Made by a program: the position numbers and the translations under genes
Shown: positions 1-64,000 of the stretch, piece after piece
Position numbering within the stretch: position 1 is the stretch's first letter
Layout of the letters: every line of letters starts with the position of its first letter
Notes under the pieces: model-generated
Database searches by the model: none
What the model saw: the letters and a program-made list of their open reading frames with translations, nothing else
What the model was told of the DNA's origin: nothing
Assembly (NCBI RefSeq): GCF_005405925.1
Contig: NZ_BJHV01000002.1
Coordinates: 1-64,000 of the forward strand
DNA length: 64,000 bases
Direction of reading: 5' to 3'
From: Streptomyces antimycoticus
Lineage (GTDB): Bacteria > Actinomycetota > Actinomycetes > Streptomycetales > Streptomycetaceae

Positions 1-2
1 GG

Positions 3-68
3 AAGCTCACCGCGGACAAGCTCCAGGCGCTGGCCGCCCTCGGGTTGGAGTGGGCGGCGGCAGCGTGA
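3..68 (+). CDS. C-terminal end of a helicase-associated-domain protein (partial)
   Basis: Only the last 21 codons are inside the window. The frame reads KLTADKLQALAALGLEWAAA and stops at 66-68. The pattern 'LT...QLAALG(L/M)EW' is typical of the repeated helicase-associated (HA) domain that ends many Streptomyces plasmid and telomere-proximal DEAD/DEAH helicases. That family resemblance is from memory; the catalytic part lies outside the window, so the helicase assignment is an inference. Confidence 0.5.
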   Translation, partial: KLTADKLQALAALGLEWAAAA

Positions 69-91
69 CGAAACCTCGTGGAATTGCAGTG

Positions 92-1235
92 TCAGGCGGG
101 AGGAAGGCCTGGTAGCACGATCCCCGTGTATGCGGCGAGCACGCTTCCCAGCGCTCCACTGACGACGGGAGAGTTGAGGATGCCCATGATGGAACTGCCC
201 CACCGCTGGAGCCTGCTGGGGTCGGGCGAGCCGCTGGCGGCCTCGGCTTCCATACGTGTGGCGAGCTGGGTGAACTCGATGACGTCGTCTTCCGGCAGCT
301 CCAGGATCGGTGCGGCCTGACGCAGGGCGCGGGCGAGCATGACGACCGCCGTGGGGTCGATCCCGTCCTTGTTGGTGGTGGCGTTCATGGTGAAGTCGCG
401 GCTGTTCGCGGCGATGTTGCCGGTGTTCTCGCCGATGTGGAAGGTGACGGTGTCGCCAGGTTTCGGCTGGTTGATGTGTTCCTGCACGCTTCCTCCTGCC
501 AAGGCGCAGCTGGCGCCCTGGGGTGTGATGGCGACCGTGGCGGGGTCGGTGTCGATGGCTTCGATGAGGTCGTGCTCTGCCAGGTAGGAGAGCGCTTGAT
601 GCAGTTCCGAGCCAGTGATCTCGGCTCCGGCGAAGTACGAGCCGGGCGTCGCGAGGAAAAGGGCCGGCTGATGGGCGTCTGGTCGCCTGCGGTGTCGTAG
701 AGCCATCGCAGGAAGGCGTCCATCGTGTGGCGCAGCCGGGCGGCGCGGTCCTTCTGAAGGTTTTTCAGCCGTTGTACAGCAACGACGCCTTCGTCGGTGA
801 GGTGGACGTCGGTGGCTCCGGTCATGACGCGGGCGATGGTCACCAGGCCGTGTTGCTCGAGTTGGAGAGCAAGGACGGTGGGATCTTCGTCTTCGAGCTG
901 ATGTTCTTCGACGAACCGGGTCACGTCGACGTATTCGGCTGGGCGCTGTTGGTGGTTGGCGTCCAGCCACATCAGCAGTTGTGCCAGGTAGGCACTGCTC
1001 TCGATCGCCCCGCTGCGGCTCAACACGCCTCCAGATGTGCTGCTTTCGGCCTGGATCTGCACACGAGGATGGTTGCGCCGCGCGGCCTGCTCCAAGCTCT
1101 TCTTCAAGCCCCGACGTATGCCTTCGAGAACTTGTCGAAGTCGCGGGAGCTGATGCCACGGGCCACGATGCCCTCCTGTCTCAGGTGCCTCACAGCGAGC
1201 GTACGGAGAGGGTCTGACAGTGAGCCGTCCGCTCG
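92..1235 (-). pseudogene. Frameshifted paralogue of the 1307-2641 protein ('GNIAANS' C-terminal module)
   Basis: Coding sense is continuous in protein terms but moves between frames. A short N-terminal piece (VRHLRQEGIVARGISSRDFD...) ends in one frame near 1110. The middle (about 1110-670, containing 'LLMWLDANHQQRP' and 'HLTDEGVVAVQRLK') is in a second frame, and the C-terminus (about 670-92) is in a third. The C-terminal 'VTFHIGENTGNIAANSRDF' closely matches 'VTFHIAANNGNIAANSTGV' in the neighbouring upstream gene, so the two are tandem paralogues. At least two one-base shifts, near 1115 and 665, are needed to restore one protein. Either the copy is decaying or the sequence has indel errors. 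No function is recognised. Confidence 0.6.
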
Positions 1236-1306
1236 TACGTCTGCCGATCCATCGCGTGCTGGAAGACCCTTTGCCAGAGCGCTCTACGGGCTGGGTATGC
1301 CTTGCT

Positions 1307-2641
1307 CTACCGCTTCCAGGGCAAGACGTTGGACGTCGGTGAGTGGGTGAAGCCGCGGATCGTGGACAAGACTCCTTCCGCGATGCGCTGCACCGCCACG
1401 CGGTCCGGCGCAGGGGCCTCGACAGCCGTCTGGAGCTCACGCGCCTGTACCAGGAGCGCCTGCTGTTCCCCGGTATCCGGGGTCAAGGCCGGGGTCAGCT
1501 GCCGGATCAGGCTGACCGCTGCCAGGGTTTGTGCCGGGTCGAAGGCGGCCTGTGTTGCGGCGTTCTGGGTGACACCGGTGCTGTTGGCCGCAATGTTGCC
1601 GTTGTTCGCGGCGATGTGGAACGTCACGGGGCTGTTGTCTCTGCGCCGGATGTACGCGCCGACGTCGCCGTTGTAGCCCTCCACGCAGTCCTCACCGGCC
1701 GGAGTGATCTTAGCCAGGGCCGGGCCGGCCATCTGGTCGAGCGTGCCGCCGCCTTTGATCAGTCCGTGCTGCTCCAGGTATTCAGAGGCTCGGTCGATCT
1801 CGCTCTCGGTGAACCGGACGCCCTGGTCCACGGAGAGGTCGTCGTCCCGGAGCACGTCCATCACGTTCGGCATGGGCTCGCCTGGGCCCTGTCGCAGTTT
1901 CTGGTGCCACAGCCACATCAACAGAGCCGTGCGGGACGCGTTGAGGTGAAGCACCGCGTCCGGGGACGGCACAGGCGCCGGCTCCCCGCCGGTGAAATCC
2001 CTGTCGGCCTCCTGCAGAACTCTGTGCACCTGTCTGCAGGTCTCGCTCACGTAGCCGCGCAGGTCAGTGGCGCGCTCATAGCGCATGACGTCCCGTGGGA
2101 CGTCCATACTCCAGCTGCCGTCCGGCGCTTTGCCGGACGATCCAGACCAAACCGGTTCGTTGAGGAAGGAGTCCGGGACCATGCGGAGGATGCGGGGATC
2201 CATCTGCGGAAGCGCCTGCTGCAGGTCCTCGGACGTGAGGGAGACTCGTGTGACCTCATTCGGTGAGCGTGGGGCGTTCCGCCACAACGCGATCATGTGA
2301 TGGAGCACCTGGAGGATGGGCTCCCCCAGGGCGCAGCGCATTTCGTCCAGTGCCCAGGCTGCGGCGACCGTCAGCTTGATCCGGGTGTCCTCCCTGAGGA
2401 TGCGGGGCAGCGCCGTCGTGAAGCCGTAGGAGAACCCTACCGATCCGGAAGCCCCGATCCGCGGAAGCGAGTCGAGCACGCCTCGAGGATCCGCCATACC
2501 AAAGGATTTCGCCTTGTATTCCACCCAGTCCCACATCGGCCATTGGCCGTCAGGATCTGCTGCCTGCTGGGTGCCGATCATGGCGAGCAGCGCGAGTTGC
2601 TGCCGTTCGAGTTGTACTTCCGTCAGGTCGTGCACGGACAT
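1307..2641 (-). CDS. Hypothetical protein with C-terminal 'FHIxxNNGNIAANS' module
   Basis: A 444-aa protein of unknown function. I start it at the ATG at 2641, which has GGGGGA about 10 bases upstream; the open frame extends to 2944 but the extra part belongs to a decayed zinc-ribbon gene. The N-terminal two thirds look helical with no recognised motif. The C-terminus has a winged-helix-like stretch (YLEQHGLIKGGG...ITPAGEDCVEGY) and then a short beta-rich repeat-like motif, 'TFHIAANNGNIAANS', that recurs in the frameshifted paralogue just downstream. The start of that paralogue lies next to this gene's stop. The lineage-specific duplication and the position beside R-x4-H proteins suggest a conflict role, but this is inference. 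Confidence 0.7.
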   Translation of the reverse strand: MSVHDLTEVQLERQQLALLAMIGTQQAADPDGQWPMWDWVEYKAKSFGMADPRGVLDSLPRIGASGSVGFSYGFTTALPRILREDTRIKLTVAAAWALDEMRCALGEPILQVLHHMIALWRNAPRSPNEVTRVSLTSEDLQQALPQMDPRILRMVPDSFLNEPVWSGSSGKAPDGSWSMDVPRDVMRYERATDLRGYVSETCRQVHRVLQEADRDFTGGEPAPVPSPDAVLHLNASRTALLMWLWHQKLRQGPGEPMPNVMDVLRDDDLSVDQGVRFTESEIDRASEYLEQHGLIKGGGTLDQMAGPALAKITPAGEDCVEGYNGDVGAYIRRRDNSPVTFHIAANNGNIAANSTGVTQNAATQAAFDPAQTLAAVSLIRQLTPALTPDTGEQQALLVQARELQTAVEAPAPDRVAVQRIAEGVLSTIRGFTHSPTSNVLPWKR

Positions 2642-2738
2642 ATTGTCGATGTCCCCCGATGAGGCGATGTGGTGATACTGAGGGACGCTAGCGGAGGGAG
2701 TCACGTCAAAGCACTCCGGCGCCGTCCGTCCCTGCGTC

Positions 2739-2992
2739 TCAGCCGTGTCCGCGTGGGAACAGGCGCAGGTGCGCCGGTGGGCTGGGCGAGCTTTGGGCTG
2801 CGGGGCGCGTGCCCAGCCGTGGACGTGCATGGTCTCGGTCTCCCAGTCCTCGAAGAGCTTCGGCAGCGCCTTCGGGTCGCGGTCCGGGTCCCGATACCAG
2901 CGGAGAAGGCCATCTCGGTCGTCCTGGCCGACCCGCAGGTACATCGTGTGAGGGCACAGACCGCCAGCATCCCGGGGGCTGTCTTCCTGGCA
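2739..2992 (-). pseudogene. Decayed copy of the CxxC zinc-ribbon protein found at 5.1-5.5 kb
   Basis: The stretch WYRDPDRDPKALPKLFEDW matches WHRDPDRDPKALPKLFEDW of the better-preserved gene at 5.1-5.5 kb almost residue for residue. In this copy the upstream CxxC...CxxC half is scrambled (only 'LCPHT' remains) and a frame change after APQPKA is needed to recover the matching PPAHL tail. It therefore looks like a truncated, frameshifted duplicate. It runs in frame into the following gene only because stop codons are rare at this GC content. Confidence 0.6.
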
Positions 2993-3007
2993 CCCGAACC
3001 CGTTGTG

Positions 3008-4222
3008 TCATACGTCGACCAGGTCCAGGAGGTTCTGGAAGCGCCGGGCGACGTCCCCATCCGAGCAGGCCCGCTTCACCGCACGGTCGTCCTGAAGGCC
3101 GCTCAGGTCATCGCGAATGACCTCGCGGCCCGCCTTGAACATCTGCTCGATCAGAGGCGCGGCGCTGTTGCTGTAGAAGACCTTGCGGTTGCGGCCCATC
3201 GTGCCGTAGCCACCCGGCTCCCCGAGGTAGCACAGAGTCATCCATCGGACGATCTGCACCCGCACGTCGGCGGGGACGGCGGCGAGCCCGCCGAACTCGG
3301 GGAACTGCCGGAGGGCGGTTCCGTGGGAGGAGTTGGCCCTCCATCTGTGGCCGATCTTCTCCAGGGTCTCAAGCTGGTTGCGGAAGAAGGCGGTTCGCTG
3401 GGCTTTACGGAAGTACGGCAGGATGCCGGCCGCGTGGGCGACGCGGACCTGGAGCTCGGTGAGCGGCACGCGTCCGATCTTGTCCATCTGGTGCTTGGCC
3501 AGGTCGACACGTACGCCGTCGCGGGTACAGGGGGAGATTTCCGCGATCAGGGTGTAGCAGTTTCCGCGGACGAGTTCGGGCTCCGAGTCGTTCAGGGCCA
3601 TGCTCAGCAGGAACTTGAGGATCTCCAGCTGCCGGGTGTCGGGGGCGTGCTCGTAGTCGGTCAGGAGGTCGGGGTCCCAGGCGACGGGGCCCGACGCCTG
3701 GACGATTTGCTTGACCTCCGAGACGTGGATGAGCGTGATGGGGTCGCGGGAGAGGACCGCGTCGACGCAGGTCTTGAATATGTAGATGCAGTCCTCGATG
3801 CCTGCCTCGTACTCGGCATCCTCGTGCTCCAGGTCGCGGCGGATGTCGTAGGCGCGGGTCATCTTGCGCCACTCGGGTCGGCTCAGCAGTCCCATCCGGT
3901 ACGACAGGTCGATGAGCTTGGCCGTGGAGTAGTTCTCGATGTCCTCGGCGCCGCGGTCGCCGCGGTTGATCGGCGGCAGCTTGTGCGCTGTGGCGACTTC
4001 GGCTGCGATGTCAATGCCAGCGATCTGGACCTTCTCGCGGAGGTCCTGGACGGCGGCGTTCAGCAGGCGCTGGCACGCGCTGCTCGGGTCCACCGGCAGC
4101 AGGCGCCGAACGCGTTCGATCAGCCCTTTGGACTGCCACTGCGGCCGGATTTGCCCCATGATCGCGGGGATTTCGCTGTCCGAGATCAGATCGCTTGCCG
4201 GGTGCAGTACAACTTCCCCCAC
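3008..4222 (-). CDS. Hypothetical protein with R-x4-H (HEPN-type) motif
   Basis: A 404-aa soluble, helix-rich protein starting at a GTG (4222) preceded by AAGGAG at good spacing. Residues about 100-150 read as two helices around YDIRRDLEHEDAEYEA; R128-x4-H133 followed by acidic residues is the arrangement seen in catalytic HEPN RNases and toxins, where R and H form the active site. The C-terminal half (FRNQLETLEKIGHRW..., MTLCYLGEPGG) is not recognised. If HEPN is right, it would cleave RNA in a toxin or phage-defence setting. The fold assignment is from the motif alone and could be wrong. Confidence 0.55.
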   Translation of the reverse strand: MGEVVLHPASDLISDSEIPAIMGQIRPQWQSKGLIERVRRLLPVDPSSACQRLLNAAVQDLREKVQIAGIDIAAEVATAHKLPPINRGDRGAEDIENYSTAKLIDLSYRMGLLSRPEWRKMTRAYDIRRDLEHEDAEYEAGIEDCIYIFKTCVDAVLSRDPITLIHVSEVKQIVQASGPVAWDPDLLTDYEHAPDTRQLEILKFLLSMALNDSEPELVRGNCYTLIAEISPCTRDGVRVDLAKHQMDKIGRVPLTELQVRVAHAAGILPYFRKAQRTAFFRNQLETLEKIGHRWRANSSHGTALRQFPEFGGLAAVPADVRVQIVRWMTLCYLGEPGGYGTMGRNRKVFYSNSAAPLIEQMFKAGREVIRDDLSGLQDDRAVKRACSDGDVARRFQNLLDLVDV

Positions 4223-4364
4223 CGAGTGCTCCTTGCACAGTTCGCACGAATCGTCTGACTATCGTAGAGACGCGTTCACCCGGCGGTCTCGATTTTCGTC
4301 CTCCACTCCACGACCGACTCACCGCGCTGGGCGGCAGGAAGCGAAGTTGGGCCATTGTGCCGTC

Positions 4365-4736
4365 GTGGGCTCCGTCGGAGGGCCTTGGGTGGCGGTCGAG
4401 CAGCACTGCCGCTGGACCTCGAGCTACTGCCACCGGGCGGTACAGGTAGGCCGCAAGTACGGCGCATGCCTGCGCGAGTGGCAGCGTCTGGTGTCGTACG
4501 CCCTCACCGACGCTCACGCCCACAGCCAGCTGCTGATCGGCACCATCGCCGCCTTTCTCCAGCAGCAGGGCGTCGAGGACGACCTCATCCGACGGCACCT
4601 GCTATCCCCCGACCCCGACCGCTACGTCACCGGCGACCTCGCCGGCCTGCTCGGCCGCCCCTCCCTGAAAGGCACCGTCGAGTCCAGCTGGAACAGCATC
4701 GGACGCGCTATCGCCCAGCGCGACTCAGCGGAGTAG
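4365..4736 (+). CDS. Small hypothetical protein, start uncertain
   Basis: The frame from about 4450 to the TAG at 4734-4736 has strong coding character (G/C at third positions) and reads LREWQRLVSYALTDAHAHSQ through GTVESSWNSIGRAIAQ. The open frame extends back to 3939 but overlaps the opposite gene, so the true start is probably one of the in-frame GTG codons at 4365 or 4389; neither has a convincing ribosome-binding site. No family recognised. It is divergent from the R-x4-H gene on its left and convergent with the gene on its right. Confidence 0.4.
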   Translation: MGSVGGPWVAVEQHCRWTSSYCHRAVQVGRKYGACLREWQRLVSYALTDAHAHSQLLIGTIAAFLQQQGVEDDLIRRHLLSPDPDRYVTGDLAGLLGRPSLKGTVESSWNSIGRAIAQRDSAE

Positions 4737-4868
4737 TCACGTTCACTCCCTGCCGCGTGGTGCCTCGACTGGGCCATGGCCTGAGCGTCGTGCAGGTGGC
4801 GGAGGAGGCGCAAGCGGCGCGACGCGAGAGGGGAGAGCCAGGAGGAACAGATGGACTCTTACGTCGGC

Positions 4869-5078
4869 CTACTGGCTTTCTTCGATGATCCTGTAATGGG
4901 TGTCCACCTTCAGGCCCTCATCCCTGTGGACATACCACAAGAGGTGCCGACCGGGCTCAGGGTTATCCCACTGCAGAGGGGCTCCTTCGGCGTAGTTCGA
5001 TGCTGCCGCTGCGGCGGCAGCATCGAACGTGTCGTAGGTGCCTTCCGACCTCTCCGGCCCGATCAATTTGTACTTCAT
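4869..5078 (-). CDS. Small hypothetical protein (69 aa)
   Basis: The ATG at 5078 is preceded by AAAGAGG five bases upstream. The product is a 69-aa polypeptide beginning MKYKLIGPERSEGTYDTFDA with an alanine run (DAAAAAAASNYAEG) and a charged C-terminus (VHRDEGLKVDTHYRIIEES), shaped like a small alpha/beta protein. It is in the same frame as the upstream zinc-ribbon gene with no stop between them, so a fused 200-aa protein is possible; the good internal ribosome-binding site favours a separate start. Confidence 0.6.
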   Translation of the reverse strand: MKYKLIGPERSEGTYDTFDAAAAAAASNYAEGAPLQWDNPEPGRHLLWYVHRDEGLKVDTHYRIIEESQ

Positions 5079-5492
5079 ATCCGCCTCTTTCCAGCTCAGC
5101 CAGCCAGGACGGAGCCTAGTCCGTCCGGCCTTGTGCACGCGGTCGAGGCTCAGGTGGGCCGGTGGGTTGGGCGGGGCTTCGGGCTGCGGGGCGCGGCCCC
5201 AGCCATGGGCGTGCATGGTCTCGGTCTCCCAGTCCTCGAAGAGCTTCGGCAGCGCCTTCGGATCGCGGTCCGGGTCTCGGTGCCACTGGATGAATGCGCG
5301 GGCGGCAGGGCGACGGGCGTCGCAGGCCGGGCAGAGTTCCATCCAGATGCCGGTCATCAGCGGACCGTGCCAGTGCAGCAGGAGGTCACCGCCGCAGCGG
5401 AAGCAGGGTCGGCCCGGCTGCGCACATCGGCCCGCCCACGACCGGCTAACCGCGCTGAGCAGCGCGAGTTGGGTCGCCGAGAGGTACCCGGA
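5079..5492 (-). CDS. CxxC...CxxC zinc-ribbon protein, DUF6300-like; limits uncertain
   Basis: The frame encodes CFRCGGDLLLHWHGPLMTGI followed by MELCPACDARRPAARAF, a two-knuckle zinc ribbon, then WHRDPDRDPKALPKLFEDW and a Pro-rich tail. The layout resembles small Streptomyces DUF6300 proteins, but I am not certain of the family. There is no ATG or GTG in frame upstream of the first CxxC, so the true start is unclear (non-canonical start or an upstream frameshift). There is also no stop before the 69-aa gene. A decayed copy of the same gene lies at 2.7-3.0 kb. Confidence 0.45.
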
Positions 5493-5555
5493 CCGGATTC
5501 CTTCAGGCGCCCTCGTGCCGGATGATGCCCTCCACGCACAAGGGAGGGCATCAAG

Positions 5556-6386
5556 ATGAACAACAGCTTCGGGCCGGACCTGACGGGGATTCTGGCTGCC
5601 GCCACCGAGGACATCCGGCGAACCGTCGCGGCGGCGGTCGTGCCGCCGGTGGAGATCAGCATACCCGCGATGGATCACCTGGCCGAGGCCATCGCCCCGC
5701 TCCAGCCGGCGCTGGAACGTCTTGACGCGATGATGCCCGCCAACTGGCGGGGCAGCCGCCTCGACTACTCGGAGATGATCGCGCTGATGCAGGAGGGCGT
5801 TCCGCTGGCCTGGGTGCCCCCGGCCGACGTCATCCAGCAGCTGCTCACCGCCGACGACCCAGCCTCCCGTGCGCGGGTCATCGACGACTGCCGCCCGACG
5901 ATCCTCGCCTCCTGCGAGGCGGCTCTCGCATCTGTCACCGACACACGGTTCATCGCACAGAGGGCACTGCTCGAAGAGTGCGTGCGCATGGCTGAGCACG
6001 GCATGTTCAGCGGCGCCCAGGCCCTGGCCGCCAACGTGTGGGACACCCTCATCCGCGGCCTGGCCTTCGCCAATCCCGAATGGCTCAAGCCCAACGGCCA
6101 GTGGCAGGGATACCCCAAGGTCCTGGAGAACATCCCGGCCGTGGAGGACGACGACCCCACGATCCGCCAGTTCCGCGAGGCCGCGGCCTTCCTGCCGTTC
6201 CCGCAGGCGCTGAAAACGTTCTGGCCGCCGACCCCAGTCCCTCAGAACTTCAACCGGCACGCCACCGCTCACGCAGCCGCGACCACCCAGTACACCCCCG
6301 TCAACGCCGTGACCGCGGTCATGCTTGCCGTCAGCGTGCTCCGCGACATCGACGACATGGACCACCCGATAAAGATGCACGCCTGA
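5556..6386 (+). CDS. Hypothetical protein with C-terminal HEPN-like RHxxxH motif
   Basis: A 276-aa protein, ATG at 5556 with GGGAGGG upstream. The C-terminus reads NFNRHATAHAAATTQYTPVN and then a hydrophobic helix (AVTAVMLAVSVL). This 'NRHxxxH...Y(T/G)T..N...A..L' arrangement is characteristic of one class of HEPN domains (known from the family, not searched), with R234 and H239 as the predicted catalytic pair. The N-terminal 200 residues are helical without recognised domains. With the unrelated R-x4-H gene at 3.0-4.2 kb it suggests that this patch holds RNA-cleaving conflict proteins. Function is inferred. Confidence 0.6.
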   Translation: MNNSFGPDLTGILAAATEDIRRTVAAAVVPPVEISIPAMDHLAEAIAPLQPALERLDAMMPANWRGSRLDYSEMIALMQEGVPLAWVPPADVIQQLLTADDPASRARVIDDCRPTILASCEAALASVTDTRFIAQRALLEECVRMAEHGMFSGAQALAANVWDTLIRGLAFANPEWLKPNGQWQGYPKVLENIPAVEDDDPTIRQFREAAAFLPFPQALKTFWPPTPVPQNFNRHATAHAAATTQYTPVNAVTAVMLAVSVLRDIDDMDHPIKMHA

Positions 6387-6411
6387 GCCAGTTCACTTGG
6401 CAGTGCTGTGC

Positions 6412-6687
6412 TCAGGGAGTGTCGCCCGACCAGTCGAAGTGGTCCGGGTCGCCGGGACGCGGGTCGTACAGCGAGCGACCACCGGGGAACTGACCGAGCT
6501 CGGCGGGCAGTGCGGCGCAGGTGTCGATCTCATCGGTCGTCCAGCCGGTGACGTCCAGGAACAGCCCGTCCAGCGGGCCGCCGGTCAGTTCGACGTAGGT
6601 GTGCCCCGGCTGCGGGCCGGAGTCAGGGTCGTCGTGGTCGCGGCCGTAGACCCTGCCGCACAGCAGCTGCTCGTCGTCGCCGTTCAT
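6412..6687 (-). CDS. Small hypothetical protein (91 aa), paralogue of the 17.6-kb pseudogene
   Basis: Reads MNGDDEQLLCGRVYGRDHDD, then GPLDGLFLDVTGWT and a C-terminal GGRSLYDPRPGDPDHFDWSG. The same order of motifs (RVYGADHED, AGPLDGLLPHVTRWT, GGRALYGLRADDPKRWEW) is found in broken form at 17.57-17.83 kb, so this is a small plasmid-borne family with at least two copies here. No enzymatic motif. It is convergent with the HEPN-like gene and follows the replication-relaxation gene on the same strand. Confidence 0.65.
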   Translation of the reverse strand: MNGDDEQLLCGRVYGRDHDDPDSGPQPGHTYVELTGGPLDGLFLDVTGWTTDEIDTCAALPAELGQFPGGRSLYDPRPGDPDHFDWSGDTP

Positions 6688-6771
6688 CCGTTCAGCGTTC
6701 CAGCCGCCACCGACAGCGCGGGCTTGTCCCTGGCGCGGCTTGCCCGCGCCGCCGGTTGGGGCTGGCCCGGG

Positions 6772-8172
6772 TCAGGTCCGGAAGCGGGAGAACCAGCCGC
6801 TGGCCTTCTGCGCTGCGGCCTGTTCCTCCGCCTCCTGGCGCAGGCGCTCCTGCTCCTGGCGCTCGCGTTCGTCGGCTTCGGCCTGCTGCTCGGCTGCGAC
6901 GGCCCGACTCTGGCAGTCCTCGCACAGACGCGGGTGCGACTGGCGCGGCAGGCTCCAGTCGCGCCGGTCGACGGCCTTCCACCGGTCGTCGCTGAACTTG
7001 CGGCCGCAGTCCGCGCATACCGGCCGCCGCGCCTCGCGGGCCGCGGCTTCCTGCTCCGCGCGGCGCCGTTCCCGCTCGCGCTCAGCTGCGCGTTGACGAG
7101 CGAGGGCAGCGTCCTGGCGGGGGTTGCTGATCGCCTCCAGCAGAGGCTGCCGTCCTTGACGGCCGAACCGCCAGAACGCGGGGCCGGCCGGGCCGTGCTC
7201 GCGCAGCCAGGGCAGCGTCGTCGCGACGATCGGGATACAGCCGGGGTAACGGTGGTAGCCGCCGTACCCGCCGTACCGTTGGCCCTCCCAGTGACGGCGG
7301 GTGAGGTCGGCGACCTTCTTCATCTGCCCCAGGGCGGGGCGCTTGCCGACCTGGTGGAAGACGAGCAGGACCGGTGGGTGCACCTGGTCGTACCACCACG
7401 GGGCGGACACATCCCAGCGGGTGCGCCACAGCGGCTTCTCGATGCCGTCGGTGTCCTTCTCCTTGCGCTTGAAGAACCGGGCGTACTTGTCGAACTTCGC
7501 GGCGATGAGGACGGCGTCCTCGGTGCAGTTGTCGACCTCGATGAACAGCAGCGGCACGTCGGCTTCCGGGGCGGTGAGGACGACGTCGGCGCGGGCGCTG
7601 CCGATCGCGGGGTTCTTCCAGGTGCCCTTCACCGGAAGCGCGACCTCGGTGGCATAAGAGGCGAGAGTGCCGATCCCGTCTGGGGCGTCGAGGGCGGCCT
7701 GTGCGGCGGCGACCGCTTCGGGCGGCTCGCCCGCGACCAGGTCCAGGTTCGGCTTCGGGCGGATCAGGGCGATGACTGTCTCGTTCACCGTCATCGGGTG
7801 GGAGGCCCCGGAGCTTCCCGCGCCTTTGGGCGTGCCGCCCATCTCTTCCGGCTCGCGGTCCAGCTCGAGTCCGGCGGCCGCCAGCCCCGCAGCGGTGAGA
7901 ATGCGGACCTCTTCCCCTCCCTTGGTGCGGCCGCCGTCCAGGAGCTGGCCCTGGCGGCGAAGGTCGTTCGCCGCGGCCCGGTGGGAGGCGGTGCGTGCTT
8001 CCTTCTGCTTGGCCGCCGTCGGCTTGGTCGTGTGCCGGTAGGTCAGGTGCGGCAAGCACAGCCGTTGGATCTGGTCGGCCGTGGCGACCTTGAGCACTCC
8101 GAGGACGCGCAGCACATCGCCGCGCAGGTCGTTGGACGATCCCGCCTCGTTCGCCTTGCGCTTGCTGGCCAT
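6772..8172 (-). CDS. Replication-relaxation family protein
   Basis: A 466-aa protein; ATG at 8172 with GGGAGG nine bases upstream. The N-terminus is a winged-helix segment (DVLRVLGVLKVATADQIQRL, then LRRQGQLLDGG), the middle matches the replication-relaxation family common on actinobacterial plasmids and ICEs (NETVIALIRPKP..., LLFIEVDNCTED, WWYDQVHPPVLLVFH), and the C-terminus is a long charged coiled coil holding a zinc knuckle (CADCGRKF...LCEDC). The family is tied to plasmid replication by name and context; its molecular activity is not settled. The adjacent 1.2 kb with GGTGCGCA repeats is where an origin or operator might lie. Confidence 0.75.
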   Translation of the reverse strand: MASKRKANEAGSSNDLRGDVLRVLGVLKVATADQIQRLCLPHLTYRHTTKPTAAKQKEARTASHRAAANDLRRQGQLLDGGRTKGGEEVRILTAAGLAAAGLELDREPEEMGGTPKGAGSSGASHPMTVNETVIALIRPKPNLDLVAGEPPEAVAAAQAALDAPDGIGTLASYATEVALPVKGTWKNPAIGSARADVVLTAPEADVPLLFIEVDNCTEDAVLIAAKFDKYARFFKRKEKDTDGIEKPLWRTRWDVSAPWWYDQVHPPVLLVFHQVGKRPALGQMKKVADLTRRHWEGQRYGGYGGYHRYPGCIPIVATTLPWLREHGPAGPAFWRFGRQGRQPLLEAISNPRQDAALARQRAAERERERRRAEQEAAAREARRPVCADCGRKFSDDRWKAVDRRDWSLPRQSHPRLCEDCQSRAVAAEQQAEADERERQEQERLRQEAEEQAAAQKASGWFSRFRT

Positions 8173-8910
8173 CAGGCTTGCCCTCCCGTCGTCCGCGACC
8201 GGCCAGCGGCCGGGCGCCGGCTCCCGGCCGTGGAGGGGACCGGGCCCCCGGACCCGATGCTCTCCCCCACCACCGACAACCAACTCAAGGACAAGGGGAG
8301 AGAAGAGGGTTGTGACGATCCGGCGCGAGTCTGAAAACCCGTGGTGACAGGGGGAAATGCCGGGTGCGCGGGTGCCGGGCACGGAAGTGGCTTCGGCAGT
8401 GGGAACGCAAGCGCCGGCGGCAGGGCCTCACCGGGACTTGACCAGCAGCCGACGCGCCAGGCGCGGCAGGGCCGGGCAGTGAGGTGGCGGCGGGCCGGGC
8501 TCCAGGATCGCGGACGGGCGCGGCGGCGGGAAGGGGCGGGTGCGGGCACGGTGTCCTCGGATTCTTCGGCCTGATGGCCGGGTCGGCGGTTGTCCGGCCG
8601 CACGCCGGTCTGCGTACGGGCCGAGCCCACCGTGAGGAAGCACCCCTTATCCGCGGCCTGACGACCAGCGCCGATGGATGTCCGATTTCGCCTTGACTGC
8701 CCCTGGTCCGGGCGGGTCTGTCCGTGATCGACGTCATGGGCCGCGCCCCGACCCCGGAGCACCGCCTCTGTCCACAGGCCCGGGCCCGCGCCGTGGGCGA
8801 TCGGCCGGGCGCAGCAGGCGCCCGGCCAGCGAACCGGTAGGGATGCGTCATGGAGACCACGTCGCCGAAGGCCCAACTCGCCGCCCCGGAGCAGATCCGG
8901 CGGGCCGCTG
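8173..8910. other. Region without a supported gene
   Basis: About 740 bases between the replication-relaxation start and the GGTGCGCA repeat field. Several open frames cross it on both strands, but they are Arg/Pro-rich, lack ribosome-binding sites and show no conserved motif. I see no RNA gene. Confidence 0.4.
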
Positions 8911-8917
8911 CGGTGCC

Positions 8918-9420
8918 ACCGGTGCGCATTGTGGTGCGCACCGGTGCAGTGCGCGGTGCGCGATGAACGGCGCTCCCCGCCAGCGGTACGGATTCGGCGC
9001 GGTTCACTCCTGCCCGGGTGCGCACGATGCTGTGCGCTCTCTCCCGGCGGTGCGCATCGTGGTGTGGGGTGCGCACCGCGCCACGCACCGCTTCGCTCAG
9101 TGTGAAGGGCTTGAGGGCGGGGACGGGCGGAAGAGTTCTCTCCTTGGTGCGCAGCATCGTGCACGCATAAGGAGAGGATGCGGGCGGTAGCGAACGTGGT
9201 CTAGGAAGAACGTCGCCGATTGCGCACCCGGCAAGGAGGGGTGCGCAATCGGCCGCGCCAACCTTGCGCAGCGTCACCGTGAGTGCGCGCATCGCGATGC
9301 GGTGCGCATCGCCGGGGCGCATCGTCCTGCGCACCGGTGCGGCGGTCGGGAGTGAACGCCATCGCCGGTGCGCGCACCGGTGCGCAGGATGTGCTTCGTC
9401 GTCGGACGCGGTGCGCACCG
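8918..9420. repeat. Dense GGTGCGCA repeat field (candidate iterons or operator)
   Basis: About a dozen copies of GGTGCGCA(c/t) or its complement crowd into 500 bases, for example starting at 8921, 8933, 9017, 9046, 9065, 9145, 9238, 9300 and 9409; several are paired as GGTGCGCACCGG-type palindromes (around 9331 and 9367). Spacing is irregular and both orientations occur. Iterated sites upstream of a plasmid replication gene suggest an origin or regulator-binding field. A repeat-rich coding tail (codons for Val-Arg-Thr) of a lost gene is the main alternative. Confidence 0.6.
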
Positions 9421-9431
9421 CGTCGTTCGGT

Positions 9432-9632
9432 TCATCCTCGGCGTCGCCCGCGGTAGCGCGGGGGCTGCCACGGCGGGTTCGGCTTGCCGCTGAGGTACTG
9501 CCGCGTGCGGCGACGGCGCTGCGGTGGCTTCGGGGGCGGGTACAGCACCGCTCGCAGCCGGATCGCATCGGTGATTCGCTGGAGCTGCTCCAGGCGCTCC
9601 GGCGAGAGGTACAGCGGGACTGGACCAGCCAT
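9432..9632 (-). CDS. Small basic Pro/Arg-rich protein (66 aa)
   Basis: The ATG at 9632 has CGGAGG six bases upstream. The product starts MAGPVPLYLSPERLEQLQRI, a short amphipathic helix (residues 9-25), followed by a strongly basic, proline-rich tail (PPKPPQRRRRTRQYLSG...RYRGRRRG). It looks like a small nucleic-acid-binding or adaptor peptide. No family recognised. It lies just upstream of the repeat field on the replication-gene side. Confidence 0.55.
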   Translation of the reverse strand: MAGPVPLYLSPERLEQLQRITDAIRLRAVLYPPPKPPQRRRRTRQYLSGKPNPPWQPPRYRGRRRG

Positions 9633-9839
9633 GCGGGCCTCCGTGCTCGGGTGTTGGTCCTCTGCACCCTGCCCCGCTCCGTCACCTCCAGGACGTGCGC
9701 GTCGGCCGCGTCCCGGCAGACGCTACGGCGACATCGCCACCCGTCCCGCGAGACGGGGCCCGCCGCCGGCCCGGCGTACCGGGCATTGCAGGCGCTGACG
9801 CCCACGGACGGGTCCGTGGGCGTCAGCTCGTGACGTCGG

Positions 9840-10571
9840 TCAGCTCTGCTGCATGGCCTTGAGGTCCCGCAGCGTCAGCTCGTTCCTGCCGCGGTCGGCC
9901 GCGCTGCTCTCGGCCCAGGCGAGGATCGCGGGGTGCGCCTTCTCATACGGGGCGCCGGCGGCCGTGTTCTGTCCATCGGAGTCGGCGACCTGGGTGAGGT
10001 AGGCGGCCAAGGCGTGCGGGCCGCCGCCGCTGTACCCGAGGTTGTAGCCCAGGGCGTTGCGCTGCGGCAGGATCGACAGGAGCCCCTTCTCCGTCCGGGC
10101 CCAGAACAGGCCGCGGCCGGTGATGAAGGAGCTGAAGGCGTCGTCAGGACGCAGGTCGAGCGGCGCGTACGTCTGGTAGGTCCAATGGTCCGTGCCTCCC
10201 TCGCCGCGGTGTTTGAAGTGCTCGCCGACGACGGGCAGCCCGAACTCGGGGTCGTAGAAGGCCCGGCGGCACACACAACCGGAGCCGCCGACGGCCGACG
10301 GGCTGTCCTTGTCCTCCGTGACGCACGGGTGGAACAGAGCCGGGATCTGCGCCCGCTCCACGAGCGTGCAGTGCATCGCGTTCGGCTCGCAGCGCACCAG
10401 CCTGCTCAGCCACTCCTGAAAGTGGGGTGTCCGGGTCTGGGTTTCCTCGATGGACACCTCGGCGTTCAGCGATCCCGAGGCGACGCCAAGGCGCGCCTCG
10501 GTGTAGAGGACGAAGTTCAGGTAACCCTTGGTCGGATCGGTCAGGTTCAGGTCGACTGGCTCGAAGGTCAA
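9840..10571 (-). CDS. Hypothetical protein (243 aa)
   Basis: Starts MTFEPVDLNLTDPTKGYLNF and contains a Cys pair (GSGCVCRRAFYDP), a Tyr/Trp-rich middle (GGTDHWTYQTYAPLDLRPDD) and a C-terminal helix. It is soluble, with no signal peptide or membrane span. I do not recognise the family. The coding frame is clear from the third-position GC pattern. The 220 bases upstream (10572-10794) hold no supported gene. Confidence 0.6.
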   Translation of the reverse strand: MTFEPVDLNLTDPTKGYLNFVLYTEARLGVASGSLNAEVSIEETQTRTPHFQEWLSRLVRCEPNAMHCTLVERAQIPALFHPCVTEDKDSPSAVGGSGCVCRRAFYDPEFGLPVVGEHFKHRGEGGTDHWTYQTYAPLDLRPDDAFSSFITGRGLFWARTEKGLLSILPQRNALGYNLGYSGGGPHALAAYLTQVADSDGQNTAAGAPYEKAHPAILAWAESSAADRGRNELTLRDLKAMQQS

Positions 10572-10794
10572 CGTAGCGCTCCAATACGGGGCTGTACTTG
10601 GTGGGCGGCGGAGTCAGGAGACGCGATGTTCGGGGCGCAGAGTGAGGCCGCGGTGCAGGAACTGCTCGGTGTCGGCCGACCCGAGCCCGAGGGCCTCCCG
10701 GCTCGGGTGCCAACGCTTCTCGATTCTCGACCCGCACCGAGGCCACGACGGAGCGAAGGCGCAGATCGGCCACACGCTGGCCGGTCTGCATCCA

Positions 10795-12220
10795 TCAGCG
10801 GTCGCGGGCCGCTCCCCTGCCCTGGTCGGGCCGGGGCGTGTGGTGCCGCTGCTGGTCAGTGGGACGGTCCGCGGCGGCCGGTCGCTCCGGCTGCCGCCGG
10901 TCGGCGATGGCGCGGCGGCGAGCATCGGCCTCGCGGGTGAAGGCGGCGAGCCGGCTGAGGTTCTCCGGCGTGCGCAACCACGTCGCGGGGTCCGTCGTCC
11001 GGCCCTCCAGTTGCTCCGGCATCGCGGCCTGCTGGTGGGCGTGGTGGGCGGCGGCCCGCTGCGCCGGGGTGAGGACGGTGGGCCGGTCCGGGTGGTCGAC
11101 GGCGTGCGGTGTGGCCGCCGCCTGGTCGTGGTGGTGGTCCTCGGTGTGCGCGGTGGCTGAAGCGGTCGCGGCGTGGGCTTCGTCCCGCGAGGCGGTGGAG
11201 GCGGCGCGGGCGGTGCGGATCGCGTTCTGCAGGGCGAAGCTGGCGACCTGGGCCCGCTCGTATCTGGTCGCCGCCCGCGGCGGCTTCCCGGTGCCGGCGA
11301 TCCACCAGCGGGCGGGGCGGTGGAAGTCGGCGGTGTAGGTGATCTGGTCCGGTGCCGGGGTCCGGCGGCCCTCTTGAGGCACGGTGAGCTGACGTGTGTG
11401 GCGGGCCAGGGCCTGGTCGGCGATGTAGTCGTCCAGGCCGGGCGGGCACGCACGGCCGTGGAGGGTCTCGGCGAGGTGGCGGCGGGCTTCGGCGAGGACG
11501 TGGCGACGGGCGAACGCACCGCGGACGGTGTAGACGACGGCGGCGACGTCGATGGCGGCGAGCGCGGTGTCCACCAGCGGCCGCACCCGGGCCCGGATCG
11601 CCGCACCTGCCGTACGGCACCGCTGAAGAAGTCCGTCGACCAGCTGCCGCCCGAAGCGCCGGATCGCGGACGCGCGCCACCACGCGCGCAGCCGGTGCAG
11701 GGGGCGCGGGGTCTTCTTCTCCGGGCGGGTGTCTTGCGCCGCCCACCACCCGAGCCCGTGACGGGCACGCTCGCCGGGCAGCCGTCCATGCTTGGCGACG
11801 TATCTGTCGGTGATGCTCTCCAGCGCGTCTTCGATCCGCTGACGGCGGGTGGCCGACCATTCGATCAGCTTGGAGTCGACCCCGGCTATCTCCATCACCG
11901 GGCGCAGGCCCGGCGTCACCTCCCTCGGCACGGTCGCCAACCCCAGCTCCTCACACACCTCCGTCGTCATCGCCAGGGTGTAGAGCGTCCCGGCGGCCAC
12001 GACGTGCTGGTACAGGCGACGGGTGTCCAGCGCGCTCCAGGTGCCGTCCGGGCGCAGCGCCCGGTTGAACAGCAGACAGTGATCATGCAGAAGCGGGAAG
12101 CCGTCCCGGTTGTCGAAGTGCCTCCACCTCGCGACCACCAGAGCCAGATGGTGGCTCGCATTGACTTCCGCCTCCCACTCGCAGCGCGCGGCACTCGACG
12201 ACCATGACCGTGCTCGGGTA
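10795..12220 (-). pseudogene. MobF/TrwC-type relaxase lacking its N-terminus
   Basis: From the in-frame ATG at 12138 the protein has the relaxase metal-binding core: H7, then H18-x-H20 in HFDNRDGFPLLHDHCLLFNR, followed by DGTWSALDTRRLYQHVVAAG, a classic TrwC/MobF segment. The same frame can be read back to about 12220 (NASHHLALVVARWRHF), so the gene once extended upstream, but the N-terminal catalytic tyrosine region is absent and an unrelated gene ends at 12227. The C-terminus (to a 447-aa total) is the short helicase-less type with His/Ala-rich linkers. It is probably a 5'-truncated, inactive relaxase. Confidence 0.65.
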
Positions 12221-12226
12221 CTGCGG

Positions 12227-12856
12227 CTACGGAAGCACGACGGTGTAGAGCACGGCGAGCCGTCGCAACAGACCGCTGCCGCACCAGGCCCCGCTCTGGA
12301 AGTGGCGTGCCCACTCGCCCGTGCTCCAGCGCTGTTCGTAGAGCGTCTCTTCGTCGGACCATTCGGCGGGCCCCTTCCACAGGGGGCGCCAGGCGTTGTC
12401 GGCGAGTGTGTCCAGACAGGCTGTCTCCACCCTCTTCCATGCGGGGCCAGAGAGGCCCGTGAGCCAGGCTGAGGTCTGTCTGCCGCACTGGTGCACCTCG
12501 ACAGCCCTCTGCGTCCGGCGCCGGATCCGGACGGCTGGGATGCCGTGGACGTCGCCGTCCGGCTCGGACGCCGGGAGGATCCTGTTCAGGATCTCTTCAG
12601 CCCGCTTTTCGCTCTCCACTTCCAGCGTGATGCTGTCGGTACCGGGGCTTACTCGGCGGATACCGAAGGGGTACTGGGTGAAGCGGTTGGAGCGGAGCAG
12701 CGTGTAGAAGAGCTCTGCCTCGAAGTTGCGCTGGTCGGCGAGCGCGGCCGGGATGGGTGGTTCGCCGGGCTTCAGCTGTGAGCGGGCCTGGTCGTAAGTC
12801 TCGCCCGTGTAGAGGCGGCGGCGATCGGCAAGCCGGCTGACGCGGTCACGGCGCAT
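12227..12856 (-). CDS. Hypothetical Streptomyces protein (209 aa)
   Basis: Starts MRRDRVSRLADRRRLYTGET at 12856 with AGGA upstream. The order 'RLADRRRLYTGETY.QAR', a 'QYPFGIRRVSP' strand, and 'AEEILNRILP' recurs in many Streptomyces hypothetical proteins I recall. No catalytic motif is visible. Its stop is almost flush with the broken end of the relaxase gene, consistent with a deletion having joined the two. Confidence 0.6.
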   Translation of the reverse strand: MRRDRVSRLADRRRLYTGETYDQARSQLKPGEPPIPAALADQRNFEAELFYTLLRSNRFTQYPFGIRRVSPGTDSITLEVESEKRAEEILNRILPASEPDGDVHGIPAVRIRRRTQRAVEVHQCGRQTSAWLTGLSGPAWKRVETACLDTLADNAWRPLWKGPAEWSDEETLYEQRWSTGEWARHFQSGAWCGSGLLRRLAVLYTVVLP

Positions 12857-13113
12857 CGGGTGGTCCTGTTCCCCGTACCGTTCGGCCCGCCGGTACGGCG
12901 ATCGAGCCGTTCCCGAATGAGTGCTGCGCGTGAGGCTGTGTGGTGTGAAGCTGTGCTCCTTCGCTCCCCTTGCTGGGCGCTCAATGGGCCGAAGCGCCAC
13001 GGGAACGCGGCCCGACCACGGCCGCTGACGGGCAGCGTACGGCGCACTTCTCATCCACCTGACTATTCACCTGATCTCGGGCGTGGCGTGTGCCCTGTGC
13101 CCAGGGCTCATGG

Positions 13114-13137
13114 GCTTGTTGTCCGCGGACAACAAGC
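13114..13137. promoter_or_regulatory. 24-bp perfect palindrome upstream of parA (parS-like or operator)
   Basis: A perfect 24-bp palindrome centred on CGCG, with core TTGTCCGCGGACAA, ends 52 bases before the parA start. The same core occurs three more times inside parB. It is the natural candidate for a plasmid-specific ParB site (parS) and/or the autoregulatory operator of the parAB operon. It differs from the chromosomal actinobacterial parS (GTTTCACGTGAAAC). Confidence 0.7.
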
Positions 13138-13189
13138 TGTGCATGTGTCTTGTGGAGCTTTCAAGCCACAAGGTGAGTAAGGTAGCGCC

Positions 13190-14344
13190 ATGACCGCGCC
13201 ATACGACCCGAGTGATCGGGAAAAGGTAGTAGCGAAGCTGCCTGCTGAGCTGCGTAAGGAACTCAAGGTCCGGGCTGCGGAACTGGGCAAGGACATCCAG
13301 GATGCCGTTACGGAAGGTGTCGAATCCTGGCAAAAGGCGAAGGACCGCCCGGTCGTTGACACCAGCGGCGGCACTTCGTTCGCGACCTATCTCCCGGTCG
13401 GGCTGTACGGCAAGCTCAAAGAGGTCTGCAAGGCCCGGAACGTCTCGTACAACCAGGGCATCGCGCAGTCGATCCGCTTGTGGCTCGACGGCAATCCGTC
13501 TCCCCGGCCGAAGCCCCCGCGTGTCACCGGGGCCCGCCGGATCGTCTTCGGCAACCAGAAGGGGGGCGTGGGCAAGACGTCAGTCTCCGCCGGCGTTGCG
13601 CAGTCGCTCGCGGAGTCCGGGCACCGCACCCTGCTGATCGACTTTGACCCGCAAGGCCACCTCACGAAACAGCTGGGCCACCCGCTGCTCGACATCGACG
13701 CTCCGAGTCTGGCCAAGCACATGCTCGGCGAAGCGCATGGCGAGCTGCGCGATCTACTCGTGCCCATAAAGGGCGGGGACTTCGAAGATCACCTGTGGCT
13801 GTTGCCAGCGTGCAAGGACGCCTTCCTCCTGGATGCCAAGCTCGCCACGAGCCGGAGCGTCCGCATCAAGGAAACGGCACTGGAGAAAGCGCTGGAGCCG
13901 CTGGAACAGGACTTCGACTACATTCTGGTCGACTGCCCTCCGAGCCTCGGCTACAGCATGGACACCGCCCTGTACTACTGCCGTACACGCGAAGGGGAGG
14001 AGGAGGACACATCCGGCATCGTCATCCCGGTGCTGGCGGAGGACTCCTCTGCAGACGCGTACGACATGCTCTACGACCAGATCCAGGACCTGATCGAGGA
14101 TCTGGACATCGACATCACCATGCTCGGCTTCGTCGTCAACATGTACGACAGCCGCAAGGGCTACGTTGCCACGTCCTCGTTGGCCGAGTGGCGCAAGATC
14201 GGAGAGCCGCCGGTCCTGGCGATCGTTCCGGAACTGAAGGACCAACGCGAAGCGGTCCGCGTGAAACAGCCTCTGCTCGTCCACGCTCCCTACGGCGAGC
14301 AGTCGGAAGTGATGCGGACCGTCGCACGGAGGATCAGCACATGA
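13190..14344 (+). CDS. parA: ParA-family partition ATPase with N-terminal DNA-binding region
   Basis: A 384-aa protein. Residues 1-105 are an extra N-terminal region resembling two ribbon-helix-helix-like segments (VAKLPAELRKELKVRAAELG and TYLPVGLYGKLKEVCKARN); from 115 on it is a deviant-Walker ParA ATPase: KGGVGKT at 124-130, DFDPQG at 151-156, and FDYILVDCPPSLG as Walker B. It should form ATP-dependent nucleoid-bound patches that move ParB-bound plasmid. It overlaps parB by the four bases ATGA, so the two are translationally coupled. ParAs with an N-terminal DNA-binding domain usually repress their own operon, and the palindrome at 13114-13137 is placed for that. Confidence 0.9.
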   Translation: MTAPYDPSDREKVVAKLPAELRKELKVRAAELGKDIQDAVTEGVESWQKAKDRPVVDTSGGTSFATYLPVGLYGKLKEVCKARNVSYNQGIAQSIRLWLDGNPSPRPKPPRVTGARRIVFGNQKGGVGKTSVSAGVAQSLAESGHRTLLIDFDPQGHLTKQLGHPLLDIDAPSLAKHMLGEAHGELRDLLVPIKGGDFEDHLWLLPACKDAFLLDAKLATSRSVRIKETALEKALEPLEQDFDYILVDCPPSLGYSMDTALYYCRTREGEEEDTSGIVIPVLAEDSSADAYDMLYDQIQDLIEDLDIDITMLGFVVNMYDSRKGYVATSSLAEWRKIGEPPVLAIVPELKDQREAVRVKQPLLVHAPYGEQSEVMRTVARRIST

Positions 14345-15504
14345 GTGTGGCCGACAAGCTGGGAACTGGTTCATCGTTCGGCCACGCTCCTCGGGGCCGT
14401 AGCGCCCGCGGGCGCGCGAAGGCCGTGGCGCAGGGCGATGTCCCCGCGTATGAGCTGCTGCGTCTGCGACTGGACGAGGTCTCCCCCACTCCTCTCAACC
14501 CGCGACGCAACTTCGGCACAGACGAGGAACTGACCCGTTTCGGCGAGGAGCTGCGACAGGCGCAGCTGGCCGCGTGCGTGGCGGTAACCCGCGACGCCTA
14601 CCTGGCCCTGTGGCCGAGTCACGAAGAGCAGATTGGACTTGCCCAGCACGTCCTGGTCAACGGCGAGCGCCGCTATCGCGGCGCCGTCCACGTCGGGATG
14701 GAGGCTCTGGACTTCGTTGTCCGGGACGACCTGGCCTCGTCCCGTGAGCAGTTCATAAACCACCTGCTCAAGGAGAACCTCGACCGCGAAGACTTCGACG
14801 TCATCGAGCGGTCCCGAGGTGTGCAGCAGCTCGTGGACGTCTGCGCGGAAAAATCGGCGCGCGGTGCCCGTTCCCGTGCCGCCGAGCAACTGGGCCGAGA
14901 CCGGTCCTGGGTCACCAACCAGCTCGCCCTGCTGGAACTGCCAGAAGAGCTTCAGACGATGCTCAGTGCTGGCAGCCTGCCCGAACGGGACGGCCGCTAT
15001 CTCGCCCGGCATCTCAAGGAGAACCCGGGTCTCGAGGCGGCTGCCCTGCTCGAGCACCTCAAGCTCGAAAAGGCAGCCCTCGCCCAGTCAAAGGAACAGG
15101 AAAAGGCGGCCCTGGAAGCGGTCCGGTCTCAGGCGTCTGCCGCAGGGGCGGCGTTGTTGTCCGTGGACAACACACCCACTGAGCCGGGCACCGCTGCCGC
15201 TGAGGGAAATGGGGCTGCGGGTTCGTTGTCCGCGGACAACGAACCCAACGGGCCCGACGGCTCAGTCTCCGAGTCGGCCTCAGCCAGTACTGCAGACCAG
15301 GCATCGTCCTCCGCGTTGTTGTCCGCGGACAACAACCAGAAGGGCACTGCTGCCGTACCCAAGCAGCACCGCTCCCCCGCCGCAGCTACGAAGATCTCTC
15401 TGGAAGATCCCCAGCAGATCGCGCGAGACCTCGCTCTGCACCTCACCCAGGAGCAGATGGCCGAGGTGGTTCAGCTCCTGTTGGAGCAGGTCTCACCGCG
15501 CTGA
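14341..15504 (+). CDS. parB: ParB-family partition protein
   Basis: A 387-aa protein starting inside the parA stop (ATGA). It has the ParB/Sulfiredoxin-type N-terminal domain with the motif VNGERRYRGAVHVGM (the CTPase 'GERRYRA' box), then an HTH (GARSRAAEQLGRDRSWVTNQ...LLELPEELQ) and a long variable linker before a C-terminal helical dimerisation region. Its odd feature is the linker: (L)LSVDN, LSADNE and LLSADNN each translate a copy of the palindrome TTGTCCGCGGACAA, so ParB carries its likely binding sites within its own gene. A strong hairpin terminator follows 44 bases after the stop. Confidence 0.88.
   Translation: MSVADKLGTGSSFGHAPRGRSARGRAKAVAQGDVPAYELLRLRLDEVSPTPLNPRRNFGTDEELTRFGEELRQAQLAACVAVTRDAYLALWPSHEEQIGLAQHVLVNGERRYRGAVHVGMEALDFVVRDDLASSREQFINHLLKENLDREDFDVIERSRGVQQLVDVCAEKSARGARSRAAEQLGRDRSWVTNQLALLELPEELQTMLSAGSLPERDGRYLARHLKENPGLEAAALLEHLKLEKAALAQSKEQEKAALEAVRSQASAAGAALLSVDNTPTEPGTAAAEGNGAAGSLSADNEPNGPDGSVSESASASTADQASSSALLSADNNQKGTAAVPKQHRSPAAATKISLEDPQQIARDLALHLTQEQMAEVVQLLLEQVSPR
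15156..15171. promoter_or_regulatory. parS-like palindrome, intragenic copy 1 (one mismatch)
   Basis: GTTGTCCGTGGACAAC matches the core found upstream of parA except for one central base (T for C). Confidence 0.6.
15219..15246. promoter_or_regulatory. parS-like palindrome, intragenic copy 2 (28-bp perfect)
   Basis: A 28-bp perfect palindrome whose centre is GTTGTCCGCGGACAAC, lying within the parB linker codons. It is the longest of the four copies. Confidence 0.65.
15315..15336. promoter_or_regulatory. parS-like palindrome, intragenic copy 3 (22-bp perfect)
   Basis: A 22-bp perfect palindrome with the same GTTGTCCGCGGACAAC centre, about 96 bases after copy 2 (copies 1 and 2 are about 69 bases apart). 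Confidence 0.65.
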
Positions 15505-15547
15505 AGCCCATCTGCGCCAGGGCCGAGTAAGAGCTTCGGAACGCAGA

Positions 15548-15593
15548 AAGCGGCCCCGCTGCCCGGGGAGACGTCCGAGCAGCGGGGCCGCTT
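15548..15593 (+). terminator. Terminator after parAB
   Basis: A 15-bp perfect stem (AAGCGGCCCCGCTGC / GCAGCGGGGCCGCTT) with a 16-base loop, 44 bases after the parB stop. It sits between parB and the convergent DUF742-HTH gene, so it may serve both directions. Confidence 0.75.
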
Positions 15594-15733
15594 CATGTGT
15601 GCTCAGGTGCGCTCAGGTCTATGCCCGGCGGGATGTCGGACCCTGCGCGGGCGTGCGTGAGGAGCCAGAAGGGGCTGATCCGGCTCGCCGCTCGGCGGGC
15701 GTCTTGATCACGGAGTTGGGAGAAGCAAGCGCC

Positions 15734-16591
15734 TCAGTCATTGGGGTCTTGGCGGTGGCGGGGACTGACGCGGCGCGCTCCCCAGGCCCGGACGGTATCT
15801 GCGAACCAGTACGGCTTGCCCTCATCCACCACATCGGGGGACGGCAGCAGTCCGTGCTTGCGGTAGGCGCGAACGGTCTCCGGCTGCACACCGATGTGTG
15901 TGGCGATCTCCTTGTACGACCAAAGCGGTTCGGTCGCAGTCAGCAGATCTGGAGGAAAGGAAGCGGTGTCCGTCTCGAGCCGCATACCAAGAGCTTCACG
16001 CAGGCCGGCCTCGATATCCAGGAGGTCCCCGAGGTCGTCTACAGCAGTGTCGTGGTCGGATTGGAGGAGGATTTCACGCAGGCCGCCTTCGGTGTCCAGG
16101 ACGTCGCCGAGCGCATCGGCGAACTCCCGGTAGCTGTCCGCGAGCCACTCCTCCACGGAGCCGTCCTGGGCATCCTCTGTGGCTGGGGCTTCGGCTGTGT
16201 CCCTTCGTAGGCCGTTGAGTACGCGTTCGATCAGTGCCGCATCCGGCGTACCGCCCGCATTCTGAGTGCCTCCGGGCTGGCTGATGGTGACGAGTCCGGC
16301 GTCGGCCAGTTCAGCGATGAGGGCACGAACCGCCTGCAGCGGGATCGAGAGCAGTGCCGACACCTCGGCAACGGCCTTGGTCGCGCGGCACAGGTGGCAG
16401 ATCTTTCGCTCCTCAGGGCGGAGCGTCGTGAGTTGGGCGGGGGAGGCTGTGGTGTTGACGAGGGCTTCGAGTGCAAGTTGGTAGCGGGGGCGGGGGCGGC
16501 CACCGGCAACGGTGGTACGCAGGCGTTTGCGCGGCTGTGGGGCTTCACTTTCATACGGCGCATGTTGGGCGGCGCGCTGGTGGTCGCTCAC
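15734..16591 (-). CDS. DUF742-type regulator fused to a C-terminal helix-turn-helix
   Basis: A 285-aa protein. Residues about 30-115 match DUF742 of the conservon (CvnC) proteins: RPRPRYQLALEALVNTTASP, RPEERKICHLCR, VSALLSIPLQAVRALIAELA, ending in GLVTI. An acidic linker (about 130-215) carries two near-repeat segments (LGDVLDTEGGLREILL and LGDLLDIEAGLREALG), and residues about 222-280 form a MerR/AlpA-like HTH (SYKEIATHIGVQPETVRAYR). DUF742 proteins normally act with small GTPases and sensors, so a DNA-binding fusion is unusual. Its start overlaps the end of the sigma-factor gene (ATGA). Confidence 0.75.
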   Translation of the reverse strand: MSDHQRAAQHAPYESEAPQPRKRLRTTVAGGRPRPRYQLALEALVNTTASPAQLTTLRPEERKICHLCRATKAVAEVSALLSIPLQAVRALIAELADAGLVTISQPGGTQNAGGTPDAALIERVLNGLRRDTAEAPATEDAQDGSVEEWLADSYREFADALGDVLDTEGGLREILLQSDHDTAVDDLGDLLDIEAGLREALGMRLETDTASFPPDLLTATEPLWSYKEIATHIGVQPETVRAYRKHGLLPSPDVVDEGKPYWFADTVRAWGARRVSPRHRQDPND

Positions 16592-17172
16592 TCTTCAGCC
16601 TCCCCTTCCCTGATGCGCGCTGCGGCTGCTCGGCGGGCTCTCATCAAGTGGGCTCGGACCGTTGCGGCTTCCAGCTCGAGTTGCTCGGCGATCTCGGTGG
16701 GCGTGAAGCTTTGCAGTGTCAGGAACAGGACTTGGCGCTGGCGTAACGGCAAGGTCTTCAGCACCTGCAGCATCTGTTGTCTGGCTTCGAACTCAGCAAG
16801 GGCATCGGGCTGCGGCAGCAGCGAGGTCGACTCCGGTAATTCATCGACCAGGGCTTCCCTCTGTAGGTCCGCGACCCGGCGGGCCCACCTTCTGCCTGCT
16901 GTCTTGTAGGCGTACGTTCGTGGGTACTGGACGCTCTCCCAACGTTTGTAGAGCTCGATCATGGCCTCTTGGGCGATGTCCGCGGCGATCCTCGCGGGTG
17001 TGCCGCTGACGATCAGATACCCGGTCAGGCGGGTGATGCTTTCCCGGTAGAACGCAGAGAAGGCCCGGTCGACCGCGGCACGCTCGGCAACTCGATGATC
17101 AGGGGAGGCTGGGAGGCCGCCTGCTGGCGGGGCCAGGCGGTCGGCACCTTCAGCCGGCTCGTGGGTGCTCAC
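16588..17172 (-). CDS. ECF-like RNA polymerase sigma factor
   Basis: A 194-aa protein starting at GTG 17172 (GTGA overlap with the gene before it). Region 2: AVDRAFSAFYRESITRLTGY...IAADIAQEAMIELYKRWESV; region 4: LPLRQRQVLFLTLQSFTPTE, then IAEQLELEAATVRAHLMRAR, a standard sigma-70 region 4 HTH. It would redirect RNA polymerase to a small plasmid regulon. The small membrane protein encoded just upstream could anchor or inhibit it, and the DUF742-HTH protein follows in the same transcript. Confidence 0.8.
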   Translation of the reverse strand: MSTHEPAEGADRLAPPAGGLPASPDHRVAERAAVDRAFSAFYRESITRLTGYLIVSGTPARIAADIAQEAMIELYKRWESVQYPRTYAYKTAGRRWARRVADLQREALVDELPESTSLLPQPDALAEFEARQQMLQVLKTLPLRQRQVLFLTLQSFTPTEIAEQLELEAATVRAHLMRARRAAAARIREGEAEE

Positions 17173-17417
17173 GCTGCGGTGGTCCCCCCGGAAGTACGAG
17201 TGATCTTGATGCGGACCCGGTGCCCGTCAGATCGGTCTTCCAGAACCTCCACCTGCCCGTCTTCGCCAATCGATGCGGTCACCGAGGCGAGATGTTGACG
17301 CCTGATCTGCTCGTGTCGGGTGTGCCACCGCAGACGTAGCCACAGCCCTACCAGCAGACTGGCTTTGCCAGTAACGATCGAGACGACGGTCAAAACGACG
17401 ACCGAGGTTGTATCCAC
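17169..17417 (-). CDS. Small single-span membrane protein upstream of the sigma factor
   Basis: Starts at GTG 17417 with GGAGGGG seven bases upstream; 82 aa. Residues 2-24 are a hydrophobic span (VVVLTVVSIVTGKASLLVGL), followed by a basic stretch (RLRWHTRHEQIRRQH) and a beta-like C-terminal cytoplasmic tail. It overlaps the sigma gene by GTGA. The topology suggests a membrane-anchored partner of the sigma factor, but there is no zinc anti-sigma (H-x3-C-x2-C) motif. Confidence 0.6.
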   Translation of the reverse strand: MDTTSVVVLTVVSIVTGKASLLVGLWLRLRWHTRHEQIRRQHLASVTASIGEDGQVEVLEDRSDGHRVRIKITRTSGGTTAA

Positions 17418-17571
17418 ACCGGTTCCCCTCCATTGACGTGCCGGGCCACTGCGACCGGGCACTGGTTGAGAGGCTCAGCGGAGCGTCACCGTGTAACGCG
17501 TTGACAGGTTTTGTTGTCCCTTGGGGCGTGTCGGCTTCGGCATCGGGGCCAAGTGCACCGGTCACGGCATG

Positions 17572-17830
17572 TCGCCCTCCCATTCCCACCGCTTCGGATC
17601 GTCCGCCCGCAGCCCGTACAGAGCGCGGCCGCCAGCCTCATGCGCGCCGATCTCGGTGATCAGAGAGATGCTTCTTCTCTCAGCCGTTCGTCTGTCCACC
17701 GGGTCACGTGCGGTAGTAGTCCGTCCAGCGGCCCGGCCACCAGCTCCTGGTAGACGTTTCCCGGCTGCGGTTCGGGGGTCCTCATGGTCCGCTCCGTAGA
17801 CCCGTCGACGCGTCAGTTCATCCATACGCG
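17572..17830 (-). pseudogene. Frameshifted paralogue of the 6.4-kb small protein
   Basis: Three pieces in shifting frames rebuild the 6412-6687 family: RRRVYGADHED, then (other frame) PEPQPGNVYQELVAGPLDGL...TRWTDERLREEASL, then (first frame) SLITEIGAHEAGGRALYGLR to WEWEGDMP. Two one-base shifts, near 17775 and 17670, are required. Either a decaying copy or indel errors. Confidence 0.6.
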
Positions 17831-18010
17831 GCAGCTTCCCAACCGCCGCCGACACCGCTTGAGCGGTCTCCACGCCCACTTCCATGCCGGCGGGCTGATT
17901 CTTGCGCCCGGAAACGACGAGAGGCCCGGTTCTCTGCGAGCTATCGCAGAGAACCGGGCCTTCTCCTTAAGGTCACGGTGCAGTGGCGGCGCGACCCAGG
18001 TCTGGGGGCT

Positions 18011-18796
18011 TCATCGGGCAGGCGCCAGTTCGTGAGCAGCGCGGGTCCAGGGGAGGGCGAGGCCGTCGCCGGCGGCGCGGGGAACGAGGTGACCGTGCAG
18101 GTGAAGCACAGTCTGGGTGGCGGCCTCGCCGCAGGAGGTGAGGTAGTTCCACTGGCCGCCCAGCTGCTGAGCGAGTTCGGCGGCGCGCAGCTGCACGGTG
18201 GCGGCCATGACGGGGTCCGTCGTGAAGTCCTGGACGTGACCGCGGGACAGGACCAGGAGGTGGCCGTCGGTGCAGCCGCCGCTGCGGGGCACGATCGCGA
18301 GCGCGTCGGCCCATTCGTGGACGATCGTGGCCGGGGCGCCATCGTGGACGATGGCGCAGAAGGGACAGCCGAGCCGCGGGTGCTTACGGGAGACCGGTGG
18401 CCGGTGGATGTGGTGGTGGGTGACCGCGACGTGGGCGCCAGTCTCCCGCATGCGTCGGGCGATCGCGTCGGCCACGGCGGGTGCCCTGTGTTTGCCGTAC
18501 CAGCAGTTCACCAGGAGTTGGACCGGGCGGCTGTTCGCGGCGGCGCGCAGCGCGGTGAGTTCGTGGACGGCGTCGCCGATGATGCGGGCCGCGCCGGGTG
18601 TCGCCAGGACGTAGTCCCGTACGTCCGCGTCCTGTCCAGTCTGGCTGGCGATGATGTCGGTCAGGTTCGGGTCGTCGGGCGGGTTGAGTAAGGCGTCGGT
18701 CAGGTTGATAGCGAGGACGGCGGCGCGGTAGCGCGGGGGTGGCGGGTCCTGCCAGCGGGCGCCGAAGGAGTCGATGTACAGGTCAGGGGTCGTCAC
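18011..18796 (-). CDS. RapZ-C-like domain fused to a HIT-family hydrolase domain
   Basis: From the GTG at 18796 (GGAGA five bases upstream) the protein has two parts. Residues about 1-135 look like the RapZ C-terminal domain (NLTDALLNPPDDPNL, DADVRDYVLATPGA, VQLLVNCWYGKHRAPAVADA; RapZ-C binds nucleotides/RNA). Residues about 140-255 are a HIT protein: CPFCAIVHDGAPATIVHEW, then the triad motif HLHGHLVPR (H-x-H-x-H). HIT enzymes cleave nucleotide phosphodiester or phosphoramidate bonds. Standalone versions of each are known on Streptomyces elements, so the fusion is notable. An in-frame TTG at 18865 is a less likely start. Confidence 0.75.
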   Translation of the reverse strand: MTTPDLYIDSFGARWQDPPPPRYRAAVLAINLTDALLNPPDDPNLTDIIASQTGQDADVRDYVLATPGAARIIGDAVHELTALRAAANSRPVQLLVNCWYGKHRAPAVADAIARRMRETGAHVAVTHHHIHRPPVSRKHPRLGCPFCAIVHDGAPATIVHEWADALAIVPRSGGCTDGHLLVLSRGHVQDFTTDPVMAATVQLRAAELAQQLGGQWNYLTSCGEAATQTVLHLHGHLVPRAAGDGLALPWTRAAHELAPAR

Positions 18797-18861
18797 GGAG
18801 TCTCCAAGTTCATGCGGAGGAGAGGGTGGCGCGGCGTCGGGAGGCGCTGCGTTGAGGTGGG

Positions 18862-19137
18862 TCAACGAGCGGCGGGCACTGCGTTGGGCACTGGCTGCGG
18901 GGCGACCGCTGCGGGAACCGTGAGGGTGCAGCTCGGCTCGTGAACCCCCATGCGCCGGGCAAGGGCTTGGCGGGCGGCCAGGTCGTAGGTGGGGTCGTGT
19001 ACGAAATCAACGGCCTCACGGAGCTGCCCACGTACCTTCCGCAGTTCGTCCTCCGCCCTGCGGAGGTCAGTGGCCAGGCGTAAAGCATCCGGGCGGCGCA
19101 TGGGGTCGGGTTCTGCTACGGCGGAGGTTGTGGTCAT
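18862..19137 (-). CDS. Small coiled-coil hypothetical protein (91 aa)
   Basis: The ATG at 19137 has AAGGAGG nine bases upstream. MTTTSAVAEPDPMRRPDALR is followed by a heptad-like stretch (LATDLRRAEDELRKVRGQLR) and a second helix (LAARQALARRMG). It sits directly upstream of the RapZ-HIT gene on the same strand, probably one transcript. No family recognised. Confidence 0.6.
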   Translation of the reverse strand: MTTTSAVAEPDPMRRPDALRLATDLRRAEDELRKVRGQLREAVDFVHDPTYDLAARQALARRMGVHEPSCTLTVPAAVAPQPVPNAVPAAR

Positions 19138-19272
19138 CTGGTGGTGCCTCCTTGTGGGGTGGTGGGGCGCGCCGTTGCTGTCCAGGCGTGGGGCGCGCCC
19201 CACGTGCGTGTCGGTGGTGGGTCGTCTGGGCGGCCGGGCTCGATAGCTGTCAGCCGCCCCGGCAGGGCGGGT

Positions 19273-20151
19273 TCAGGCGGCGGTGGCTGTCGTACGGGCG
19301 GCGGCTCGCTGGGCGGTCTGTATCACGCGGCGACTCCATGCCTGGGCGGCCTGGGCGGGCGGGGTACCGCGCAGGGCCTCGCTGTAGAGCCAGCGGTCGC
19401 GCTGTCCGTCGCGGGTGTCGGCCTGGCGGGCGGTGCCGTAGGCGACGGCGGCGAGCTGCTGCCAGATCTCCGGAGGGTGCTGGGCGCGGCAGCGGGCGCA
19501 CAGGGGTTGGCCGATGACCGGGTCGGTCCGGATCGTGCAGCCGTCGGTGCAGGGGAAGTCCGGCAAGCAGTGGCAGGTGAAGCAGGAGCCGTCCTGGGTA
19601 GCCGGCCAGGTGCGTTCGCGCTCCAGGCGGAGGGGGTAGGCGGGGGCGGCGGGCCATTGGTGGGCGCAGGTCCGGCAGCGGTGGTAGTTGGCCCAGCCCG
19701 TGCGGCCGGGGCCGACCGCGCCGCGCGTGGACCGGCTGGGCTTGCCGCAGGCGGGGCATTCGGACTGGACGGCAACGTCTTCGTTGGCGAGCCATTCGAC
19801 GTTGATGAGTGTCGCGGGCTGCGCGTGTTCGGCGTCGGCGACCGCCTCCTCGTACTCCCAGTCGTAGGGATCTCCGTCGCCCCGGGTAGTGAGGATCCAG
19901 GTGTGTTTCGTGCTGAAGGGGATCAGATCGTCCAGTTCGCGGCTGGGCAGGATGCGGTGACCCCAGACGCGTCGGTTGTGGGCGTTCGTGACGGCCAGGA
20001 CGTGCCGGTCGGTGAGGTGGCCTAAGGCCAGCAGCCCTTCGCATTCCAGGCCGGTGGGGGTGACGGGGATGCCGTAGTGGGTGTCGAAGATGTCCTCGAT
20101 ACCGGTGAAGGAGAAGATCGCGCCGGGTTCGGCGTTGGTGAATGCGGTCAT
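19273..20151 (-). CDS. Cysteine-rich zinc-binding hypothetical protein (292 aa)
   Basis: Starts MTAFTNAEPGAIFSFTGIED at 20151. The N-terminal half is a compact alpha/beta domain. The C-terminal half has two cysteine clusters, SECPACGKP...YHRCRTCAHQW and CFTCHCLPDFPCTDGC...PLCARCRAQ, that look like zinc knuckles, then a helical tail. It probably binds nucleic acid, but the family is not recognised. A GC-rich hairpin (20188-20223) separates it from the preceding gene. Confidence 0.6.
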   Translation of the reverse strand: MTAFTNAEPGAIFSFTGIEDIFDTHYGIPVTPTGLECEGLLALGHLTDRHVLAVTNAHNRRVWGHRILPSRELDDLIPFSTKHTWILTTRGDGDPYDWEYEEAVADAEHAQPATLINVEWLANEDVAVQSECPACGKPSRSTRGAVGPGRTGWANYHRCRTCAHQWPAAPAYPLRLERERTWPATQDGSCFTCHCLPDFPCTDGCTIRTDPVIGQPLCARCRAQHPPEIWQQLAAVAYGTARQADTRDGQRDRWLYSEALRGTPPAQAAQAWSRRVIQTAQRAAARTTATAA

Positions 20152-20187
20152 GGGCCGTGGGCTCTTCCTTGTGCGGGAGACGGTGCG

Positions 20188-20223
20188 GCGGGGCGGCCGG
20201 GTCGGTGTCGACGGCCGCCCCGC
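20188..20223 (-). terminator. GC-rich hairpin
   Basis: A 12-bp perfect stem (GCGGGGCGGCCG / CGGCCGCCCCGC) with a 12-base loop between two minus-strand genes. Confidence 0.5.
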
Positions 20224-20263
20224 AGGCATGAGGGGGTGGTCCCGGCCGGAGCCGGGGGTGGGG

Positions 20264-20500
20264 TCAGTGGGCAGCGAGGGCGGCGCGGTGCTCCTGGCGG
20301 TGCGCGACAGCCGCGGGCTCGGCGAGGACCTTCACGTGGTGGGGTCGGCCGACGTCGCCGTGCTCGCTGCACACGACGGCGAACCGGTCCGGCCCGGGCA
20401 GCCGGACTCCGGGTCGCGGGGCTTCCCGGACGGTTTCACCGCGTGCTTGCAGGGGCTGTTGTTGGCGTGGCGTGGTTCGACGATGACGGTGATGCGGGAC
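20264..20500 (-). pseudogene. Small gene, apparently frameshifted
   Basis: The ATG at 20500 follows AAGGAG and reads MSRITVIVEPRHANNSPCKH in one frame. The stretch downstream that looks most protein-like is in another frame: GVRLPGPDRFAVVCSEHGDV, HHVKVLAEPAAVAHRQEHRA, stop at 20264. One shift would join them into about 78 aa. No family recognised. Confidence 0.4.
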
Positions 20501-20665
20501 ATCGAAGGCTCCTTGTCTGCGGGTGATGTGACGACGGAGCGCCGCGCCCGCATCGGAGGCGGGCACGGCGCTCGGGGCTGGTGCTCGGTGGTTCTGGTCA
20601 GTGCGCACGTCCATGACGAGGCGCGCGTGCTGCTCTGGGGGAGCTGTGCTGCGGCCTGGGGGGCG

Positions 20666-21130
20666 TCAGTGGGGACTGCTGTTTTCGTAGGCGTCGATGA
20701 GGTCGTCGATGGCGTCCGGGTTCGGTGCCTCGCCGACCCAGGCACCGTGCTCGGTGAAGACGGGCACGGCCGCGGTGTCGGCGTCGAACACGCACCGGTA
20801 GGGGCCGTACCGGTCGAGGACCATGCCGTGCAGGGCTCCCATCGGCGCGGCGGCCAGAACCTCCAGGGCATCGACGCTGAGATGGACGGGTGCGGCGGCG
20901 TCGTCGGGCTGGGTGAGGAAGCCCGCGGCGCGCAGCAGGTCGCCGGGCTGGACCTCGGTGAGCAGTGCCTGCGCGATGCGGGGGTCGCTGGTGGCGCAGG
21001 CCCAGACGACGTCGTCCGCGGCACTGTCGGTGGGGGAGACGATCAGCTGGAACTGGGCGGTGCTCGGACTGTCGCCGGGTGTGGGGAGGGTGTCGAGGTA
21101 GCCGTCGACGGCGGTGTGTGTGGTGTCCAT
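20666..21130 (-). CDS. Hypothetical acidic protein (154 aa)
   Basis: Begins MDTTHTAVDGYLDTLPTPGD. The ATG at 21130 overlaps the TGA of the Lsr2-type gene (TGATG), so its translation should be coupled to it. The protein is acidic and helical with a C-terminal AWVGEAPNPDAIDDLIDAYE. No recognised domain. Because the upstream gene is split by an IS element, expression of this gene may now depend on IS-derived transcription. Confidence 0.6.
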   Translation of the reverse strand: MDTTHTAVDGYLDTLPTPGDSPSTAQFQLIVSPTDSAADDVVWACATSDPRIAQALLTEVQPGDLLRAAGFLTQPDDAAAPVHLSVDALEVLAAAPMGALHGMVLDRYGPYRCVFDADTAAVPVFTEHGAWVGEAPNPDAIDDLIDAYENSSPH

Positions 21131-21251
21131 CAGCCCGCCTCGGTCAGGTTGGCGGCGGAGCGGGTGGCGTCGTAGGCGTCCAGGACGACCTTGGCCGGGG
21201 TGCCCCGGTCGGCGACTTGGTGGCCGTTGGCCCGGGCCCAGGTCCGGATAG

Positions 21252-22217
21252 ATGAATGAGTCCGATGTTCTCAGTGGTCGTAGGCGATCAGGGATCGTTT
21301 GATCTTGGCGCCGGTGGTCCAGTTGTGCCAGATGGCGGCGGCGAGGGCGAGGAGTCGTTGGCCGGTGCGGGCGAAGACTCCGGCCCGGGTTCTGCCGCCG
21401 TGTTGTTCCAGGCTGAGCTGCCCTTTGAGGGTGTCGATGACGGCTTCGATCCACTGGCGGACGCGGGCGAGGCGGCCGTGCCGGATCGGCTCGTCCTTGC
21501 GGTCCGGCCGTACCAGATGGACGCCCAGGCGCTCGGTGAGGAACGCCTCGAACTCCCGCCCGGCGAAGCCCTTGTCCGCAAGGATCACCTGCCCGCTGCG
21601 GAGGAGGTGGTGGTCGCGTTCCAGCAACGCGCACATCACCTCCCGCTCGCCGAGCTTGGGGTTGGCCAGGCACCAGGAGATCGGCATGCCCTCGGCGGTG
21701 GTCAGCAGGTAGAGCCGGAAGCCCCAGAAAAAGCGGGAGTGGCTGCGGCAGTAGCCGTATCCGGCGTGCCCGGCCAGGTCGGAGCGTTTGACCGTCTCGC
21801 GGGAGGCCGCACACGGCAGTGGGGTGGAGTCGATCAGCCGCAGGTCGTCGTGCCAGCTCGGCACCTGCCTGGCCAGTGCCTCGATCACGGTGCTGATCAG
21901 CGGTCCGGCGGCGTTGAGCCGCTTGTTGTAGGCGGACTGCTGGGGCAGGTAGCGAAACAAGTGCCCGAGCCGGGCGTGGGCGAAGCGAATCCAGTGCCGT
22001 GTGGAAGGGAAGCCCAGCAGGACCTGGGCAACCGCCAGGCACAGCAGTTCGGCGTCCGTCAGTTTTGGAGGTCGCCCGATCCGGCGACAGGGAGCCACAT
22101 GGTCGTCGATGAACACGTACAGTGCCGCCAGAAGGGCGTCCAGGCTGGTAGTCACACACGAGCCAACGGGCGCCCTTCGCCATAGTCGCGGCCAGCACAA
22201 AGATCGGACTCATTCAT
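21252..22217. mobile_element. IS982-family insertion sequence, complete
   Basis: 966 bp bounded by perfect 15-bp inverted repeats (ATGAATGAGTCCGAT at 21252-21266, its complement at 22203-22217) and by a 4-bp direct repeat ATAG (21248-21251 and 22218-22221). It carries one transposase gene on the minus strand and lies inside the Lsr2-type gene. The clean ends and perfect repeats suggest a recent insertion. Confidence 0.92.
21271..22155 (-). CDS. IS982-family transposase
   Basis: A 294-aa DDE transposase from the GTG at 22155; an ATG at 22200 is the alternative start. Diagnostic stretches are LYVFIDDHVAP, TDAELLCLAVAQVLLGFPST, HDDLRLIDSTPLPCAASRET, VKRSDLAGHAGYGYCRSHSR, FFWGFRLYLL and ILADKGFAGREFEAFL; the D of LIDST and of LADKG are the first two catalytic acids. 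The C-terminal DTLKGQLSLEQHGGRT is typical of this family in Streptomyces. The gene is intact. Confidence 0.9.
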   Translation of the reverse strand: MTTSLDALLAALYVFIDDHVAPCRRIGRPPKLTDAELLCLAVAQVLLGFPSTRHWIRFAHARLGHLFRYLPQQSAYNKRLNAAGPLISTVIEALARQVPSWHDDLRLIDSTPLPCAASRETVKRSDLAGHAGYGYCRSHSRFFWGFRLYLLTTAEGMPISWCLANPKLGEREVMCALLERDHHLLRSGQVILADKGFAGREFEAFLTERLGVHLVRPDRKDEPIRHGRLARVRQWIEAVIDTLKGQLSLEQHGGRTRAGVFARTGQRLLALAAAIWHNWTTGAKIKRSLIAYDH

Positions 22218-22935
22218 ATAGTGGCCAGCTCCTCCTTGCTGCGCCTGCCGGTAGAGGCCGGGGCGGGGGTGGGCGATGGGGACGTGGCGGTGCGGCCGCC
22301 GGTCTTCACCTCGCGCAGCTTCGCCTGTGCGGCTTCCAGTTCGGCTTTGGCCTTGGCGACCCGCTCTTCCGCGTCCTGCTGGGCGGCGTCGGTGGCGCGG
22401 CGTTCGGTCAGCTCGGTGAGGTCGCTGCGGACGCGGGCGGCCCGGTTACGGATGCTGGCGGCGGAGTGGTTCTCCGCCCAGGCGAGTAGCGGCTCAATGC
22501 CGTCGGTGCCTGCCGGGTCGTTGAGCGCCGGAACGGCTTCCTCCGGTGTAGTGGCACCGCCGTCCGCGGCGGGCAGGCCGGCGAGCTGTACGGCTTCAGT
22601 GAGTTCGCTCTCGGACAGTCCGAGTGTGCTGCGGACGTGCTCGGGGGTGTCGCCGTTGTTGAGCATGGAGGCAACTACAGCGGTGAAGGCTTCGGCGGAC
22701 ATGAGGTCTCCGGTAGTCGGGGCGTCGGTGGTGGGGAGGTGGGGGAGCAAGCGCACGAGGTCGTCTTCAGCGCAGGGCAGGCCGAGCGCGCCCAGCAGGT
22801 CGGCAAGGTCGTCCTTGTCGCGAGCGTGGTGGGCGACCACCACCGAGGCGGCGGTGCTCTGGTCACTGCCGAGCGGGCTGAGTTCGAAGGCCTCGGCTTC
22901 GAGGGCCTCTTTCATGTCGGTGAACACGGCCGCCC

Positions 22936-23115
22936 CTACGCGGCCCTGGTGCGGGGCTTGCGCTCCGCGAGGGCCAGAAGCTCACGGTTGCGCTTCTGCT
23001 CATCGGGGGTGAGTGGCCGGGGCTTCGCCGTGCCGCGCCGGCGCCAGTTCGGATGAGCGGGGGGTTCGGGGTAGGCGAGGGTGTGGTCGGCGTCGTGCTG
23101 CGGGTTGCTGCTCAT
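22936..23115 (-). CDS. Small basic protein (59 aa)
   Basis: The ATG at 23115 has CTGGAGG seven bases upstream. Reads MSSNPQHDADHTLAYPEPPA, then HPNWRRRGTAKPRPLTPDEQ and a basic helix to ARAA-type end (KPRTRAA). The stop at 22936-22938 is followed nine bases later by the start of the Lsr2-type gene, so it is part of that operon. Proline/arginine-rich; no family recognised. Confidence 0.6.
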   Translation of the reverse strand: MSSNPQHDADHTLAYPEPPAHPNWRRRGTAKPRPLTPDEQKRNRELLALAERKPRTRAA

Positions 23116-23135
23116 GGGGGCCTCCAGGTGGAGGG

Positions 23136-23417
23136 TCAGACGTGGTCGTCGGCTCGCTGGCGTTTGGGCTGGATGTCGGAGGCGAACCGGCCAAGGCGTC
23201 GGGCTTCGGTGGGGTTCGCGGCGATCCAGTCCTCAGCACACGCCTTGTGCACGGGCTCGCCGTAGTGGGAGCGCATGGGTGTGGGCTGGTCGCACAGCGC
23301 GCAGGGGCGGTCCTGCCAGCGGTCGAAGTGCTGGCTGTCGCGCCATTCGAGGAGTCCGCCGGGAGTCGGGATGAGGCCCGGCTCGAACAGCGGCTTCTTC
23401 TTGTGTCGCGTGCTCAC
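23136..23417 (-). CDS. Small CxxC protein (93 aa)
   Basis: Starts at GTG 23417, overlapping the stop of the ASCH-like gene (GTGA). Contains PCALCDQPTPMRSHYGEPVH, KACAEDW and IAANPTEARRLGRFASDIQP. The C-x2-C ... H-x2-C spacing could bind zinc, as in small HNH-like or treble-clef proteins, but no catalytic HNH is evident. Function unknown. Confidence 0.6.
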   Translation of the reverse strand: MSTRHKKKPLFEPGLIPTPGGLLEWRDSQHFDRWQDRPCALCDQPTPMRSHYGEPVHKACAEDWIAANPTEARRLGRFASDIQPKRQRADDHV

Positions 23418-23872
23418 GGCCGGAAGGCGGGCAGCTGCTGGAGCACCTGCGCCACCAGGTCCGGCGACGGCTTCCAGGGACCGAGCTGTCCGCCGGCGGG
23501 GACGGGCAGGGCGAGCTCCTGGACGTCGGCGAGTACCAGGTGCCACGCGCCGGCCTGCGCCCATTCCGTGCAGGGCGGGGAGCCTTCGGCGTCCTGGTGG
23601 CAGTCGGTGATGCGGGCGACTCCGATCACGGCGCCGGTCGGCATCTGGCGGCCGTGGATGGTGCGGGCGACCAGCGGGATGCGCAGCGCGGGCCGGTCGA
23701 TCTGCTGGCCCGCGTGCAGCAGCACCCAGCCCGGTTTCCATCCCGGCCTCCGCTTCCCGGAGCGGTTCTCGATCGTCTTGGTGCCGGTGAGGATGCAGGT
23801 GGCCCACGGCTGCTTGATGCTGATGCCGCGGATCCAGTCGCCTTCCGGCAGTACGGGCCTGGCGGTGCTCAT
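23414..23872 (-). CDS. ASCH/PUA-like domain protein
   Basis: A 152-aa protein from the ATG at 23872, overlapping the GGDEF gene stop (ATGA). The N-terminal RGISIKQPWATCILTGTKTI-ENRS and PGWVLLHAGQQID match the ASCH-type fold, in which 'IK.PWA..I..G.K..E.R' forms the RNA- or modified-base-binding cleft; GAVIGVARITDCH is the following strand. ASCH proteins bind or hydrolyse modified nucleosides or RNA. It is coupled to genes on both sides. Confidence 0.65.
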   Translation of the reverse strand: MSTARPVLPEGDWIRGISIKQPWATCILTGTKTIENRSGKRRPGWKPGWVLLHAGQQIDRPALRIPLVARTIHGRQMPTGAVIGVARITDCHQDAEGSPPCTEWAQAGAWHLVLADVQELALPVPAGGQLGPWKPSPDLVAQVLQQLPAFRP

Positions 23873-24543
23873 GCGGCTCGCCCCCACAGGTGCGTGCCCG
23901 GGCGTCCCGCGCGCCGGCCGTTGATGGACGGCAGCGTCGCGTGCTCTGTGGTGGCGAGGTGCGCGCGGCCGGAGTGCTTGCCGTCGTAGAGGGCCGCGTC
24001 GGCGGCCCGCTGCAGCAGGCGCAGGTCGCGGGTGCCGATCGTCTCTGGGGTCGCAGCGCCGGCCGAGGCGGCGACGTCGACGGCCAGGCCGTCCTCGAGG
24101 GTGACCGGGGTGTGCAGCATCCGCATCAGCTGCGCGAGGCGGACATCGCGGCGGCCGCGTGGCAGGGGCAGTACGACGGCGAACTCGTCACCGCCCAGCC
24201 TGCCGACCGAGGCGCGGGGCCCGGCCCAGGCCGTGAGCCGGTCAGCGGTCGCGCACAGCGCCGTGTCCCCGGCATGATAGCCAAACCAGTCGTTGACGTC
24301 CTTCAAGTGGTCCTGGTCGACCATGACCACGTATACGTCATCGCCGTGGCGGCGCAGTATCTGCCGAGACCGGGCGGTGTACGCGTCGCGATACAGCAGC
24401 CCGGTGAGCGGGTCCTTCTTCGCGGCGGCCAGGCGCCGGTGCAGGACGATGGCATGGACCGTCCAGCCGGTCACCGGGACGGCCGCGGTCAGTAACAGTG
24501 TGCGCTGCCCGATTCGGGCCTGTGCACGCGGGGCGGAGTTCAT
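23869..24543 (-). CDS. Membrane-anchored GGDEF protein (diguanylate cyclase)
   Basis: A 224-aa protein from the ATG at 24543. A single N-terminal membrane span (TLLLTAAVPVTGWTVHAIVL, about residues 14-34) is followed by a compact GGDEF domain: DPLTGLLYRDAY, VYVVMVDQDHLKDVND, GDTALCATADRL, and the intact signature GRLGGDEFAVVLP. With GG(D/E)EF and the metal-binding Asp preserved it should make cyclic di-GMP. An I-site RxxD is not obvious. It is first in a coupled minus-strand run with the ASCH-like and CxxC genes. A c-di-GMP synthase on a plasmid backbone could tie transfer or development to host signalling (inference). Confidence 0.85.
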   Translation of the reverse strand: MNSAPRAQARIGQRTLLLTAAVPVTGWTVHAIVLHRRLAAAKKDPLTGLLYRDAYTARSRQILRRHGDDVYVVMVDQDHLKDVNDWFGYHAGDTALCATADRLTAWAGPRASVGRLGGDEFAVVLPLPRGRRDVRLAQLMRMLHTPVTLEDGLAVDVAASAGAATPETIGTRDLRLLQRAADAALYDGKHSGRAHLATTEHATLPSINGRRAGRPGTHLWGRAA

Positions 24544-24582
24544 ACTGGGGCTCTCCCTCTCGTCTCGTACGGGATGGGTAGG

Positions 24583-24628
24583 CCCGGGACAGGCGGCTTG
24601 GTTGGACGCCGTTGGCGCCTGTCCCGGG
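24583..24628. terminator. Hairpin between the GGDEF gene and the 55-codon frame
   Basis: A 13-bp perfect stem (CCCGGGACAGGCG / CGCCTGTCCCGGG) with a 20-base loop. Confidence 0.5.
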
Positions 24629-24634
24629 ACGGAT

Positions 24635-24802
24635 CTACAGCTCGAAGTCGCCGTTGTCGGCGAGGCTGGTCTCGCATACGAACGCGTCGTTGTGACGCAT
24701 CCCGCACGGCCACAGCCCTGCGCAGGATGGTCGGCCTGACCACGTAACCGCTGTTGTTGAGCGTGCGACTGACCACGCGAACGGCCTTGCAGCCAGCGGC
24801 AT
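24635..24802 (-). CDS. Possible small protein (55 aa)
   Basis: An open frame from ATG 24802 ending ...CGMRHNDAFVCETSLADNGDFEL. The C-terminal 21 residues look protein-like and coding third positions are G/C-rich, but the ribosome-binding site is weak and no homologue is recalled. The hairpin at 24583-24628 lies just after its stop. Confidence 0.3.
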   Translation of the reverse strand: MPLAARPFAWSVARSTTAVTWSGRPSCAGLWPCGMRHNDAFVCETSLADNGDFEL

Positions 24803-24966
24803 CTCACGGCTAGCCAGGAGCGAGGCGACCGCAACACCACGTCACTGCGGGCTCTCCGACGGCTTACGCAGATGCCCGGGCTTCAGTGATCGTGGCCGGA
24901 CACGACGTCAGTACCTTTTGCATTAGCACATCCAGTAATGTGAACCGTTCATGACCTGGGGGGATT

Positions 24967-25670
24967 ATGCGATCCATATCAACCGTTAGCGCGGTATTAC
25001 TGGCCTGCCTGACGATGGGGACTGCCGTGGCTGGCTGCGCCGACGGCACAACCACAGAGAAGAAACTCTCTGCGAAGCAAATGCTCGACAACGCGAACAA
25101 GGCGATGAAAGCGCTCAAATCGGTGACGATCGACACAAACACTGTTGTGACTGACGGTGACGACGCTTCCACTCACCTGACGACCAATCTCAAAGACAGG
25201 TGCACGTCCACGACAACCTGGACCACAGGTGCCCGCCTCGAACAAATCCGCATCGGCGGAACTGACTACCTCCACGGCAACCGCTCTTACCTCGAACGCT
25301 GGTCAGGCCAGGACAGGCCCGCCCGAAGGGCCAGAATCACTGGGTGAAGGCTCCCGCCAGCGAAGCGAAAGAGGGAAACGGGATTCCCAAATGCACCTGG
25401 GACTTCGCCTCTTTTGGGGCAGCAACGAAGGTCACACCGGCCAAGATCAACGGCATTCCGGCGATTGCACTGGTGGTGACCGACGAGGCAGACAAGGGAG
25501 GCTCATACACCTTTCACATCGCCACCGGAGGCAAGCCATACATCCTCAATGTCGTCTACAAGGGCGCTGACTATTACAACACCACATCGTTCAGCGCCTT
25601 CGACAAGCCGATGGATGTGCGGCCTCCGGCGAAGACCGACATCCTCGACCCCAGCAGCACCAGCCACTGA
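24967..25670 (+). pseudogene. Lipoprotein gene with an internal frameshift
   Basis: The N-terminus is a lipoprotein signal: MRSISTVSAVLLACLTMGTA followed by VAGC, the lipobox cysteine at residue 23. The frame goes on through KKLSAKQMLDNANKAMKALK to LHGNRSYLERWSGQ and then goes wrong; a different frame takes over with KGQNHWVKAPASEAKEG, KCTWDFASFGAATKV and PYILNVVYKGADYYNTTSFS to the stop at 25670. One shift near 25305-25330 restores a secreted protein of about 235 aa of the Streptomyces 'LppX/LprG-like' lipoprotein type. The segment is less GC-rich than its neighbours, consistent with a different origin. A sequencing indel is an equal possibility. Confidence 0.7.
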
Positions 25671-25925
25671 GTCCGGCATGCCGAATCGTCAGGACCACCT
25701 GCCCTCGTAGACAGAACCCTGTCGACAGGCACTGCCCCGCGGCCGTCAGCACCCCGGTCGAGCGCAAGGCGGCTGGTGCCCCTGATGCGGATGTCGACCT
25801 CGTAGTAGGGCAGGCCCAGGACGCTTATCTCCCTTCGCCTCTCTCGTGGTTGAGGGGCCGCTGCGACCGCCCCGACCCGGCAGGTGGCAGGGGCGGGGCG
25901 GCGCAGAGTGCGTTCAACGCGCGGT
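25671..25925. other. Region without a supported gene
   Basis: About 255 bases between the lipoprotein stop and the minus-strand small genes. No convincing open frame, RNA gene or strong hairpin. Confidence 0.4.
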
Positions 25926-26238
25926 TCAGCGGCTGGTTTCGATGGCGTACCGCAGATGCGTGCGCGCCCGCGCCAGCCGATCGCCCTGGTCGCTGTCTGT
26001 AAGGGTCAGCGCGTCGGTGAGGTGGCCGATGGCGTAGTCCAGTTCCTCTCCGGCGCGCTGCAGGTAGTCGACGTTCGCGCTGACGAGGACGTTCATGACG
26101 CGCTCGACGAGGTCGATGAGGCCGGTCGGAGTGACATCGGTCGGCGGTTCCTCATTGATGAGCGCGGCGAGGGTCCGTGCTGAAGCAGGCGGTGACCGCG
26201 GCGAAGGTGTCGGTGTGGCTCTGAGGCTGGGTGGCCAT
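25926..26238 (-). pseudogene. Small backbone gene, apparently frameshifted
   Basis: The ATG at 26238 has GGGAGG upstream and reads MATQPQSHTDTFAAVTACFS before a stop. The clearly coding remainder is in another frame: TLAALINEEPPTDVTPTGLI, DLVERVMNVLVSANVDYLQR, LTDALTLTDSDQGDRLARAR, stop at 25926. A single shift near 26170 gives a 103-aa helical protein. No family recognised. Confidence 0.5.
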
Positions 26239-26239
26239 G

Positions 26240-26418
26240 CGTGACCTCCCTACTGGTAGTCGAGGTGGAGTGTGACGGGCCACCGCACCGCCCCCGGCCC
26301 GTGTGGGCCCTGGATCGGCAGGTGGCAGTCCGGGCAGCCCGCGCCACCACTCGTCACCCGCCGGGAGATCGGCCGGAGTGAGCGGGTGGGGGTGCGGGCC
26401 GGGTGCCGCCCGGCTCAC
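26240..26418 (-). pseudogene. Small CxxC gene, apparently frameshifted
   Basis: A GTG at 26418 overlaps the preceding stop (GTGA) and reads VSRAAPGPHPHPLTPADLPA. The most protein-like C-terminus is in another frame: GCPDCHLPIQGPHGPGAVRW, PVTLHLDYQ, stop just before the next ribosome-binding site. A shift is needed to join them. Confidence 0.35.
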
Positions 26419-26620
26419 CGTCCGGCTCCCGCCGTGGCGAGCTCGGAGGCCAGGTGAACGGTGCCGAAGCCTTCGGCGAGCAGCTGCTCGCAGGTCGGCG
26501 TCAGCTCATGGAGCTCGCGTACGACGTGCAGCGGGACCACGCGGTCGCGGGAGGCGTTCTGGTTCTCCACCGTGGCGAGCGGGACATCGAACAGGACCGC
26601 TGCCGTGCGGGGAAAGGGCA
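26415..26620 (-). pseudogene. C-terminal part of a truncated backbone gene
   Basis: Reads DVPLATVENQNASRDRVVPL, HVVRELHELTPTCEQLLAEG, FGTVHLASELATAG and stops, with a GTGA overlap to the next small gene. The reading sense is lost near 26620, exactly where the plus-strand recombinase remnant begins, so the gene was probably cut by an insertion. The N-terminal gene fragment at 31.26-31.63 kb, on the same strand at the other end of the cargo block, is a candidate for its missing half. Confidence 0.5.
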
Positions 26621-27408
26621 AGTGGGAGCACCCTGGCCGCACGTACCGGAGCATCGTCCGCTACTGGCATATCCTGGAGCCGATCCTGAAGGGGTGGCTT
26701 GCGGACGGCGTCGAAAGCTTGCGCGAGATCACCCACGACGACGTCAAGAAGGCCATCGCCACCCGCAAGGGGACGCCGGCCCGCTCGATCCACATCGTCC
26801 TGCGGAACGTCTTCCGGGCCCTGCGGCAAGAGGGCGTAATCTTCCGCGACCCCACCCGCGGCCTCGTCTTCTCCGGCATCAACCAGACCCCACCTTCCGT
26901 GCCCTCGAACCGGCTGGCCGGCGTCCTCAGCCATGCACAGAACGACTTCCAGCGCTTCGTGATGGTGCTGGTCTGCGTCCACGCTCTCAGCGGCACCGAC
27001 ATCCGCCGACTACTACTCACCGACCTCGACCTGTCCCGTGAGCGCCTCATCGTCCGGCGCCCCGGCAAACGGCACATCATCTACCTGGACGAACTCACCT
27101 ACCGCTGCGCCTCCGCGTGGCTCCGTGAACGGCACCGCCGCTGGCCGGTGACCACCAACCCGCATCTGCTGATCAACCGATGGACCGCGGTGGACACCAC
27201 GCACTCGCCCATCGGCACCACGTTTACCTCCATCTTCCGGCCCACCGAACTCACGATGCCGACACTGCGGCAGGACCGGATCCGCGACGAGGCCTTCGAG
27301 GTTGGCGACCCGCTTCATCTGATGCGCCTCTTCGGCATCTCCTCTCACACCGCAATGCGGTACATCACTGCGGCCCACCCGGAACGCACTGCGAAACTAC
27401 CTCGGTAG
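26621..27408 (+). pseudogene. 5'-truncated recombinase-like protein
   Basis: The coherent part starts about GKWEHPGRTYRSIVRYWHIL and runs to 27408. It has the overall plan of the C-terminal half of the 812-aa recombinase-like protein at 39.7-42.1 kb: a core-binding-like region, MVLVCVHALSGTDIRRLLLT (position of the first recombinase Arg), then LRQDRIRDEAFEVGDPLHLM, RLFGISSHTAMRYI. A candidate Tyr remains (MRYI) but the H-x-x-R histidine is gone. The N-terminal third is missing and replaced by antisense of the truncated minus-strand gene. It is a relic of an integrative element that probably delivered the 27.4-31.1 kb cargo. Confidence 0.6.
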
Positions 27409-27457
27409 CAACAACCGCTCGCTCGGTGAAGCGCCGCTGTACGGCAGATCGAGCCAA

Positions 27458-28060
27458 TCAGTTCGGTGTGCGCTCAGTTGGCGGGACGGTGCGGGCGCGG
27501 AGGTGCGCGCGTTCACCTTGGTGGCCGAGGAGGCTGAGGATTTCGACGGGGTGTTCGTCGGCGTTGCCGAACCAATGGGGGGTGCGGGTGTCGAATTCGG
27601 CGGCTTCTCCGGGGCCCATGATCAGGTCGTTGTCGCCCAGGACCAGGCGCAGTCGGCCGTCGAGGACGTAGATCCATTCGTAGCCTTCGTGGCTGGCCTG
27701 CTCGGGATCGGGTGAGCGCATTTTTGGCGAGATGATCAGTTTGTAGGCTTGCAGGCTTCCCGCACGCCTGGTGAGCGGGAGCATGGTCATGCCGTGGCGG
27801 GTGACAGGCTGCAGGTGCAGGCGGGGGTCGCCCGTCTGCGGCGCGCCGATGAGCTGGCCGATGTCCACGCGCAGCTCCCGGGCCAGGGGCAGCAGCAATT
27901 CAAGGGTGGGGCGACGCTGGCCCGACTCCAGGCGCGAGAGCGTGCTGAGTGAGATCCCGGTGGCCTCGGCCAGGGCTGTCAGGGAAAGGCTGCGCTGGGT
28001 GCGCAGCCCTTTCAGGCGGGGGCCGACCGCGGCCATCGTCGACTGTGTTTCCTCATCCAT
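27458..28060 (-). CDS. XRE-family regulator with C-terminal cupin domain
   Basis: A 200-aa protein. The N-terminal HTH is KGLRTQRSLSLTALAEATGI, SLSTLSRLESGQRRPTLELL; the C-terminal cupin barrel has HEGYEWIYVLDGRLRLVLGD and GEAAEFDTRTPHWFGN with the usual Gly/His positions. This class represses divergent transporter or catabolic genes and responds to a small ligand through the cupin. It is divergent from the MFS exporter gene, with about 110 bases between them, so it most likely controls the exporter, methyltransferase and SDR run. Confidence 0.85.
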   Translation of the reverse strand: MDEETQSTMAAVGPRLKGLRTQRSLSLTALAEATGISLSTLSRLESGQRRPTLELLLPLARELRVDIGQLIGAPQTGDPRLHLQPVTRHGMTMLPLTRRAGSLQAYKLIISPKMRSPDPEQASHEGYEWIYVLDGRLRLVLGDNDLIMGPGEAAEFDTRTPHWFGNADEHPVEILSLLGHQGERAHLRARTVPPTERTPN

Positions 28061-28169
28061 GCCTCCAACCTTGCCACCGCAGCAAGGATCTTTGCGCGTT
28101 GTCGTGGACGGCCTGACCGTGGTGACAGGCGCCCCGCCCGGGTCCGCCGTACGGTATGGGAGAGACTCG

Positions 28170-29621
28170 ATGAGTCACGACAGCAGAACCGAGGTGCCGG
28201 ACGCGCAGCGGGCCGTGGCACCGCCCGGAGTGGCGATGGCGGTGCGCCGCGGTTCGGTGACGCTGGCCGTGGTGATCTTGGTTCTGACGCAGCTGATGTT
28301 CGTCGTGGACACCTCGATCGTGAACGTGGCCCTGCCCGACATTGGTCACGAGCTGGGCTTCTCCAGCGCGGGCCTGTCCTGGGTGGTCACCGCCTACGCG
28401 CTGACCTTCGGCGGCCTGATCCTGCTCAGCGGCAAAGTCGGCTCCATGATCGGCCCCCGCCGCGCTCTGATCCTGGGCGTCATCGTCTTCGTGATCGCCT
28501 CCGTCGCCGGGGGGCTCGCGCCCTCCGCCGGGGTCTTGGTGGCGGCGCGAGCACTGCAGGGAGTGGGCGCGGCCATGGCGGCACCCAGCGTGATGGTGCT
28601 GCTGATGGGGATCACCACGCCGGGCCCGCAGCGCTCTCGGGCCATGGCGATGTTCGTCCTGGCCGTCGGCGCAGGAGCCGCGGTCGGGCTGCTGGCGGGC
28701 GGAGTGCTGACGCAGACACTGGGCTGGCAGTGGGTGATGTTCGTCAACGCCCCCATCGGGCTGGTGGTGCTGCTGGGAGCGGTGCGCAACCTGCCGGAGA
28801 TGGAACGCCGGCGCACCTCGCTGGACATCGGCGGCGCCACGGCCTCGATCCTGACGATGGTGGCGCTGGTGTTCGCCTTCACCTCAGCCGCGGACCGCGG
28901 CTGGAGCAGCCCGGTGGTCGTCGGGTCGTTCGCCGTCGCCGCCCTCGCACTCGCGGCCCTGGTCGTGCGTGAGCGCCGGCATCCGCATCCGGTGATGCCG
29001 CTGGCGTTCTTCTCCTCCATGCGCAGCGCCGGCCCCCTGCTGTCGATGTTGGTCGTCCCGGCCGGGCAGGTCGGCTTCCTGTTCTTCACCACCCTGCTCA
29101 CCCAGCAGGTGCTCGGCTTCACCCCGATCCAGACCGGTCTTGCCCTGGTGCCCTTCACCGTCGGCCTGATCGCCACCAACCAGCTCACCCCCTGGCTGCT
29201 GCCGCGCCTGGGCGAGCGCGTCATCGGCAGTACGGGCCTTGCCGGACTGGTTCTGGGCATCGCCTGGATGGCGCTGGTGGCCGCCGACGCCGACGCGAAC
29301 ACCTCGATCGTCACCGTGCTGCTGCCCTCGATCCTGCTCGGCGCGGGCGCCGGCGCCACCTTCGCCCCCGTCACCGCCGTGATCATGCACCAGGCCCCCG
29401 CCGAGCACATCAGCGCCGCCGCCAGCCTCAACCAGGGCCTGCAACAGCTTGGCGGCGGTATGGGCCTGGCCGTCCTGACCAGCGTGCTGTCCGCCACCGG
29501 CGGCCTGGAGGGCGGTCTGGGAGCAACCCTGCTCGCGACCGCCGCCTTCCCCCTGACCGGCCTGCTCCTGTTCGGCCTCTGGGCACGCCGCATCCCCGCC
29601 CCCGACAACACCCCCGCATGA
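28170..29621 (+). CDS. MFS transporter, DHA2 type (14 spans), drug efflux-like
   Basis: The ATG at 28170 with GGGAGAG upstream gives a 483-aa protein. Motifs of the DHA2 (EmrB/QacA) branch: the N-terminal span VILVLTQLMFVVDTSIVNVA ('D..IVNVALP'), SAGLSWVVTAYALTFGGLIL, the loop motif GSMIGPRRALILG (motif A), GVGAAMAAPSVMVLL (motif C region), and a C-terminal ASLNQGLQQLGGGMGLAV. It should use the proton gradient to export small molecules. It starts a plus-strand run with the methyltransferase and SDR genes. Confidence 0.88.
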   Translation: MSHDSRTEVPDAQRAVAPPGVAMAVRRGSVTLAVVILVLTQLMFVVDTSIVNVALPDIGHELGFSSAGLSWVVTAYALTFGGLILLSGKVGSMIGPRRALILGVIVFVIASVAGGLAPSAGVLVAARALQGVGAAMAAPSVMVLLMGITTPGPQRSRAMAMFVLAVGAGAAVGLLAGGVLTQTLGWQWVMFVNAPIGLVVLLGAVRNLPEMERRRTSLDIGGATASILTMVALVFAFTSAADRGWSSPVVVGSFAVAALALAALVVRERRHPHPVMPLAFFSSMRSAGPLLSMLVVPAGQVGFLFFTTLLTQQVLGFTPIQTGLALVPFTVGLIATNQLTPWLLPRLGERVIGSTGLAGLVLGIAWMALVAADADANTSIVTVLLPSILLGAGAGATFAPVTAVIMHQAPAEHISAAASLNQGLQQLGGGMGLAVLTSVLSATGGLEGGLGATLLATAAFPLTGLLLFGLWARRIPAPDNTPA

Positions 29622-29658
29622 TCACCTCAGACCCCGAGCACGCCCTGGAGAACTCCTG

Positions 29659-30297
29659 ATGAGTAACACCGATCCGCGCTACGAAGCCGCGTTCTGGGAC
29701 CAGCGCTACAACCGCCCCAACCCGTTGTGGAGCGGGCAGCCCAACCCTGCCCTCGTTGAAGAAGTCACCGCGCTCGTACCCGGCACCGCGCTGGAAGCAG
29801 GATGCGGTGAGGGCGCCGACGCCATCTGGCTGGCCCAGGCAGGCTGGCAGGTCACCGGCACCGACTTCTCCGCCCAGGCCCTCGCCCGCGCAGCCGAGCA
29901 CACCCCGACCGTGCTCGCCGGACGCCTCACCTGGCAACAGACCGACATCCGTACCTGGACACCCGACGACGACGCACCCCGCTACGACCTGGTCGCCGCC
30001 TCCTTCCTCCACTTCCCCTCACCGCTGCGCCGCGCCGTCTTCGCCGCCCTCGCCGCACGGGTGGCCAGCAACGGACATCTGGTGATCATCGGCCACCACC
30101 CCAGCGACCTAGACACCGCGATGCCCCGCCCGCCCGAGCCCGACATCTTCTACACCGCCGACGACCTCATCGACGACCTCCCCGCAACCGCCTGGAAGGC
30201 CGTCACCCGCACCGCCCGCCCCCGCACCGCCACCACACCCGACGGCCGGCAGGTCACCATCCACGACACCGTCCTGACCGCCCAGCGCACCCAGTAA
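29659..30297 (+). CDS. Class I SAM-dependent methyltransferase (TehB/thiopurine-like)
   Basis: A 212-aa protein. FWDQRYNRPNPLWSGQPNPA is the usual N-terminus of this group; motif I is TALEAGCGEGADAIWLAQAG (SAM binding), followed by the acidic D of VTGTDFSAQAL, then YDLVAASFLHFPSPLRRAVF and GHLVIIGHHPSDLD. It could methylate a small toxic compound. Thirty-seven bases separate it from the exporter, so the two are probably co-transcribed. Confidence 0.85.
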   Translation: MSNTDPRYEAAFWDQRYNRPNPLWSGQPNPALVEEVTALVPGTALEAGCGEGADAIWLAQAGWQVTGTDFSAQALARAAEHTPTVLAGRLTWQQTDIRTWTPDDDAPRYDLVAASFLHFPSPLRRAVFAALAARVASNGHLVIIGHHPSDLDTAMPRPPEPDIFYTADDLIDDLPATAWKAVTRTARPRTATTPDGRQVTIHDTVLTAQRTQ

Positions 30298-30341
30298 CTC
30301 CTCTTACCAGCACCCGACAACGCACAGGAACGAGCACGACC

Positions 30342-31079
30342 ATGCACCACGACCTCACCCAGCAGACCGCCCTGGTCACCGGCGCCACCGCCGGCATCGG
30401 ACGGGCCACCGCCCTGGCCCTGGCCGCCCGCGGCGCCGACATCATCGTCCACGGCCGCGACGAGCAGCGCGCCGCCGACACCCTCCAGCGCATCACTGCC
30501 CTTGGGGCCAAGGCCCGCTTCGAGCCCGCCGACCTGTCCGACCCCGCGCAGGTGACAGCTCTGGCCGAACGCGCCGGACAGGTCGACATCCTGGTCAACA
30601 ACGCGGGCATCTTCCACTTCGCCCGCACCGCCGACACCACCCCCGACACCTTCGACGCCCACATCGCCATCAACCTGCGCGCCCCCTACCTCCTCGTCCA
30701 GGCCCTCGCCCCCTCAATGACCGAGCGCGGACACGGCGCCATCATCAACGTCAGCAGCGGCGCCGCTGATACCCCCGGCCTCGGCAGCGGCATCTACGGA
30801 GCCACCAAAGCCGCCCTGGAATCCCTCACCCGCGTCTGGGCCGCCGAATACGGCCCCGCCGGAGTCCGCGTCAACGCCGTCGCCGCAGGCCCCACCCGCA
30901 CCGAAGGCACCGCCGCCTACGGCGAAGCCTTCGAATCCGCCGGACAAGCCGTCGCTCTTCAGCGCCTCGCCGACCCCGAGGAAATCGCAGGAGCCATCGC
31001 CTTCATGGCCTCCCCCGACGCCAGCTACGTCAACGGCGCCACCCTCAGCGCCATGGGCGGCCAACCCGCTCTCGGATAG
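30342..31079 (+). CDS. Short-chain dehydrogenase/reductase
   Basis: A classical 245-aa SDR: TGATAGIG at 13-20 (NAD(P)-binding), NNAG at 86-89, catalytic Ser near 138-139 and Y152-x3-K156 in GIYGATKAALESL, and the C-terminal PEEIAGAIAFMASPDASYVN. Reduces or oxidises a small alcohol/ketone substrate. Third gene of the exporter-methyltransferase run; together they look like a detoxification or resistance cassette controlled by the XRE-cupin protein. The enzyme substrate cannot be told. Confidence 0.88.
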   Translation: MHHDLTQQTALVTGATAGIGRATALALAARGADIIVHGRDEQRAADTLQRITALGAKARFEPADLSDPAQVTALAERAGQVDILVNNAGIFHFARTADTTPDTFDAHIAINLRAPYLLVQALAPSMTERGHGAIINVSSGAADTPGLGSGIYGATKAALESLTRVWAAEYGPAGVRVNAVAAGPTRTEGTAAYGEAFESAGQAVALQRLADPEEIAGAIAFMASPDASYVNGATLSAMGGQPALG

Positions 31080-31103
31080 CGGGCTACCTGCAGTTCAGCG
31101 ACG

Positions 31104-31631
31104 TTATTTGAGTGCCTTCGGTGAAGCGGGCACGAGGCGACCTGGGAGGTGAGGTGGCAGCTGCGGGCCATGGACCGCCGAGCCTTGGCGCCGGAGTCTC
31201 GTTGACGACATCCCTAGCGAGCCCGACAAGTCCTCAACCTGCACGCGCTTTCGAGTCAAGGCTCGATCAACGTGCGGGTTCCTCGTCACGCAGTTCCGAG
31301 AATCCACGAACTCGCGCGCTTTGCCCTGCGAGGCGTCGAAGGTCGCCTTGCAGTCGACGTTCTCGCGCTTGTACTTCTCGATCTGCTCGATCAACCCGAA
31401 GTACGTCGCCCTGAACTCCTCGGACTCCAGGAAGATCAGCCCATACCCCTCGGGGCGGGTGTCGTGGCCGTTCTCCTTCAGTATCTCGACCATGTCCTCG
31501 TAGCCGGGGTCTCCCGGGGCGATGGTGCCGACGAGGGGCAGCCGGTAGTAGTCGCAGCTCGTGACGTGGGCCGGGTTGTTCTCGCTGACGTTGTGCGCGG
31601 TGCCGTACGTGTTCGTGATCGTGATGCTCAT
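31104..31631 (-). CDS. Hypothetical backbone protein, probably 3'-truncated
   Basis: The ATG at 31631 has AGGAAGGG upstream. The first 115 residues are coherent: MSITITNTYGTAHNVSENNP, CDYYRLPLVGTIAPGDPGYE, HDTRPEGYGLIFLESEEFRA, DCKATFDASQGKAREF. After VDSRN the sequence turns Arg-rich and low in coding character to the stop at 31104, suggesting that the native C-terminus was lost where the 26.6-31.25 kb cargo joined. The fragment at 26415-26620 may be the missing end. Confidence 0.55.
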   Translation of the reverse strand: MSITITNTYGTAHNVSENNPAHVTSCDYYRLPLVGTIAPGDPGYEDMVEILKENGHDTRPEGYGLIFLESEEFRATYFGLIEQIEKYKRENVDCKATFDASQGKAREFVDSRNCVTRNPHVDRALTRKRVQVEDLSGSLGMSSTRLRRQGSAVHGPQLPPHLPGRLVPASPKALK

Positions 31632-32071
31632 GCGTGGGTGCCCTTCCTGGGCTAACAGCGGGCGAGTGGTCAGGGGGCGGGGCCGGCAAGCGCGGTTCAG
31701 TGCGGCCGCCTGGTCGACGGCGCCCGTCAGGACGGCCTGGCCGTCCGGGCCCGGTGTGTCCAGCGCTGTGTGGCCGGGTCGCGGCGGGTTCTGGTTGTTT
31801 CGGCGAGGCGTCGGCGGCACGGCTCAGGCGCGGACCGCGTCCGCGTACTGTGCTTCCAGGTCAGCGCGGCCCTCGGAATCGTCGGCCTGGTCGTGGTCGT
31901 CGGCGACTGGGGAAGAGTCGGTGTTCCAGCCCTGCGCTATTCGGCCCGGAAGCTAGATGATCAATTCCGAGGGATGCCTGCGGAGGGTGTGGGGTGGGCG
32001 GTGGCCGAAGCCACCGCGAGACGGCCAGGCGGCGGGCTGCTGGCCCTGGTTGTCGAGGTGGGAGCGGGCGG
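31632..32071. other. Region with only gene remnants
   Basis: About 440 bases. A minus-strand C-terminal remnant (WNTDSSPVADDHDQADDSEG, LEAQYADAVRA, stop near 31824) has no start and follows a TAG at about 31955. Nothing else is supported. Confidence 0.4.
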
Positions 32072-32461
32072 TCAGGCGGCAGGGTCGACTTCGGGGTGCG
32101 TGAACCGCACGGGCTTGCCCAGCGACCGGGCGTAGGCGATTTCGGCTCGGGTGCTGTCTCCGATGTAGTCGCCGACTACGAGCACCTCATCAGCGAGCCG
32201 GATCTTCGCCCGGTGCAGACCGTCGAGTCGAACCTTCAGCGCCTCGGCCTCGACAGGATCGGACCAAAATTCGTGCGGCGACTCCATGTCAAAGCCCGGT
32301 TTGACGACAATCTTTCCGGCTTTGGTCTCCCGTAGATCGGCGTCGTTCATCTCGGTCATGAAGCGGGTGGAGCCGCAGATCACGACGATGCGCGGGAGGC
32401 TCAACAGCTTCTTCGCGTCGGCGAGCTTCTCCTCGGGGGTGAGCAGTTGCGGGTATGACAC
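32072..32461 (-). CDS. Nucleoside 2-deoxyribosyltransferase-like protein
   Basis: From the GTG at 32461, with GGAGGAA upstream, 129 aa: RIVVICGSTRFMTEMNDADL (Rossmann-like start with CGSTRF), then FDMESPHEFWSDPVEAEAL, and LADEVLVVGDYIGDSTRAEI, AYARSLGKPVRFTHPE. 'D.v.vvGdYIGdSTr.EI.yA...gKPv' is the nucleoside 2-deoxyribosyltransferase/DUF4406-like pattern; the Glu of TRAEI is the usual catalytic acid. It likely binds or hydrolyses a nucleotide base-sugar bond. Such genes are frequent on Streptomyces plasmids and phages. Confidence 0.75.
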   Translation of the reverse strand: MSYPQLLTPEEKLADAKKLLSLPRIVVICGSTRFMTEMNDADLRETKAGKIVVKPGFDMESPHEFWSDPVEAEALKVRLDGLHRAKIRLADEVLVVGDYIGDSTRAEIAYARSLGKPVRFTHPEVDPAA

Positions 32462-32546
32462 TGATTCCTCCTGGTGGTGTGGTCCAAGGGGTGCCTGCGG
32501 AGACGAGAACGAGGGTGCCCAAGATCGGTCCTCGAAGTCGCGGGGG

Positions 32547-32670
32547 CTAGTTGGTGGATTGAACAAGCTTCGAGGTATTCAGCCCGGCTGTTTTGGGCGT
32601 ACTGAGCCCAGGCGTAGGCGGTGTTGGGGTGGATGCCGAAGAGGTCGCTGACCACGATCGGAGGGAGGTC
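32547..32670 (-). pseudogene. C-terminal remnant of a recombinase-like protein
   Basis: In the frame passing 32670 to 32547: FTDLPPIVVSDLFGIHPNTA, YAWAQYAQNSRAEYLE. This 'LPP.V...L(F/L)GI.P..A..WA' tail matches the end of the 812-aa protein (VPPAVLQRLLGISPFAAERW). It abuts the 3' end of the next gene, whose native C-terminus appears to have been lost at this junction. Confidence 0.5.
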
Positions 32671-33034
32671 GGTGAATGGTGCGGGCGGCGGTGGCCAGGA
32701 GCACGGCCAGCTCGTGGCTGTGGTCGACGGTCCGCTCCAGGGCCTCGATCAGCTCGGGGCTGAGGCCGTTCGCGCGGGCCCCGGCGTGGTGTCCCTCGAG
32801 GAACAGCGCTTCGGTGAGGATGCGGCCGCGGGCATCGAGCAGGCCGGGCTGGACAGACAGTGCACTGGTGTTGCGGACGGTGGCCTGCTGCTGGTGCCAT
32901 GCCTGCAGGCTGTAGGCGGCCGATGTCTGCTGTCCCAGCCGCTCGTTGACCGCTGTGTTGCTGTCGTAAGCGATACGGCGGCCGAACAGGCTCGCGACAC
33001 GCTCGTACAGGCCGCGCCGGGTGATGGTGGTCAT
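32579..33034 (-). CDS. Hypothetical protein, C-terminus altered by a junction
   Basis: ATG at 33034 with AAGGAG upstream. MTTITRRGLYERVASLFGRR, AYSLQAWHQQQATVRNTSAL, LTEALFLEGHHAGARANGLS, DHSHELAVLLATAARTIH are coherent. From about residue 122 (32670) the frame reads antisense-like Arg/Pro sequence because it runs through the recombinase remnant in a different frame. A hairpin terminator lies upstream, between it and the 116-aa gene. No family recognised. Confidence 0.5.
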   Translation of the reverse strand: MTTITRRGLYERVASLFGRRIAYDSNTAVNERLGQQTSAAYSLQAWHQQQATVRNTSALSVQPGLLDARGRILTEALFLEGHHAGARANGLSPELIEALERTVDHSHELAVLLATAARTIHRPPSDRGQRPLRHPPQHRLRLGSVRPKQPG

Positions 33035-33090
33035 GCTCGTGCTTCTCCTTCGAGGAAGGGCGCCGGGCCGGGCGGCCGGGCGGAAACTGC

Positions 33091-33132
33091 CGGCCCCGCA
33101 CCCTCGTGCCAGGGCGAAGGGGTGCGGGGCCG
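33091..33132 (-). terminator. GC-rich hairpin terminator
   Basis: A 13-bp perfect stem (CGGCCCCGCACCC / GGGTGCGGGGCCG) with a 16-base loop, just downstream of the 116-aa gene. Confidence 0.6.
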
Positions 33133-33148
33133 ACGGAGACCGACCGGA

Positions 33149-33499
33149 TCAGGGGGCGCGTTCTCCCTGCGGGTCGAGAGCACGGGTGGCGTAGTAGGCC
33201 TGGAGCCCGGCGTCCTCGGTGACAAGCGCAGCCGCTTCGTGCAGCGGGCACGACGCATCGCCATCGTGATCGGGCTCGATCCGCTCAGCGGTCCGGGCTG
33301 CGACAGTGAGCAGCTGCGCCAAGGCGCCGAAGAGGCCCTCCTGCGGGTCGGCTTCGCGGTGGAGCTCACGCAGAATCTCCGCGAGCTCCTGGGCGTCGAT
33401 GTCGCCGGCGAGTTCGTCCTCGATCTGCTGGAGGGCGAGCTTCACGATCCCGGCGGAGGCTCGGACGCGCTTCAGCCGGGTGCGGGCGGCGGGGGTCAC
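33149..33499 (-). CDS. Hypothetical helical protein (116 aa)
   Basis: GTG at 33499 overlapping the stop of the split membrane-protein gene (GTGA). Reads TRLKRVRASAGIVKLALQQI, EDELAGDIDAQELAEILREL, LFGALAQLLTVAARTAERIE; an all-helical, acidic protein. No family recognised. The overlap shows it was co-translated with the membrane protein before that gene was split. Confidence 0.6.
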   Translation of the reverse strand: MTPAARTRLKRVRASAGIVKLALQQIEDELAGDIDAQELAEILRELHREADPQEGLFGALAQLLTVAARTAERIEPDHDGDASCPLHEAAALVTEDAGLQAYYATRALDPQGERAP

Positions 33500-33708
33500 C
33501 GGCGTCCCTTGCGCAGGGTGATCCAGGTGGTGACCAGGGCGGCGGCCACGCCGATCGCGCGGTGGGCTGCCTGGTCCAGCTCCATCAGCGCCGTGCCGGG
33601 CCCGGAGACGTCCTGGACGGGCTCGGGGTACGCGGTGCCCCCGCCTCCGGCCTTGCGGACGACGGTGGCGTGCTTGATGTAGCCGGTCTTGCCCGTCTTC
33701 TCCGCGAG
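33496..33708 (-). pseudogene. C-terminal half of a split backbone membrane-protein gene
   Basis: Reads LAEKTGKTGYIKHATVVRKA, then SGPGTALMELDQAAHRAIGV and AAALVTTWITLRKGRR, ending in a GTGA overlap. It has no start of its own. The pattern is what I remember as the end of a Streptomyces plasmid membrane protein of the form 'AITHG-IDRR-PLLW-LA-K-GK-GYI-H...GTALMELDQ-H...AA..TT'. The matching N-terminal half, ending IDRRDPLLW, lies at 43.7-44.1 kb on the same strand. The 10 kb between them is therefore an insertion. Confidence 0.75.
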
Positions 33709-33723
33709 TATCGGCAGGTTCGG
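33709..33723 (+). repeat. Left terminal inverted repeat of the 10-kb element
   Basis: TATCGGCAGGTTCGG, pairing (with one gap) with CCGAAGCCTGCCGAT at 43697-43711. Confidence 0.5.
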
Positions 33724-33827
33724 ATATTCGAAAGTGCGGAATAGCTACTGACTCAGACCCTTGAGGCGCCAGGGCGTCCATACCCAAGACCGGAGATATG
33801 CATTGGCGTGCCATAGCTTCGGTCGGC

Positions 33828-34349
33828 ATGCTCACTACCGTGATCGCTGCAGACAACTCAACCGATGCCACTGTCGCCGTCCCTGTCAGTGTGCGCGATC
33901 TCCTGCTCCGAGATCTGCCTGCGTGCACCTGGTCTGGGTCAGCCGCTCATCTGCGCCGGGTAGAACGGGAGCTGGCCCGCGCCGCGGTGGGCGAGGTGGA
34001 GTACCTGGCTGTGTGCACCCCTACCGATCTCCCGGTGGCAATCGGAGGTGTCGACTACCAGGTGTCCGAAGGAGCCGGCACCTTGTGGCAGCTCGCCGTG
34101 CTGCCCGCGCTTCAATCCTGCGGCTTGGGAACGCTGATGGTCCGTGCCGCCGAACAACGGATCAGGGAGCGAGGCTTGCGCAGGGCAGAACTCGCCGTGG
34201 AGGAGAACAACCGTCGCGCTCGCGCCCTGTACGAGCGCCTGGGCTATGTCGCGTACGGCTCCGCGCCGGATGCCTGGGAAGAGGAAGGACCTGACGGATT
34301 GATCCGCCGCCATGAAACGACATGCGTTCTTATGCGCATGGAACTTTGA
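33828..34349 (+). CDS. GNAT-family N-acetyltransferase
   Basis: Begins at ATG 33828 (MLTTVIAADNSTDATVAVPV) or 33798. The core is a GNAT fold: YLAVCTPTDLPVAIGGVDYQ, TLWQLAVLPALQSCGLGTLM (the acetyl-CoA pyrophosphate loop Q/R-x-x-G-x-G/A appears as QSCGLGTLM), then RRAELAVEENNRRARALYER, LGYVAYG. The N..A..LYE..GY pattern is the usual motif B end. The substrate is unknown; a resistance or small-molecule role is possible. It is the leftmost cargo gene of the 10-kb element. Confidence 0.8.
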   Translation: MLTTVIAADNSTDATVAVPVSVRDLLLRDLPACTWSGSAAHLRRVERELARAAVGEVEYLAVCTPTDLPVAIGGVDYQVSEGAGTLWQLAVLPALQSCGLGTLMVRAAEQRIRERGLRRAELAVEENNRRARALYERLGYVAYGSAPDAWEEEGPDGLIRRHETTCVLMRMEL

Positions 34350-34438
34350 GGCGGTCGCCGAGGGTGGGGCCCCGGGCCGGTGGCTTGATCGGTCGGTGAA
34401 TCTTGATCGCTGCCGAGCCTGCTGATTAGGTAGCTGGC

Positions 34439-34984
34439 ATGCCTGAGCTCGGACCCGTCGTCTGGCCACCTGCCCCGATCAGGACCGAGAGGCTCGTACT
34501 CCGTGGGCCTGAGGCCCGGGACCGTGCGGCGTTCATCGAGCTGCTGGCGTCGCCAGAGGTGCACACCTACCTCGGCGGCCCCCGGCCAAGTGACGAGCTT
34601 GAGCGCGAGATGCCCGGAGTGCCCGAGCGGTGGCCCGGGAGTTTTGTCGTTGATCTCGACGGGGCGATGATCGGCCAGATCCTGCTCAGGAGAGCACCGG
34701 AGCACCGTCGCCCGGCTGCCGAGGGGAAGGTCGATCTCGGCTACCTGTTCCTGCCACGGGCGTGGGGATTCGGGTACGCCGCCGAGGCGTGTGCGGCGGC
34801 ACTCGACTGGTTCGACAGCGTCCTTCCCAGCGAGCCGGTGGTGCTCACCACCCAGACCGCCAACGTCGGCTCGATGAGCCTCGCGGCAAAGCTGGGGTTC
34901 ACCGAGGTAGAACGGTTCCATGCCTGGGACGCCGAACAGTGGCTCGGCATGCGGTCCCCGGTCACGCCCTCTGATTGTTTGTAA
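34439..34984 (+). CDS. GNAT-family N-acetyltransferase (RimJ/RimL-like), 3' end altered by IS21
   Basis: A 181-aa protein. IRTERLVLRGPEARDRAAFI, SPEVHTYLGGPRP, FVVDLDGAMIGQI, LGYLFLPRAWGFGYAAEACA (acetyl-CoA loop RAWGFGYA) and NVGSMSLAAKLGFTEVERFH are RimJ/L-type features. The native stop can be rebuilt: the IS21 element sits at codons TCT GAT TG(A), so the original C-terminus was ...SPVTPSD; the present one is ...SPVTPSDCL using an IS-derived TAA. The change is minor, so the enzyme is probably still functional. Confidence 0.82.
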   Translation: MPELGPVVWPPAPIRTERLVLRGPEARDRAAFIELLASPEVHTYLGGPRPSDELEREMPGVPERWPGSFVVDLDGAMIGQILLRRAPEHRRPAAEGKVDLGYLFLPRAWGFGYAAEACAAALDWFDSVLPSEPVVLTTQTANVGSMSLAAKLGFTEVERFHAWDAEQWLGMRSPVTPSDCL

Positions 34985-35082
34985 GCACTTCTTTGGGCTC
35001 CACTGCACGGACCGAAAGTGGCTCCACGACGTAAGAAGTTGATCTGGCTCCACTTGAGGTAAAGCCGTGCAAGGCTCACGGG

Positions 35083-35928
35083 ATGGACTACGTGTTCGAC
35101 GCTCCGCCCATTGACCGGGAACTTCTTGACTTCGCTGTCCGCCTGGTCAGCCGTGCTGGGCAGATGTCCGTGAAGGGCTTCTTCGGTGACTGGCACAGCC
35201 GTCGCAAGGAGGACGGGAGCGAGGTCACCGAGGTCGACGAAGCGGTTGAGGAACTGATCAGGGCCGAGTTAGGCCGCCGTGCCCCGGAGGACGGGGTCTT
35301 CGGCGAGGAGGGAGGCGCGACCAGCGGAACATCCGGACGCCGATGGATCATCGACCCCATCAACGGCACGAGCTACTTCACCCGCAGGGTTCCGCTTTTC
35401 TCGAATGATCTCGCCTACGAAGACGAGCACGGCCCGGCCATCGGCTTGATCAACATGCCTCTGAGCCAGCAGATGATCGTGGCCGGGCGTGGTCTGGGGT
35501 GCTGGGTACTGCCTGACCCGGAGCCGGACCTGCAGTCGGGCTACCGTGCCCGGGTCACAGAACGGGCCAGCATCCGCGCAGCCAGGACCCAGATGCACAA
35601 CCCGGTCGGCTGGCCGGAGGAACTCCTTTCCACTCTCCACCGGCAGGTCTTCCTGCTGCCCTCGATGGGCGGCATCGTGGATCTGGTCACGGGCCGCGCC
35701 GATGCCGTGGTGATCGCCGGTCCGCCGATGGGTTACGAGGACGTGGCACCGATGCCCGTCATCGTCACGGAGGCAGGCGGCCGAGTGACCGACCTGAGCG
35801 GGACGTCCGTGCTGGAGGGCGACATGACGGTGCTGGCCACCAACGGTCGGCTCCACGACGCCTTCTTGCACCTGGTTTCGGGCTTGCCGCGCCGCCGTGA
35901 CCTGCACGCCCTCGACGATGGTGATTAG
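35083..35928 (+). CDS. Inositol-monophosphatase-family protein, IS21 passenger, active site altered
   Basis: A 281-aa protein. ELLDFAVRLVSRAGQMSVKG, SEVTEVDEAVEELIRAELGR, DGVFGEEGG and WIIDPINGTSYFTRRVPLFS follow the IMPase/HisN plan (usual motifs EE, DP(I/L)DGT and WD.AA). Two deviations are visible: the metal-binding DPIDGT is DPINGT (Asp to Asn), and the usual W-D-x-A-A near the end is YEDVAPMPVIVTEAGGRVTD. The first change may weaken or remove metal catalysis. It lies inside the IS21 ends with its own start, so it travels with the element. Confidence 0.75.
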   Translation: MDYVFDAPPIDRELLDFAVRLVSRAGQMSVKGFFGDWHSRRKEDGSEVTEVDEAVEELIRAELGRRAPEDGVFGEEGGATSGTSGRRWIIDPINGTSYFTRRVPLFSNDLAYEDEHGPAIGLINMPLSQQMIVAGRGLGCWVLPDPEPDLQSGYRARVTERASIRAARTQMHNPVGWPEELLSTLHRQVFLLPSMGGIVDLVTGRADAVVIAGPPMGYEDVAPMPVIVTEAGGRVTDLSGTSVLEGDMTVLATNGRLHDAFLHLVSGLPRRRDLHALDDGD

Positions 35929-36113
35929 TACGTCGGCCTGCGCTGCACCCATGGCTGGGGATGTTCGCGAGTACGCCGACCGGAAAGTCCGCGACGTGCC
36001 CTCTTTGGAGTGAATGCACTGGTCCGTCCGCCCGGCGACGGCAGGGTTTGTGTGTCGATCACGGTCATGTCGGAGGCCGTGTTGCTTGATCACGGTCGTG
36101 TCGGGAGGCCGGG

Positions 36114-37748
36114 ATGGGTTTGTCGCGGGCGGAGTTGTTCGCTGCGATCCGGAGGGACAAGCGTCTTGATCCGGAGCTGTCGCAGCGGGCTCTGGCGGAG
36201 AAGTACGGGGTGCATCGCAGGACGGTGCGGCAGGCTCTGCTGTCTGCGGTTCCGCCGCCGCGGAAGAAGCCGCCGCCGCGGGCTGCGGTCCTGGACCCGG
36301 CCAAGCCGTGGATCGACGCGATGCTGCGGGAAGACGCGAACGCGCCGCGCAAGCAGAAGCACACTGCACGCCGGATCTACCAGCGTCTTGCCCATGAGTA
36401 CGACTTCGACCTGGTGTCCTATTCCACGGTCTGCGATTACGTGCTGGCCAGGCGCCCGCAGATCGAGGCCGAGGTGCTGGAGGGCCGCCGGCACCTGACG
36501 GGGATGGTTCCGCAGGTTCATCTGCCCGGCGAGGAAGCCGAGGTCGACTTCGCCGATGTCTGGGTCCGCCTGGCGGGCCAGGTCGTCAAGTGCCACCTGT
36601 TCACACTGCGGCTGTCGTACTCCGGCAAGGCCGTCCACCGCGTCTATGCCTCGCAGGCCCAGGAATCCTTCATGGAAGGGCATGTCGAAGCGTTCAACAT
36701 CCTGGGCGGAGTGCCGACCCGGCACATCCGCTACGACAACCTCAAGCCAGCGGTGAACCGTATCTGCACCGGCCGCAGCCGCATCGAGTCCGAGCGGTGG
36801 GTGTCCTTCCGGGCCCACTACGGCTTCGACGCTTTCTACTGCGTTCCCGGCGAGGACGGCGCCCACGAGAAGGGCGGGGTCGAGCACGAGGGCGGCCGTT
36901 TCCGCCGCACCCACCTGGTCCCGGTTCCCGAGGTTGCCACGCTGGAAGAGCTGAACGCGAAGATCGCCGAGATCGACGCGGCCGAGGACGAACGGATCCT
37001 CGCGGGGAGGCTGACCACCGTCGGCTTCAACTTCTTCACCGAGGCCGACCAGCTGACGCCGCTGCCGTTGGAGGAGTTCGAGTGCGGCATCACGCTGACG
37101 CCGAAGGTTGACCGCAGCAGCCGGATCACCGTGAGGCAGTGCCACTACTCGGTGCCGGCCCGCTTCATCGGCCAGAACGTGCGCGTGCTGCTGCGGGGCA
37201 ACGAACTCCTCGTCTTCGAACGGCGGGAGATCGTCGCCCGCCACCCGCGGCTGACCCGCAGGGGCGACTTCCGCGACGAACTCGACCACTACCTGGAGAT
37301 CCTGCTGACCAAGCCCGGAGCAATGGCCGGCTCGACCGCGCTAGTCACCGCCCGGCAGAACGGCTCGTTCACCGAGGTCCACGAAGCGTTCTGGGCCGCG
37401 GCCCGGACCGCCCACGGGGACGCGGCCGGGACACGGGCCCTGATCGAGGTCCTGCTGCTGCACCGCCGAATGCCCGCTGACGTTGTCGAGCAGGGCATGG
37501 CCGCCGCGATCCGGGCGGGCACCACCAGCGCGGACGTCGTCGCCGTCGAGGCGCGCAGGGCCGCCGCGCTGGCTCCGCCCCCAGCCGACGACCTGGACGA
37601 CGAGGGCGACCCTCCGCCCTGGGCCGAGCCAAGCGGCGTGGTGTCGCTGACAGCCCGCCGGGCTCAGCTGCCCGAGGACAGACGGCCGCTGCCGGACGTC
37701 GCCCACTACGACCAGTTGCTGTCACGTCAACCGAAAGGCACCGCATGA
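36114..37748 (+). CDS. istA: IS21-family transposase IstA
   Basis: A 544-aa protein. The N-terminal HTH is RRDKRLDPELSQRALAEKYG-VHRRTVRQAL; the DDE core has EEAEVDFADVWVRLAGQ (first D), TRHIRYDNLKPAVNRI (second D, IRYDNL) and GAHEKGGVEHEGGRFRRTHL (E). The C-terminal part has CHYSVPARFIGQNVRVLLRG. It appears full length and intact. The upstream 185 bases (35929-36113) carry no gene. Confidence 0.93.
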   Translation: MGLSRAELFAAIRRDKRLDPELSQRALAEKYGVHRRTVRQALLSAVPPPRKKPPPRAAVLDPAKPWIDAMLREDANAPRKQKHTARRIYQRLAHEYDFDLVSYSTVCDYVLARRPQIEAEVLEGRRHLTGMVPQVHLPGEEAEVDFADVWVRLAGQVVKCHLFTLRLSYSGKAVHRVYASQAQESFMEGHVEAFNILGGVPTRHIRYDNLKPAVNRICTGRSRIESERWVSFRAHYGFDAFYCVPGEDGAHEKGGVEHEGGRFRRTHLVPVPEVATLEELNAKIAEIDAAEDERILAGRLTTVGFNFFTEADQLTPLPLEEFECGITLTPKVDRSSRITVRQCHYSVPARFIGQNVRVLLRGNELLVFERREIVARHPRLTRRGDFRDELDHYLEILLTKPGAMAGSTALVTARQNGSFTEVHEAFWAAARTAHGDAAGTRALIEVLLLHRRMPADVVEQGMAAAIRAGTTSADVVAVEARRAAALAPPPADDLDDEGDPPPWAEPSGVVSLTARRAQLPEDRRPLPDVAHYDQLLSRQPKGTA

Positions 37749-38557
37749 GCACGACCGAGACCACGGCCACGCAAATCCCCTCACCCCGCCGGGACATGGG
37801 CCCGGAAGAGGCCGTGGACACGGCCATCGACGAGGCATGCCGGGCCCTGCACCTGCCGACGATCCGCCGTCGGGTCCAGGAGATGGCCGGCGCGGCGATG
37901 CGCCAGCGGTCCAGCTACAAGGACTTCCTTGCCGACCTGCTGGAGGCCGAGTGCGCCGAACGCGAGGAACGGCGCAAGCAGCGACTGGTCCGGGACGCCA
38001 GCTTCCCCCGGCCCAAGCGCCTGGAGGACTTCGACTTCGAGGAGAATCCGAATGTCACACCGGAACTTGTCGGCATTCTGTCCGACCCGACCTGGGTCAA
38101 AGCGGGACAGCCGCTCTGTCTGATCGGCGACTCCGGCACCGGGAAGTCCCACCTGCTGATCGGGATCGGCACGGCGATGGCCGAGGCTGGGCTCAGGGTC
38201 CGCTACACGACCACGGTCAACCTGGTCAACGAGCTCGCGGAGGCCGCGGACGAGAAGAAGCTGACCCGCCTCATCGCCCGTTACGGCCGCGTTGACCTGC
38301 TCTGTCTGGACGAGTTCGGCTATCTCGACCTGGACAAGGCCGGCGCCAAGCTGCTGTTCCAGATCTTCACCGAGCGCGAAGAGAGGCGGGCCATCGCGAT
38401 CGCGTCGAACGCCCCGTTCTCGGAGTGGAAGCAGACCTTCACCGATCCCCGTCTCTGCACGGCGATCGTCGACCGGGTCACCTTCAACGCGCACATCGTC
38501 GAGACCGGAACCCAGTCCTACCGCTTCGCTCAAAGCCAGCGGAAGCGCCGCCGCTGA
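37745..38557 (+). CDS. istB: IS21-family helper ATPase IstB
   Basis: A 270-aa AAA+ protein, start overlapping the istA stop (ATGA). An IstB-like N-terminus (AGAAMRQRSSYKDFLADLLE), Walker A IGDSGTGKSHLLIGIG, Walker B DLLCLDEFGYLD and sensor I AIAIASNAPFSEW are all visible. It acts with IstA in target selection. Confidence 0.93.
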   Translation: MSTTETTATQIPSPRRDMGPEEAVDTAIDEACRALHLPTIRRRVQEMAGAAMRQRSSYKDFLADLLEAECAEREERRKQRLVRDASFPRPKRLEDFDFEENPNVTPELVGILSDPTWVKAGQPLCLIGDSGTGKSHLLIGIGTAMAEAGLRVRYTTTVNLVNELAEAADEKKLTRLIARYGRVDLLCLDEFGYLDLDKAGAKLLFQIFTEREERRAIAIASNAPFSEWKQTFTDPRLCTAIVDRVTFNAHIVETGTQSYRFAQSQRKRRR

Positions 38558-39603
38558 CCTCCTCGAACAACTGCGGCCGGCCTCCGTGACGGGAGGTCGG
38601 CCGCAGCCGTTTCGGGCCCGGCCGTCAAGTCCCAGTGCCGACCGCGCACCATCGCCCGTTCTCGTCCAGCCGCCGCGGCCACTGGGCGGTCCGCGACCTG
38701 AGTCGAGTCGGGTCGGCAACCCTCCACGCACCTGTCGGGGGCGCGCTGATGGAGGTCCACCGAGGCTTCAAAACTACCGTCAACACCCCCCACCCCGGCC
38801 AGCGGAACCACCCGATCGAAGTGGGGCCAAATCACCTTGCTACACCGGCGTGAATCACACCAGTACACGCCCCCTCCACCCCGGCAGTGGAGCCAAAACA
38901 GCTCCGTGCAGTGGAGCCAAAACAAGTGCTTACAGACACTCTGATTGAGACTGTGCCCGGCGGGGGCGTCGTAGACCAGGCTGTACCGCCAGAACAGGCG
39001 ACGCCGGATCCGGGCGCCGGGCAGTTCCTGCGCGGCCGCAGCCCGGATGTCCCCCAGAGTCTCCTGCGGAGGGGTGGTGGGCGCCGTCATGTGCAAGGGC
39101 AGCGCGGCGGCGCGGGCCGGATGCTTGACGAGCCCCATGACCGGATTCAAGAGCAGGGCCAGCAGGGAGACGAGCAGATCGACGCGTCCTGCCTCCCGAT
39201 AGCAGCCGACGACCACAAGACGCCCGCCCGGAGCGAGACAGCCGCGCAGTTCCCGCAGGGTGGCTACCAGCGGCAGGTGATGCAGGACGGCGACCAGAGT
39301 GACGGCGTCGAAGCGCCGGTGCGGGTCGCGCCCGGCGAAGTCGGCTTCCACGATGGTGACCGCCGGGTCGTCGGCGAAGCGCTTCGCCGACGCGCGGGCC
39401 ATCCCGGGGTCGGGTTCAAGCCCGGTGACGGTGACCGCCCGACGACGCAGAAGTGCGGCAAGATTCCCCGCACCGCACCCGATGTCGAGGACGTGGCGGG
39501 CCTTGGACGCAGCCACCCGGCCGGCGATCCAGGGGCCGTAATGGTCGTTGTGGCTCCATGGGTGCCGCTGATTGAAACGGTGGAGGTAGGAAAGCAACGC
39601 CAT
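38530..39603 (-). CDS. Class I methyltransferase, C-terminus extended by IS21 insertion
   Basis: ATG at 39603. SAM-binding motif I HVLDIGCGAGNLAALLRRRA, acidic GLEPDPGMARASAKRF, and FDAVTLVAVLHHLPLVATLR, CLAPGGRLVVVGCYREAGRV are classical. Coding sense from the native gene ends with FWRYSLVYDAPAGHSLNQ. Beyond that the frame enters the IS21 right end (SVCKHLFWLHC...) and goes on antisense to istB until 38530, adding about 130 junk residues. Removing the IS predicts a native end ...SLNQRA overlapping the convergent GNAT stop. The enzymatic domain is complete. Confidence 0.75.
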   Translation of the reverse strand: MALLSYLHRFNQRHPWSHNDHYGPWIAGRVAASKARHVLDIGCGAGNLAALLRRRAVTVTGLEPDPGMARASAKRFADDPAVTIVEADFAGRDPHRRFDAVTLVAVLHHLPLVATLRELRGCLAPGGRLVVVGCYREAGRVDLLVSLLALLLNPVMGLVKHPARAAALPLHMTAPTTPPQETLGDIRAAAAQELPGARIRRRLFWRYSLVYDAPAGHSLNQSVCKHLFWLHCTELFWLHCRGGGGVYWCDSRRCSKVIWPHFDRVVPLAGVGGVDGSFEASVDLHQRAPDRCVEGCRPDSTQVADRPVAAAAGRERAMVRGRHWDLTAGPETAAADLPSRRPAAVVRGGQRRRFRWL

Positions 39604-39662
39604 GGCGTCACAGTAGACAGAACGGCGCCTCGCCGGGCGCCCCGGCACCGACGTGCGGGCGA

Positions 39663-42101
39663 TCATCGGCGAGCGACCTCCGCTGCGTAGGCGGTTCTGA
39701 CAGCTCCTGCGGCCCATCGTTCGGCAGCGAACGGGCTGATGCCGAGAAGGCGCTGAAGGACGGCCGGCGGCACCTGGACGCAGAGATCGAGCAGGGCCGC
39801 GCAACGTCCGGCTTCGGAGGGGAGGCCGATGTTGCGGAGCCGGGCGGCGAGTCGACTGCTGGACAGCGGCTTGCCTGGCTGCTGGGTCGGGAACAACCAG
39901 GGTGCGTTGAGCTCGTTGGACATCACCATGTGCTCCTGATTGCGCGCGATGTCGACGAGCTGCAGGACGAGGTTGTCCAGGGGCGGCGGCAGCCGCAGCG
40001 GGGTCTTGTTGATCTGCAAGGCGACCCCGTGGTCGTCATGGTGAACGTGGGCGGTGGTCAGGCGGCAGATCCTGGCGGGGGTCTGTCCGTAGAGAAGGAC
40101 CATGAGCCCGGCGACGCGGTCCCGGGTCTCGAATGAGTCGTCGTTGAGCAGGCGGCGGGCGATGATCCAGCGCTCATCCGCGTCGAGAGGCCGGTGGAAG
40201 ATCCGTCGGGGCCGGGCGGGGATGCTTATGCCGGAGGCGAAGTTGCTGCGAACGGCCCAGGTGACGAAGGGTTTCGCGCTGTAGGGGCCCTGGTTGTTCT
40301 CGGAGGTGAGCCAGAGGTCGATGAGCGGCTGTCGGCAGGTCGCCAGGGTGGCGTTGTGCTCTTTGAGCCAGCTCAGGAAGACGATGGCCTTGGTGATGTA
40401 GACCTGGGTGATGTCTGCGGTCGAGGCGGAGATCGGCTTGCCGCGGGCCCGTCGACGGATGCGGGCAATGCGGTCCCAGCGGGCAAAGGCGGTGATCAGA
40501 CGGCGATCGTCGGGGTCCTCCAGGGCGGCGGTCTTGTGCTCGATCCACCGTTCCAGCCGGGCCAGGTACTCATCGCGGACGGGCAGGATGCCAGCCGAGA
40601 CCAGAACGGAGCGGAAGTAGTCGACGGCCAAGTCCTTCGGACCGGTCATGCGGGCGTCGAGGGCCTCGTGGGTGAGCTCGCAGGTTCCAGCACCGAGGTC
40701 TGTAATCAGCTTGTTCGCTGTAGGGGACTCCCGCAGGTAGAGCAGTGTGCGGCGGGGGTTGAAGTCCAGGAGGGCCGAGGCGACCTTCTCCAACTCGGGT
40801 CGGGCCTTGCCGTCCGGGGGTGTCAGCAGCGTGCGTAGGTGGCGTTCGCCGGCGCATCGGTGGCAGAGACCGTAGTGGAAGAGCCTCTCGACGGTGCTGC
40901 AGTTCTGGCAGGGCTTGCGGGCTTCGGGGGCGACCTTCCAGCAGTTCTCGCAGAACGGTCCGCGCTCGGTCCGGGCGACCACTCGGGAGGGGCGTCCGCA
41001 GTCGGTGCAGGGCTCCAGTTTCGTGAGGCAGGCCCGGCATCGCGGGGTGCCGGCGGCGCTGTGGAAGCACGGACGCGTCTTGCCGCACGCGGAGCACTGC
41101 ATGGTGGGCGGCTTCCGGCAGGTGGCGCAGAGCGGCCCCTGATCGGTGCGGACGGAGACCGCCCGGTCTCGGCCGCAGCGAACGCACCGCTCCTGGCAGG
41201 CTGCCTCCTGGTCGCGGCAGCCGGTGCAGAACGGGGAGCCGTCGGTGTCCCTGCCCGCGACGGGTCGGGTCCGTCCGCAGCGCTTGCAGGGCTCGGCCGT
41301 TGAGCGGTTGTAGCAGGTGCCGCAGACGCGGAGTCGCTTGATCGAGTGGCTCAGCCGGACCGCCCGGCCGCAGTGCGGGCATGCTGGGACGGGGACGTCG
41401 CGGGCGCCGGCCTGGTGGAGTCGCTCGGCGAGCAGGAGGGTGCGGGGGCCGTAGTGGTGGGCACGCCCGGCGAGCAAGCCGGGCTGGTTCTGGAGGTCCC
41501 AGAGCAAGCGGCGAGTGATCGAGGCGTTGTGGCCGGCGACATTGGCGATCAGGGGCCGGAGCACGGCGTCGTCGAGTCCGAAGTTGAGTCTGTGCAGGTA
41601 GCTGAGCAGGTCGGTGGCGGGGTCCTCGGTGCACTCGGCCTTGTAGCAGAGTCGGCAGACCTCGCGACCAGCGCGGTCGCGCCCGTAGGGCGGGGTGCCA
41701 CCGTTCCCGCAGACCTCGCATGCCCCGGCGGTCCAGCCGGTTCTCTTGCTGTGGCCACGGCCGCACGGTGAGCAGAGCCGCTGTCCCGAGCCGTCGGTGT
41801 TCGTCAGCGGTCGCAGCTTCCCGCAACGCGAGCAGGGCGGCCGGACGACGTGGGCGGCGCCGAGTTCGACCAGAGCGCGGATGAGGCGTTCGACGGAGGC
41901 CGGGCCTTCGGCCCGGCCCGAGATCAGCAGGGTGGGGTCGTCGTCCAGGGCCTGCGCGAGACGGACCGCAGCGGGCTTGGAGCTGACGGCCCGGCCGATG
42001 GCCGTGCGGACGCTCTCCATCGGCAGGCCCGAGTCGACGGCGGCCACCAGGTCACCGATCACCCCGTAAGGGTCGGACGCGGTTCGGGAGACAGCGGTCA
42101 T
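39663..42101 (-). CDS. Large zinc-ribbon recombinase-like protein (812 aa)
   Basis: ATG at 42101, overlapping the HTH gene stop (ATGA). Residues about 90-430 hold a long series of CxxC pairs (CSRCGKLRPLT..., CEVCGNGG, CPHCGRAVR, CKRCGRTRPV, CVRCGRDRAV, CSACGKTRPC, CTDCGRPSRV, CQNCSTVERL, CHRCAGERH), each like a zinc ribbon. Residues about 480-812 have a tyrosine-recombinase-like plan (core-binding region with ITKAIVFLSWLKEHNATLAT, then RVAGLMVLLYGQTPARICRL, RLAARLRNIGLPSEAGRCAA, LQRLLGISPFAAERWAAG) but no H-x-x-R box or clear catalytic Tyr. It probably acts with the active recombinase as a DNA-binding or structural partner. I know no characterised homologue. Confidence 0.7.
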   Translation of the reverse strand: MTAVSRTASDPYGVIGDLVAAVDSGLPMESVRTAIGRAVSSKPAAVRLAQALDDDPTLLISGRAEGPASVERLIRALVELGAAHVVRPPCSRCGKLRPLTNTDGSGQRLCSPCGRGHSKRTGWTAGACEVCGNGGTPPYGRDRAGREVCRLCYKAECTEDPATDLLSYLHRLNFGLDDAVLRPLIANVAGHNASITRRLLWDLQNQPGLLAGRAHHYGPRTLLLAERLHQAGARDVPVPACPHCGRAVRLSHSIKRLRVCGTCYNRSTAEPCKRCGRTRPVAGRDTDGSPFCTGCRDQEAACQERCVRCGRDRAVSVRTDQGPLCATCRKPPTMQCSACGKTRPCFHSAAGTPRCRACLTKLEPCTDCGRPSRVVARTERGPFCENCWKVAPEARKPCQNCSTVERLFHYGLCHRCAGERHLRTLLTPPDGKARPELEKVASALLDFNPRRTLLYLRESPTANKLITDLGAGTCELTHEALDARMTGPKDLAVDYFRSVLVSAGILPVRDEYLARLERWIEHKTAALEDPDDRRLITAFARWDRIARIRRRARGKPISASTADITQVYITKAIVFLSWLKEHNATLATCRQPLIDLWLTSENNQGPYSAKPFVTWAVRSNFASGISIPARPRRIFHRPLDADERWIIARRLLNDDSFETRDRVAGLMVLLYGQTPARICRLTTAHVHHDDHGVALQINKTPLRLPPPLDNLVLQLVDIARNQEHMVMSNELNAPWLFPTQQPGKPLSSSRLAARLRNIGLPSEAGRCAALLDLCVQVPPAVLQRLLGISPFAAERWAAGAVRTAYAAEVARR

Positions 42102-42427
42102 GAGGGTCGGGCGATCCGGGCCCGCTTGGGGCGGAAGTCGCCGACGCCGGGGGTCTCGGTGCCGTCGGCGGCCTTCTTTGCCCGCGGCCTGCCGGCGGCG
42201 ACCGGTTCGATCAGGTCGTCCATCGAGCAGTCGAGGATGTCCAGCAGGGCCATCAGCACTTTGAGGTTGAGCCGTTCCGGGGTCTCGACCACGAGCCGGT
42301 AGATCTGGCTGGGAGACAGGTCGATGCCCCGTTCGGCCAGCAGGGGCCGCAGGTCGGTGGTGGAGAACATGCCCTTGGTGGCCATGACCTCGCGCAGATG
42401 CCACCGGTAGTCGAGCTTGGCCGTCAT
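42098..42427 (-). CDS. XRE/Cro-type helix-turn-helix protein of the recombinase operon
   Basis: A 109-aa protein, overlapping both neighbours (ATGA at each end). WHLREVMATKGMFSTTDLRP, LLAERGIDLSPSQIYRLVVE and LNLKVLMALLDILDCSMDDL form a Cro-like HTH; the C-terminus is basic (AAGRPRAKKAADG). It could repress the operon or act as an excision/directionality factor. The palindrome-like GCATCTAATGC just upstream of the recombinase gene is a possible operator. Confidence 0.8.
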   Translation of the reverse strand: MTAKLDYRWHLREVMATKGMFSTTDLRPLLAERGIDLSPSQIYRLVVETPERLNLKVLMALLDILDCSMDDLIEPVAAGRPRAKKAADGTETPGVGDFRPKRARIARPS

Positions 42428-43560
42428 CGTTCACTCCGTTCCAGGGCCCGGGGGCCGGGGTCGTTGCCGAAGGCCAGGTCGATGGCCTTGAGCATCATCG
42501 TGTTAGCGAAGTCGTCGCTGACCGCGGTGTAGAGGGCGGTCGTGGACGCGTAGAGGTGGCCGACCTGGTCCTGGATGAACTTCGGGTCCACACCGTCCTC
42601 GATGTTGTGCGTGACGTACGAGTGCCGAAGGCAGTGCGGCGTCAGCTCCTCGGGGAGCTTCAGCTCGTCGCGGTAGAGAGCGAACCGGTCCTCGATCTCC
42701 CGCACCCGCAGCCGCCCGCCCCGCTCGGTCAACCACAGGGCCGGGTGACTGGGGAAGCCGTAGCGGGGACGGATATTGACGACGTAGTCCTCCAGCGATT
42801 CGACCGCCCACGGCATGATGCTGGCGACGTTCCGCCGCCGCGGCCCCGAGCCCTTGGTGCCCTTGGCCTTGCGGACGTGCATCATGCCGAACCGCCCGAA
42901 CTGCGGGGCTTTCGCGTTCCGGTAGAGGTCGACGAGGTCCAAGCCGGACGCTTCCGAAGCCCGCAGCCCCCACCCGTAGATCGTCTTGAACACGGTCGAG
43001 TCTCGGTAGGCGGTCAAGGCCCCCTTGCGGCCTCGCTTGACCGCCCGTTCCACTCGCTCATCGATGTGGTCGAAGAAGAGCTGGCATTCCTCCCGCGTCA
43101 TCGGCCGGCGGTCCGCGTCTCCCTCGTAGTCCACGAGGTGTTCGCGCCGGTTGCCGTCGTGGAGGATCGGTGTCGGGTGCGTATCGAAGCGCTCCAGGCA
43201 GATCTCCACCCACCCGTAGACCGGGTTGAGCAGGTAGTCCATGAACAGGCCCACAGCCCCCTGGTAGGCGCGGAGTGTCGCCTTGGACCGGTTGTGCTGC
43301 ATCACGAGGGAGGCCATCCACTCGTCGATGTCGGCAGCCGCCCAGTGCCACGGGTACTCGTTCGTGAAGTCCCTGAACTGCTCAATCATCTTCCTGCGGT
43401 CACTGATCGTCTTCGGCTGAAGCCCTCGCCCGCCCAGCTGCTGGCGTGCCCAGCCCGTCAGCATCGCCTCCAGGACGGCGTCCTCGGGGTGGAGCAGATG
43501 TACGCCAGAGACCAGCTCCAGGTGTGCGGCCCGGGGCACTTCACGCGTACTGTCCGACAC
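42424..43560 (-). CDS. Tyrosine recombinase (integrase)
   Basis: From the GTG at 43560 (GGAGCGGGGA upstream; ATG 43593 is an alternative) 378 aa. A SAM-like core-binding domain (TISDRRKMIEQFRDFTNEYP...RSKATLRAYQGAVGLFMDYL) is followed by a complete catalytic set: R200 in YGWGLRASEASGLDLVDLYR, H309-x-x-R312 in TPHCLRHSYVTHNI, H335 in QVGHLYAS and Y344 in TALYTAV. It should be active and is the likely integrase of the 10-kb element. First gene of a three-gene coupled operon. Confidence 0.9.
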   Translation of the reverse strand: MSDSTREVPRAAHLELVSGVHLLHPEDAVLEAMLTGWARQQLGGRGLQPKTISDRRKMIEQFRDFTNEYPWHWAAADIDEWMASLVMQHNRSKATLRAYQGAVGLFMDYLLNPVYGWVEICLERFDTHPTPILHDGNRREHLVDYEGDADRRPMTREECQLFFDHIDERVERAVKRGRKGALTAYRDSTVFKTIYGWGLRASEASGLDLVDLYRNAKAPQFGRFGMMHVRKAKGTKGSGPRRRNVASIMPWAVESLEDYVVNIRPRYGFPSHPALWLTERGGRLRVREIEDRFALYRDELKLPEELTPHCLRHSYVTHNIEDGVDPKFIQDQVGHLYASTTALYTAVSDDFANTMMLKAIDLAFGNDPGPRALERSER

Positions 43561-43593
43561 TCCCCGCTCCCTCTCACCAGAGGACGGAATCAT

Positions 43594-43725
43594 GCATCTA
43601 ATGCACGACGCCAGGCAAACAGCCTGTTCAAGGGGGCTTCCAAGACGGGACGCCAGGTCAGAATGGAGACGCTAGAATCCCCGCACTACGCAGGTACCGA
43701 AGCCTGCCGATCGCGCATCTGATGC
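43594..43725. repeat. Pair of GCATCT(A/G)ATGC motifs flanking the element end
   Basis: GCATCTAATGC at 43594-43604 (just upstream of the recombinase start) and GCATCTGATGC at 43715-43725 (just outside the right inverted repeat), 121 bp apart. Each is nearly palindromic. They could be binding sites of the HTH protein or part of the attachment site. The 100 bases between hold no gene. Confidence 0.45.
43697..43711 (-). repeat. Right terminal inverted repeat of the 10-kb element
   Basis: CCGAAGCCTGCCGAT on the plus strand; its complement ATCGGCAGGCTTCGG matches the left end with one extra base. Confidence 0.5.
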
Positions 43726-44141
43726 AATTCCACGGGGTTCCAGAGCAGCGGGTCGCGGCGGTCGATGATGCCGTGGGTGATCGCGTTGGCCGCGGCGCCC
43801 GTCAGCAGAGCGCTGGCGGGAACGCGGTACCCGAGGGTGCGGGTGACGGCGAGGGTGGAAGCGAGCTGTACGGCGCTGTAGCTGGCGACGTGTCGGCTCA
43901 CCGAGCGGCGGCCGTAGGCGCTGGCGGTGCAGGTGCGGCCTTCCTTGCCGTGCCGCCAGGGGTTCTCTTCCACCGGGGAGCCGTCGTTCTTGTAGACCAG
44001 GTGGGAGCCGTGCATGCCCTTGGTCATCGCGTCGTGCTCCCGCTGCACGAACTGGTCCCCCAGTGCGTGGACTCCGTCGAAGACGGCGGTCAGGGCGGCG
44101 ACCAGGGCGAGGCCCTCGATGGCGCGGAGGCGATCGGTCAT
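43712..44141 (-). pseudogene. N-terminal half of the split backbone membrane-protein gene
   Basis: ATG at 44141 with GAGGAG ten bases upstream. MTDRLRAIEGLALVAALTAV, FDGVHALGDQFVQREHDAMT, SVSRHVASYSAVQLASTLAV, TRTLGYRVPASALLTGAAAN, AITHGIIDRRDPLLW: several short hydrophobic spans typical of a small integral membrane protein. After LLW the frame leaves the family pattern (NPVELHQMRD...) and stops at 43686 within the inserted element. The missing end is at 33496-33708. Confidence 0.75.
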
Positions 44142-44226
44142 GCTGGGTGTGCTCCTCATCTCGGATTCGGGGTGGGGTGCGGGGCGGCCGCCCTCTTGCC
44201 GATGCTGCGGTCGCCCGTGGTGCCTT

Positions 44227-44255
44227 CGCCCCCGGCCGGTCTCCGGCCGGGGGCG
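44227..44255 (-). terminator. Hairpin terminator after the Nudix gene
   Basis: A 13-bp perfect stem (CGCCCCCGGCCGG / CCGGCCGGGGGCG) with a 3-base loop. Confidence 0.65.
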
Positions 44256-44344
44256 GTGGTGTTTGTGGATGCGCTGCCGGTCGGTCGGCCTAGAGCCTGA
44301 GATGGCTTGCCCTGAGCGCGGCTGCGAGCGTCGGCTGCCGCTCC

Positions 44345-45076
44345 CTACTTGGCGAGGTGGTCCAGGGCGCGGTGCAGCAGGGGGCGGTGCGCGGCGTAGA
44401 GGGTGCGTCCGGCGGCGGTGATCGCGGCGTCGAGCTGGTCGAGGGAACCGAACGGCCACCAGTTGGCGTCGAGGGCGTCGTCGGCGGCGACGGCAGTCAC
44501 CGGGGCGGGCAGCAGGTAGAGCGCGCTGGTCGAGGCAACCCAGGCGTGATCCGAGGCCCGCCAGTCGTCCACGACGTCCTGACCGAGGATGACCGGCCGG
44601 TGGTCGGAGAGGTCGACGCCGGTCTCCTCGCGCAGCTCGCGGACCAGGGCCGTCGGTGCGGTCTCGCCCGGATCGACCATGCCGCCCGGGATTGCCTCCA
44701 CGCCGATGTCGTCCCGGGTGATCAGCAGGACCCGGCGGTCCTGGCCGGTGCCCGCGACCACGATCGGGTCCGCGGCGGCGTTCTCGCCCCACTTCCCGAG
44801 ATTCCGGCCGGTGCGGCCGGTGCGACCGTGCGGGTGCAGGGGCCAGCCCCGCGCGTCGAGCTGGAACGGAACGAGGGCGTCGGCCTGCCGCTGGGGCCAG
44901 TCCTGCACGTCGGCCGGGGTCGCGGCGGCCTCCGCCCAGCCGGGCACCTGGCGGGCCAGAGCTGCGGGCAGCAGTTCGGGCGGCGTAACGTCCGCCGGCG
45001 TGTACTCCGGCTGGCTCACCGACCAGCAACCCAATCCGACGGGGATGGTCTCGGTGATCTCGCTGTTGGCGGTCAT
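44345..45076 (-). CDS. Nudix hydrolase (ADP-ribose pyrophosphatase type)
   Basis: ATG at 45076 with GAGAGGA upstream; 243 aa. A family-typical N-terminus (WSVSQPEYTPADVTPPELLP; RQADALVPFQLDARGWPLHP) is followed by the Nudix box IPGGMVDPGETAPTALVREL-REETGVDL, which fits G-x5-E-x7-REUxEE-x-GU, and a C-terminal DALDANWWPFGSLDQLDAAI. The long N-terminal region and NPxGRTGRxGRGxLGKWG-like segment (HPHGRTGRTGRNLGKWGENA) resemble the TRPM2/NUDT9 branch that cleaves ADP-ribose. Could clear ADP-ribose made in NAD-based defence or ADP-ribosylation (inference). Confidence 0.85.
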   Translation of the reverse strand: MTANSEITETIPVGLGCWSVSQPEYTPADVTPPELLPAALARQVPGWAEAAATPADVQDWPQRQADALVPFQLDARGWPLHPHGRTGRTGRNLGKWGENAAADPIVVAGTGQDRRVLLITRDDIGVEAIPGGMVDPGETAPTALVRELREETGVDLSDHRPVILGQDVVDDWRASDHAWVASTSALYLLPAPVTAVAADDALDANWWPFGSLDQLDAAITAAGRTLYAAHRPLLHRALDHLAK

Positions 45077-45095
45077 GGTCTGGTGTCCTCTCAGG

Positions 45096-45629
45096 TCATG
45101 CGGCAAGCAGGTGTTTGGCCGGGGGAGCGATGTAGGAGGCGGGGTCGGCGGGCGTGCCGTCGTAGCACTCCAGGCACGAGCCCAAGGTCTTGAGCGGGAC
45201 GCAGTGGAAGTAGCGTCGGCGGCAGGTGCCGCATGTCTGGCGGGCCGCCATCGCCTTGTCGAGCGCGGCTTCCTTCGCGAGCGTCAGCGGGAGCTTCGGC
45301 TTCGCCAGGTCGATCCGGTACAGCCACGCCCATCGCTTCCCGCCGCGGCATTCGATCCGTGCGACGGGCTCTTGGCCGCCGGGGCGCAGTCCCATCTCCC
45401 GCAGCTGGCGGCGGGTCGCGAGGTTCTCGCGCCCGGCCTGCTTCCACCGGAAGACTGGTAAGGAGCCGTCGCCGGGGTCGTACGGGTCGACGTCGACCAG
45501 GTCCTCGTCCTGGTCGGCCATCACCTGCTCCAGGAGCCGGGAAGTCGACGCTGGGGCACCGGGTAGCGGGGGCCGGGACGCTGCGGGCGGGGCCCAGCCG
45601 ATCCGGCGGCGCGGGCGAGGGATGAGCAC
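45096..45629 (-). CDS. RRQRL-motif-type zinc-binding protein
   Basis: GTG at 45629 with GGAGGAA eight bases upstream; 177 aa (an ATG at 45521 is an alternative). RENLATRRQLREMGLRPGGQ is the signature R-R-Q segment, RIECRGGKRWAWLYRIDLAK follows, and the C-terminal CGTCRRRYFHC...GSCLECYDG forms a four-Cys zinc site. The family is common on Streptomyces plasmids, often beside transfer genes; role unknown. A damaged copy of its 5' end sits upstream of ftsK at about 48.36-48.49 kb. Confidence 0.78.
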   Translation of the reverse strand: MLIPRPRRRIGWAPPAASRPPLPGAPASTSRLLEQVMADQDEDLVDVDPYDPGDGSLPVFRWKQAGRENLATRRQLREMGLRPGGQEPVARIECRGGKRWAWLYRIDLAKPKLPLTLAKEAALDKAMAARQTCGTCRRRYFHCVPLKTLGSCLECYDGTPADPASYIAPPAKHLLAA

Positions 45630-45662
45630 GGGCTGTTCCTCCAGACGTCAGTGGGCAGCACG

Positions 45663-45703
45663 ACCGTGCCCCGCCGACATCGGGTTCGTCGGCGGGGCAC
45701 GGT
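45663..45703 (-). terminator. Hairpin terminator, copy 1
   Basis: A 16-bp perfect stem (ACCGTGCCCCGCCGAC / GTCGGCGGGGCACGGT), loop 9 bases. An almost identical hairpin occurs at 48495-48533. Confidence 0.75.
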
Positions 45704-45720
45704 GATGCATGGCGGCCAGT

Positions 45721-45812
45721 CGGCCTGTCCGGCCCTCGCCCACCCGGGGATCAAGGGGTGGGCGAGGACCAGGCGGAGCGACTGGAGGGTCAGCGCTGCT
45801 GGAGCTCTTGGA
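45721..45812. repeat. Direct repeat flanking ftsK, downstream copy
   Basis: 92 bases (starting CGGCCTGTCCGGCCCTCGCC, ending around GCTGCTGGAGCT) that match 48811-48902 at most positions. It includes the last seven or so codons of ftsK (…LQELQQR) and the sequence after its stop. Confidence 0.75.
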
Positions 45813-48357
45813 GGCTGTCGGTGTCCGCGCCTCCTCCTTGCGCACTGCCGGGTTCGGGACGGAGCAATGCCAACACCCCGTCCAGCTCGCCCCGCTTCAC
45901 GAGGACGTCGCGCGCCTTGGAGCCCTCGCTGGGCCCAACGATGTTGCGGGACTCCATGAGGTCCATCAGCCGTCCGGCCTTGGCGAAGCCGACACGCAGC
46001 TTGCGCTGAAGCATGGACGTCGAACCGAACTGGGTTGAGACGACCAGCTCGGCCGCCTCGCGCAGCAGGTCCAGGTCGTCGCCGATGTCCTCGTCGATCT
46101 TCTGCTTCTGCTTAGGGCCCACGACGACGTCGTCCCGGAAGTCGGGCGCCATCTTGTCCTTGCAGTGCTGGACGACAGCCGCGATTTCGTCCTCGGTGAC
46201 GAATGCGCCCTGCATACGGGCAGGCGTGTTCGCCCCCATCGGCAGGAACAGCCCGTCGCCCTGGCCGATCAGCTTCTCTGCGCCGGGCTGGTCGAGGATG
46301 ACGCGCGAGTCGGTGAGCGAAGAGGCGGCGAAGGCGAGCCGTGAGGGGACGTTCGCCTTGATCAGACCGGTGACGACGTCTACCGACGGCCGCTGGGTGG
46401 CGAGCACCAGGTGGATGCCGGCCGCGCGCGCGAGCTGTGTGATGCGCACGATCGCGTCCTCGACATCCCGCGGGGCGACCATCATCAGATCGGCGAGTTC
46501 GTCGACGATCACTAGCAGGTACGGGTACGGCTTGAGCTCCCGCTCGCTGCCCGTGGGCGCCTTCACTTTGCCGCTTCGTACGGCTGCGTTGAAGTCATCG
46601 ATGTGCCGGAAGCCGTACGCCGCGAGGTCGTCGTAGCGCAGGTCCATCTCGCGTACGACCCACTGGAGCGCCTCGGCGGCTCGCTTCGGGTTGGTGATGA
46701 TCGGCGTGATCAGGTGCGGGATGCCCTCGTAGGCGGTCAGCTCGACCCGCTTGGGGTCGACGAGGACCATGCGCACCTCCTCGGGGGTCGCGCGCACCAT
46801 GATGGAAGTGATCAAGGAGTTGATGCACGACGACTTGCCGGAACCGGTGGCTCCAGCGACCAGGATGTGCGGCATCGTCGCGAGGTTGGCCATGACGTAG
46901 CCGCCCTCGACGTCCTTGCCGAGCGCCACCAGCAGCGGGTGGTCGTCCTCGGCGGTCGGGGCCAGCCGCAGCACGTCGCCAAGGTTGACCATCTCACGGT
47001 CGGTGTTGGGGATCTCGATGCCGACCGCGGACTTGCCGGGGATCGGGCTGATGATCCGTACGTCCGGGCTGGCGACGGCGTACGCGATGTTCTTCGTCAG
47101 CGCGGTGATCCGCTCGACCTTCACGGCGGGGCCGAGCTCGACCTCGTAGCGCGTGACCGTCGGCCCGCGCGTGAAGCCGGTGACGGCAACGTCGACCTTG
47201 AACTCGGCGAAGAGGGTCGACAGCGAGGCGACGACCGCGTCGTTGGCGGCGCTGCGCGCCTTGCCGGGGCCCCCGCGCGTGAGGAGGTCGAGCGCCGGCA
47301 GGGAGCAGGTGGTGTCGTTGGACATCTGGAACTGCTCCGCGCGCGCGGGAAGATCGCGCTCCTCGCCAGCAGGCGGCGCCTTGGTGAGGTCGGGGACGGC
47401 CCGGGGGGACGGCATCATCCCGTGCGGCTGGGCGGCGGCGGGCGCCGGCGTTGCTGCGGCCTTGAGTTTCCCGCGCCGTGGGAGGGCCTCCTGCTCGACG
47501 CCGTCGGGACGGTACGTCTCCCCGGCGGACCCGCCACGGCTGGAGCGCGCGGGCAGCGCCTCGCGCCTCTGCTCCGCGTGTCGCTCGTCATCGCCGGGCA
47601 CGTCGGCCGCTCGCCCCTGGATGACGCCGAGGTGCGCGCCGAGCGCCCGCAGCCGCTGCGGGATGGCGTTGACCGGGGTGGCCGTGACGACCAGCAGCCC
47701 GAAGACGATGAGCAGCGCCAGCAGCGATACGGCCAGCACGTCGCCCATGGTGTACGTCAGCGGGGTCGCGACGCCCCAGCCGATCAGGCCCCCTGCGTCC
47801 CGTATGGCCTGCATGCTGTCGCTGCGGGCTGGCGAGCCGCAGGCGATGTGGACCAGCCCGAGCACGCCGATGACCAGGGCGGACAGCCCGATGACGACAC
47901 GGCCGTCGCCCTCGGACTTCCTCGTGCGCCGGATGAAGCGCACGGCGATGACACCGAGCAGCACCGGCACCAGCAGGTCCAGGCGGCCGAAGGAGCCGGT
48001 CACCAGGATCTCAACGAGACCGCCGATCGGACCCCGCAGCTCGGCCCACGTGGCCGCGGCGGCAATCAACGCGCTGCCGAGCAGCAGCAGCGCGACGCCG
48101 TCCTTGCGGTGCGCCGGATCAAGGTTCCTGGCGCCCCGCCCCGTACTGCGGAAGAACCAGTACACAATCCTGGTGCTGGGCGCCGGCTTCGCCGCGGCCC
48201 TCCTGGCGGAGGTCCTCTTCGCAGCGGGCTTTCTGGCCGGTGCCCTTTTCGCCGCGGCCCTCTTCATAGGGGCCCTTTTCGCGGCAGTCGTCTTGGTCGG
48301 TGACCTTTTCGCAGGGGGCCTCTTCGCGGCGGACTTCTTGGCGGGGGTCTTCCTCAC
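45790..48357 (-). CDS. ftsK: FtsK/SpoIIIE-family DNA translocase
   Basis: An 855-aa protein. Residues 1-60 are Lys/Ala/Pro repeats like histone H1 tails (KKSAAKRPPAKRSPTKTTAA). Four hydrophobic spans follow (about 85-230), then a Pro-rich linker, the alpha/beta motor with Walker A AGATGSGKSSCINSLITSIM near residue 500 and Walker B YPYLLVIVDELADLMM, and a C-terminal gamma winged helix (TSMLQRKLRVGFAKAGRLMD) that reads KOPS-like sites. This is the chromosome-segregation type, not TraB. A full-length copy on a plasmid is unusual. Its 3' end lies within a 92-bp repeat also found at the end of the upstream membrane gene. Confidence 0.92.
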   Translation of the reverse strand: MRKTPAKKSAAKRPPAKRSPTKTTAAKRAPMKRAAAKRAPARKPAAKRTSARRAAAKPAPSTRIVYWFFRSTGRGARNLDPAHRKDGVALLLLGSALIAAAATWAELRGPIGGLVEILVTGSFGRLDLLVPVLLGVIAVRFIRRTRKSEGDGRVVIGLSALVIGVLGLVHIACGSPARSDSMQAIRDAGGLIGWGVATPLTYTMGDVLAVSLLALLIVFGLLVVTATPVNAIPQRLRALGAHLGVIQGRAADVPGDDERHAEQRREALPARSSRGGSAGETYRPDGVEQEALPRRGKLKAAATPAPAAAQPHGMMPSPRAVPDLTKAPPAGEERDLPARAEQFQMSNDTTCSLPALDLLTRGGPGKARSAANDAVVASLSTLFAEFKVDVAVTGFTRGPTVTRYEVELGPAVKVERITALTKNIAYAVASPDVRIISPIPGKSAVGIEIPNTDREMVNLGDVLRLAPTAEDDHPLLVALGKDVEGGYVMANLATMPHILVAGATGSGKSSCINSLITSIMVRATPEEVRMVLVDPKRVELTAYEGIPHLITPIITNPKRAAEALQWVVREMDLRYDDLAAYGFRHIDDFNAAVRSGKVKAPTGSERELKPYPYLLVIVDELADLMMVAPRDVEDAIVRITQLARAAGIHLVLATQRPSVDVVTGLIKANVPSRLAFAASSLTDSRVILDQPGAEKLIGQGDGLFLPMGANTPARMQGAFVTEDEIAAVVQHCKDKMAPDFRDDVVVGPKQKQKIDEDIGDDLDLLREAAELVVSTQFGSTSMLQRKLRVGFAKAGRLMDLMESRNIVGPSEGSKARDVLVKRGELDGVLALLRPEPGSAQGGGADTDSLQELQQR

Positions 48358-48490
48358 AGCAGGCTCCAGGGAGATTGGTCAGTCAGGCGGTGCAGAGGTG
48401 GGCGGGGCAGCCTCGGCGGGCGCTGCGGGTAGCGGGGGCCGGGACGCTGCAGGCGTCGGCGGCCGATCCGGCGGCGCGGTCGGGGTGAGC
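48358..48490 (-). pseudogene. Truncated 5' remnant of a second RRQRL-type gene
   Basis: Frame reads SPRPRRRIGRRRLQ, matching IPRPRRRIGWAPPA of the intact gene. At DNA level 48427-48450 matches 45561-45584 (GGGTAGCGGGGGCCGGGACG...) and 48463-48480 matches 45597-45614. It ends at the ftsK start, consistent with ftsK having been inserted by a duplication event. Confidence 0.6.
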
Positions 48491-48494
48491 ACAC

Positions 48495-48533
48495 ACCGTG
48501 CCCCGCCGACATCGGTTCGTCGGCGGGGCACGG
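48495..48533 (-). terminator. Hairpin terminator, copy 2
   Basis: Stem CCGTGCCCCGCCGAC / GTCGGCGGGGCACGG, 15 bp; near-identical to 45663-45703. Confidence 0.7.
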
Positions 48534-48595
48534 GGAGCTGCCAGATGGCCGGGGGCAGGGGAGCCGGTAGTGGGCGGGCCCGCCTGTGGTGATGA

Positions 48596-48769
48596 TCAGT
48601 GGGTGGGCGGCTCGCTGGGCCCATGGTTCTCGGGGGGCGTGTTGTAGATGATCTGGTCGCCGCTTCCGGTGTGTACGGGGCCGCTGGCGCCCATGATGAT
48701 GACGCCGATGTCCCGGGCCTGAACCACGTTGTGGGCGGGGCTCTCGTTCGTGTTGCTCGTGTCTGACAT
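48596..48769 (-). CDS. Small protein (57 aa) with 'TGSGDQIIYN' motif
   Basis: ATG at 48769; GGAGCG upstream. Reads MSDTSNTNESPAHNVVQARD, then IGVIIMGASGPVHTGSGDQI and IYNTPPENHGPSEPPTH. The beta-rich 'V.aRdIG.....GpVhTGSGDQI' pattern is seen in short segments of actinobacterial conflict and effector-associated proteins (recollection only), and recalls the GNIAANS module at the left end of the window. Function unknown. Confidence 0.6.
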   Translation of the reverse strand: MSDTSNTNESPAHNVVQARDIGVIIMGASGPVHTGSGDQIIYNTPPENHGPSEPPTH

Positions 48770-48810
48770 GGGGTGTGCGCTCCAATTGGTGGGGCGGTTG
48801 AGCGAGCCGG

Positions 48811-48902
48811 ACGGCCTGTCCGGCCCTCGCCCGCCCGAGGATCACGGGGTGGGCGAGGACCAGGCGGAGCGACCGGAAGGTCAGTGCTGCTGGAGCTGGT
48901 GG
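48811..48902. repeat. Direct repeat flanking ftsK, upstream copy
   Basis: Matches 45721-45812 at most positions over 92 bases with no gap, and includes the last codons (…VHQLQQH) of the membrane-protein gene. Confidence 0.75.
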
Positions 48903-49657
48903 ACGTTGTCGGGTTCGTCGCCGAAGTCGTCGCCCGCCGGGGTGGGGGCGGGGGTCGTGACGTGCAGGTGGAGCGCGGGGCTGAACTGATACTGCGGCGG
49001 GTGGTTGTGGACGATGGGCCGCAGGGTCAGGCCGCGCAGGGCGAAGATGCTGGCGAGCGCCCACATGAGGGCGGCGAGCCCGGTGGCGGCAGCGCGGCCC
49101 CCGGCCGGGGCGGCGTGCCAGATCATGGCGAGGCTTGCCAGGCCCCACAGCGTCCAGGCGATGCGGGCGCCGGCGTTGCCAAAGAACCCGCCGACCAGAC
49201 CGAGCAGCCCGGTCAGTTGCCAGAACGCGTACAGGGCAGCGGGGGCGACGGAGAGGAGGGCGGCCTGGTCGGCGAGGAAGACCCGGACGGGGTGGTCGAT
49301 CGTGCCCCACAGGCCGCTGCCGTCCCCGGCGCTGGTGGCCGGGACGTCGGACAGACCCTTGAGCGTGGCGGAGGCGATGTCGCCGGCGGCGTCCAGCATC
49401 AGCACGAGGAGGCTGAGTCCGCCGAACAGCGCGGCCGTCTTGATCCAGTTGGCGACCTCGTGCCAGCTGGCGTGCCGGGCCTGGAACAGTTCCTCCCACC
49501 GTTGGTAGAGGAAGCTGCCCTCCTCCCAGGACTCCCGCCACGCGGTGCGCAGCCGCGCCAAGCGCTGCTTACCCTTCTTGGCCGGCGGCAGTTCGAACTG
49601 GTCGAGGATGCTGTTCGGGCGGTGCTGGCCGTTCATCTGCCTGTCGTTGTGGGACAT
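48881..49657 (-). CDS. Integral membrane protein of the transfer block
   Basis: A 258-aa protein; ATG at 49657 with AAGGAG upstream. A soluble N-terminus (LDQFELPPAKKGKQRLARLR, WEEGSFLYQRWEELFQARHA) precedes about four membrane spans (TAALFGGLSLLVLMLDAAG; LSVAPAALYAFWQLTGLLGL; AWTLWGLASLAMIWHAAP; ATGLAALMWALASIFALRG) and a cytoplasmic Pro-rich tail. It could be a Spd-type spread/transfer membrane protein; the family is not recognised. Confidence 0.65.
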   Translation of the reverse strand: MSHNDRQMNGQHRPNSILDQFELPPAKKGKQRLARLRTAWRESWEEGSFLYQRWEELFQARHASWHEVANWIKTAALFGGLSLLVLMLDAAGDIASATLKGLSDVPATSAGDGSGLWGTIDHPVRVFLADQAALLSVAPAALYAFWQLTGLLGLVGGFFGNAGARIAWTLWGLASLAMIWHAAPAGGRAAATGLAALMWALASIFALRGLTLRPIVHNHPPQYQFSPALHLHVTTPAPTPAGDDFGDEPDNVHQLQQH

Positions 49658-49779
49658 GGTGCAGTCGCTCCTTCGGCTGGGAAGTCAGTGGTGCGCGTGG
49701 TGGATGTCCGGGTGGCCTGCCCCCGCGTCCGGCCCCCGGGCGGTCGGGGTTCGGGCGCGAGGCAGGGGAACCGGAGCGG

Positions 49780-50325
49780 TTACAGGCCACGGGCGTCGGC
49801 GAGGCCGGCGGCCTGGTCGACCATGCGGAGGGGGACGCGGGCTGATCCATGGGCGTCGTTGAAGGACGGCACGGAGTCGACGTCGCCGAACTTGCGGCGG
49901 ATCGCGTCCAGGAGCACAGAGGCGGCGCTGGCCTCCAGGCCGCTGTCGCCGCGGGCCTCGGCTCGGATGGCTCCGAGCATGCAGCGGGCGCCGTCCTCGT
50001 CGACCAGGGCGCCGGAGCACCAGCCGCCGGTGAGCAGCCGGTGGTGGGCGCGCTGCAGAAGGGCGGCGACCGGGGTCGGGTAGGACTCCGGCGGTGGCTG
50101 AAGCGTCGGGGTCTGCGGGACGGTGACGACGTCGGCCAGGTCCACGGGCTCGGTGGGGATGTGCGCGGTGTTGACCTCGTAGGCGACGGCCGCTTCGTCC
50201 AGGCGCGCGGTCATCGCCGTGTTCACCAGAGTGAGGCGTTCCTCGAGGCTCAGGTCCGCCGGCGGCGCGGCCGGGACGGTCGGGGCGGGGTGGTCTATGG
50301 CGGGGGAGAGCGAGGCATGGGACAT
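49780..50325 (-). CDS. DUF6197-family protein
   Basis: ATG at 50325; 181 aa. The core HHRLLTGGWCSGALVDEDGA, RCMLGAIRAEARG, SAASVLLDAIRRKFGD...VPSFNDAHGSARVPLRMVDQ is the DUF6197 pattern (LL..GW..G...DEDG..C..GA). A disordered Pro-rich N-terminus precedes it. Function unknown; common on actinobacterial mobile DNA and phages. A strong terminator lies just upstream. Confidence 0.8.
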   Translation of the reverse strand: MSHASLSPAIDHPAPTVPAAPPADLSLEERLTLVNTAMTARLDEAAVAYEVNTAHIPTEPVDLADVVTVPQTPTLQPPPESYPTPVAALLQRAHHRLLTGGWCSGALVDEDGARCMLGAIRAEARGDSGLEASAASVLLDAIRRKFGDVDSVPSFNDAHGSARVPLRMVDQAAGLADARGL

Positions 50326-50342
50326 CGGGGCTCCAGGCAGGG

Positions 50343-50392
50343 GACGCCGAAGGGCGCCGCCGGGGTCGTCTTGCGGCGGCGCCCTTCGGCGT
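50343..50392. terminator. Strong hairpin terminator
   Basis: An 18-bp stem (ACGCCGAAGGGCGCCGC / GCGGCGCCCTTCGGCGT core) between the DUF6197 start region and the 53-aa zinc-ribbon gene. Confidence 0.65.
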
Positions 50393-50477
50393 TTGCAGCG
50401 GGGGAGTGGGCGTTGGGGTGTCACCGCACCCGTGTCCCGGGCATCCTCGGACCAACAGGCGTGGGGAAGGGGATGGG

Positions 50478-50639
50478 GTGGAGTTCGTCTTTGAGTGCGG
50501 GTGGTGCGGTGGGGACAACTACTTCGTGGGCAGGCAGGTCGGCTTCTGGGGCGGCAAGTGGGAGGTGCCCTCGGAGTGGGACTGCCGTTTCTGCGACGGG
50601 CTCAACTACACCCCTGACCCGCCGTGGACGGAGGCGTAG
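50478..50639 (+). CDS. Small zinc-ribbon protein (53 aa)
   Basis: GTG at 50478 with GGGGA upstream. ECGWCGGDNYFVGRQVGFWG...WDCRFCDGLNYTPDP gives two C-x2-C pairs, a compact zinc ribbon with aromatic residues. One of the few plus-strand genes in this block; its stop touches the stop of the convergent small membrane gene. Possibly a regulatory DNA- or protein-binding module. Confidence 0.6.
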   Translation: MEFVFECGWCGGDNYFVGRQVGFWGGKWEVPSEWDCRFCDGLNYTPDPPWTEA

Positions 50640-50828
50640 TCAGACGCTGGAGACCAGTCCGGCGAGCGAGGTGAGGCCGCTGTTGATGGTCGGGGCCAGG
50701 CCAGTCGCGGCGAGGGTGAAGCCGAACAGCGTGCAGGCCAGCGCGGAGCCGACGCGGACGTATCCGCCCTTGAGCAGGACGAAGACGATGATGCCCAGCA
50801 GCACGGCGGCGGAGATGGAGAGGGCCAC
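50640..50828 (-). CDS. Small two-span membrane protein (62 aa)
   Basis: GTG at 50828 with AAGGAG upstream. Two hydrophobic helices: LSISAAVLLGIIVFVLLKGG and GSALACTLFGFTLAATGLAP. It directly follows the transfer ATPase gene and resembles the small membrane proteins that accompany transfer pumps in Streptomyces plasmids. Confidence 0.65.
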   Translation of the reverse strand: MALSISAAVLLGIIVFVLLKGGYVRVGSALACTLFGFTLAATGLAPTINSGLTSLAGLVSSV

Positions 50829-50906
50829 GGCGGTGGTGCTCCTTCACAAGGGGTCGGGGGGCCGGCCACGCTCGGGCAGGCCGGCCCCGGGGATGGGTGA
50901 ATGTGG

Positions 50907-53054
50907 TCAGGCGTCGGTGAGGCTCTTGATGGCCTCCAGCGCCTGGCGGGGAGAGGCGACCTGCTCGGAGCGGCGGTTGCCGCTCTTGGAGCCGCGCCCG
51001 CCTCCGCCCTTGCCGCCGCCTCCGCCGCCGTGCCGACGGGAGCGGCCCTCTCCGTCGTCGCCGTCCTCGTCGGGCTCGGGCCAGAACTCGCCGGGCCTCA
51101 CGGGCTCGTTCCAGTCGAACCACAGGCCGCGCTTCTCCAGCTCGCTGATCTCGTAGTCCGTGAGCCGGTTGACCTCGTCGGGGAACAGCCGGGAAAGGTC
51201 GGTGTCGAAATCGGCGTACAACGACCGCATGAGCACGGCGCGGCCGTTGTCGAGGACGATGACCGCGACGCCGCCCGTGCTGACGCCGTTCTCCGGGTCG
51301 GCCTCGCCGCGCATGGCCCGCTCGATGGCGGAGCCTTCGCTGCGGGAGTAGCGGGCCGGGATGGTCGGCACGTCGTAGGCGTTCTCCATGGTGCCCTCCG
51401 CCGCCTTGCGGGTGGCGCCGGGCGAACCCATGTTGAAGATGACCGGGCGGCTGTTCTGCCGCAGGTTGTCCTTCATCTCCGTGGAGAACCCGTTGTGCGC
51501 GAACGGACTCTGTCCGGCCGGGTTGAAGCCGATGCCGTATTTCAACCCGGTGACCGTGAGGTCCTCGCCGTCCTTCTGGATGAACTCGCCGAAGTCCCCG
51601 TCCTGCGCCGCAGTCATGAACTCATCCCCGTACACGTTGAGCTGCCGGTAGGGGCAGCGCGTGTCGCCCGGCTTGTAGTCGTGCGGCTGACCGTCGTGCG
51701 GCCAGGGCATCTCCGCCCGGATCTCGCACAGCGCCTTCGCCGCCCGCAGGGAGCGGGCCATCCACAGGGCGTTCGAGCCCTGCCGATCGATGTACTTCCC
51801 GAGCACGCTGGTCTTCTCGTCCTTGCGGACGGTGGACAGCCACACCACATGGCCGTCCAGGGACTGGGCGGCCATGTTGATCGCGAAGAACTGCGTCTTG
51901 CCCGAACGGGACACCCCGAGGGTGAGGCCGTGGGCCGGGGCGTTCTTGTCGTGCTGGTAGACCATGGTCTTCACCGGCTGGCCGGTGATGGTGAACCCGC
52001 ACACGTACATGCCCTTGGCATCCGGGGTGAGCAGCTCGCGGGTGGCAGGGAAGATCGCGGACAGCGGCGGGGTGTCGAACGCGCTGATCAGGAACTCCGA
52101 GCCGTCGATGAGGACGAACACGCAGGAGTCGTCCTCGGGCAGGTCCAGCGCACGGCAGACCTTGGGCAGGTCGATGCGCGGCGAATCGGTGGAATCGCTC
52201 ATCTTCGCCCGGTAGAAGGTCACCCCGCGCTCGCTGTCCCGGGTGCGATGGACCAGCTCTGAGCCGGGGGCGCCGCCCTTGGGGCCGGCCACCCGATCCA
52301 CCCAGCGCTCGGCATCGGTCGGCTTGGCGCGCCGCCGGGCATTGGCCTCCGGGGTGATGAGGGCCTCCATCCAGCCGGGCCCGCCCTGGCGTCCGGGCTG
52401 GATGGCGACGTCCGCGAGGGTGACGTCGGCCGCGGACACACCGAACGCGGCTCCGACGATCTCGCAGGAGAGGCCGGTGATCGGCCGTCCGGTCTCCGAG
52501 GCGCACAGCAGCAAGGTGAGGTCGTGCCGCATGGCGGTGTGCCGGGTGGCCTTGACGACGTAGGTGCGGGCGGGCATCCCGGCGCGCTCCCACAGCATCC
52601 GCGCCTCGCGGGTGAGCTGGTCGGCTCCGTCGTCCGGCTGCGCCACGGTCGGCTCCACGGCCTGGGCGGGCGCCGGCTGCGGGGCCGGGGCGGCGAGCGC
52701 GGGGCGGTGACGGCGACGGGTGTGCCGGGAGTAGGGCAGCACGAAGGAGCAAGCCGCCGCCCATCCGGGGGCGAGCAGTCCGTCCAGCCACCACGGACCC
52801 CAGCCCGGCGTGTGCTTGGCGGCGACGTCGACGGCGGCGGCCAGGACCAGCGGGGTCCAGCGCAGGATCTTGCGTCCGGCGCCGGTCTCGTCGCTCTTGG
52901 CGGCGAGGAAGATGCCGCCAATCCCGGCGGCGCCGGCCAGCTGCACGACGGAGTTGACGGGGCTGTCGGGGTAGAGGTTCGGGGCCACGGCCAGCACGGG
53001 CGCGGCGAGGGTGTAGGCGAGGCGTTCGAGCGCGACACTGCGCGGCGTGGTCAC
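50907..53054 (-). CDS. Plasmid transfer ATPase (TraA/FtsK-like)
   Basis: A 715-aa protein. N-terminal membrane spans (about 7-130: RLAYTLAAPVLAVAPNLYPD; TPLVLAAAVDVAAKHTPGWG; GWAAACSFVLPYSRHTR), a middle domain, and a motor with the P-loop GLTLGVSRSGKTQFFAINMA near residue 383 (G-x4-GKT with SRS). The Walker B position is less clear (LNVYGDEFMTAAQDGDFG). The C-terminus is acidic, then a Gly/Arg tail (RRHGGGGGGKGGGGRGSKSG). The plan fits the FtsK-HerA-like transfer proteins of large Streptomyces plasmids that move double-stranded DNA between mycelia. Confidence 0.8.
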   Translation of the reverse strand: MTTPRSVALERLAYTLAAPVLAVAPNLYPDSPVNSVVQLAGAAGIGGIFLAAKSDETGAGRKILRWTPLVLAAAVDVAAKHTPGWGPWWLDGLLAPGWAAACSFVLPYSRHTRRRHRPALAAPAPQPAPAQAVEPTVAQPDDGADQLTREARMLWERAGMPARTYVVKATRHTAMRHDLTLLLCASETGRPITGLSCEIVGAAFGVSAADVTLADVAIQPGRQGGPGWMEALITPEANARRRAKPTDAERWVDRVAGPKGGAPGSELVHRTRDSERGVTFYRAKMSDSTDSPRIDLPKVCRALDLPEDDSCVFVLIDGSEFLISAFDTPPLSAIFPATRELLTPDAKGMYVCGFTITGQPVKTMVYQHDKNAPAHGLTLGVSRSGKTQFFAINMAAQSLDGHVVWLSTVRKDEKTSVLGKYIDRQGSNALWMARSLRAAKALCEIRAEMPWPHDGQPHDYKPGDTRCPYRQLNVYGDEFMTAAQDGDFGEFIQKDGEDLTVTGLKYGIGFNPAGQSPFAHNGFSTEMKDNLRQNSRPVIFNMGSPGATRKAAEGTMENAYDVPTIPARYSRSEGSAIERAMRGEADPENGVSTGGVAVIVLDNGRAVLMRSLYADFDTDLSRLFPDEVNRLTDYEISELEKRGLWFDWNEPVRPGEFWPEPDEDGDDGEGRSRRHGGGGGGKGGGGRGSKSGNRRSEQVASPRQALEAIKSLTDA

Positions 53055-53078
53055 CGGCTTCTCCTTCGGAAAGCGGGC

Positions 53079-53111
53079 ACGGGCGGCCCCGCAGATCGCG
53101 GGGCCGCCCGT
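53079..53111 (-). terminator. Hairpin between two transfer genes
   Basis: A 14-bp perfect stem (ACGGGCGGCCCCGC / GCGGGGCCGCCCGT) with a 5-base loop, upstream of the transfer ATPase start. Confidence 0.6.
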
Positions 53112-53132
53112 GGCGGGAGTGGGGGAGTGGGG

Positions 53133-53552
53133 TCAGCGGTTGAAGAAGCCCGGCCTGGGTGTCTTCTCGCGCCGGTTGGAGCGGATGTCGTCCAGCGCGC
53201 CGTAGAGCTTGGCGTGGGTGCGCCGGGTCTCGTGGGTGAGGTCGGCGGTCTCCTGGGCGGTGTCGGACAGCGTCCTCACCTCCCGGGCCGCGCCGTCCAG
53301 GGCGGTGGCCACGTTGGCGGTGAGGCCGACGAACTTCGGGTCCAGGTCGGCGTTCTCGATGTCGGTGGCGACGCTGTCGGTGTGTTTGGCGTTGGCCTGC
53401 ATGCTGCGCTGGAGTCCCTCGAGTTCGAGGGTGGCGTCGTCCATGGCCTTGCCGAGCTTGTCCAGCTTGGCCTGGACCGCCTTGTACCGGTTGTCGTCGT
53501 CGGCCACGGCGGGTGCCGCGTTGCCGTTGCTGGGTGCGAGGTCGCTGCTCAT
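53133..53552 (-). CDS. Coiled-coil transfer-block protein (139 aa)
   Basis: ATG at 53552. After a short acidic leader the sequence is almost entirely heptad-like: YKAVQAKLDKLGKAMDDATL, ELEGLQRSMQANAKHTDSVA, TALDGAAREVRTLSDTAQET, and ends basic (RREKTPRPGFFNR). Probably an oligomeric partner of the adjacent large Gly-rich protein and the transfer ATPase. Family not recognised. Confidence 0.65.
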   Translation of the reverse strand: MSSDLAPSNGNAAPAVADDDNRYKAVQAKLDKLGKAMDDATLELEGLQRSMQANAKHTDSVATDIENADLDPKFVGLTANVATALDGAAREVRTLSDTAQETADLTHETRRTHAKLYGALDDIRSNRREKTPRPGFFNR

Positions 53553-53572
53553 CGCGGGTTTCCCTCCCGTGC

Positions 53573-55777
53573 TCAGTCGTGGTGGACAGCGGCCGACGCG
53601 TGCTTGAGGCCAACGTCTTCCTTGGCGGCCATGTCCTCGCCGTAGACGCGGGCGACCATTGCGGCCGCGAGCTTGGCGGCCTCCTTGGCGATGCCGCACT
53701 GCTCGGCACACCGTTCGGCCTGCGCCTTCATGCGGGCCGCGGAGTCGGCCAGGTCCGCGATCAGGTCGGTCACCGCGGTGTCGATGTTGTGGTCACCGAC
53801 CAGGTCGGCGGCCATCTCCCGCAGGGCGTCGGCGACCTTGGCGAGGGCCTCCATCAGGGCTTCGGCGCGCTCCTGGTCGGAGGTGGCCTTGATGGCGATG
53901 TTCGCCATCTCCATCAGGTACTGGTCGAACGTGATGTCTGTGCGGTGCTGGGCGGCGAGGCCGCCCGCGCCGGACGGCCTGCTGACCTGCGAGCTGCTCA
54001 CGCTGCTCCCTTCCGTGCTGGTGGGTCGGCTGGTGCCGGGCCGTGCGGTGTGCTTCTCCGGCGCGGGCGGCAGGCCCTTCACGCCGGTGGTCACGGCCGC
54101 GGGCGCGTCGGGGACGATGTCCGCGTCGACGATGTCGTCCTCGCCCTTCGCGGTGCGCTTGGGCGGGCGGGCCTCGTGCTCGGGCCACTCCACCGTCGGG
54201 GTGGAGTCCTCCTCGCCGAACGGGCTGTTGGCCGGACGGCCGCGCCGACCGGCCCGGCCCGTACGACCGCGCCCCGCCCGGCCAGTGCGTCCGGTGCGGC
54301 GGGCGCGTCCGCGGCGTCCGGTCCGGCCCGCTCCGGTACGCCGACGACGGAACCGGCGCCGCTTCTTCGAACCGTCAGACGCCCCGTCACCGGCCGTGGA
54401 CTCCTTGCCCGGCTCATCGGTCGCCTTGCGGTCCTTCGCGTCGCTGGAGGCCCCGCCTGGGCCGTCCTTGGCGGTCTCCTCGCCCTTGCCGTCGGTGCCC
54501 TTGTCCTCGGAGTCCTTGTCCTTGGACAGGTTCACCTTCTCGGAGCCGGCCTCCGCGTCCTTGGCTGCCTTGGCGGCCTCCGCGTCGGCGCGGCGTTTGT
54601 CCCAGCGGCGCTGGGCTTCCTCGCCTACGGCCTGGCCCAAGGTGGTGCGGCCCGGTGTGGCCGACGCCGCGGCTTCCCGCTTCGCCTTCCGCTCCGCATC
54701 GCGCTCCTGCCGCTTCGCGCGGCGGCCCTCCCACGCCTGCTGCCGCTGGGCTCGGGCCTGGTCGCGGTCCTTGGACCGGTCCGCGATGCCGGCGGCGTGC
54801 CCGGCACTGCGCCGCTCCTGCCGCCCGGCCTGCCGGACCCCGGCGCGCTCCTGGCGGCCGCGGGCCCGCTCGGCACGAACACTGGACGCCGGACCGTGCT
54901 GCGTCCGGCCGCCGCCGTCACCCTTCGAGCCACCGCTACGGCCGGAGCCGCCAGAGCCCGTCTGGGAGCCTTTCGCACCCCCGGACGAACCGGTATGCCC
55001 GGAACCGGCTGCACGGCCGCCAGAGCCCGACTGAGAGCCCTTCGCGCCGCCCTTGCCGCCACCGCCACCCCCGGTCGATCCGGACCCGGAACGACCGCCG
55101 GGGCCGCCGGAGTTGGGACCGCGTGAGCCGCCGGACCGGTTCGCTCCCGAGCCGGAGTTGTTGCGGGACGGCCCACTGCCGCCACCGCCGCGCGAGGACC
55201 CGCCCCCGCCGCCGGCCTTCGAGCGGCCCTTGTCCGCCCCCAGGCCGGAGGCGGACGACTTCGTGCGGTCGGCGTCCGCCTTTCCGCGTGCGGCCGCCTT
55301 GTCGCCCTTCGCTTTCATCATCGCGGCGTGGAGCTTTCCGTTCTGCTCCATCATCGCGACTTCCTGCGCGGTGCGGCCCCCCAGCAGCGCGGCCTTCCGC
55401 GCTATTTCAGCCTCACGGAAAGGCGCTTCGCCTTCATGGAGCGCCCGCGCCTTTTCCAGCCGGAATTCCAGCCAGTCACCGAGCCGGTCAGCGAGAGAAC
55501 GGGGCTGCTCGTATTCGCCTTCCTCGTATTCGCCGTCATCTTCACCGGTTTCCGGCGCCGTAATGCCTTCGGAACGCAAGGCCGTCGACGGGTCCGGGGC
55601 ATCCGGAATCGTCGGCAGTTCCATTGTCGTCTCTCCCGGCGATTCCGGGGGAGCCTGGGGAATGTCTTCCGGCGGCGGAATGGTGTCGCCGTAATCCGGG
55701 ATCGGCGGTGGCACGTACGTGGAATCACCGCTCCAGGGGCCTTGGACCAAGGTCCCGGTGCCGTCCTCATCTGACAC
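53573..55777 (-). CDS. Large Gly/Ser- and Arg-rich transfer-block protein (734 aa)
   Basis: N-terminus acidic and Pro-rich (about 1-95) with a helix (SLADRLGDWLEFRLEKARAL). Residues about 170-290 are a Gly/Ser low-complexity tract with near-repeats GGAKGSQSGSGG / GGAKGSQTGSGG; then a basic coiled coil (RQERAGVRQAGRQERRSAGH...RRAKRQERDAERKAKREAAA), an extreme Arg/Gly tract near 500-530 (RRRFRRRRTGAGRTGRRGR), and a helical C-terminal domain (DQYLMEMANIAIKATSDQER...). It probably binds DNA through the basic tracts. It may be a relaxosome or scaffold protein, but the function is not established. Confidence 0.7.
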   Translation of the reverse strand: MSDEDGTGTLVQGPWSGDSTYVPPPIPDYGDTIPPPEDIPQAPPESPGETTMELPTIPDAPDPSTALRSEGITAPETGEDDGEYEEGEYEQPRSLADRLGDWLEFRLEKARALHEGEAPFREAEIARKAALLGGRTAQEVAMMEQNGKLHAAMMKAKGDKAAARGKADADRTKSSASGLGADKGRSKAGGGGGSSRGGGGSGPSRNNSGSGANRSGGSRGPNSGGPGGRSGSGSTGGGGGGKGGAKGSQSGSGGRAAGSGHTGSSGGAKGSQTGSGGSGRSGGSKGDGGGRTQHGPASSVRAERARGRQERAGVRQAGRQERRSAGHAAGIADRSKDRDQARAQRQQAWEGRRAKRQERDAERKAKREAAASATPGRTTLGQAVGEEAQRRWDKRRADAEAAKAAKDAEAGSEKVNLSKDKDSEDKGTDGKGEETAKDGPGGASSDAKDRKATDEPGKESTAGDGASDGSKKRRRFRRRRTGAGRTGRRGRARRTGRTGRAGRGRTGRAGRRGRPANSPFGEEDSTPTVEWPEHEARPPKRTAKGEDDIVDADIVPDAPAAVTTGVKGLPPAPEKHTARPGTSRPTSTEGSSVSSSQVSRPSGAGGLAAQHRTDITFDQYLMEMANIAIKATSDQERAEALMEALAKVADALREMAADLVGDHNIDTAVTDLIADLADSAARMKAQAERCAEQCGIAKEAAKLAAAMVARVYGEDMAAKEDVGLKHASAAVHHD

Positions 55778-55904
55778 GGTGCGCCTCCCTCCTGGGTCTT
55801 GACAGAGCGTGGGGTCTTGTGTGCACGCGTGTGCACGCGCACGTGTGCACGCTTTACGCGCGCAAGGCCCCGCCGGAGCCCGGCGAGGCCTTCGCTGGTG
55901 ACGT

Positions 55905-56213
55905 TCAGTGACGCGGGGGGTGCTTCGCCACGACCTGCTCCGCGTACTTCAGCAGGTCGTTCCAGATCCGTCCGTCGCCCTCCACGCGCTGGTCCATCGC
56001 CGTGATGAACAGGCGGCAGATCAGCGCGAATCCGGAGTAGACGTCGCCGCGACCGGCTTTAACGTCCTTGGCCATTCGGGATCGTGCCAGGCGGAGCCAA
56101 AATTCCATCCGCCCTGCCTCGCCGCGAGATTCGCGGGCTTTCGTCGCCTCTTCCTTCAGCCAGTTCTGGCGCCGCTGAGCGGAGCGTTCAGCGCTGCTGA
56201 GGGGGCGGTTCAC
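55905..56213 (-). CDS. Small basic helical protein (102 aa)
   Basis: ATG at 56213 overlapping the previous stop (ATGA). RPLSSAERSAQRRQNWLKEE, GRMEFWLRLARSRMAKDVKA, YSGFALICRLFITAMDQRVE, LLKYAEQVVAKHPPRH. Helical, no membrane span. Part of the coupled transfer block; family not recognised. Confidence 0.65.
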   Translation of the reverse strand: MNRPLSSAERSAQRRQNWLKEEATKARESRGEAGRMEFWLRLARSRMAKDVKAGRGDVYSGFALICRLFITAMDQRVEGDGRIWNDLLKYAEQVVAKHPPRH

Positions 56214-56683
56214 GCCGACTCCCGACCCATGTCGTAAATCGACGTGGGACCACCATAGCCGAGATTCTGGCTCTGTGCACCCTGCTGCGGCGGATTCGGC
56301 GCGGCCTGGAGCGGCTGCGGGTTCTTCTTACGCTGCCTTTCCAGCTCCTTTTCCCTCCTTCCCTTTGCCGTATTCACCACGGCCTCGTCGTGAGCGCGGC
56401 GCTTATAGGCGCTCTTTTCCAGGCCCTCGGTGAGGTGATTCAGGTTCTTGAGCACGTTCCCGAGGGCCTTTTCGACGGGCATCGCGCGCAGCCTGGCGTG
56501 GTACCAGCGGTCGCCCTCCACGTGCGTGTCGCGCAGGCGCACGCGGGTCTCGTGCGCGAGGGTCTCCAGGTTCTTGCCGATGTCCAGCAGGACCCGCTGA
56601 ACGTCGGCCAGGTACTGGGCGGTTGCCTCCGGGCTCTGCGCGACGTCGCGCAGAGGCGAGTGGTTCGGGTCATTGCTGTTCAT
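56210..56683 (-). CDS. Helical transfer-block protein (157 aa)
   Basis: Starts MNSNDPNHSPLRDVAQSPEA; helices YLADVQRVLLDIGKNLETLA and ALGNVLKNLNHLTEGLEKSA, then a basic coiled coil (GRREKELERQRKKNPQPLQA) and a Pro/Gln-rich tail. Overlaps the next gene by ATGA. Function unknown. Confidence 0.65.
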   Translation of the reverse strand: MNSNDPNHSPLRDVAQSPEATAQYLADVQRVLLDIGKNLETLAHETRVRLRDTHVEGDRWYHARLRAMPVEKALGNVLKNLNHLTEGLEKSAYKRRAHDEAVVNTAKGRREKELERQRKKNPQPLQAAPNPPQQGAQSQNLGYGGPTSIYDMGRESA

Positions 56684-56849
56684 GCGAGAAGACCTCCAGG
56701 TCTCGGGGTTGGGGATGAGGGAGTCCGTGTCCCCGAGGCTGTTGCGCGGGGTTGGGGGTGGTGCTTGGTCGTTCCTGGCCCGCGCCCCGCTCAGGGCGGG
56801 CGCGGGCGAGCGGCCTGCCGGCCGTGGCCGTCACCGGTCCGCGCTCGGT

Positions 56850-57455
56850 GGGGTGAGCGCGGATCGGTGGCGACCATGAGCGGCAGGGGTTCTGCCAGAG
56901 GGTGAGCGCCGACGCGCTCACCGGGCGCTCGCCTACGCGCCCGGGGCGGCCTCTTCGACCTGAGCGCGCAGGCGCTGGGCGGTCGGGCGGGAGACCGGCT
57001 TGTCGGACAGGTTCGCGTCGGTGAGCGCGTCGCGGATCTCCGTCCACTCGGGTCGGCGCCCGAGCTCGGTGTAGAGCAGGCGGATACGAGCGTGGCGGCG
57101 CTCGGTCAGCGCCTCCGTCTCGCTGCGCGTAAGCGCGCCGTCCGCTCGCTGAGCGTCCGTCTCCCCCGTGGCACGCTCACCCTCGTGAGCGTCGGAGGTG
57201 AGCGCCGGGCGCTCACGCTCGCCGCGCGCCTCGCCCGAGGTGAGCGCGCTCATGTCGGAGTGAGCGTGCTCGCTCTCCTCCGCCCGTTCGACCGTGAGCG
57301 CGTCCTCGGGGGTGAGCGTGTCGGCGAGCACGGCAGGCGCGGAGTTGAGCTTGAGCGCCATCCGCTGCTCCAGCGGAGCCTTGCTCCGCCACCGCCACCC
57401 GTACTCCTCCTTAAGCTGCGCTCGCAGGTAGGTCTGCTCCTGGAGGCGGGTGAGC
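56850..57455. repeat. GTGAGCG(C/T) repeat array across the 3' end of the DUF2637 gene
   Basis: At least ten copies of GTGAGCGC/GTGAGCGT or the complement in 600 bases, for example near 56853, 56902, 57023, 57188, 57211, 57239, 57261, 57294, 57312 and 57448; some pair as inverted copies (GTGAGCGCCGACGCGCTCAC at 56902-56921). Most lie inside codons (translating as repeated AL(T)SE, ERA and similar), the first few in the intergenic spacer downstream. Density and mixed orientation suggest binding sites, like the GGTGCGCA field at 9 kb. Confidence 0.6.
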
Positions 57456-59053
57456 GCCTCCTCGTAGGAGGTGATCTCCCAAAGGATCATCCGGCGCCGA
57501 AGGCGGGCGGTGGGGATCGGGGCGAGGATCCAGCGGGAGCGGCGCACCGTCTCCATCCGCACCTTGCCGGTGACCGCGCCGATCCGCGTCGCGTACACGT
57601 GGGATGCGATCTCCGAGAAGACCACCCACAGCAGCGTGAGGGCGGCGTGCCCGAGGCGGCCCGCCGCAGAGTCCGAAGCGTTCCAGTTCAGGTACACGGT
57701 CACCGCCGTCAGCGCACGGGGCACCCAGCGGATCCAGCGCAGTTCCATGCCCATGCGGATCAGGACCAGGTTGGCGCCGGTGAAGGCCGGGATGGCGACG
57801 TCGATGCCGACCGGCAGCAGCCACGGCCACTCCCAGCCCCACCCAGCGGCCTTGGTCTCCAGCGCGGTGTAGGAGGACAGCAGACCGAGAGTGGAGACGA
57901 CCGCGGCCGCCAGGACAATCGCGACGACCAGCACCAGCTCCTGCCCGGACAGCGGCGGGACACCGCCCGCAGGCCGGGCGTCGTTGCGGGCCTTGCGCCG
58001 CGCGGCACGGGACTCGGTCCGGATCTCCCGGCGCCGGGCCCGCTGCACGGTGCGCTCCGTCGCCGCCTCCAGCACCCGGGCCGCTTCGGCCCGGGCCTGC
58101 GCGGCGGCGGCCTGGTCGGCCGTGGCCTTCGCCGCCGCCTCCCGGGCCGTCTTCGCATCGGCTTCGGCCTGCTCCCGCAGCCAGGCGACGTCCTTGTCAA
58201 CCGCCGCCCGCAGCTCCTCAGCTGACGTGCGGGCGTTGTCCAAGGCGCGATCGGCGTCGGCACGAAGGCCGACGGCCATCCGCTCCGCCCCGGCCCGCAC
58301 CTGCGCGGCCTTGTCGTCCGCGCTCTCGCGCATCCGGTCGGCCTCGCCCCGCGCCCGCTCCAGGAGAACTTCGGCGTCGGTGGCAGCGCGAGTGCGGGTC
58401 TCCGCCGCGGTGCGCTCCGCCGCCGCCAGCAGCTCGGTGCATGCGGCCTCGGCGTCGGCGCGGACCTTCGCGGCCTCCGCCTGTACCTCGTCGGCCTGCG
58501 CGGCAGCCGTGGCGGTGACCTCCTCCGCCCGGCGGCGGGCGTCGGCGAGTACCTGGTCGGCCTCGCCGGTCGCCGTCGTCGTGACGGTGTCGGCCTGGCC
58601 GTGCGCGTCGGCGAGCAGCTGCTTGGCCTTCGCGGCGGCGTCGGCCAGGACCTGGTCGGCTTCGGCGGCCGCGGTGGTCGCGGCGTCCGCGCGGACCCGG
58701 TCGGCGTCGGCCGCCGCATCGGCGAGGACGCGGACCTGCTCGGTCGTAGCCGCCTCGGTGATAGAGGCAGCCTCGGTGCGCGCACCGTCCAGGAGTTCGG
58801 CGGCGCGGGCCTGGCCGTCGGCGAGGATGCGCGCGCTGTCGTCGGCGACCAGGTCCCGGAGGTCGGCGGCGCGGTCGGCGGCGTCGGCCAGGAGCGGGTC
58901 GGCCTCCTCGAACACCAGCGGCACAGTCTCATCAGGAGCGGCAGCCTGGGCGGGGATGGAGACCGGCGCGGCGGGTGCCTTGGCGCGCCCAGTGCCTCGG
59001 GGCTTCGCGGCCGGGGCGGGCTTCCGCCTGCGCCGGGTGGTGGTGTTGGCCAC
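56933..59053 (-). CDS. DUF2637 membrane protein with long Ala-rich coiled coil
   Basis: A 706-aa protein. A basic start (MANTTTRRRRKPAPAAKPRG) is followed by about 290 residues of Ala-rich heptads (ADAAADADRVRADAATTAAA... ADEVQAEAAKVRADAEAACT), then the DUF2637 four-span domain (VLVVAIVLAAAVVSTLGLLS; WEWPWLLPVGIDVAIPAFTG; WVPRALTAVTVYLNWNASDS; ALTLLWVVFSEIASHVYATR) and a C-terminal HTH-like end (LYTELGRRPEWTEIRDALTD...SRPTAQRLRAQVEE). DUF2637 proteins accompany transfer genes on Streptomyces plasmids and may be Spd-like. The coiled coil is much longer than in typical members. Confidence 0.85.
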   Translation of the reverse strand: MANTTTRRRRKPAPAAKPRGTGRAKAPAAPVSIPAQAAAPDETVPLVFEEADPLLADAADRAADLRDLVADDSARILADGQARAAELLDGARTEAASITEAATTEQVRVLADAAADADRVRADAATTAAAEADQVLADAAAKAKQLLADAHGQADTVTTTATGEADQVLADARRRAEEVTATAAAQADEVQAEAAKVRADAEAACTELLAAAERTAAETRTRAATDAEVLLERARGEADRMRESADDKAAQVRAGAERMAVGLRADADRALDNARTSAEELRAAVDKDVAWLREQAEADAKTAREAAAKATADQAAAAQARAEAARVLEAATERTVQRARRREIRTESRAARRKARNDARPAGGVPPLSGQELVLVVAIVLAAAVVSTLGLLSSYTALETKAAGWGWEWPWLLPVGIDVAIPAFTGANLVLIRMGMELRWIRWVPRALTAVTVYLNWNASDSAAGRLGHAALTLLWVVFSEIASHVYATRIGAVTGKVRMETVRRSRWILAPIPTARLRRRMILWEITSYEEALTRLQEQTYLRAQLKEEYGWRWRSKAPLEQRMALKLNSAPAVLADTLTPEDALTVERAEESEHAHSDMSALTSGEARGERERPALTSDAHEGERATGETDAQRADGALTRSETEALTERRHARIRLLYTELGRRPEWTEIRDALTDANLSDKPVSRPTAQRLRAQVEEAAPGA

Positions 59054-59195
59054 GGGGATGTCCTCTCTTACTCCGGCGCCTCGTGCAAGAGGTCACCGCG
59101 GGTCGGCGTCGGTCGGTAGGGTCGTGACCAGGCCCTCCGAGGCCCCGGCAGCTCTAATGCCGAGGACTCGGAGGGCTGTCTGCATAAGCAGGTGG
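59054..59195. other. Intergenic spacer
   Basis: 142 bases before the DUF2637 start; contains no convincing gene. It must hold the ribosome-binding site (GAGGACATCCCC) and perhaps a promoter. Confidence 0.4.
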
Positions 59196-59567
59196 TCAGG
59201 GACGGCCGGGCAGCGCGCTGCCGTCCTGCCGAAGGTGCTGGCGCAGCCAGGCGACGGCGGCCGGGGTCATCGCCCCGGTGTCCGGCTCGCTGAGCGGCGC
59301 GGTGTCGATGTCGTGCATCGCGTCCGTCGCCGGGAGCAGCCGCATGTAGACGGGGTCGATCCCGGCGCGGGCCCGGTTGCCGCTCAGCTCGGTCAGGTCG
59401 TAGAGGACCTTGCGGGTGTCGGCGTGCGTCCAGGACCGCTCCACCCGGCCGACGAAGGTGTGGCCGGGCAGCCCGAGCCAGAACCGTTCGACGTCGCGGA
59501 ACAGGACGATGTCGCCCTTGGTGTAGGTGACCTTCGGCTGTACGGCCTGCATCTGGGGGTGGGTCAC
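59196..59567 (-). CDS. Hypothetical protein (123 aa)
   Basis: GTG at 59567 with GAGGAGAG upstream. HPQMQAVQPKVTYTKGDIVL, FRDVERFWLGLPGHTFVGRV, DTRKVLYDLTELSGNRARAG, an SH3-like beta-barrel pattern, then a helical end (AAVAWLRQHLRQDGSALPGR). May bind a peptide or nucleic acid. Not recognised. Confidence 0.6.
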   Translation of the reverse strand: MTHPQMQAVQPKVTYTKGDIVLFRDVERFWLGLPGHTFVGRVERSWTHADTRKVLYDLTELSGNRARAGIDPVYMRLLPATDAMHDIDTAPLSEPDTGAMTPAAVAWLRQHLRQDGSALPGRP

Positions 59568-59689
59568 GTGCTCTCCTCACATCGCGTACACCGGCGCGGG
59601 GCCGACGGGTCCGGACTGCCCGGCTCCCAGTCACCGCCCGACCCGGCCGCCGGAGAGTCGGCGGTCGGTGCGGGCGGATCAGGCAGCCG

Positions 59690-59890
59690 TCAGGCCACGA
59701 CCGCAAGGGCCCGGTGCGGGGCGATGACCTGGCCGTCGGGGAGCAACTCACCCGTGTCCTCGAAGAGGAGGACGCCGTTGCACAGCAGGCTCCAGCCCTG
59801 CTCCGGGTGGTGTGCCACGAGGTGGGCGGCCTCCCGGTCGGAGCTGGTGGCCGGCGGGCAGGTAGGCGTGTGCGGGCAAGGGGTGATCAT
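59690..59890 (-). CDS. DUF5999-family protein (66 aa)
   Basis: ATG at 59890 with GAGGGAG upstream. CPHTPTCPPATSSDREAAHL, VAHHPEQGWSLLCNGVLLFE and DTGELLPDGQVIAPHRALA is the standard DUF5999 sequence: two or three Cys/His residues at the N-terminus and a beta-rich 'GWSLLCNGV..FeDTGeLLPDG'. Frequent beside WhiB genes in Streptomyces; function unknown. Confidence 0.85.
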   Translation of the reverse strand: MITPCPHTPTCPPATSSDREAAHLVAHHPEQGWSLLCNGVLLFEDTGELLPDGQVIAPHRALAVVA

Positions 59891-60037
59891 GGGTGAACTC
59901 CCTCGGAGCGGTGTCGGATGAGGTATGGATCGACGGCAGCGAGCGAGGTGGCCAGCTGCAGGATCCCTGCGTTCTCCGCCGCCACCGGAGCTCGGCAGAA
60001 GCCGGTCCGGTGGCGCCCGGGCAGCGCAGGGCTGCGA

Positions 60038-60355
60038 TCAGGCGCTGGTGGTGCCGGCGCGCTTGCGGGCGGCGCGGCGCTTCAATGCGCGCCGCTCGTC
60101 CTCGCTCATGCCGCCCCAGACGCCGTAGTGCTGGTTGGTGTCCAGCGCCCACTGGAGGCAGGTCTCCATGACCGGGCAGCGGCGGCACACGGCCTTGGCC
60201 TCTTCGGCCTGGAGGAGCGCCGGACCGGTGTTGCCGACCGGGAAGAACAGGTCCGGTTCCTCCTCATCTCGGCAGGCCGCGCCGGCCCGGAAATCACGGT
60301 CGTGGTCGTCCGAGGCGAGGCTCTGGGCGACGGTGGTGCGCACGATGTGCTTCAC
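60038..60355 (-). CDS. WhiB-family transcriptional regulator
   Basis: A 105-aa protein. C28 (GAACRDEEEPDLFFPVGN), C57 and C60 (AVCRRCPV), C66 (METC) are the [4Fe-4S] ligands; HYGVWGGMSEDERR is the G-V-W-G-G turn, followed by a basic tail (RALKRRAARKRAG). Wbl proteins bind sigma factor region 4 and sense redox or NO. It may regulate plasmid functions together with the DUF5999 neighbour. Confidence 0.93.
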   Translation of the reverse strand: MKHIVRTTVAQSLASDDHDRDFRAGAACRDEEEPDLFFPVGNTGPALLQAEEAKAVCRRCPVMETCLQWALDTNQHYGVWGGMSEDERRALKRRAARKRAGTTSA

Positions 60356-60515
60356 GGATCCTCCCGGGGATGCGTGTCATTCAGCGGGACCCGCCATCGG
60401 GCTGATCGCCGGTGGGCGGGTGGATGTCAGTGACGCGGTGGCCGGCCTCCCATGCCGCCGCGGCCGCCAGGGCGGCCGCGACGCGATGGCCCGTACCGCG
60501 AGACCCTGCGCGTCG

Positions 60516-60812
60516 TCAGGCGGCACGGGCGAAAGCACGCGCGCCAGAGCTGGATTGGGCCTTGCCGGGCCGGATCAGGTAGTCGGAGATGGTCCAGGCC
60601 GATCCGACCGGGAACGGCTGCCCGTCGGGGCGCAGCGTGTCGCGCACGATCACCGCCCACCGGGCACTGGCACGGCCCAGGAGAGCGGCCGCCGTGCTCG
60701 GGTCCCTGATCAGCGCCAGGACCTCGAAGCGGCCGTCGACGTTCTGGTAGATGGCGCCGGGGCGGCGGGGGCCGATCTCGTCGTCAGCAGACGGCAAGGA
60801 GATGCTGTTCAA
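60516..60812 (-). CDS. Hypothetical protein (98 aa)
   Basis: TTG at 60812 with AGAGGA upstream is the best start. Reads NSISLPSADDEIGPRRPGAI, YQNVDGRFEVLALIRDPSTA, WAVIVRDTLRPDGQPFPVGS, AWTISDYLIRPG: a small beta-barrel-like protein. No family recognised; same strand and spacing as the neighbouring block. Confidence 0.55.
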   Translation of the reverse strand: MNSISLPSADDEIGPRRPGAIYQNVDGRFEVLALIRDPSTAAALLGRASARWAVIVRDTLRPDGQPFPVGSAWTISDYLIRPGKAQSSSGARAFARAA

Positions 60813-60840
60813 GGTCGAAAGTCCTCTCGGTGAGCGGGGA

Positions 60841-61065
60841 TCACGCGGTTTCGGCGTTGTGGCGGGGTTGGGTGCGCTCGCGCGGAATCCCTCGAGGCGG
60901 GTGGATGGCGTGGACGGGATGGCCTCTGTCCAGCGCTTTGTTCGTCGCCGCGGCGGCGTCCTCACCCAGAGCAAGAGCTATGGGGTGTGCGGGGCCGCGC
61001 GCGGCGATGGCCCGTGCCGCGCGGTGCTGCGCGGCACGGGCCATCCGGAGGAGATCGTCAGCCAC
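60841..61065 (-). CDS. Small hypothetical protein (74 aa)
   Basis: GTG at 61065, overlapping the end of the 28-codon frame. ADDLLRMARAAQHRAARAIA, ARGPAHPIALALGEDAAAAT, NKALDRGHPVHAIHPPRG: helical and His-rich. Function unknown. Confidence 0.5.
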   Translation of the reverse strand: MADDLLRMARAAQHRAARAIAARGPAHPIALALGEDAAAATNKALDRGHPVHAIHPPRGIPRERTQPRHNAETA

Positions 61066-61144
61066 GGGCCTGCTGGTCCCGGCGACTCTGCTCGTTCCGC
61101 TGCCGGAGCTCCTCTTCCATCCGCTGGCGCTCTTCGTCGGTCAT
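61058..61144 (-). CDS. Very small peptide (28 aa) between coupled genes
   Basis: ATG at 61144 overlaps the stop of the HATPase gene (ATGA) and its own stop lies inside the next gene's start region. MTDEERQRMEEELRQRNEQS RRDQQARG is one highly charged helix. The tight coupling on both sides argues that it is translated. Confidence 0.5.
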   Translation of the reverse strand: MTDEERQRMEEELRQRNEQSRRDQQARG

Positions 61145-61803
61145 GCCGACACCCCCACGGGCTCGTCCTCGTCCAGGACGCCCTCCAGCTCCACTCCGGG
61201 AGCGGCGGTCTCGGGGGGCGTCGGGTCGGGGCACCTGCAGTCGTCCGCCGGCCCGCAGGTGCAGCCCTTCTGGATGTGGCACCGCACCTGTTTGCCAAGC
61301 GGTGAGGACACGGCGGTCCAGCCCGGGGCGAGCACGTCCAGCAGGAGCAGGCCCCGACCGGACTCGGTGGCGTCGTTGTCCATCGCCGTCTCACGACGCT
61401 GCGGCAGCTGGTCCCCAGCGGAGTCATGGACGGCGATGGCGATGCCCGTGTCGGTGGAGGACACCTCCACTAACAGCAGCGTGCCGTCACCGCAGGCCCG
61501 TACCGCGTTGCTGACCAGCTCGGAGACCACCAGCTGAGCGGTCTCGGCGAGTTCGCGGTGCGCCCCGTACGCCACCGGCACCGTGCCGACCAGCTGCCGC
61601 AACGCGCTGAGCGTGTCAGCGCCAGCGGTCAGCTGGGCAACGAAACCACGGACACGGTGCCGGGCATGCAGGCCCGGAACGGTGGGAAGCTGCGGCCGCT
61701 CCTGGTGAGCGTGCCGGACACGGTGCAGCGCCTCCAGCACGCTCGGGTCACTGTCTCCCACATGTACGCGCGGAGGCGGGGGAGCTGTCATCATGGTTTC
61801 CAA
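61141..61803 (-). CDS. HATPase (anti-sigma/SpoIIAB-like) protein
   Basis: A 220-aa protein from ATG 61803 or 61794. The GHKL Bergerat fold is visible: N-box ELAETAQLVVSELVSNAVRA (E, N), G1 IAIAVHDSAGDQLPQ (D-x-S-x-G), G2 TESGRGLLLLDVLAPGWTAV. Only a single kinase-like domain and a Cys-rich acidic tail (KGCTCGPADDCRCPDPTPP) are present; Streptomyces has many such orphan anti-sigma-type HATPases. The two-Cys-pair tail is unusual and might bind metal. Its target could be the plasmid sigma factor at 16.6 kb (speculation). Confidence 0.83.
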   Translation of the reverse strand: METMMTAPPPPRVHVGDSDPSVLEALHRVRHAHQERPQLPTVPGLHARHRVRGFVAQLTAGADTLSALRQLVGTVPVAYGAHRELAETAQLVVSELVSNAVRACGDGTLLLVEVSSTDTGIAIAVHDSAGDQLPQRRETAMDNDATESGRGLLLLDVLAPGWTAVSSPLGKQVRCHIQKGCTCGPADDCRCPDPTPPETAAPGVELEGVLDEDEPVGVSA

Positions 61804-61842
61804 GGTCGATTCCTCTCCTAGTCGGGTGGTGCGCGACCGACC

Positions 61843-61871
61843 ACGGCCCCGGGGCGCAATCCCGGGGCCGT
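61843..61871 (-). terminator. GC-rich hairpin (second terminator)
   Basis: An 11-bp perfect stem (ACGGCCCCGGG / CCCGGGGCCGT) with a 7-base loop, 40 bases upstream of the HATPase start. Confidence 0.5.
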
Positions 61872-61911
61872 CATCGTTTTCTGGCTGTCGTACGAGCCGT
61901 CGTACGAACAG

Positions 61912-61952
61912 CCACGGCCGCCGCCACCCAGCTCGGGTGGCGGCGGCCGTGG
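61912..61952 (-). terminator. Strong terminator after the 248-aa gene
   Basis: An 18-bp perfect GC stem (CCACGGCCGCCGCCACCC / complement) with a 5-base loop AGCTC, 18 bases after the stop of the 61971-62717 gene. Confidence 0.75.
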
Positions 61953-61970
61953 GTGTTCGTCAGCGTTGAT

Positions 61971-62717
61971 TCAGGCGAAGCGAACGTCGCGCGGCTGGCG
62001 CTTGCACTGGTTGTTCTGCTCCTCAAGCGCCGTACCGGAGCGTTTGGCCAGCGATTTCGGATCGGCGGTGGCCTCCTGGGCCTCCGTCCATACGGCCGCT
62101 GTCCGCTCGGCGCCCTCCGCGATGTAACTGCGGTCGAACCGGACCCGCTCACGGGCGAGAACCTCGCGGGCCTTGTCACGGCGAGGCTGGGTGCGCTGCA
62201 GCCGCTCGTACAGTTCGGCGAGCTGGGCGCCGTCCCCGCAGCGGTGGGCGCCAGTGCAGGCCGGACACTTCTTGAAATGCTGGCGGTAGGCGCTGAGAGC
62301 GGCCTGCGCGCTCACCGGCACTGGCGACATCTTGGTGACGGGGGTGGCCGACGGCAGGAGCGGCTTGTGGAACTGCTGGGCCGCACGCCGCTGGTCGGCC
62401 CACATTCCGTCCTTCAGCAGCCGGTTGGTCTGCCGCTGCCAGGTGCGGACGTCGATGTCGATGACAACGACCTGGTTGCTGCCGGGGCATCGGCGGTGGT
62501 TCTCGCCAGCGGCGACTTTGTCGCTGACGCAGTGCTCACGGATCTTGAGCGTCGTGTCGCCCATCAGCCGACGCCAGGTCCGGCAGTCGGGGCAAGCGAT
62601 GGACTTGACCTCACCCTCACGAACGTTGAAGTCCTGGGGATCGACCTTGCTGAGCAGCAGCGGCTCGCGACGGTTGGTGCGTTTGGTGCGGGTCCGACCG
62701 GGGCGGATCTGGGGCAT
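61971..62717 (-). CDS. Zinc-binding hypothetical protein (248 aa)
   Basis: ATG at 62717 with AGGAGGT upstream. PQIRPGRTRTKRTNRREPLL (basic), IACPDCRTWRRLMGDTTLKI, HCVSDKVAAGENHRRCPGSN, then HFKKCPACTGAHRCGDGAQL and a long basic helical C-terminus (QPRRDKAREVLARERVRFDR). Three Cys/His clusters suggest a nucleic-acid-binding zinc protein. It is divergent from the GntR gene, so both may share control from the CCTCAGGT repeats. Family not recognised. Confidence 0.6.
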   Translation of the reverse strand: MPQIRPGRTRTKRTNRREPLLLSKVDPQDFNVREGEVKSIACPDCRTWRRLMGDTTLKIREHCVSDKVAAGENHRRCPGSNQVVVIDIDVRTWQRQTNRLLKDGMWADQRRAAQQFHKPLLPSATPVTKMSPVPVSAQAALSAYRQHFKKCPACTGAHRCGDGAQLAELYERLQRTQPRRDKAREVLARERVRFDRSYIAEGAERTAAVWTEAQEATADPKSLAKRSGTALEEQNNQCKRQPRDVRFA

Positions 62718-62967
62718 CGAGACCTCCTGGTTCATCGAGCGTGCTGCTCTCTCCGCGCTCCAGGCCGGGCCGGTAGCCCGGCGGCCTGGAGCACAGACAG
62801 CGCAACTTCGCTGTTCGAGGTAGATCGGATGGTGCGCGGTATTCGGTACAGGCGCCTCGACCGGGGGAGCGCGGGCTCGACCCCATTGCCGCCGCCCCCA
62901 AGGGAACGGTGACTCCTGCTGTTGCTCAGTTACGCGGTGTCCCAAGAGGATCACCGTTGATTACGTA

Positions 62968-63010
62968 CCTCAGGTTGCCTCAGGTACCCTCAGGTGTCAA
63001 GCGGTATAGT
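62968..63010 (+). promoter_or_regulatory. Three phased CCTCAGGT repeats and -10 box of the GntR gene
   Basis: CCTCAGGT occurs at 62968-62975, 62978-62985 and 62988-62995, spaced exactly 10 bp, one helical turn. They are followed by a TATAGT -10-like box at 63005-63010 and AAGGAGG before the ATG at 63041. Phased sites over the -35 position are typical of repressor operators; the encoded GntR protein is the obvious candidate to bind (autoregulation). Confidence 0.65.
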
Positions 63011-63040
63011 GAGGCACCTAGACGAAATGAAGGAGGCGAG

Positions 63041-63793
63041 ATGCCACCCCGAGCGGACAACCGGGCGCCGTATGCGCGCATCGCGGGCCACTACCGCGAC
63101 CTGATCAGCTCCGGGGAGCTCTCGCCGGGCGACCTTCTGCCCAGCATCAAGGCGCTGGCCGCCGAGTGGAACGTCAGCACCGCCACCGCGGACCGGGCGA
63201 TGAAACTGCTGCGCGAAGAGAAGCTCGTGCAAGGCATCCCGGGTGTCGGCACCGAGGTCATGGCGCGCCCCGTCTCGCTGTCCTCCGGAGCGGAGCGACA
63301 TGACCGCAGCAGCAAGACGCAGTCGTCCTGGGGAGTCGGGGAGAAGTCGTCCGGCCACACCGCCGGCGTAGTCGAGGCTCCCGAGGATATCGCCCAGGTA
63401 CTCGGCATTTCGGCTGGTGACGACGTGATTCGCCGCAGTCGTGTCTACCGGGACGCTCATGGCATCGTCTCCCACTCGACGTCCTGGATCCCCGCCGAGT
63501 TCGCGCAGGTACTGCCTGAGCTGGCTAAGAGCGAGCGCCTCAAGGGTGGGCTATCGCTCGACCTGATTGCCCGAGCCACCGGACGGAAGGTTGCGCAGCG
63601 CGAGGATGAGGAGACCGCCCGCATTGCCACTGCCCAAGACCGTGAGCTGCTGGAACTGGAGGCCGACACCGTTGCGGCGATCCTCGTACTGACCGCGCGC
63701 TTCCTGGACGCCGACGGCGAGCTGCTGGAGTACGGCGTCGACCTGGGAGCCCCCGGCCGCACCCGGCGGACCACTTCGGAGGTCCTGCGGTGA
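63041..63793 (+). CDS. GntR-family regulator, KorSA-like
   Basis: ATG at 63041 with AAGGAGG; 250 aa. N-terminal winged helix: YARIAGHYRDLISSGELSPG, DLLPSIKALAAEWNVSTATA, DRAMKLLREEKLVQGIPGVG. The C-terminal half fits a UTRA/HutC-type effector domain (VLGISAGDDVIRRSRVYRDA, TSWIPAEFAQVLPEL, ELLELEADTVAAILVLTARF). KorSA of pSAM2-type elements and TraR-type regulators of Streptomyces plasmids are of this kind and repress transfer and replication genes. Coupled to the next gene by GTGA. Confidence 0.85.
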   Translation: MPPRADNRAPYARIAGHYRDLISSGELSPGDLLPSIKALAAEWNVSTATADRAMKLLREEKLVQGIPGVGTEVMARPVSLSSGAERHDRSSKTQSSWGVGEKSSGHTAGVVEAPEDIAQVLGISAGDDVIRRSRVYRDAHGIVSHSTSWIPAEFAQVLPELAKSERLKGGLSLDLIARATGRKVAQREDEETARIATAQDRELLELEADTVAAILVLTARFLDADGELLEYGVDLGAPGRTRRTTSEVLR

Positions 63794-64000
63794 CCCGGCG
63801 CGATGACCTCGTCTTGGGCGGCACTGCCGTCAACCCCCTTGAGGGCAACTTCGGTCTGCTCCTGCGCACGGAGCACACCGACACCCTGACTCTGGAAGGA
63901 CGATTCGAGATCAGCCGCATCTCCGAAGCCCTGGCCAATCGAGCCAACCGACCGGGGCCTGCGCCGCGCGCCATCCTCATGACCGGGATGCCGGGCGCTG
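63790..64000 (+). CDS. P-loop NTPase-like protein (5' part)
   Basis: GTG at 63790 overlapping the GntR stop (GTGA). Only 70 codons are in the window: TRRDDLVLGGTAVNPLEGNF, LLLRTEHTDTLTLEGRFEIS, and the last residues ILMTGMPGAG look like the start of a Walker A loop (G-x4-GK). It could be a kinase, zeta-toxin-like or AAA protein; the rest is needed to decide. Confidence 0.5.
   Translation, partial: MTRRDDLVLGGTAVNPLEGNFGLLLRTEHTDTLTLEGRFEISRISEALANRANRPGPAPRAILMTGMPGA

What the first reader, a model, noticed from the sequence alone, without database searches (positions are those of the whole stretch)
39663..43560. Three overlapping genes: tyrosine recombinase, Cro-like HTH, 812-aa zinc-ribbon recombinase-like protein
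Seen: the three genes overlap by ATGA at both joints. The first has a full catalytic set (R200, H309-x-x-R312, H335, Y344). The third has at least nine CxxC zinc ribbons and a recombinase-like C-terminal plan without the catalytic residues. Inference: an active integrase working with a large, catalytically dead, zinc-ribbon DNA-binding partner and a small regulator. Recombinase-in-trio and Tn554-type elements use several recombinases, but a long zinc-ribbon array fused to a dead recombinase is not something I recognise.
Basis: partly seen in the sequence, partly recalled or inferred. Interest (0 to 1): 0.85.

Follow-up and report, generated by a model that had tools for sequence, protein, structure and literature searches.

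The report
Mobile element that splits recombinase genes
The three genes are the moving machinery of an actinobacterial mobile DNA element, and many relatives of it insert at one exact spot, beside the active-site codon of other DNA-recombinase genes.

Summary
In detail: three ATGA-overlapping genes encode a complete tyrosine recombinase (YR), a Cro-type HTH protein and an 812-aa protein with 16 CxxC motifs plus a C-terminal YR fold. The module recurs: 26 of 29 loci fetched with the HTH gene alone carry all three in order. It is one end of a mobile element. In the window this is 33709-43739 (10,031 bp), splitting a membrane-protein gene between codons 134 and 135 without duplication. Relatives are often 4.07-4.22 kb (12 of 20 with both ends found). 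One genome has the same 4,074-bp copy, one mismatch, in two sites. Of 33 loci with a clear left end and flank, 14 lie in other YR genes, 3 nt after the catalytic-Tyr codon; those 14 fall in one clade. A second clade lies in YR genes behind the HxLRH box. I call it a new variant of the multi-recombinase elements (Tn554, GInt, SE): one active YR, a zinc-ribbon YR-fold partner that probably lost catalysis, and insertion at conserved active-site codons. The proteins' separate roles are inferred.

The parts
33709..43739 (-). whole integrative element (10,031 bp); recombinase end at 43739, far end at 33709
   Evidence: alignment to uninterrupted plasmid NC_015951 (L082) ends at 43740 and resumes at 33708 with consecutive bases of the empty site, 6402/6403; same break against L081
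43740..44141 (-). 5' part (codons 1-134) of the split target gene, a small protein that I read as a membrane protein; no Pfam family
   Evidence: tblastn 94% over residues 1-134 of the intact 205-aa protein; no Pfam match
33508..33708 (-). 3' part of the same target gene (codon 135 onward)
   Evidence: tblastn 91% over 67 residues
43713..43739 (-). left end: 6 variable bases AACCCC followed by the conserved left-end motif
   Evidence: left motif score 30.6 in the window; conserved motif and variable 6 bases in relatives
33709..33742 (-). right-end motif
   Evidence: score 31.7 in the window; same motif at the right junction of L084 and at the contig end of L008
43715..43725 (.). palindrome GCATCwGATGC at left end, possible binding site
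   Evidence: this and 43594-43604 are the only two places in the window; 0.08 matches expected; function inferred
43594..43604 (.). second, near-palindromic copy of that site at the first gene's 5' end
42424..43593 (-). tyrosine recombinase, 389 aa from ATG (378 aa from the GTG at 43560)
   Evidence: PF00589 E 3e-16; R-K-H-R-H-Y set invariant in 75 of 75 rows
42098..42427 (-). Cro/C1-type HTH protein, 109 aa
   Evidence: HTH_26 E 5.7e-16
39663..42101 (-). 812-aa protein: helical N-terminus, 16 CxxC (eight presumed zinc ribbons), C-terminal tyrosine-recombinase fold 528-812 lacking HxxR and the usual Tyr
38887..39606 (-). cargo: methyltransferase-like reading frame, apparently cut at its 3' side
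   Evidence: read by eye; not scanned by Pfam
36114..38557 (+). IS21-type istA/istB inside the element
   Evidence: PF22483 and PF01695
35083..35928 (+). cargo: inositol monophosphatase family protein
   Evidence: PF00459 E 8.8e-34
34439..34984 (+). cargo: GNAT acetyltransferase
   Evidence: PF13302 E 1.4e-21
33798..34349 (+). cargo: GNAT acetyltransferase
   Evidence: PF00583 E 4.7e-15

Best explanation
The three genes are the recombination module, at one end, of a site-specific integrative element (a tyrosine-recombinase transposon) of Actinobacteria. SHOWN: the element has two defined ends, sits precisely in a gene with no target duplication seen, occurs with or without cargo, and has moved (near-identical copies in different sites of one genome; empty sites elsewhere). 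SHOWN for relatives, partly by eye: clades have their own target. One clade mostly inserts 3 nt after the catalytic-Tyr codon of diverse YR genes; another just behind the HxLRH box of YR genes; the window's clade uses a plasmid membrane-protein gene. INFERRED: the first protein does all strand cutting and joining; the 812-aa protein pairs with it on the ends or target as a non-catalytic subunit, its zinc-ribbon array adding DNA grip and perhaps target choice; the HTH protein binds the end palindromes and controls expression or direction. Movement presumably runs through a circular form carrying a short variable spacer.
For: Empty sites: window against L082 and L081, L033 against L158 (98/97% identity, blocks overlap by 2 bp) and L121 against L159 (about 89-90%, blocks abut). 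In the plasmid collection 87 records hold the window's target gene; of the 40 listed, the 6 whose match runs on to residue 144/145 all have the trio right behind it, the other 34 end at 134 or before (one of these, NZ_CP107962, has a trio elsewhere). Mobility: L120 (chromosome) and L121 (plasmid) of one genome share a 4,074-bp element with 1 mismatch and unlike flanks; L136/L137, 99.0% over 3,840 bp, two sites in one genome; one plasmid with three copies, two in a duplicated segment, the third in a different YR gene. Target, without any selection: TAY at -6 to -4 in 17 of the 33 loci with clear left end and flank; 14 of the 17 are YR genes. PF00589 matched 12 of the 19 target peptides of relatives that I scanned, reaching profile position 165-171 of 172. 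An open, YR-like frame continues in the expected frame beyond the far end in 11 of 11 YR loci where a right end was found; intact homologues of two of these targets match over the join. Tree: 14 of 15 Tyr-codon inserters in one 25-row clade, 100/100. HxLRH clade: a YR C-terminal box follows the trio in 3 of 4 loci tried.
Against: Of the 33 loci, 14 are YR-Tyr, 5 membrane protein, 4 other or partly identified (L015, L045, L119, L154) and 10 unassigned. L022, L045 and L119 have TAY without a recognised YR, so the DNA, not the gene, may be what is read. L011, L036 and L051 belong to the same clade but lack TAY. One element (L162-L164) cuts 7, not 3, nt after TAY. The list of 15 YR targets was drawn up by eye with the Tyr in view, so its 15 of 15 is not independent; L017, L023 and L029 in it have no Pfam match. 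No excised circle was seen. HTH and zinc-ribbon roles rest on architecture alone. R766 and Y805 of the third protein are conserved. The tree's bootstrap had not settled and 39 of its 73 rows have no assigned target.
Confidence: 0.85

Rival explanations
1. The trio is a resident plasmid-maintenance module (dimer resolution), not a mobile element; adjacent breaks come from other events.
For: The window is a separate contig of a three-contig genome, perhaps a plasmid (inferred), and 248 plasmid records hold a match to the third protein, many partial.
Against: Precise empty sites, defined ends in unlike flanks, chromosomal copies, and several copies in one genome.
Confidence: 0.04
2. The upstream YR seen in many relatives is a fourth gene of the module, as in GInt or RIT elements, not a target.
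For: A YR C-terminus lies just upstream in about 15 loci.
Against: These YRs look unlike one another, a matching C-terminal frame lies beyond the far end (11 of 11 with a right end), and uninterrupted homologues exist, one on a record without any third-protein match (pREL1). In the window the upstream gene is not a YR.
Confidence: 0.03
3. The element does not seek active-site codons as such: it needs a short DNA sequence like ACnAC-N6-TAY, and YR genes are hit because their conserved STTxxY box often spells it. (A refinement of the main reading, not exclusive of it.)
For: An ISL3 transposase (L119) and non-YR frames (L022, L045) with TAY at the same place were hit; ACnAC and TAY are the conserved positions.
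Against: YR genes are still by far the largest class in that clade; in the second clade another YR box is hit.
Confidence: 0.6
4. The third protein is the true catalyst or an equal partner, using Y805 or another Tyr.
For: Y805 conserved 56 of 61, R766 59 of 61.
Against: No HxxR and no third His at the expected places, an Arg near the first-Arg position in only 32 of 61, Trp near the usual Tyr position (positions placed by eye from motif spacing).
Confidence: 0.07

Closest known systems
GInt genomic islands (ginABCD; PMC5385486, abstract start and passages seen)
   Same: Recombinase operon at one end, cargo behind it; one YR-like protein (GinC) lacks the first catalytic Arg; insertions can change the C-terminus of the gene they enter
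   Different: GInts have three YR-like proteins plus GinD; here one active YR, one HTH protein and one zinc-ribbon YR-fold protein; the words actinobacteria, streptomyces and zinc have 0 occurrences in its main text
Strand-biased circularizing integrative elements, SE (intA-tfp-intB-srap; PMC10214605, abstract and passages seen)
   Same: Coupled operon at one end, a non-catalytic YR-fold protein (Tfp), six variable bases at one end
   Different: SEs have two active YRs and Srap and were reported from Gammaproteobacteria only; no zinc-ribbon array mentioned in the passages seen
Tn554 and actinobacterial Tn554-like pairs (PMC3414803, abstract, passages and section 10 read)
   Same: YR transposon with one ordinary and one unusually long recombinase-type protein, Actinobacteria and their plasmids
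   Different: There the long protein is said to keep a catalytic motif; the pREL1 611-aa protein, the one example I compared, shows no similarity to the 812-aa protein (E above 3) and is a homologue (93%) of the gene that L033's element splits
Tn1549 integrase and XerH (structures)
   Different: Recombinases without zinc ribbons (recalled)
Gamma-mobile-trio, GmtXYZ (recalled; only search listings seen)
   Same: Three-gene recombinase module with cargo (recalled); first gene hits NCBIfam GmtY weakly
   Different: 21.8 bits against a cut-off of 340; no NCBIfam match at E 0.1 for the other two

Membership tests
Tyrosine recombinase (first protein) | R-K-H-R-H-Y catalytic set | tested here: met
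   invariant in 75 of 75 rows
Tyrosine recombinase (third protein) | core-binding plus catalytic fold | tested here: met
Tyrosine recombinase (third protein) | catalytic HxxR and Tyr | tested here: not met
   positions placed by eye; use of the later Tyr805 untested
GInt | three consecutive YR-like genes ginABC | tested here: not met
   two YR-like proteins with an HTH gene between
SE | two catalytic YRs (intA, intB) with tfp and srap | tested here: not met
   one catalytic YR in the module; srap homology not searched
RIT | three adjacent YR genes with catalytic motifs | tested here: not met
Tn554-like | long TnpA-type catalytic recombinase homologous to the known long proteins | tested here: not met
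   no similarity to the pREL1 long protein; one example only
Site-specific integrative element | defined ends and precise empty site | tested here: met
   three filled elements compared with empty sites
Site-specific integrative element | circular excised form | not testable with these tools
   needs reads or PCR

The most novel reading that the evidence does not exclude
A separate superfamily of homing-like YR transposons: each clade reads the DNA that encodes a conserved catalytic motif (YR Tyr box, YR HxLRH box, perhaps Walker A or peptidase His motifs), with the expandable zinc-ribbon array on a retired recombinase acting as the target reader. By lodging in integrase genes the element rides on, and blunts, other mobile elements, while supplying a replacement C-terminus to the split recombinase.
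Probability: 0.35. Interest if true: 0.93.

Novelty: new variant of a known kind. Interest (0 to 1): 0.82.

Why it matters
It gives limits and a testable mechanism to proteins now labelled 'hypothetical protein' or 'site-specific integrase' (248 plasmid records hold a match, many partial). An element that settles at active-site codons of other integrases is a natural case of mobile elements preying on each other, resembling homing introns and inteins in strategy (recalled comparison) but using a recombinase. A probably dead recombinase with a zinc-ribbon array that differs in length between clades offers a way to ask how target choice evolves, and the predictable target sites make the reaction directly testable.

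Tried and rejected
Dimer-resolution module and four-gene module: rejected by empty sites and by the frames beyond the far end. Identity with the long Tn554-like recombinases of PMC3414803: rejected for the one example compared; SCP1 was not held and pRHL2 showed one broken fragment of a third-protein relative. NCBIfam gave no match for proteins 2 and 3 at E 0.1. Phage records held no relative of the first protein at E 1e-40; one viral contig holds a relative of the third protein and the whole trio. Rfam and tRNA scans of the window were empty. A profile-profile comparison of the two recombinase-type proteins was weak (probability 0.7 on a 0-100 scale, E 0.08); the fold comparison carried the case. 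A first regex for the HxLRH-clade right flanks found nothing; a looser one did, except for L053. A Walker A (L013, L015), HYDHxH peptidase (L055, L057, L125, L129, L141) or ATPase (L136, L137) preference rests on my reading of frames, not on a family search. Paper searches listed no description of this trio that I recognised; that is only the open-licence library with those words, and I read no paper whole.
Full report

The module is conserved. Starting from the HTH protein alone, 42 of 394 genomes of the class (the window's own included) have a match at E 1e-15. Of the 29 loci given by that search besides the window's, 26 have a relative of the YR directly upstream and of the third protein downstream; L094, L102 and L103 do not. 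These 29 are the best-scoring part of the matches listed. Starting from the third protein, 73 genome loci were found; 41 cover 700 or more residues, and of the 38 of those with at least 1450 bp upstream, 36 have both partners (not L020, L046). Of the 32 partial ones, 23 have that much upstream and 4 have both partners, so degraded remnants are common. Among plasmid records 248 hold a match and 52 cover at least 80% of the protein in one place.

The third protein varies in size. In the 77 trio loci measured, the 44 with first-gene identity of 50% or more have a median of 810.5 aa and 16 CxxC; the 33 below 50% have a median of 529 aa and 6 CxxC. The script takes the longest frame, so a few broken copies are included.

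Limits of the element. Contigs of five relatives begin at the same left motif (L008, L010, L016, L021, L028), the mark of a collapsed repeat. In the window, the frame reading into the left end belongs to a small protein, by eye a membrane protein, whose intact form is 205 aa in the four empty plasmids examined (L081, L082, L085, L086). Its first 134 codons lie at 44141-43740 and its continuation at 33708-33508. Alignment to L082 stops at 43740 and resumes at 33708, matching consecutive bases of the empty site. So the element is 33709-43739, 10,031 bp. In the plasmid search for this target 87 records matched; of the 40 listed, six continue to residue 144/145 and all six have the trio right behind; the other 34 end at 134 or before, and one of these (NZ_CP107962) has a trio elsewhere. 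Two further filled relatives, L083 and L084, show the same break.

Two more filled/empty pairs agree. L033 against L158: filled 1-2576 matches empty 561-3137 and filled 6673-7075 matches 3136-3538, an overlap of 2 bp. L121 against L159: blocks end at 3135 and start at 3136. No longer target duplication is seen.

Mobility. In one genome the chromosomal copy L120 and the plasmid copy L121 are the same 4,074-bp element with one mismatch; identity outside stops after 2 bases on the left and 1 on the right. In another, L136 and L137 are 99.0% identical over 3,840 bp in two places. A Rhodococcus plasmid has three copies; two lie in a duplicated segment and the third in a different YR gene.

Target choice. 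For the relatives, the frame entering the left end is often another YR, cut just behind its catalytic Tyr. I listed 15 such loci, by eye and with the Tyr in view; in these TAY stands at -6 to -4 in 15 of 15, with a weaker ACnAC further left. Without that selection, TAY is at this place in 17 of the 33 loci with left-end score of 20 or more and at least 40 bp of flank; 14 of the 17 are YR genes, the others are L022, L045 and L119. Pfam confirms PF00589 in 12 of the 15 (L007, L025, L027, L031, L032, L033, L035, L041, L042, L056, L120, L121); L017, L023 and L029 gave no match and were judged by eye. Beyond the far end an open, YR-like frame continues in the expected frame in 11 of the 11 YR loci with a right end (L017, L023, L025, L027, L029, L032, L033, L035, L042, L120, L121). 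The tblastn of the L033 target finds an uninterrupted copy at 99% and that of L121 at 97%. L033's target matches a pREL1 recombinase at 93%; PMC3414803 lists pREL1 among carriers of Tn554-like pairs (section 10 read).

This is not a universal rule. Of the 33 loci, 14 are YR-Tyr; 5 are the membrane protein (window, L009, L048, L083, L084); L154 is YR-HxLRH, L119 an ISL3 transposase (PF01610), L045 a non-YR frame without Pfam match, L015 a Walker A gene by eye; ten are unassigned. L041, a Pfam-confirmed YR target, is below the score cut, as is L030, a DNA ligase. The 33 are not all independent: L120 and L121 carry one element. On the tree 14 of 15 YR-Tyr elements lie in one 25-row clade with support 100/100, together with L119, L045 and nine rows without assigned target, and the window's group of six rows is 100/100. 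The bootstrap had not settled and 39 of 73 rows have no assigned target. In one Rhodococcus element the cut is 7, not 3, nt behind TAY.

A second site in YR genes. In L130, L135 and L154 the YR is cut behind HxLRHxxA, and a YR C-terminal box stands 126-141 nt after the end of the third protein's match (joined by reading, not by an intact homologue). The three tree rows of this type (L053, L130, L154) form one clade, 100/100. For L053 no continuation was found.

How it probably works. Shown: ends, precise insertion, mobility, clade-wise targets. Inferred: the catalytic YR acts at both ends through a circular form; the six bases outside the left motif (AACCCT, AAAGCT, AACTCT and others) look like the short variable bases described for SE (passages) and like the coupling sequences of Tn916 (recalled). 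The third protein would be a non-catalytic DNA-binding subunit, as its authors suggest for Tfp of SE. The HTH protein may bind the two sites at 43715 and 43594.

Cargo. Behind the trio the window's element holds a methyltransferase-like frame (by eye), IS21 genes, an inositol-monophosphatase-family gene and two GNAT acetyltransferases. Of 20 distinct elements with both ends scored, 12 are 4,074-4,217 bp, about the trio alone.

Comparison. GInt and SE share the plan but have more YR-like proteins and other small partners; RIT has three YRs; the Tn554-like long recombinase compared is unrelated in sequence. I therefore call this a new variant of a known kind. I saw no description of it in the library searches.

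Noticed in passing
L029:1-14074: Tandem array with three HTH/third-protein pairs; the first element's target looks like a relative of the trio's own recombinase.
   Followed up: partly
L083:12480-13705: Two right-end-plus-target-tail copies in a row, suggesting a past second insertion at the same site.
   Followed up: partly
L013 and L015, left flanks: Elements sit beside Walker A coding sequence of two different ATPase genes on the opposite strand (by eye).
   Followed up: partly
L055, L057, L125, L129, L141, left flanks: Upstream frames end in His-rich HYDHxH-type motifs of peptidase-like proteins (by eye); these rows group together on the tree with one unassigned row, weakly supported.
   Followed up: partly
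L136, L137: Copies in two different ATPase-type (anti-sigma-like, by eye) genes of one genome.
   Followed up: partly
L162, L163, L164: In this element the junction lies 7 nt, not 3, behind the TAY codon of the target.
   Followed up: partly
own genome, C1:2486959-2488290 and four smaller places: Further partial relatives of the third protein in the host genome, likely remnants.
   Followed up: no
window 36114-38557: IS21-type insertion inside the element's cargo, next to a shortened methyltransferase-like frame.
   Followed up: partly
window 44345-45106: NUDIX-domain gene near the target gene; a NUDIX gene is also annotated upstream of the empty target in L081.
   Followed up: no
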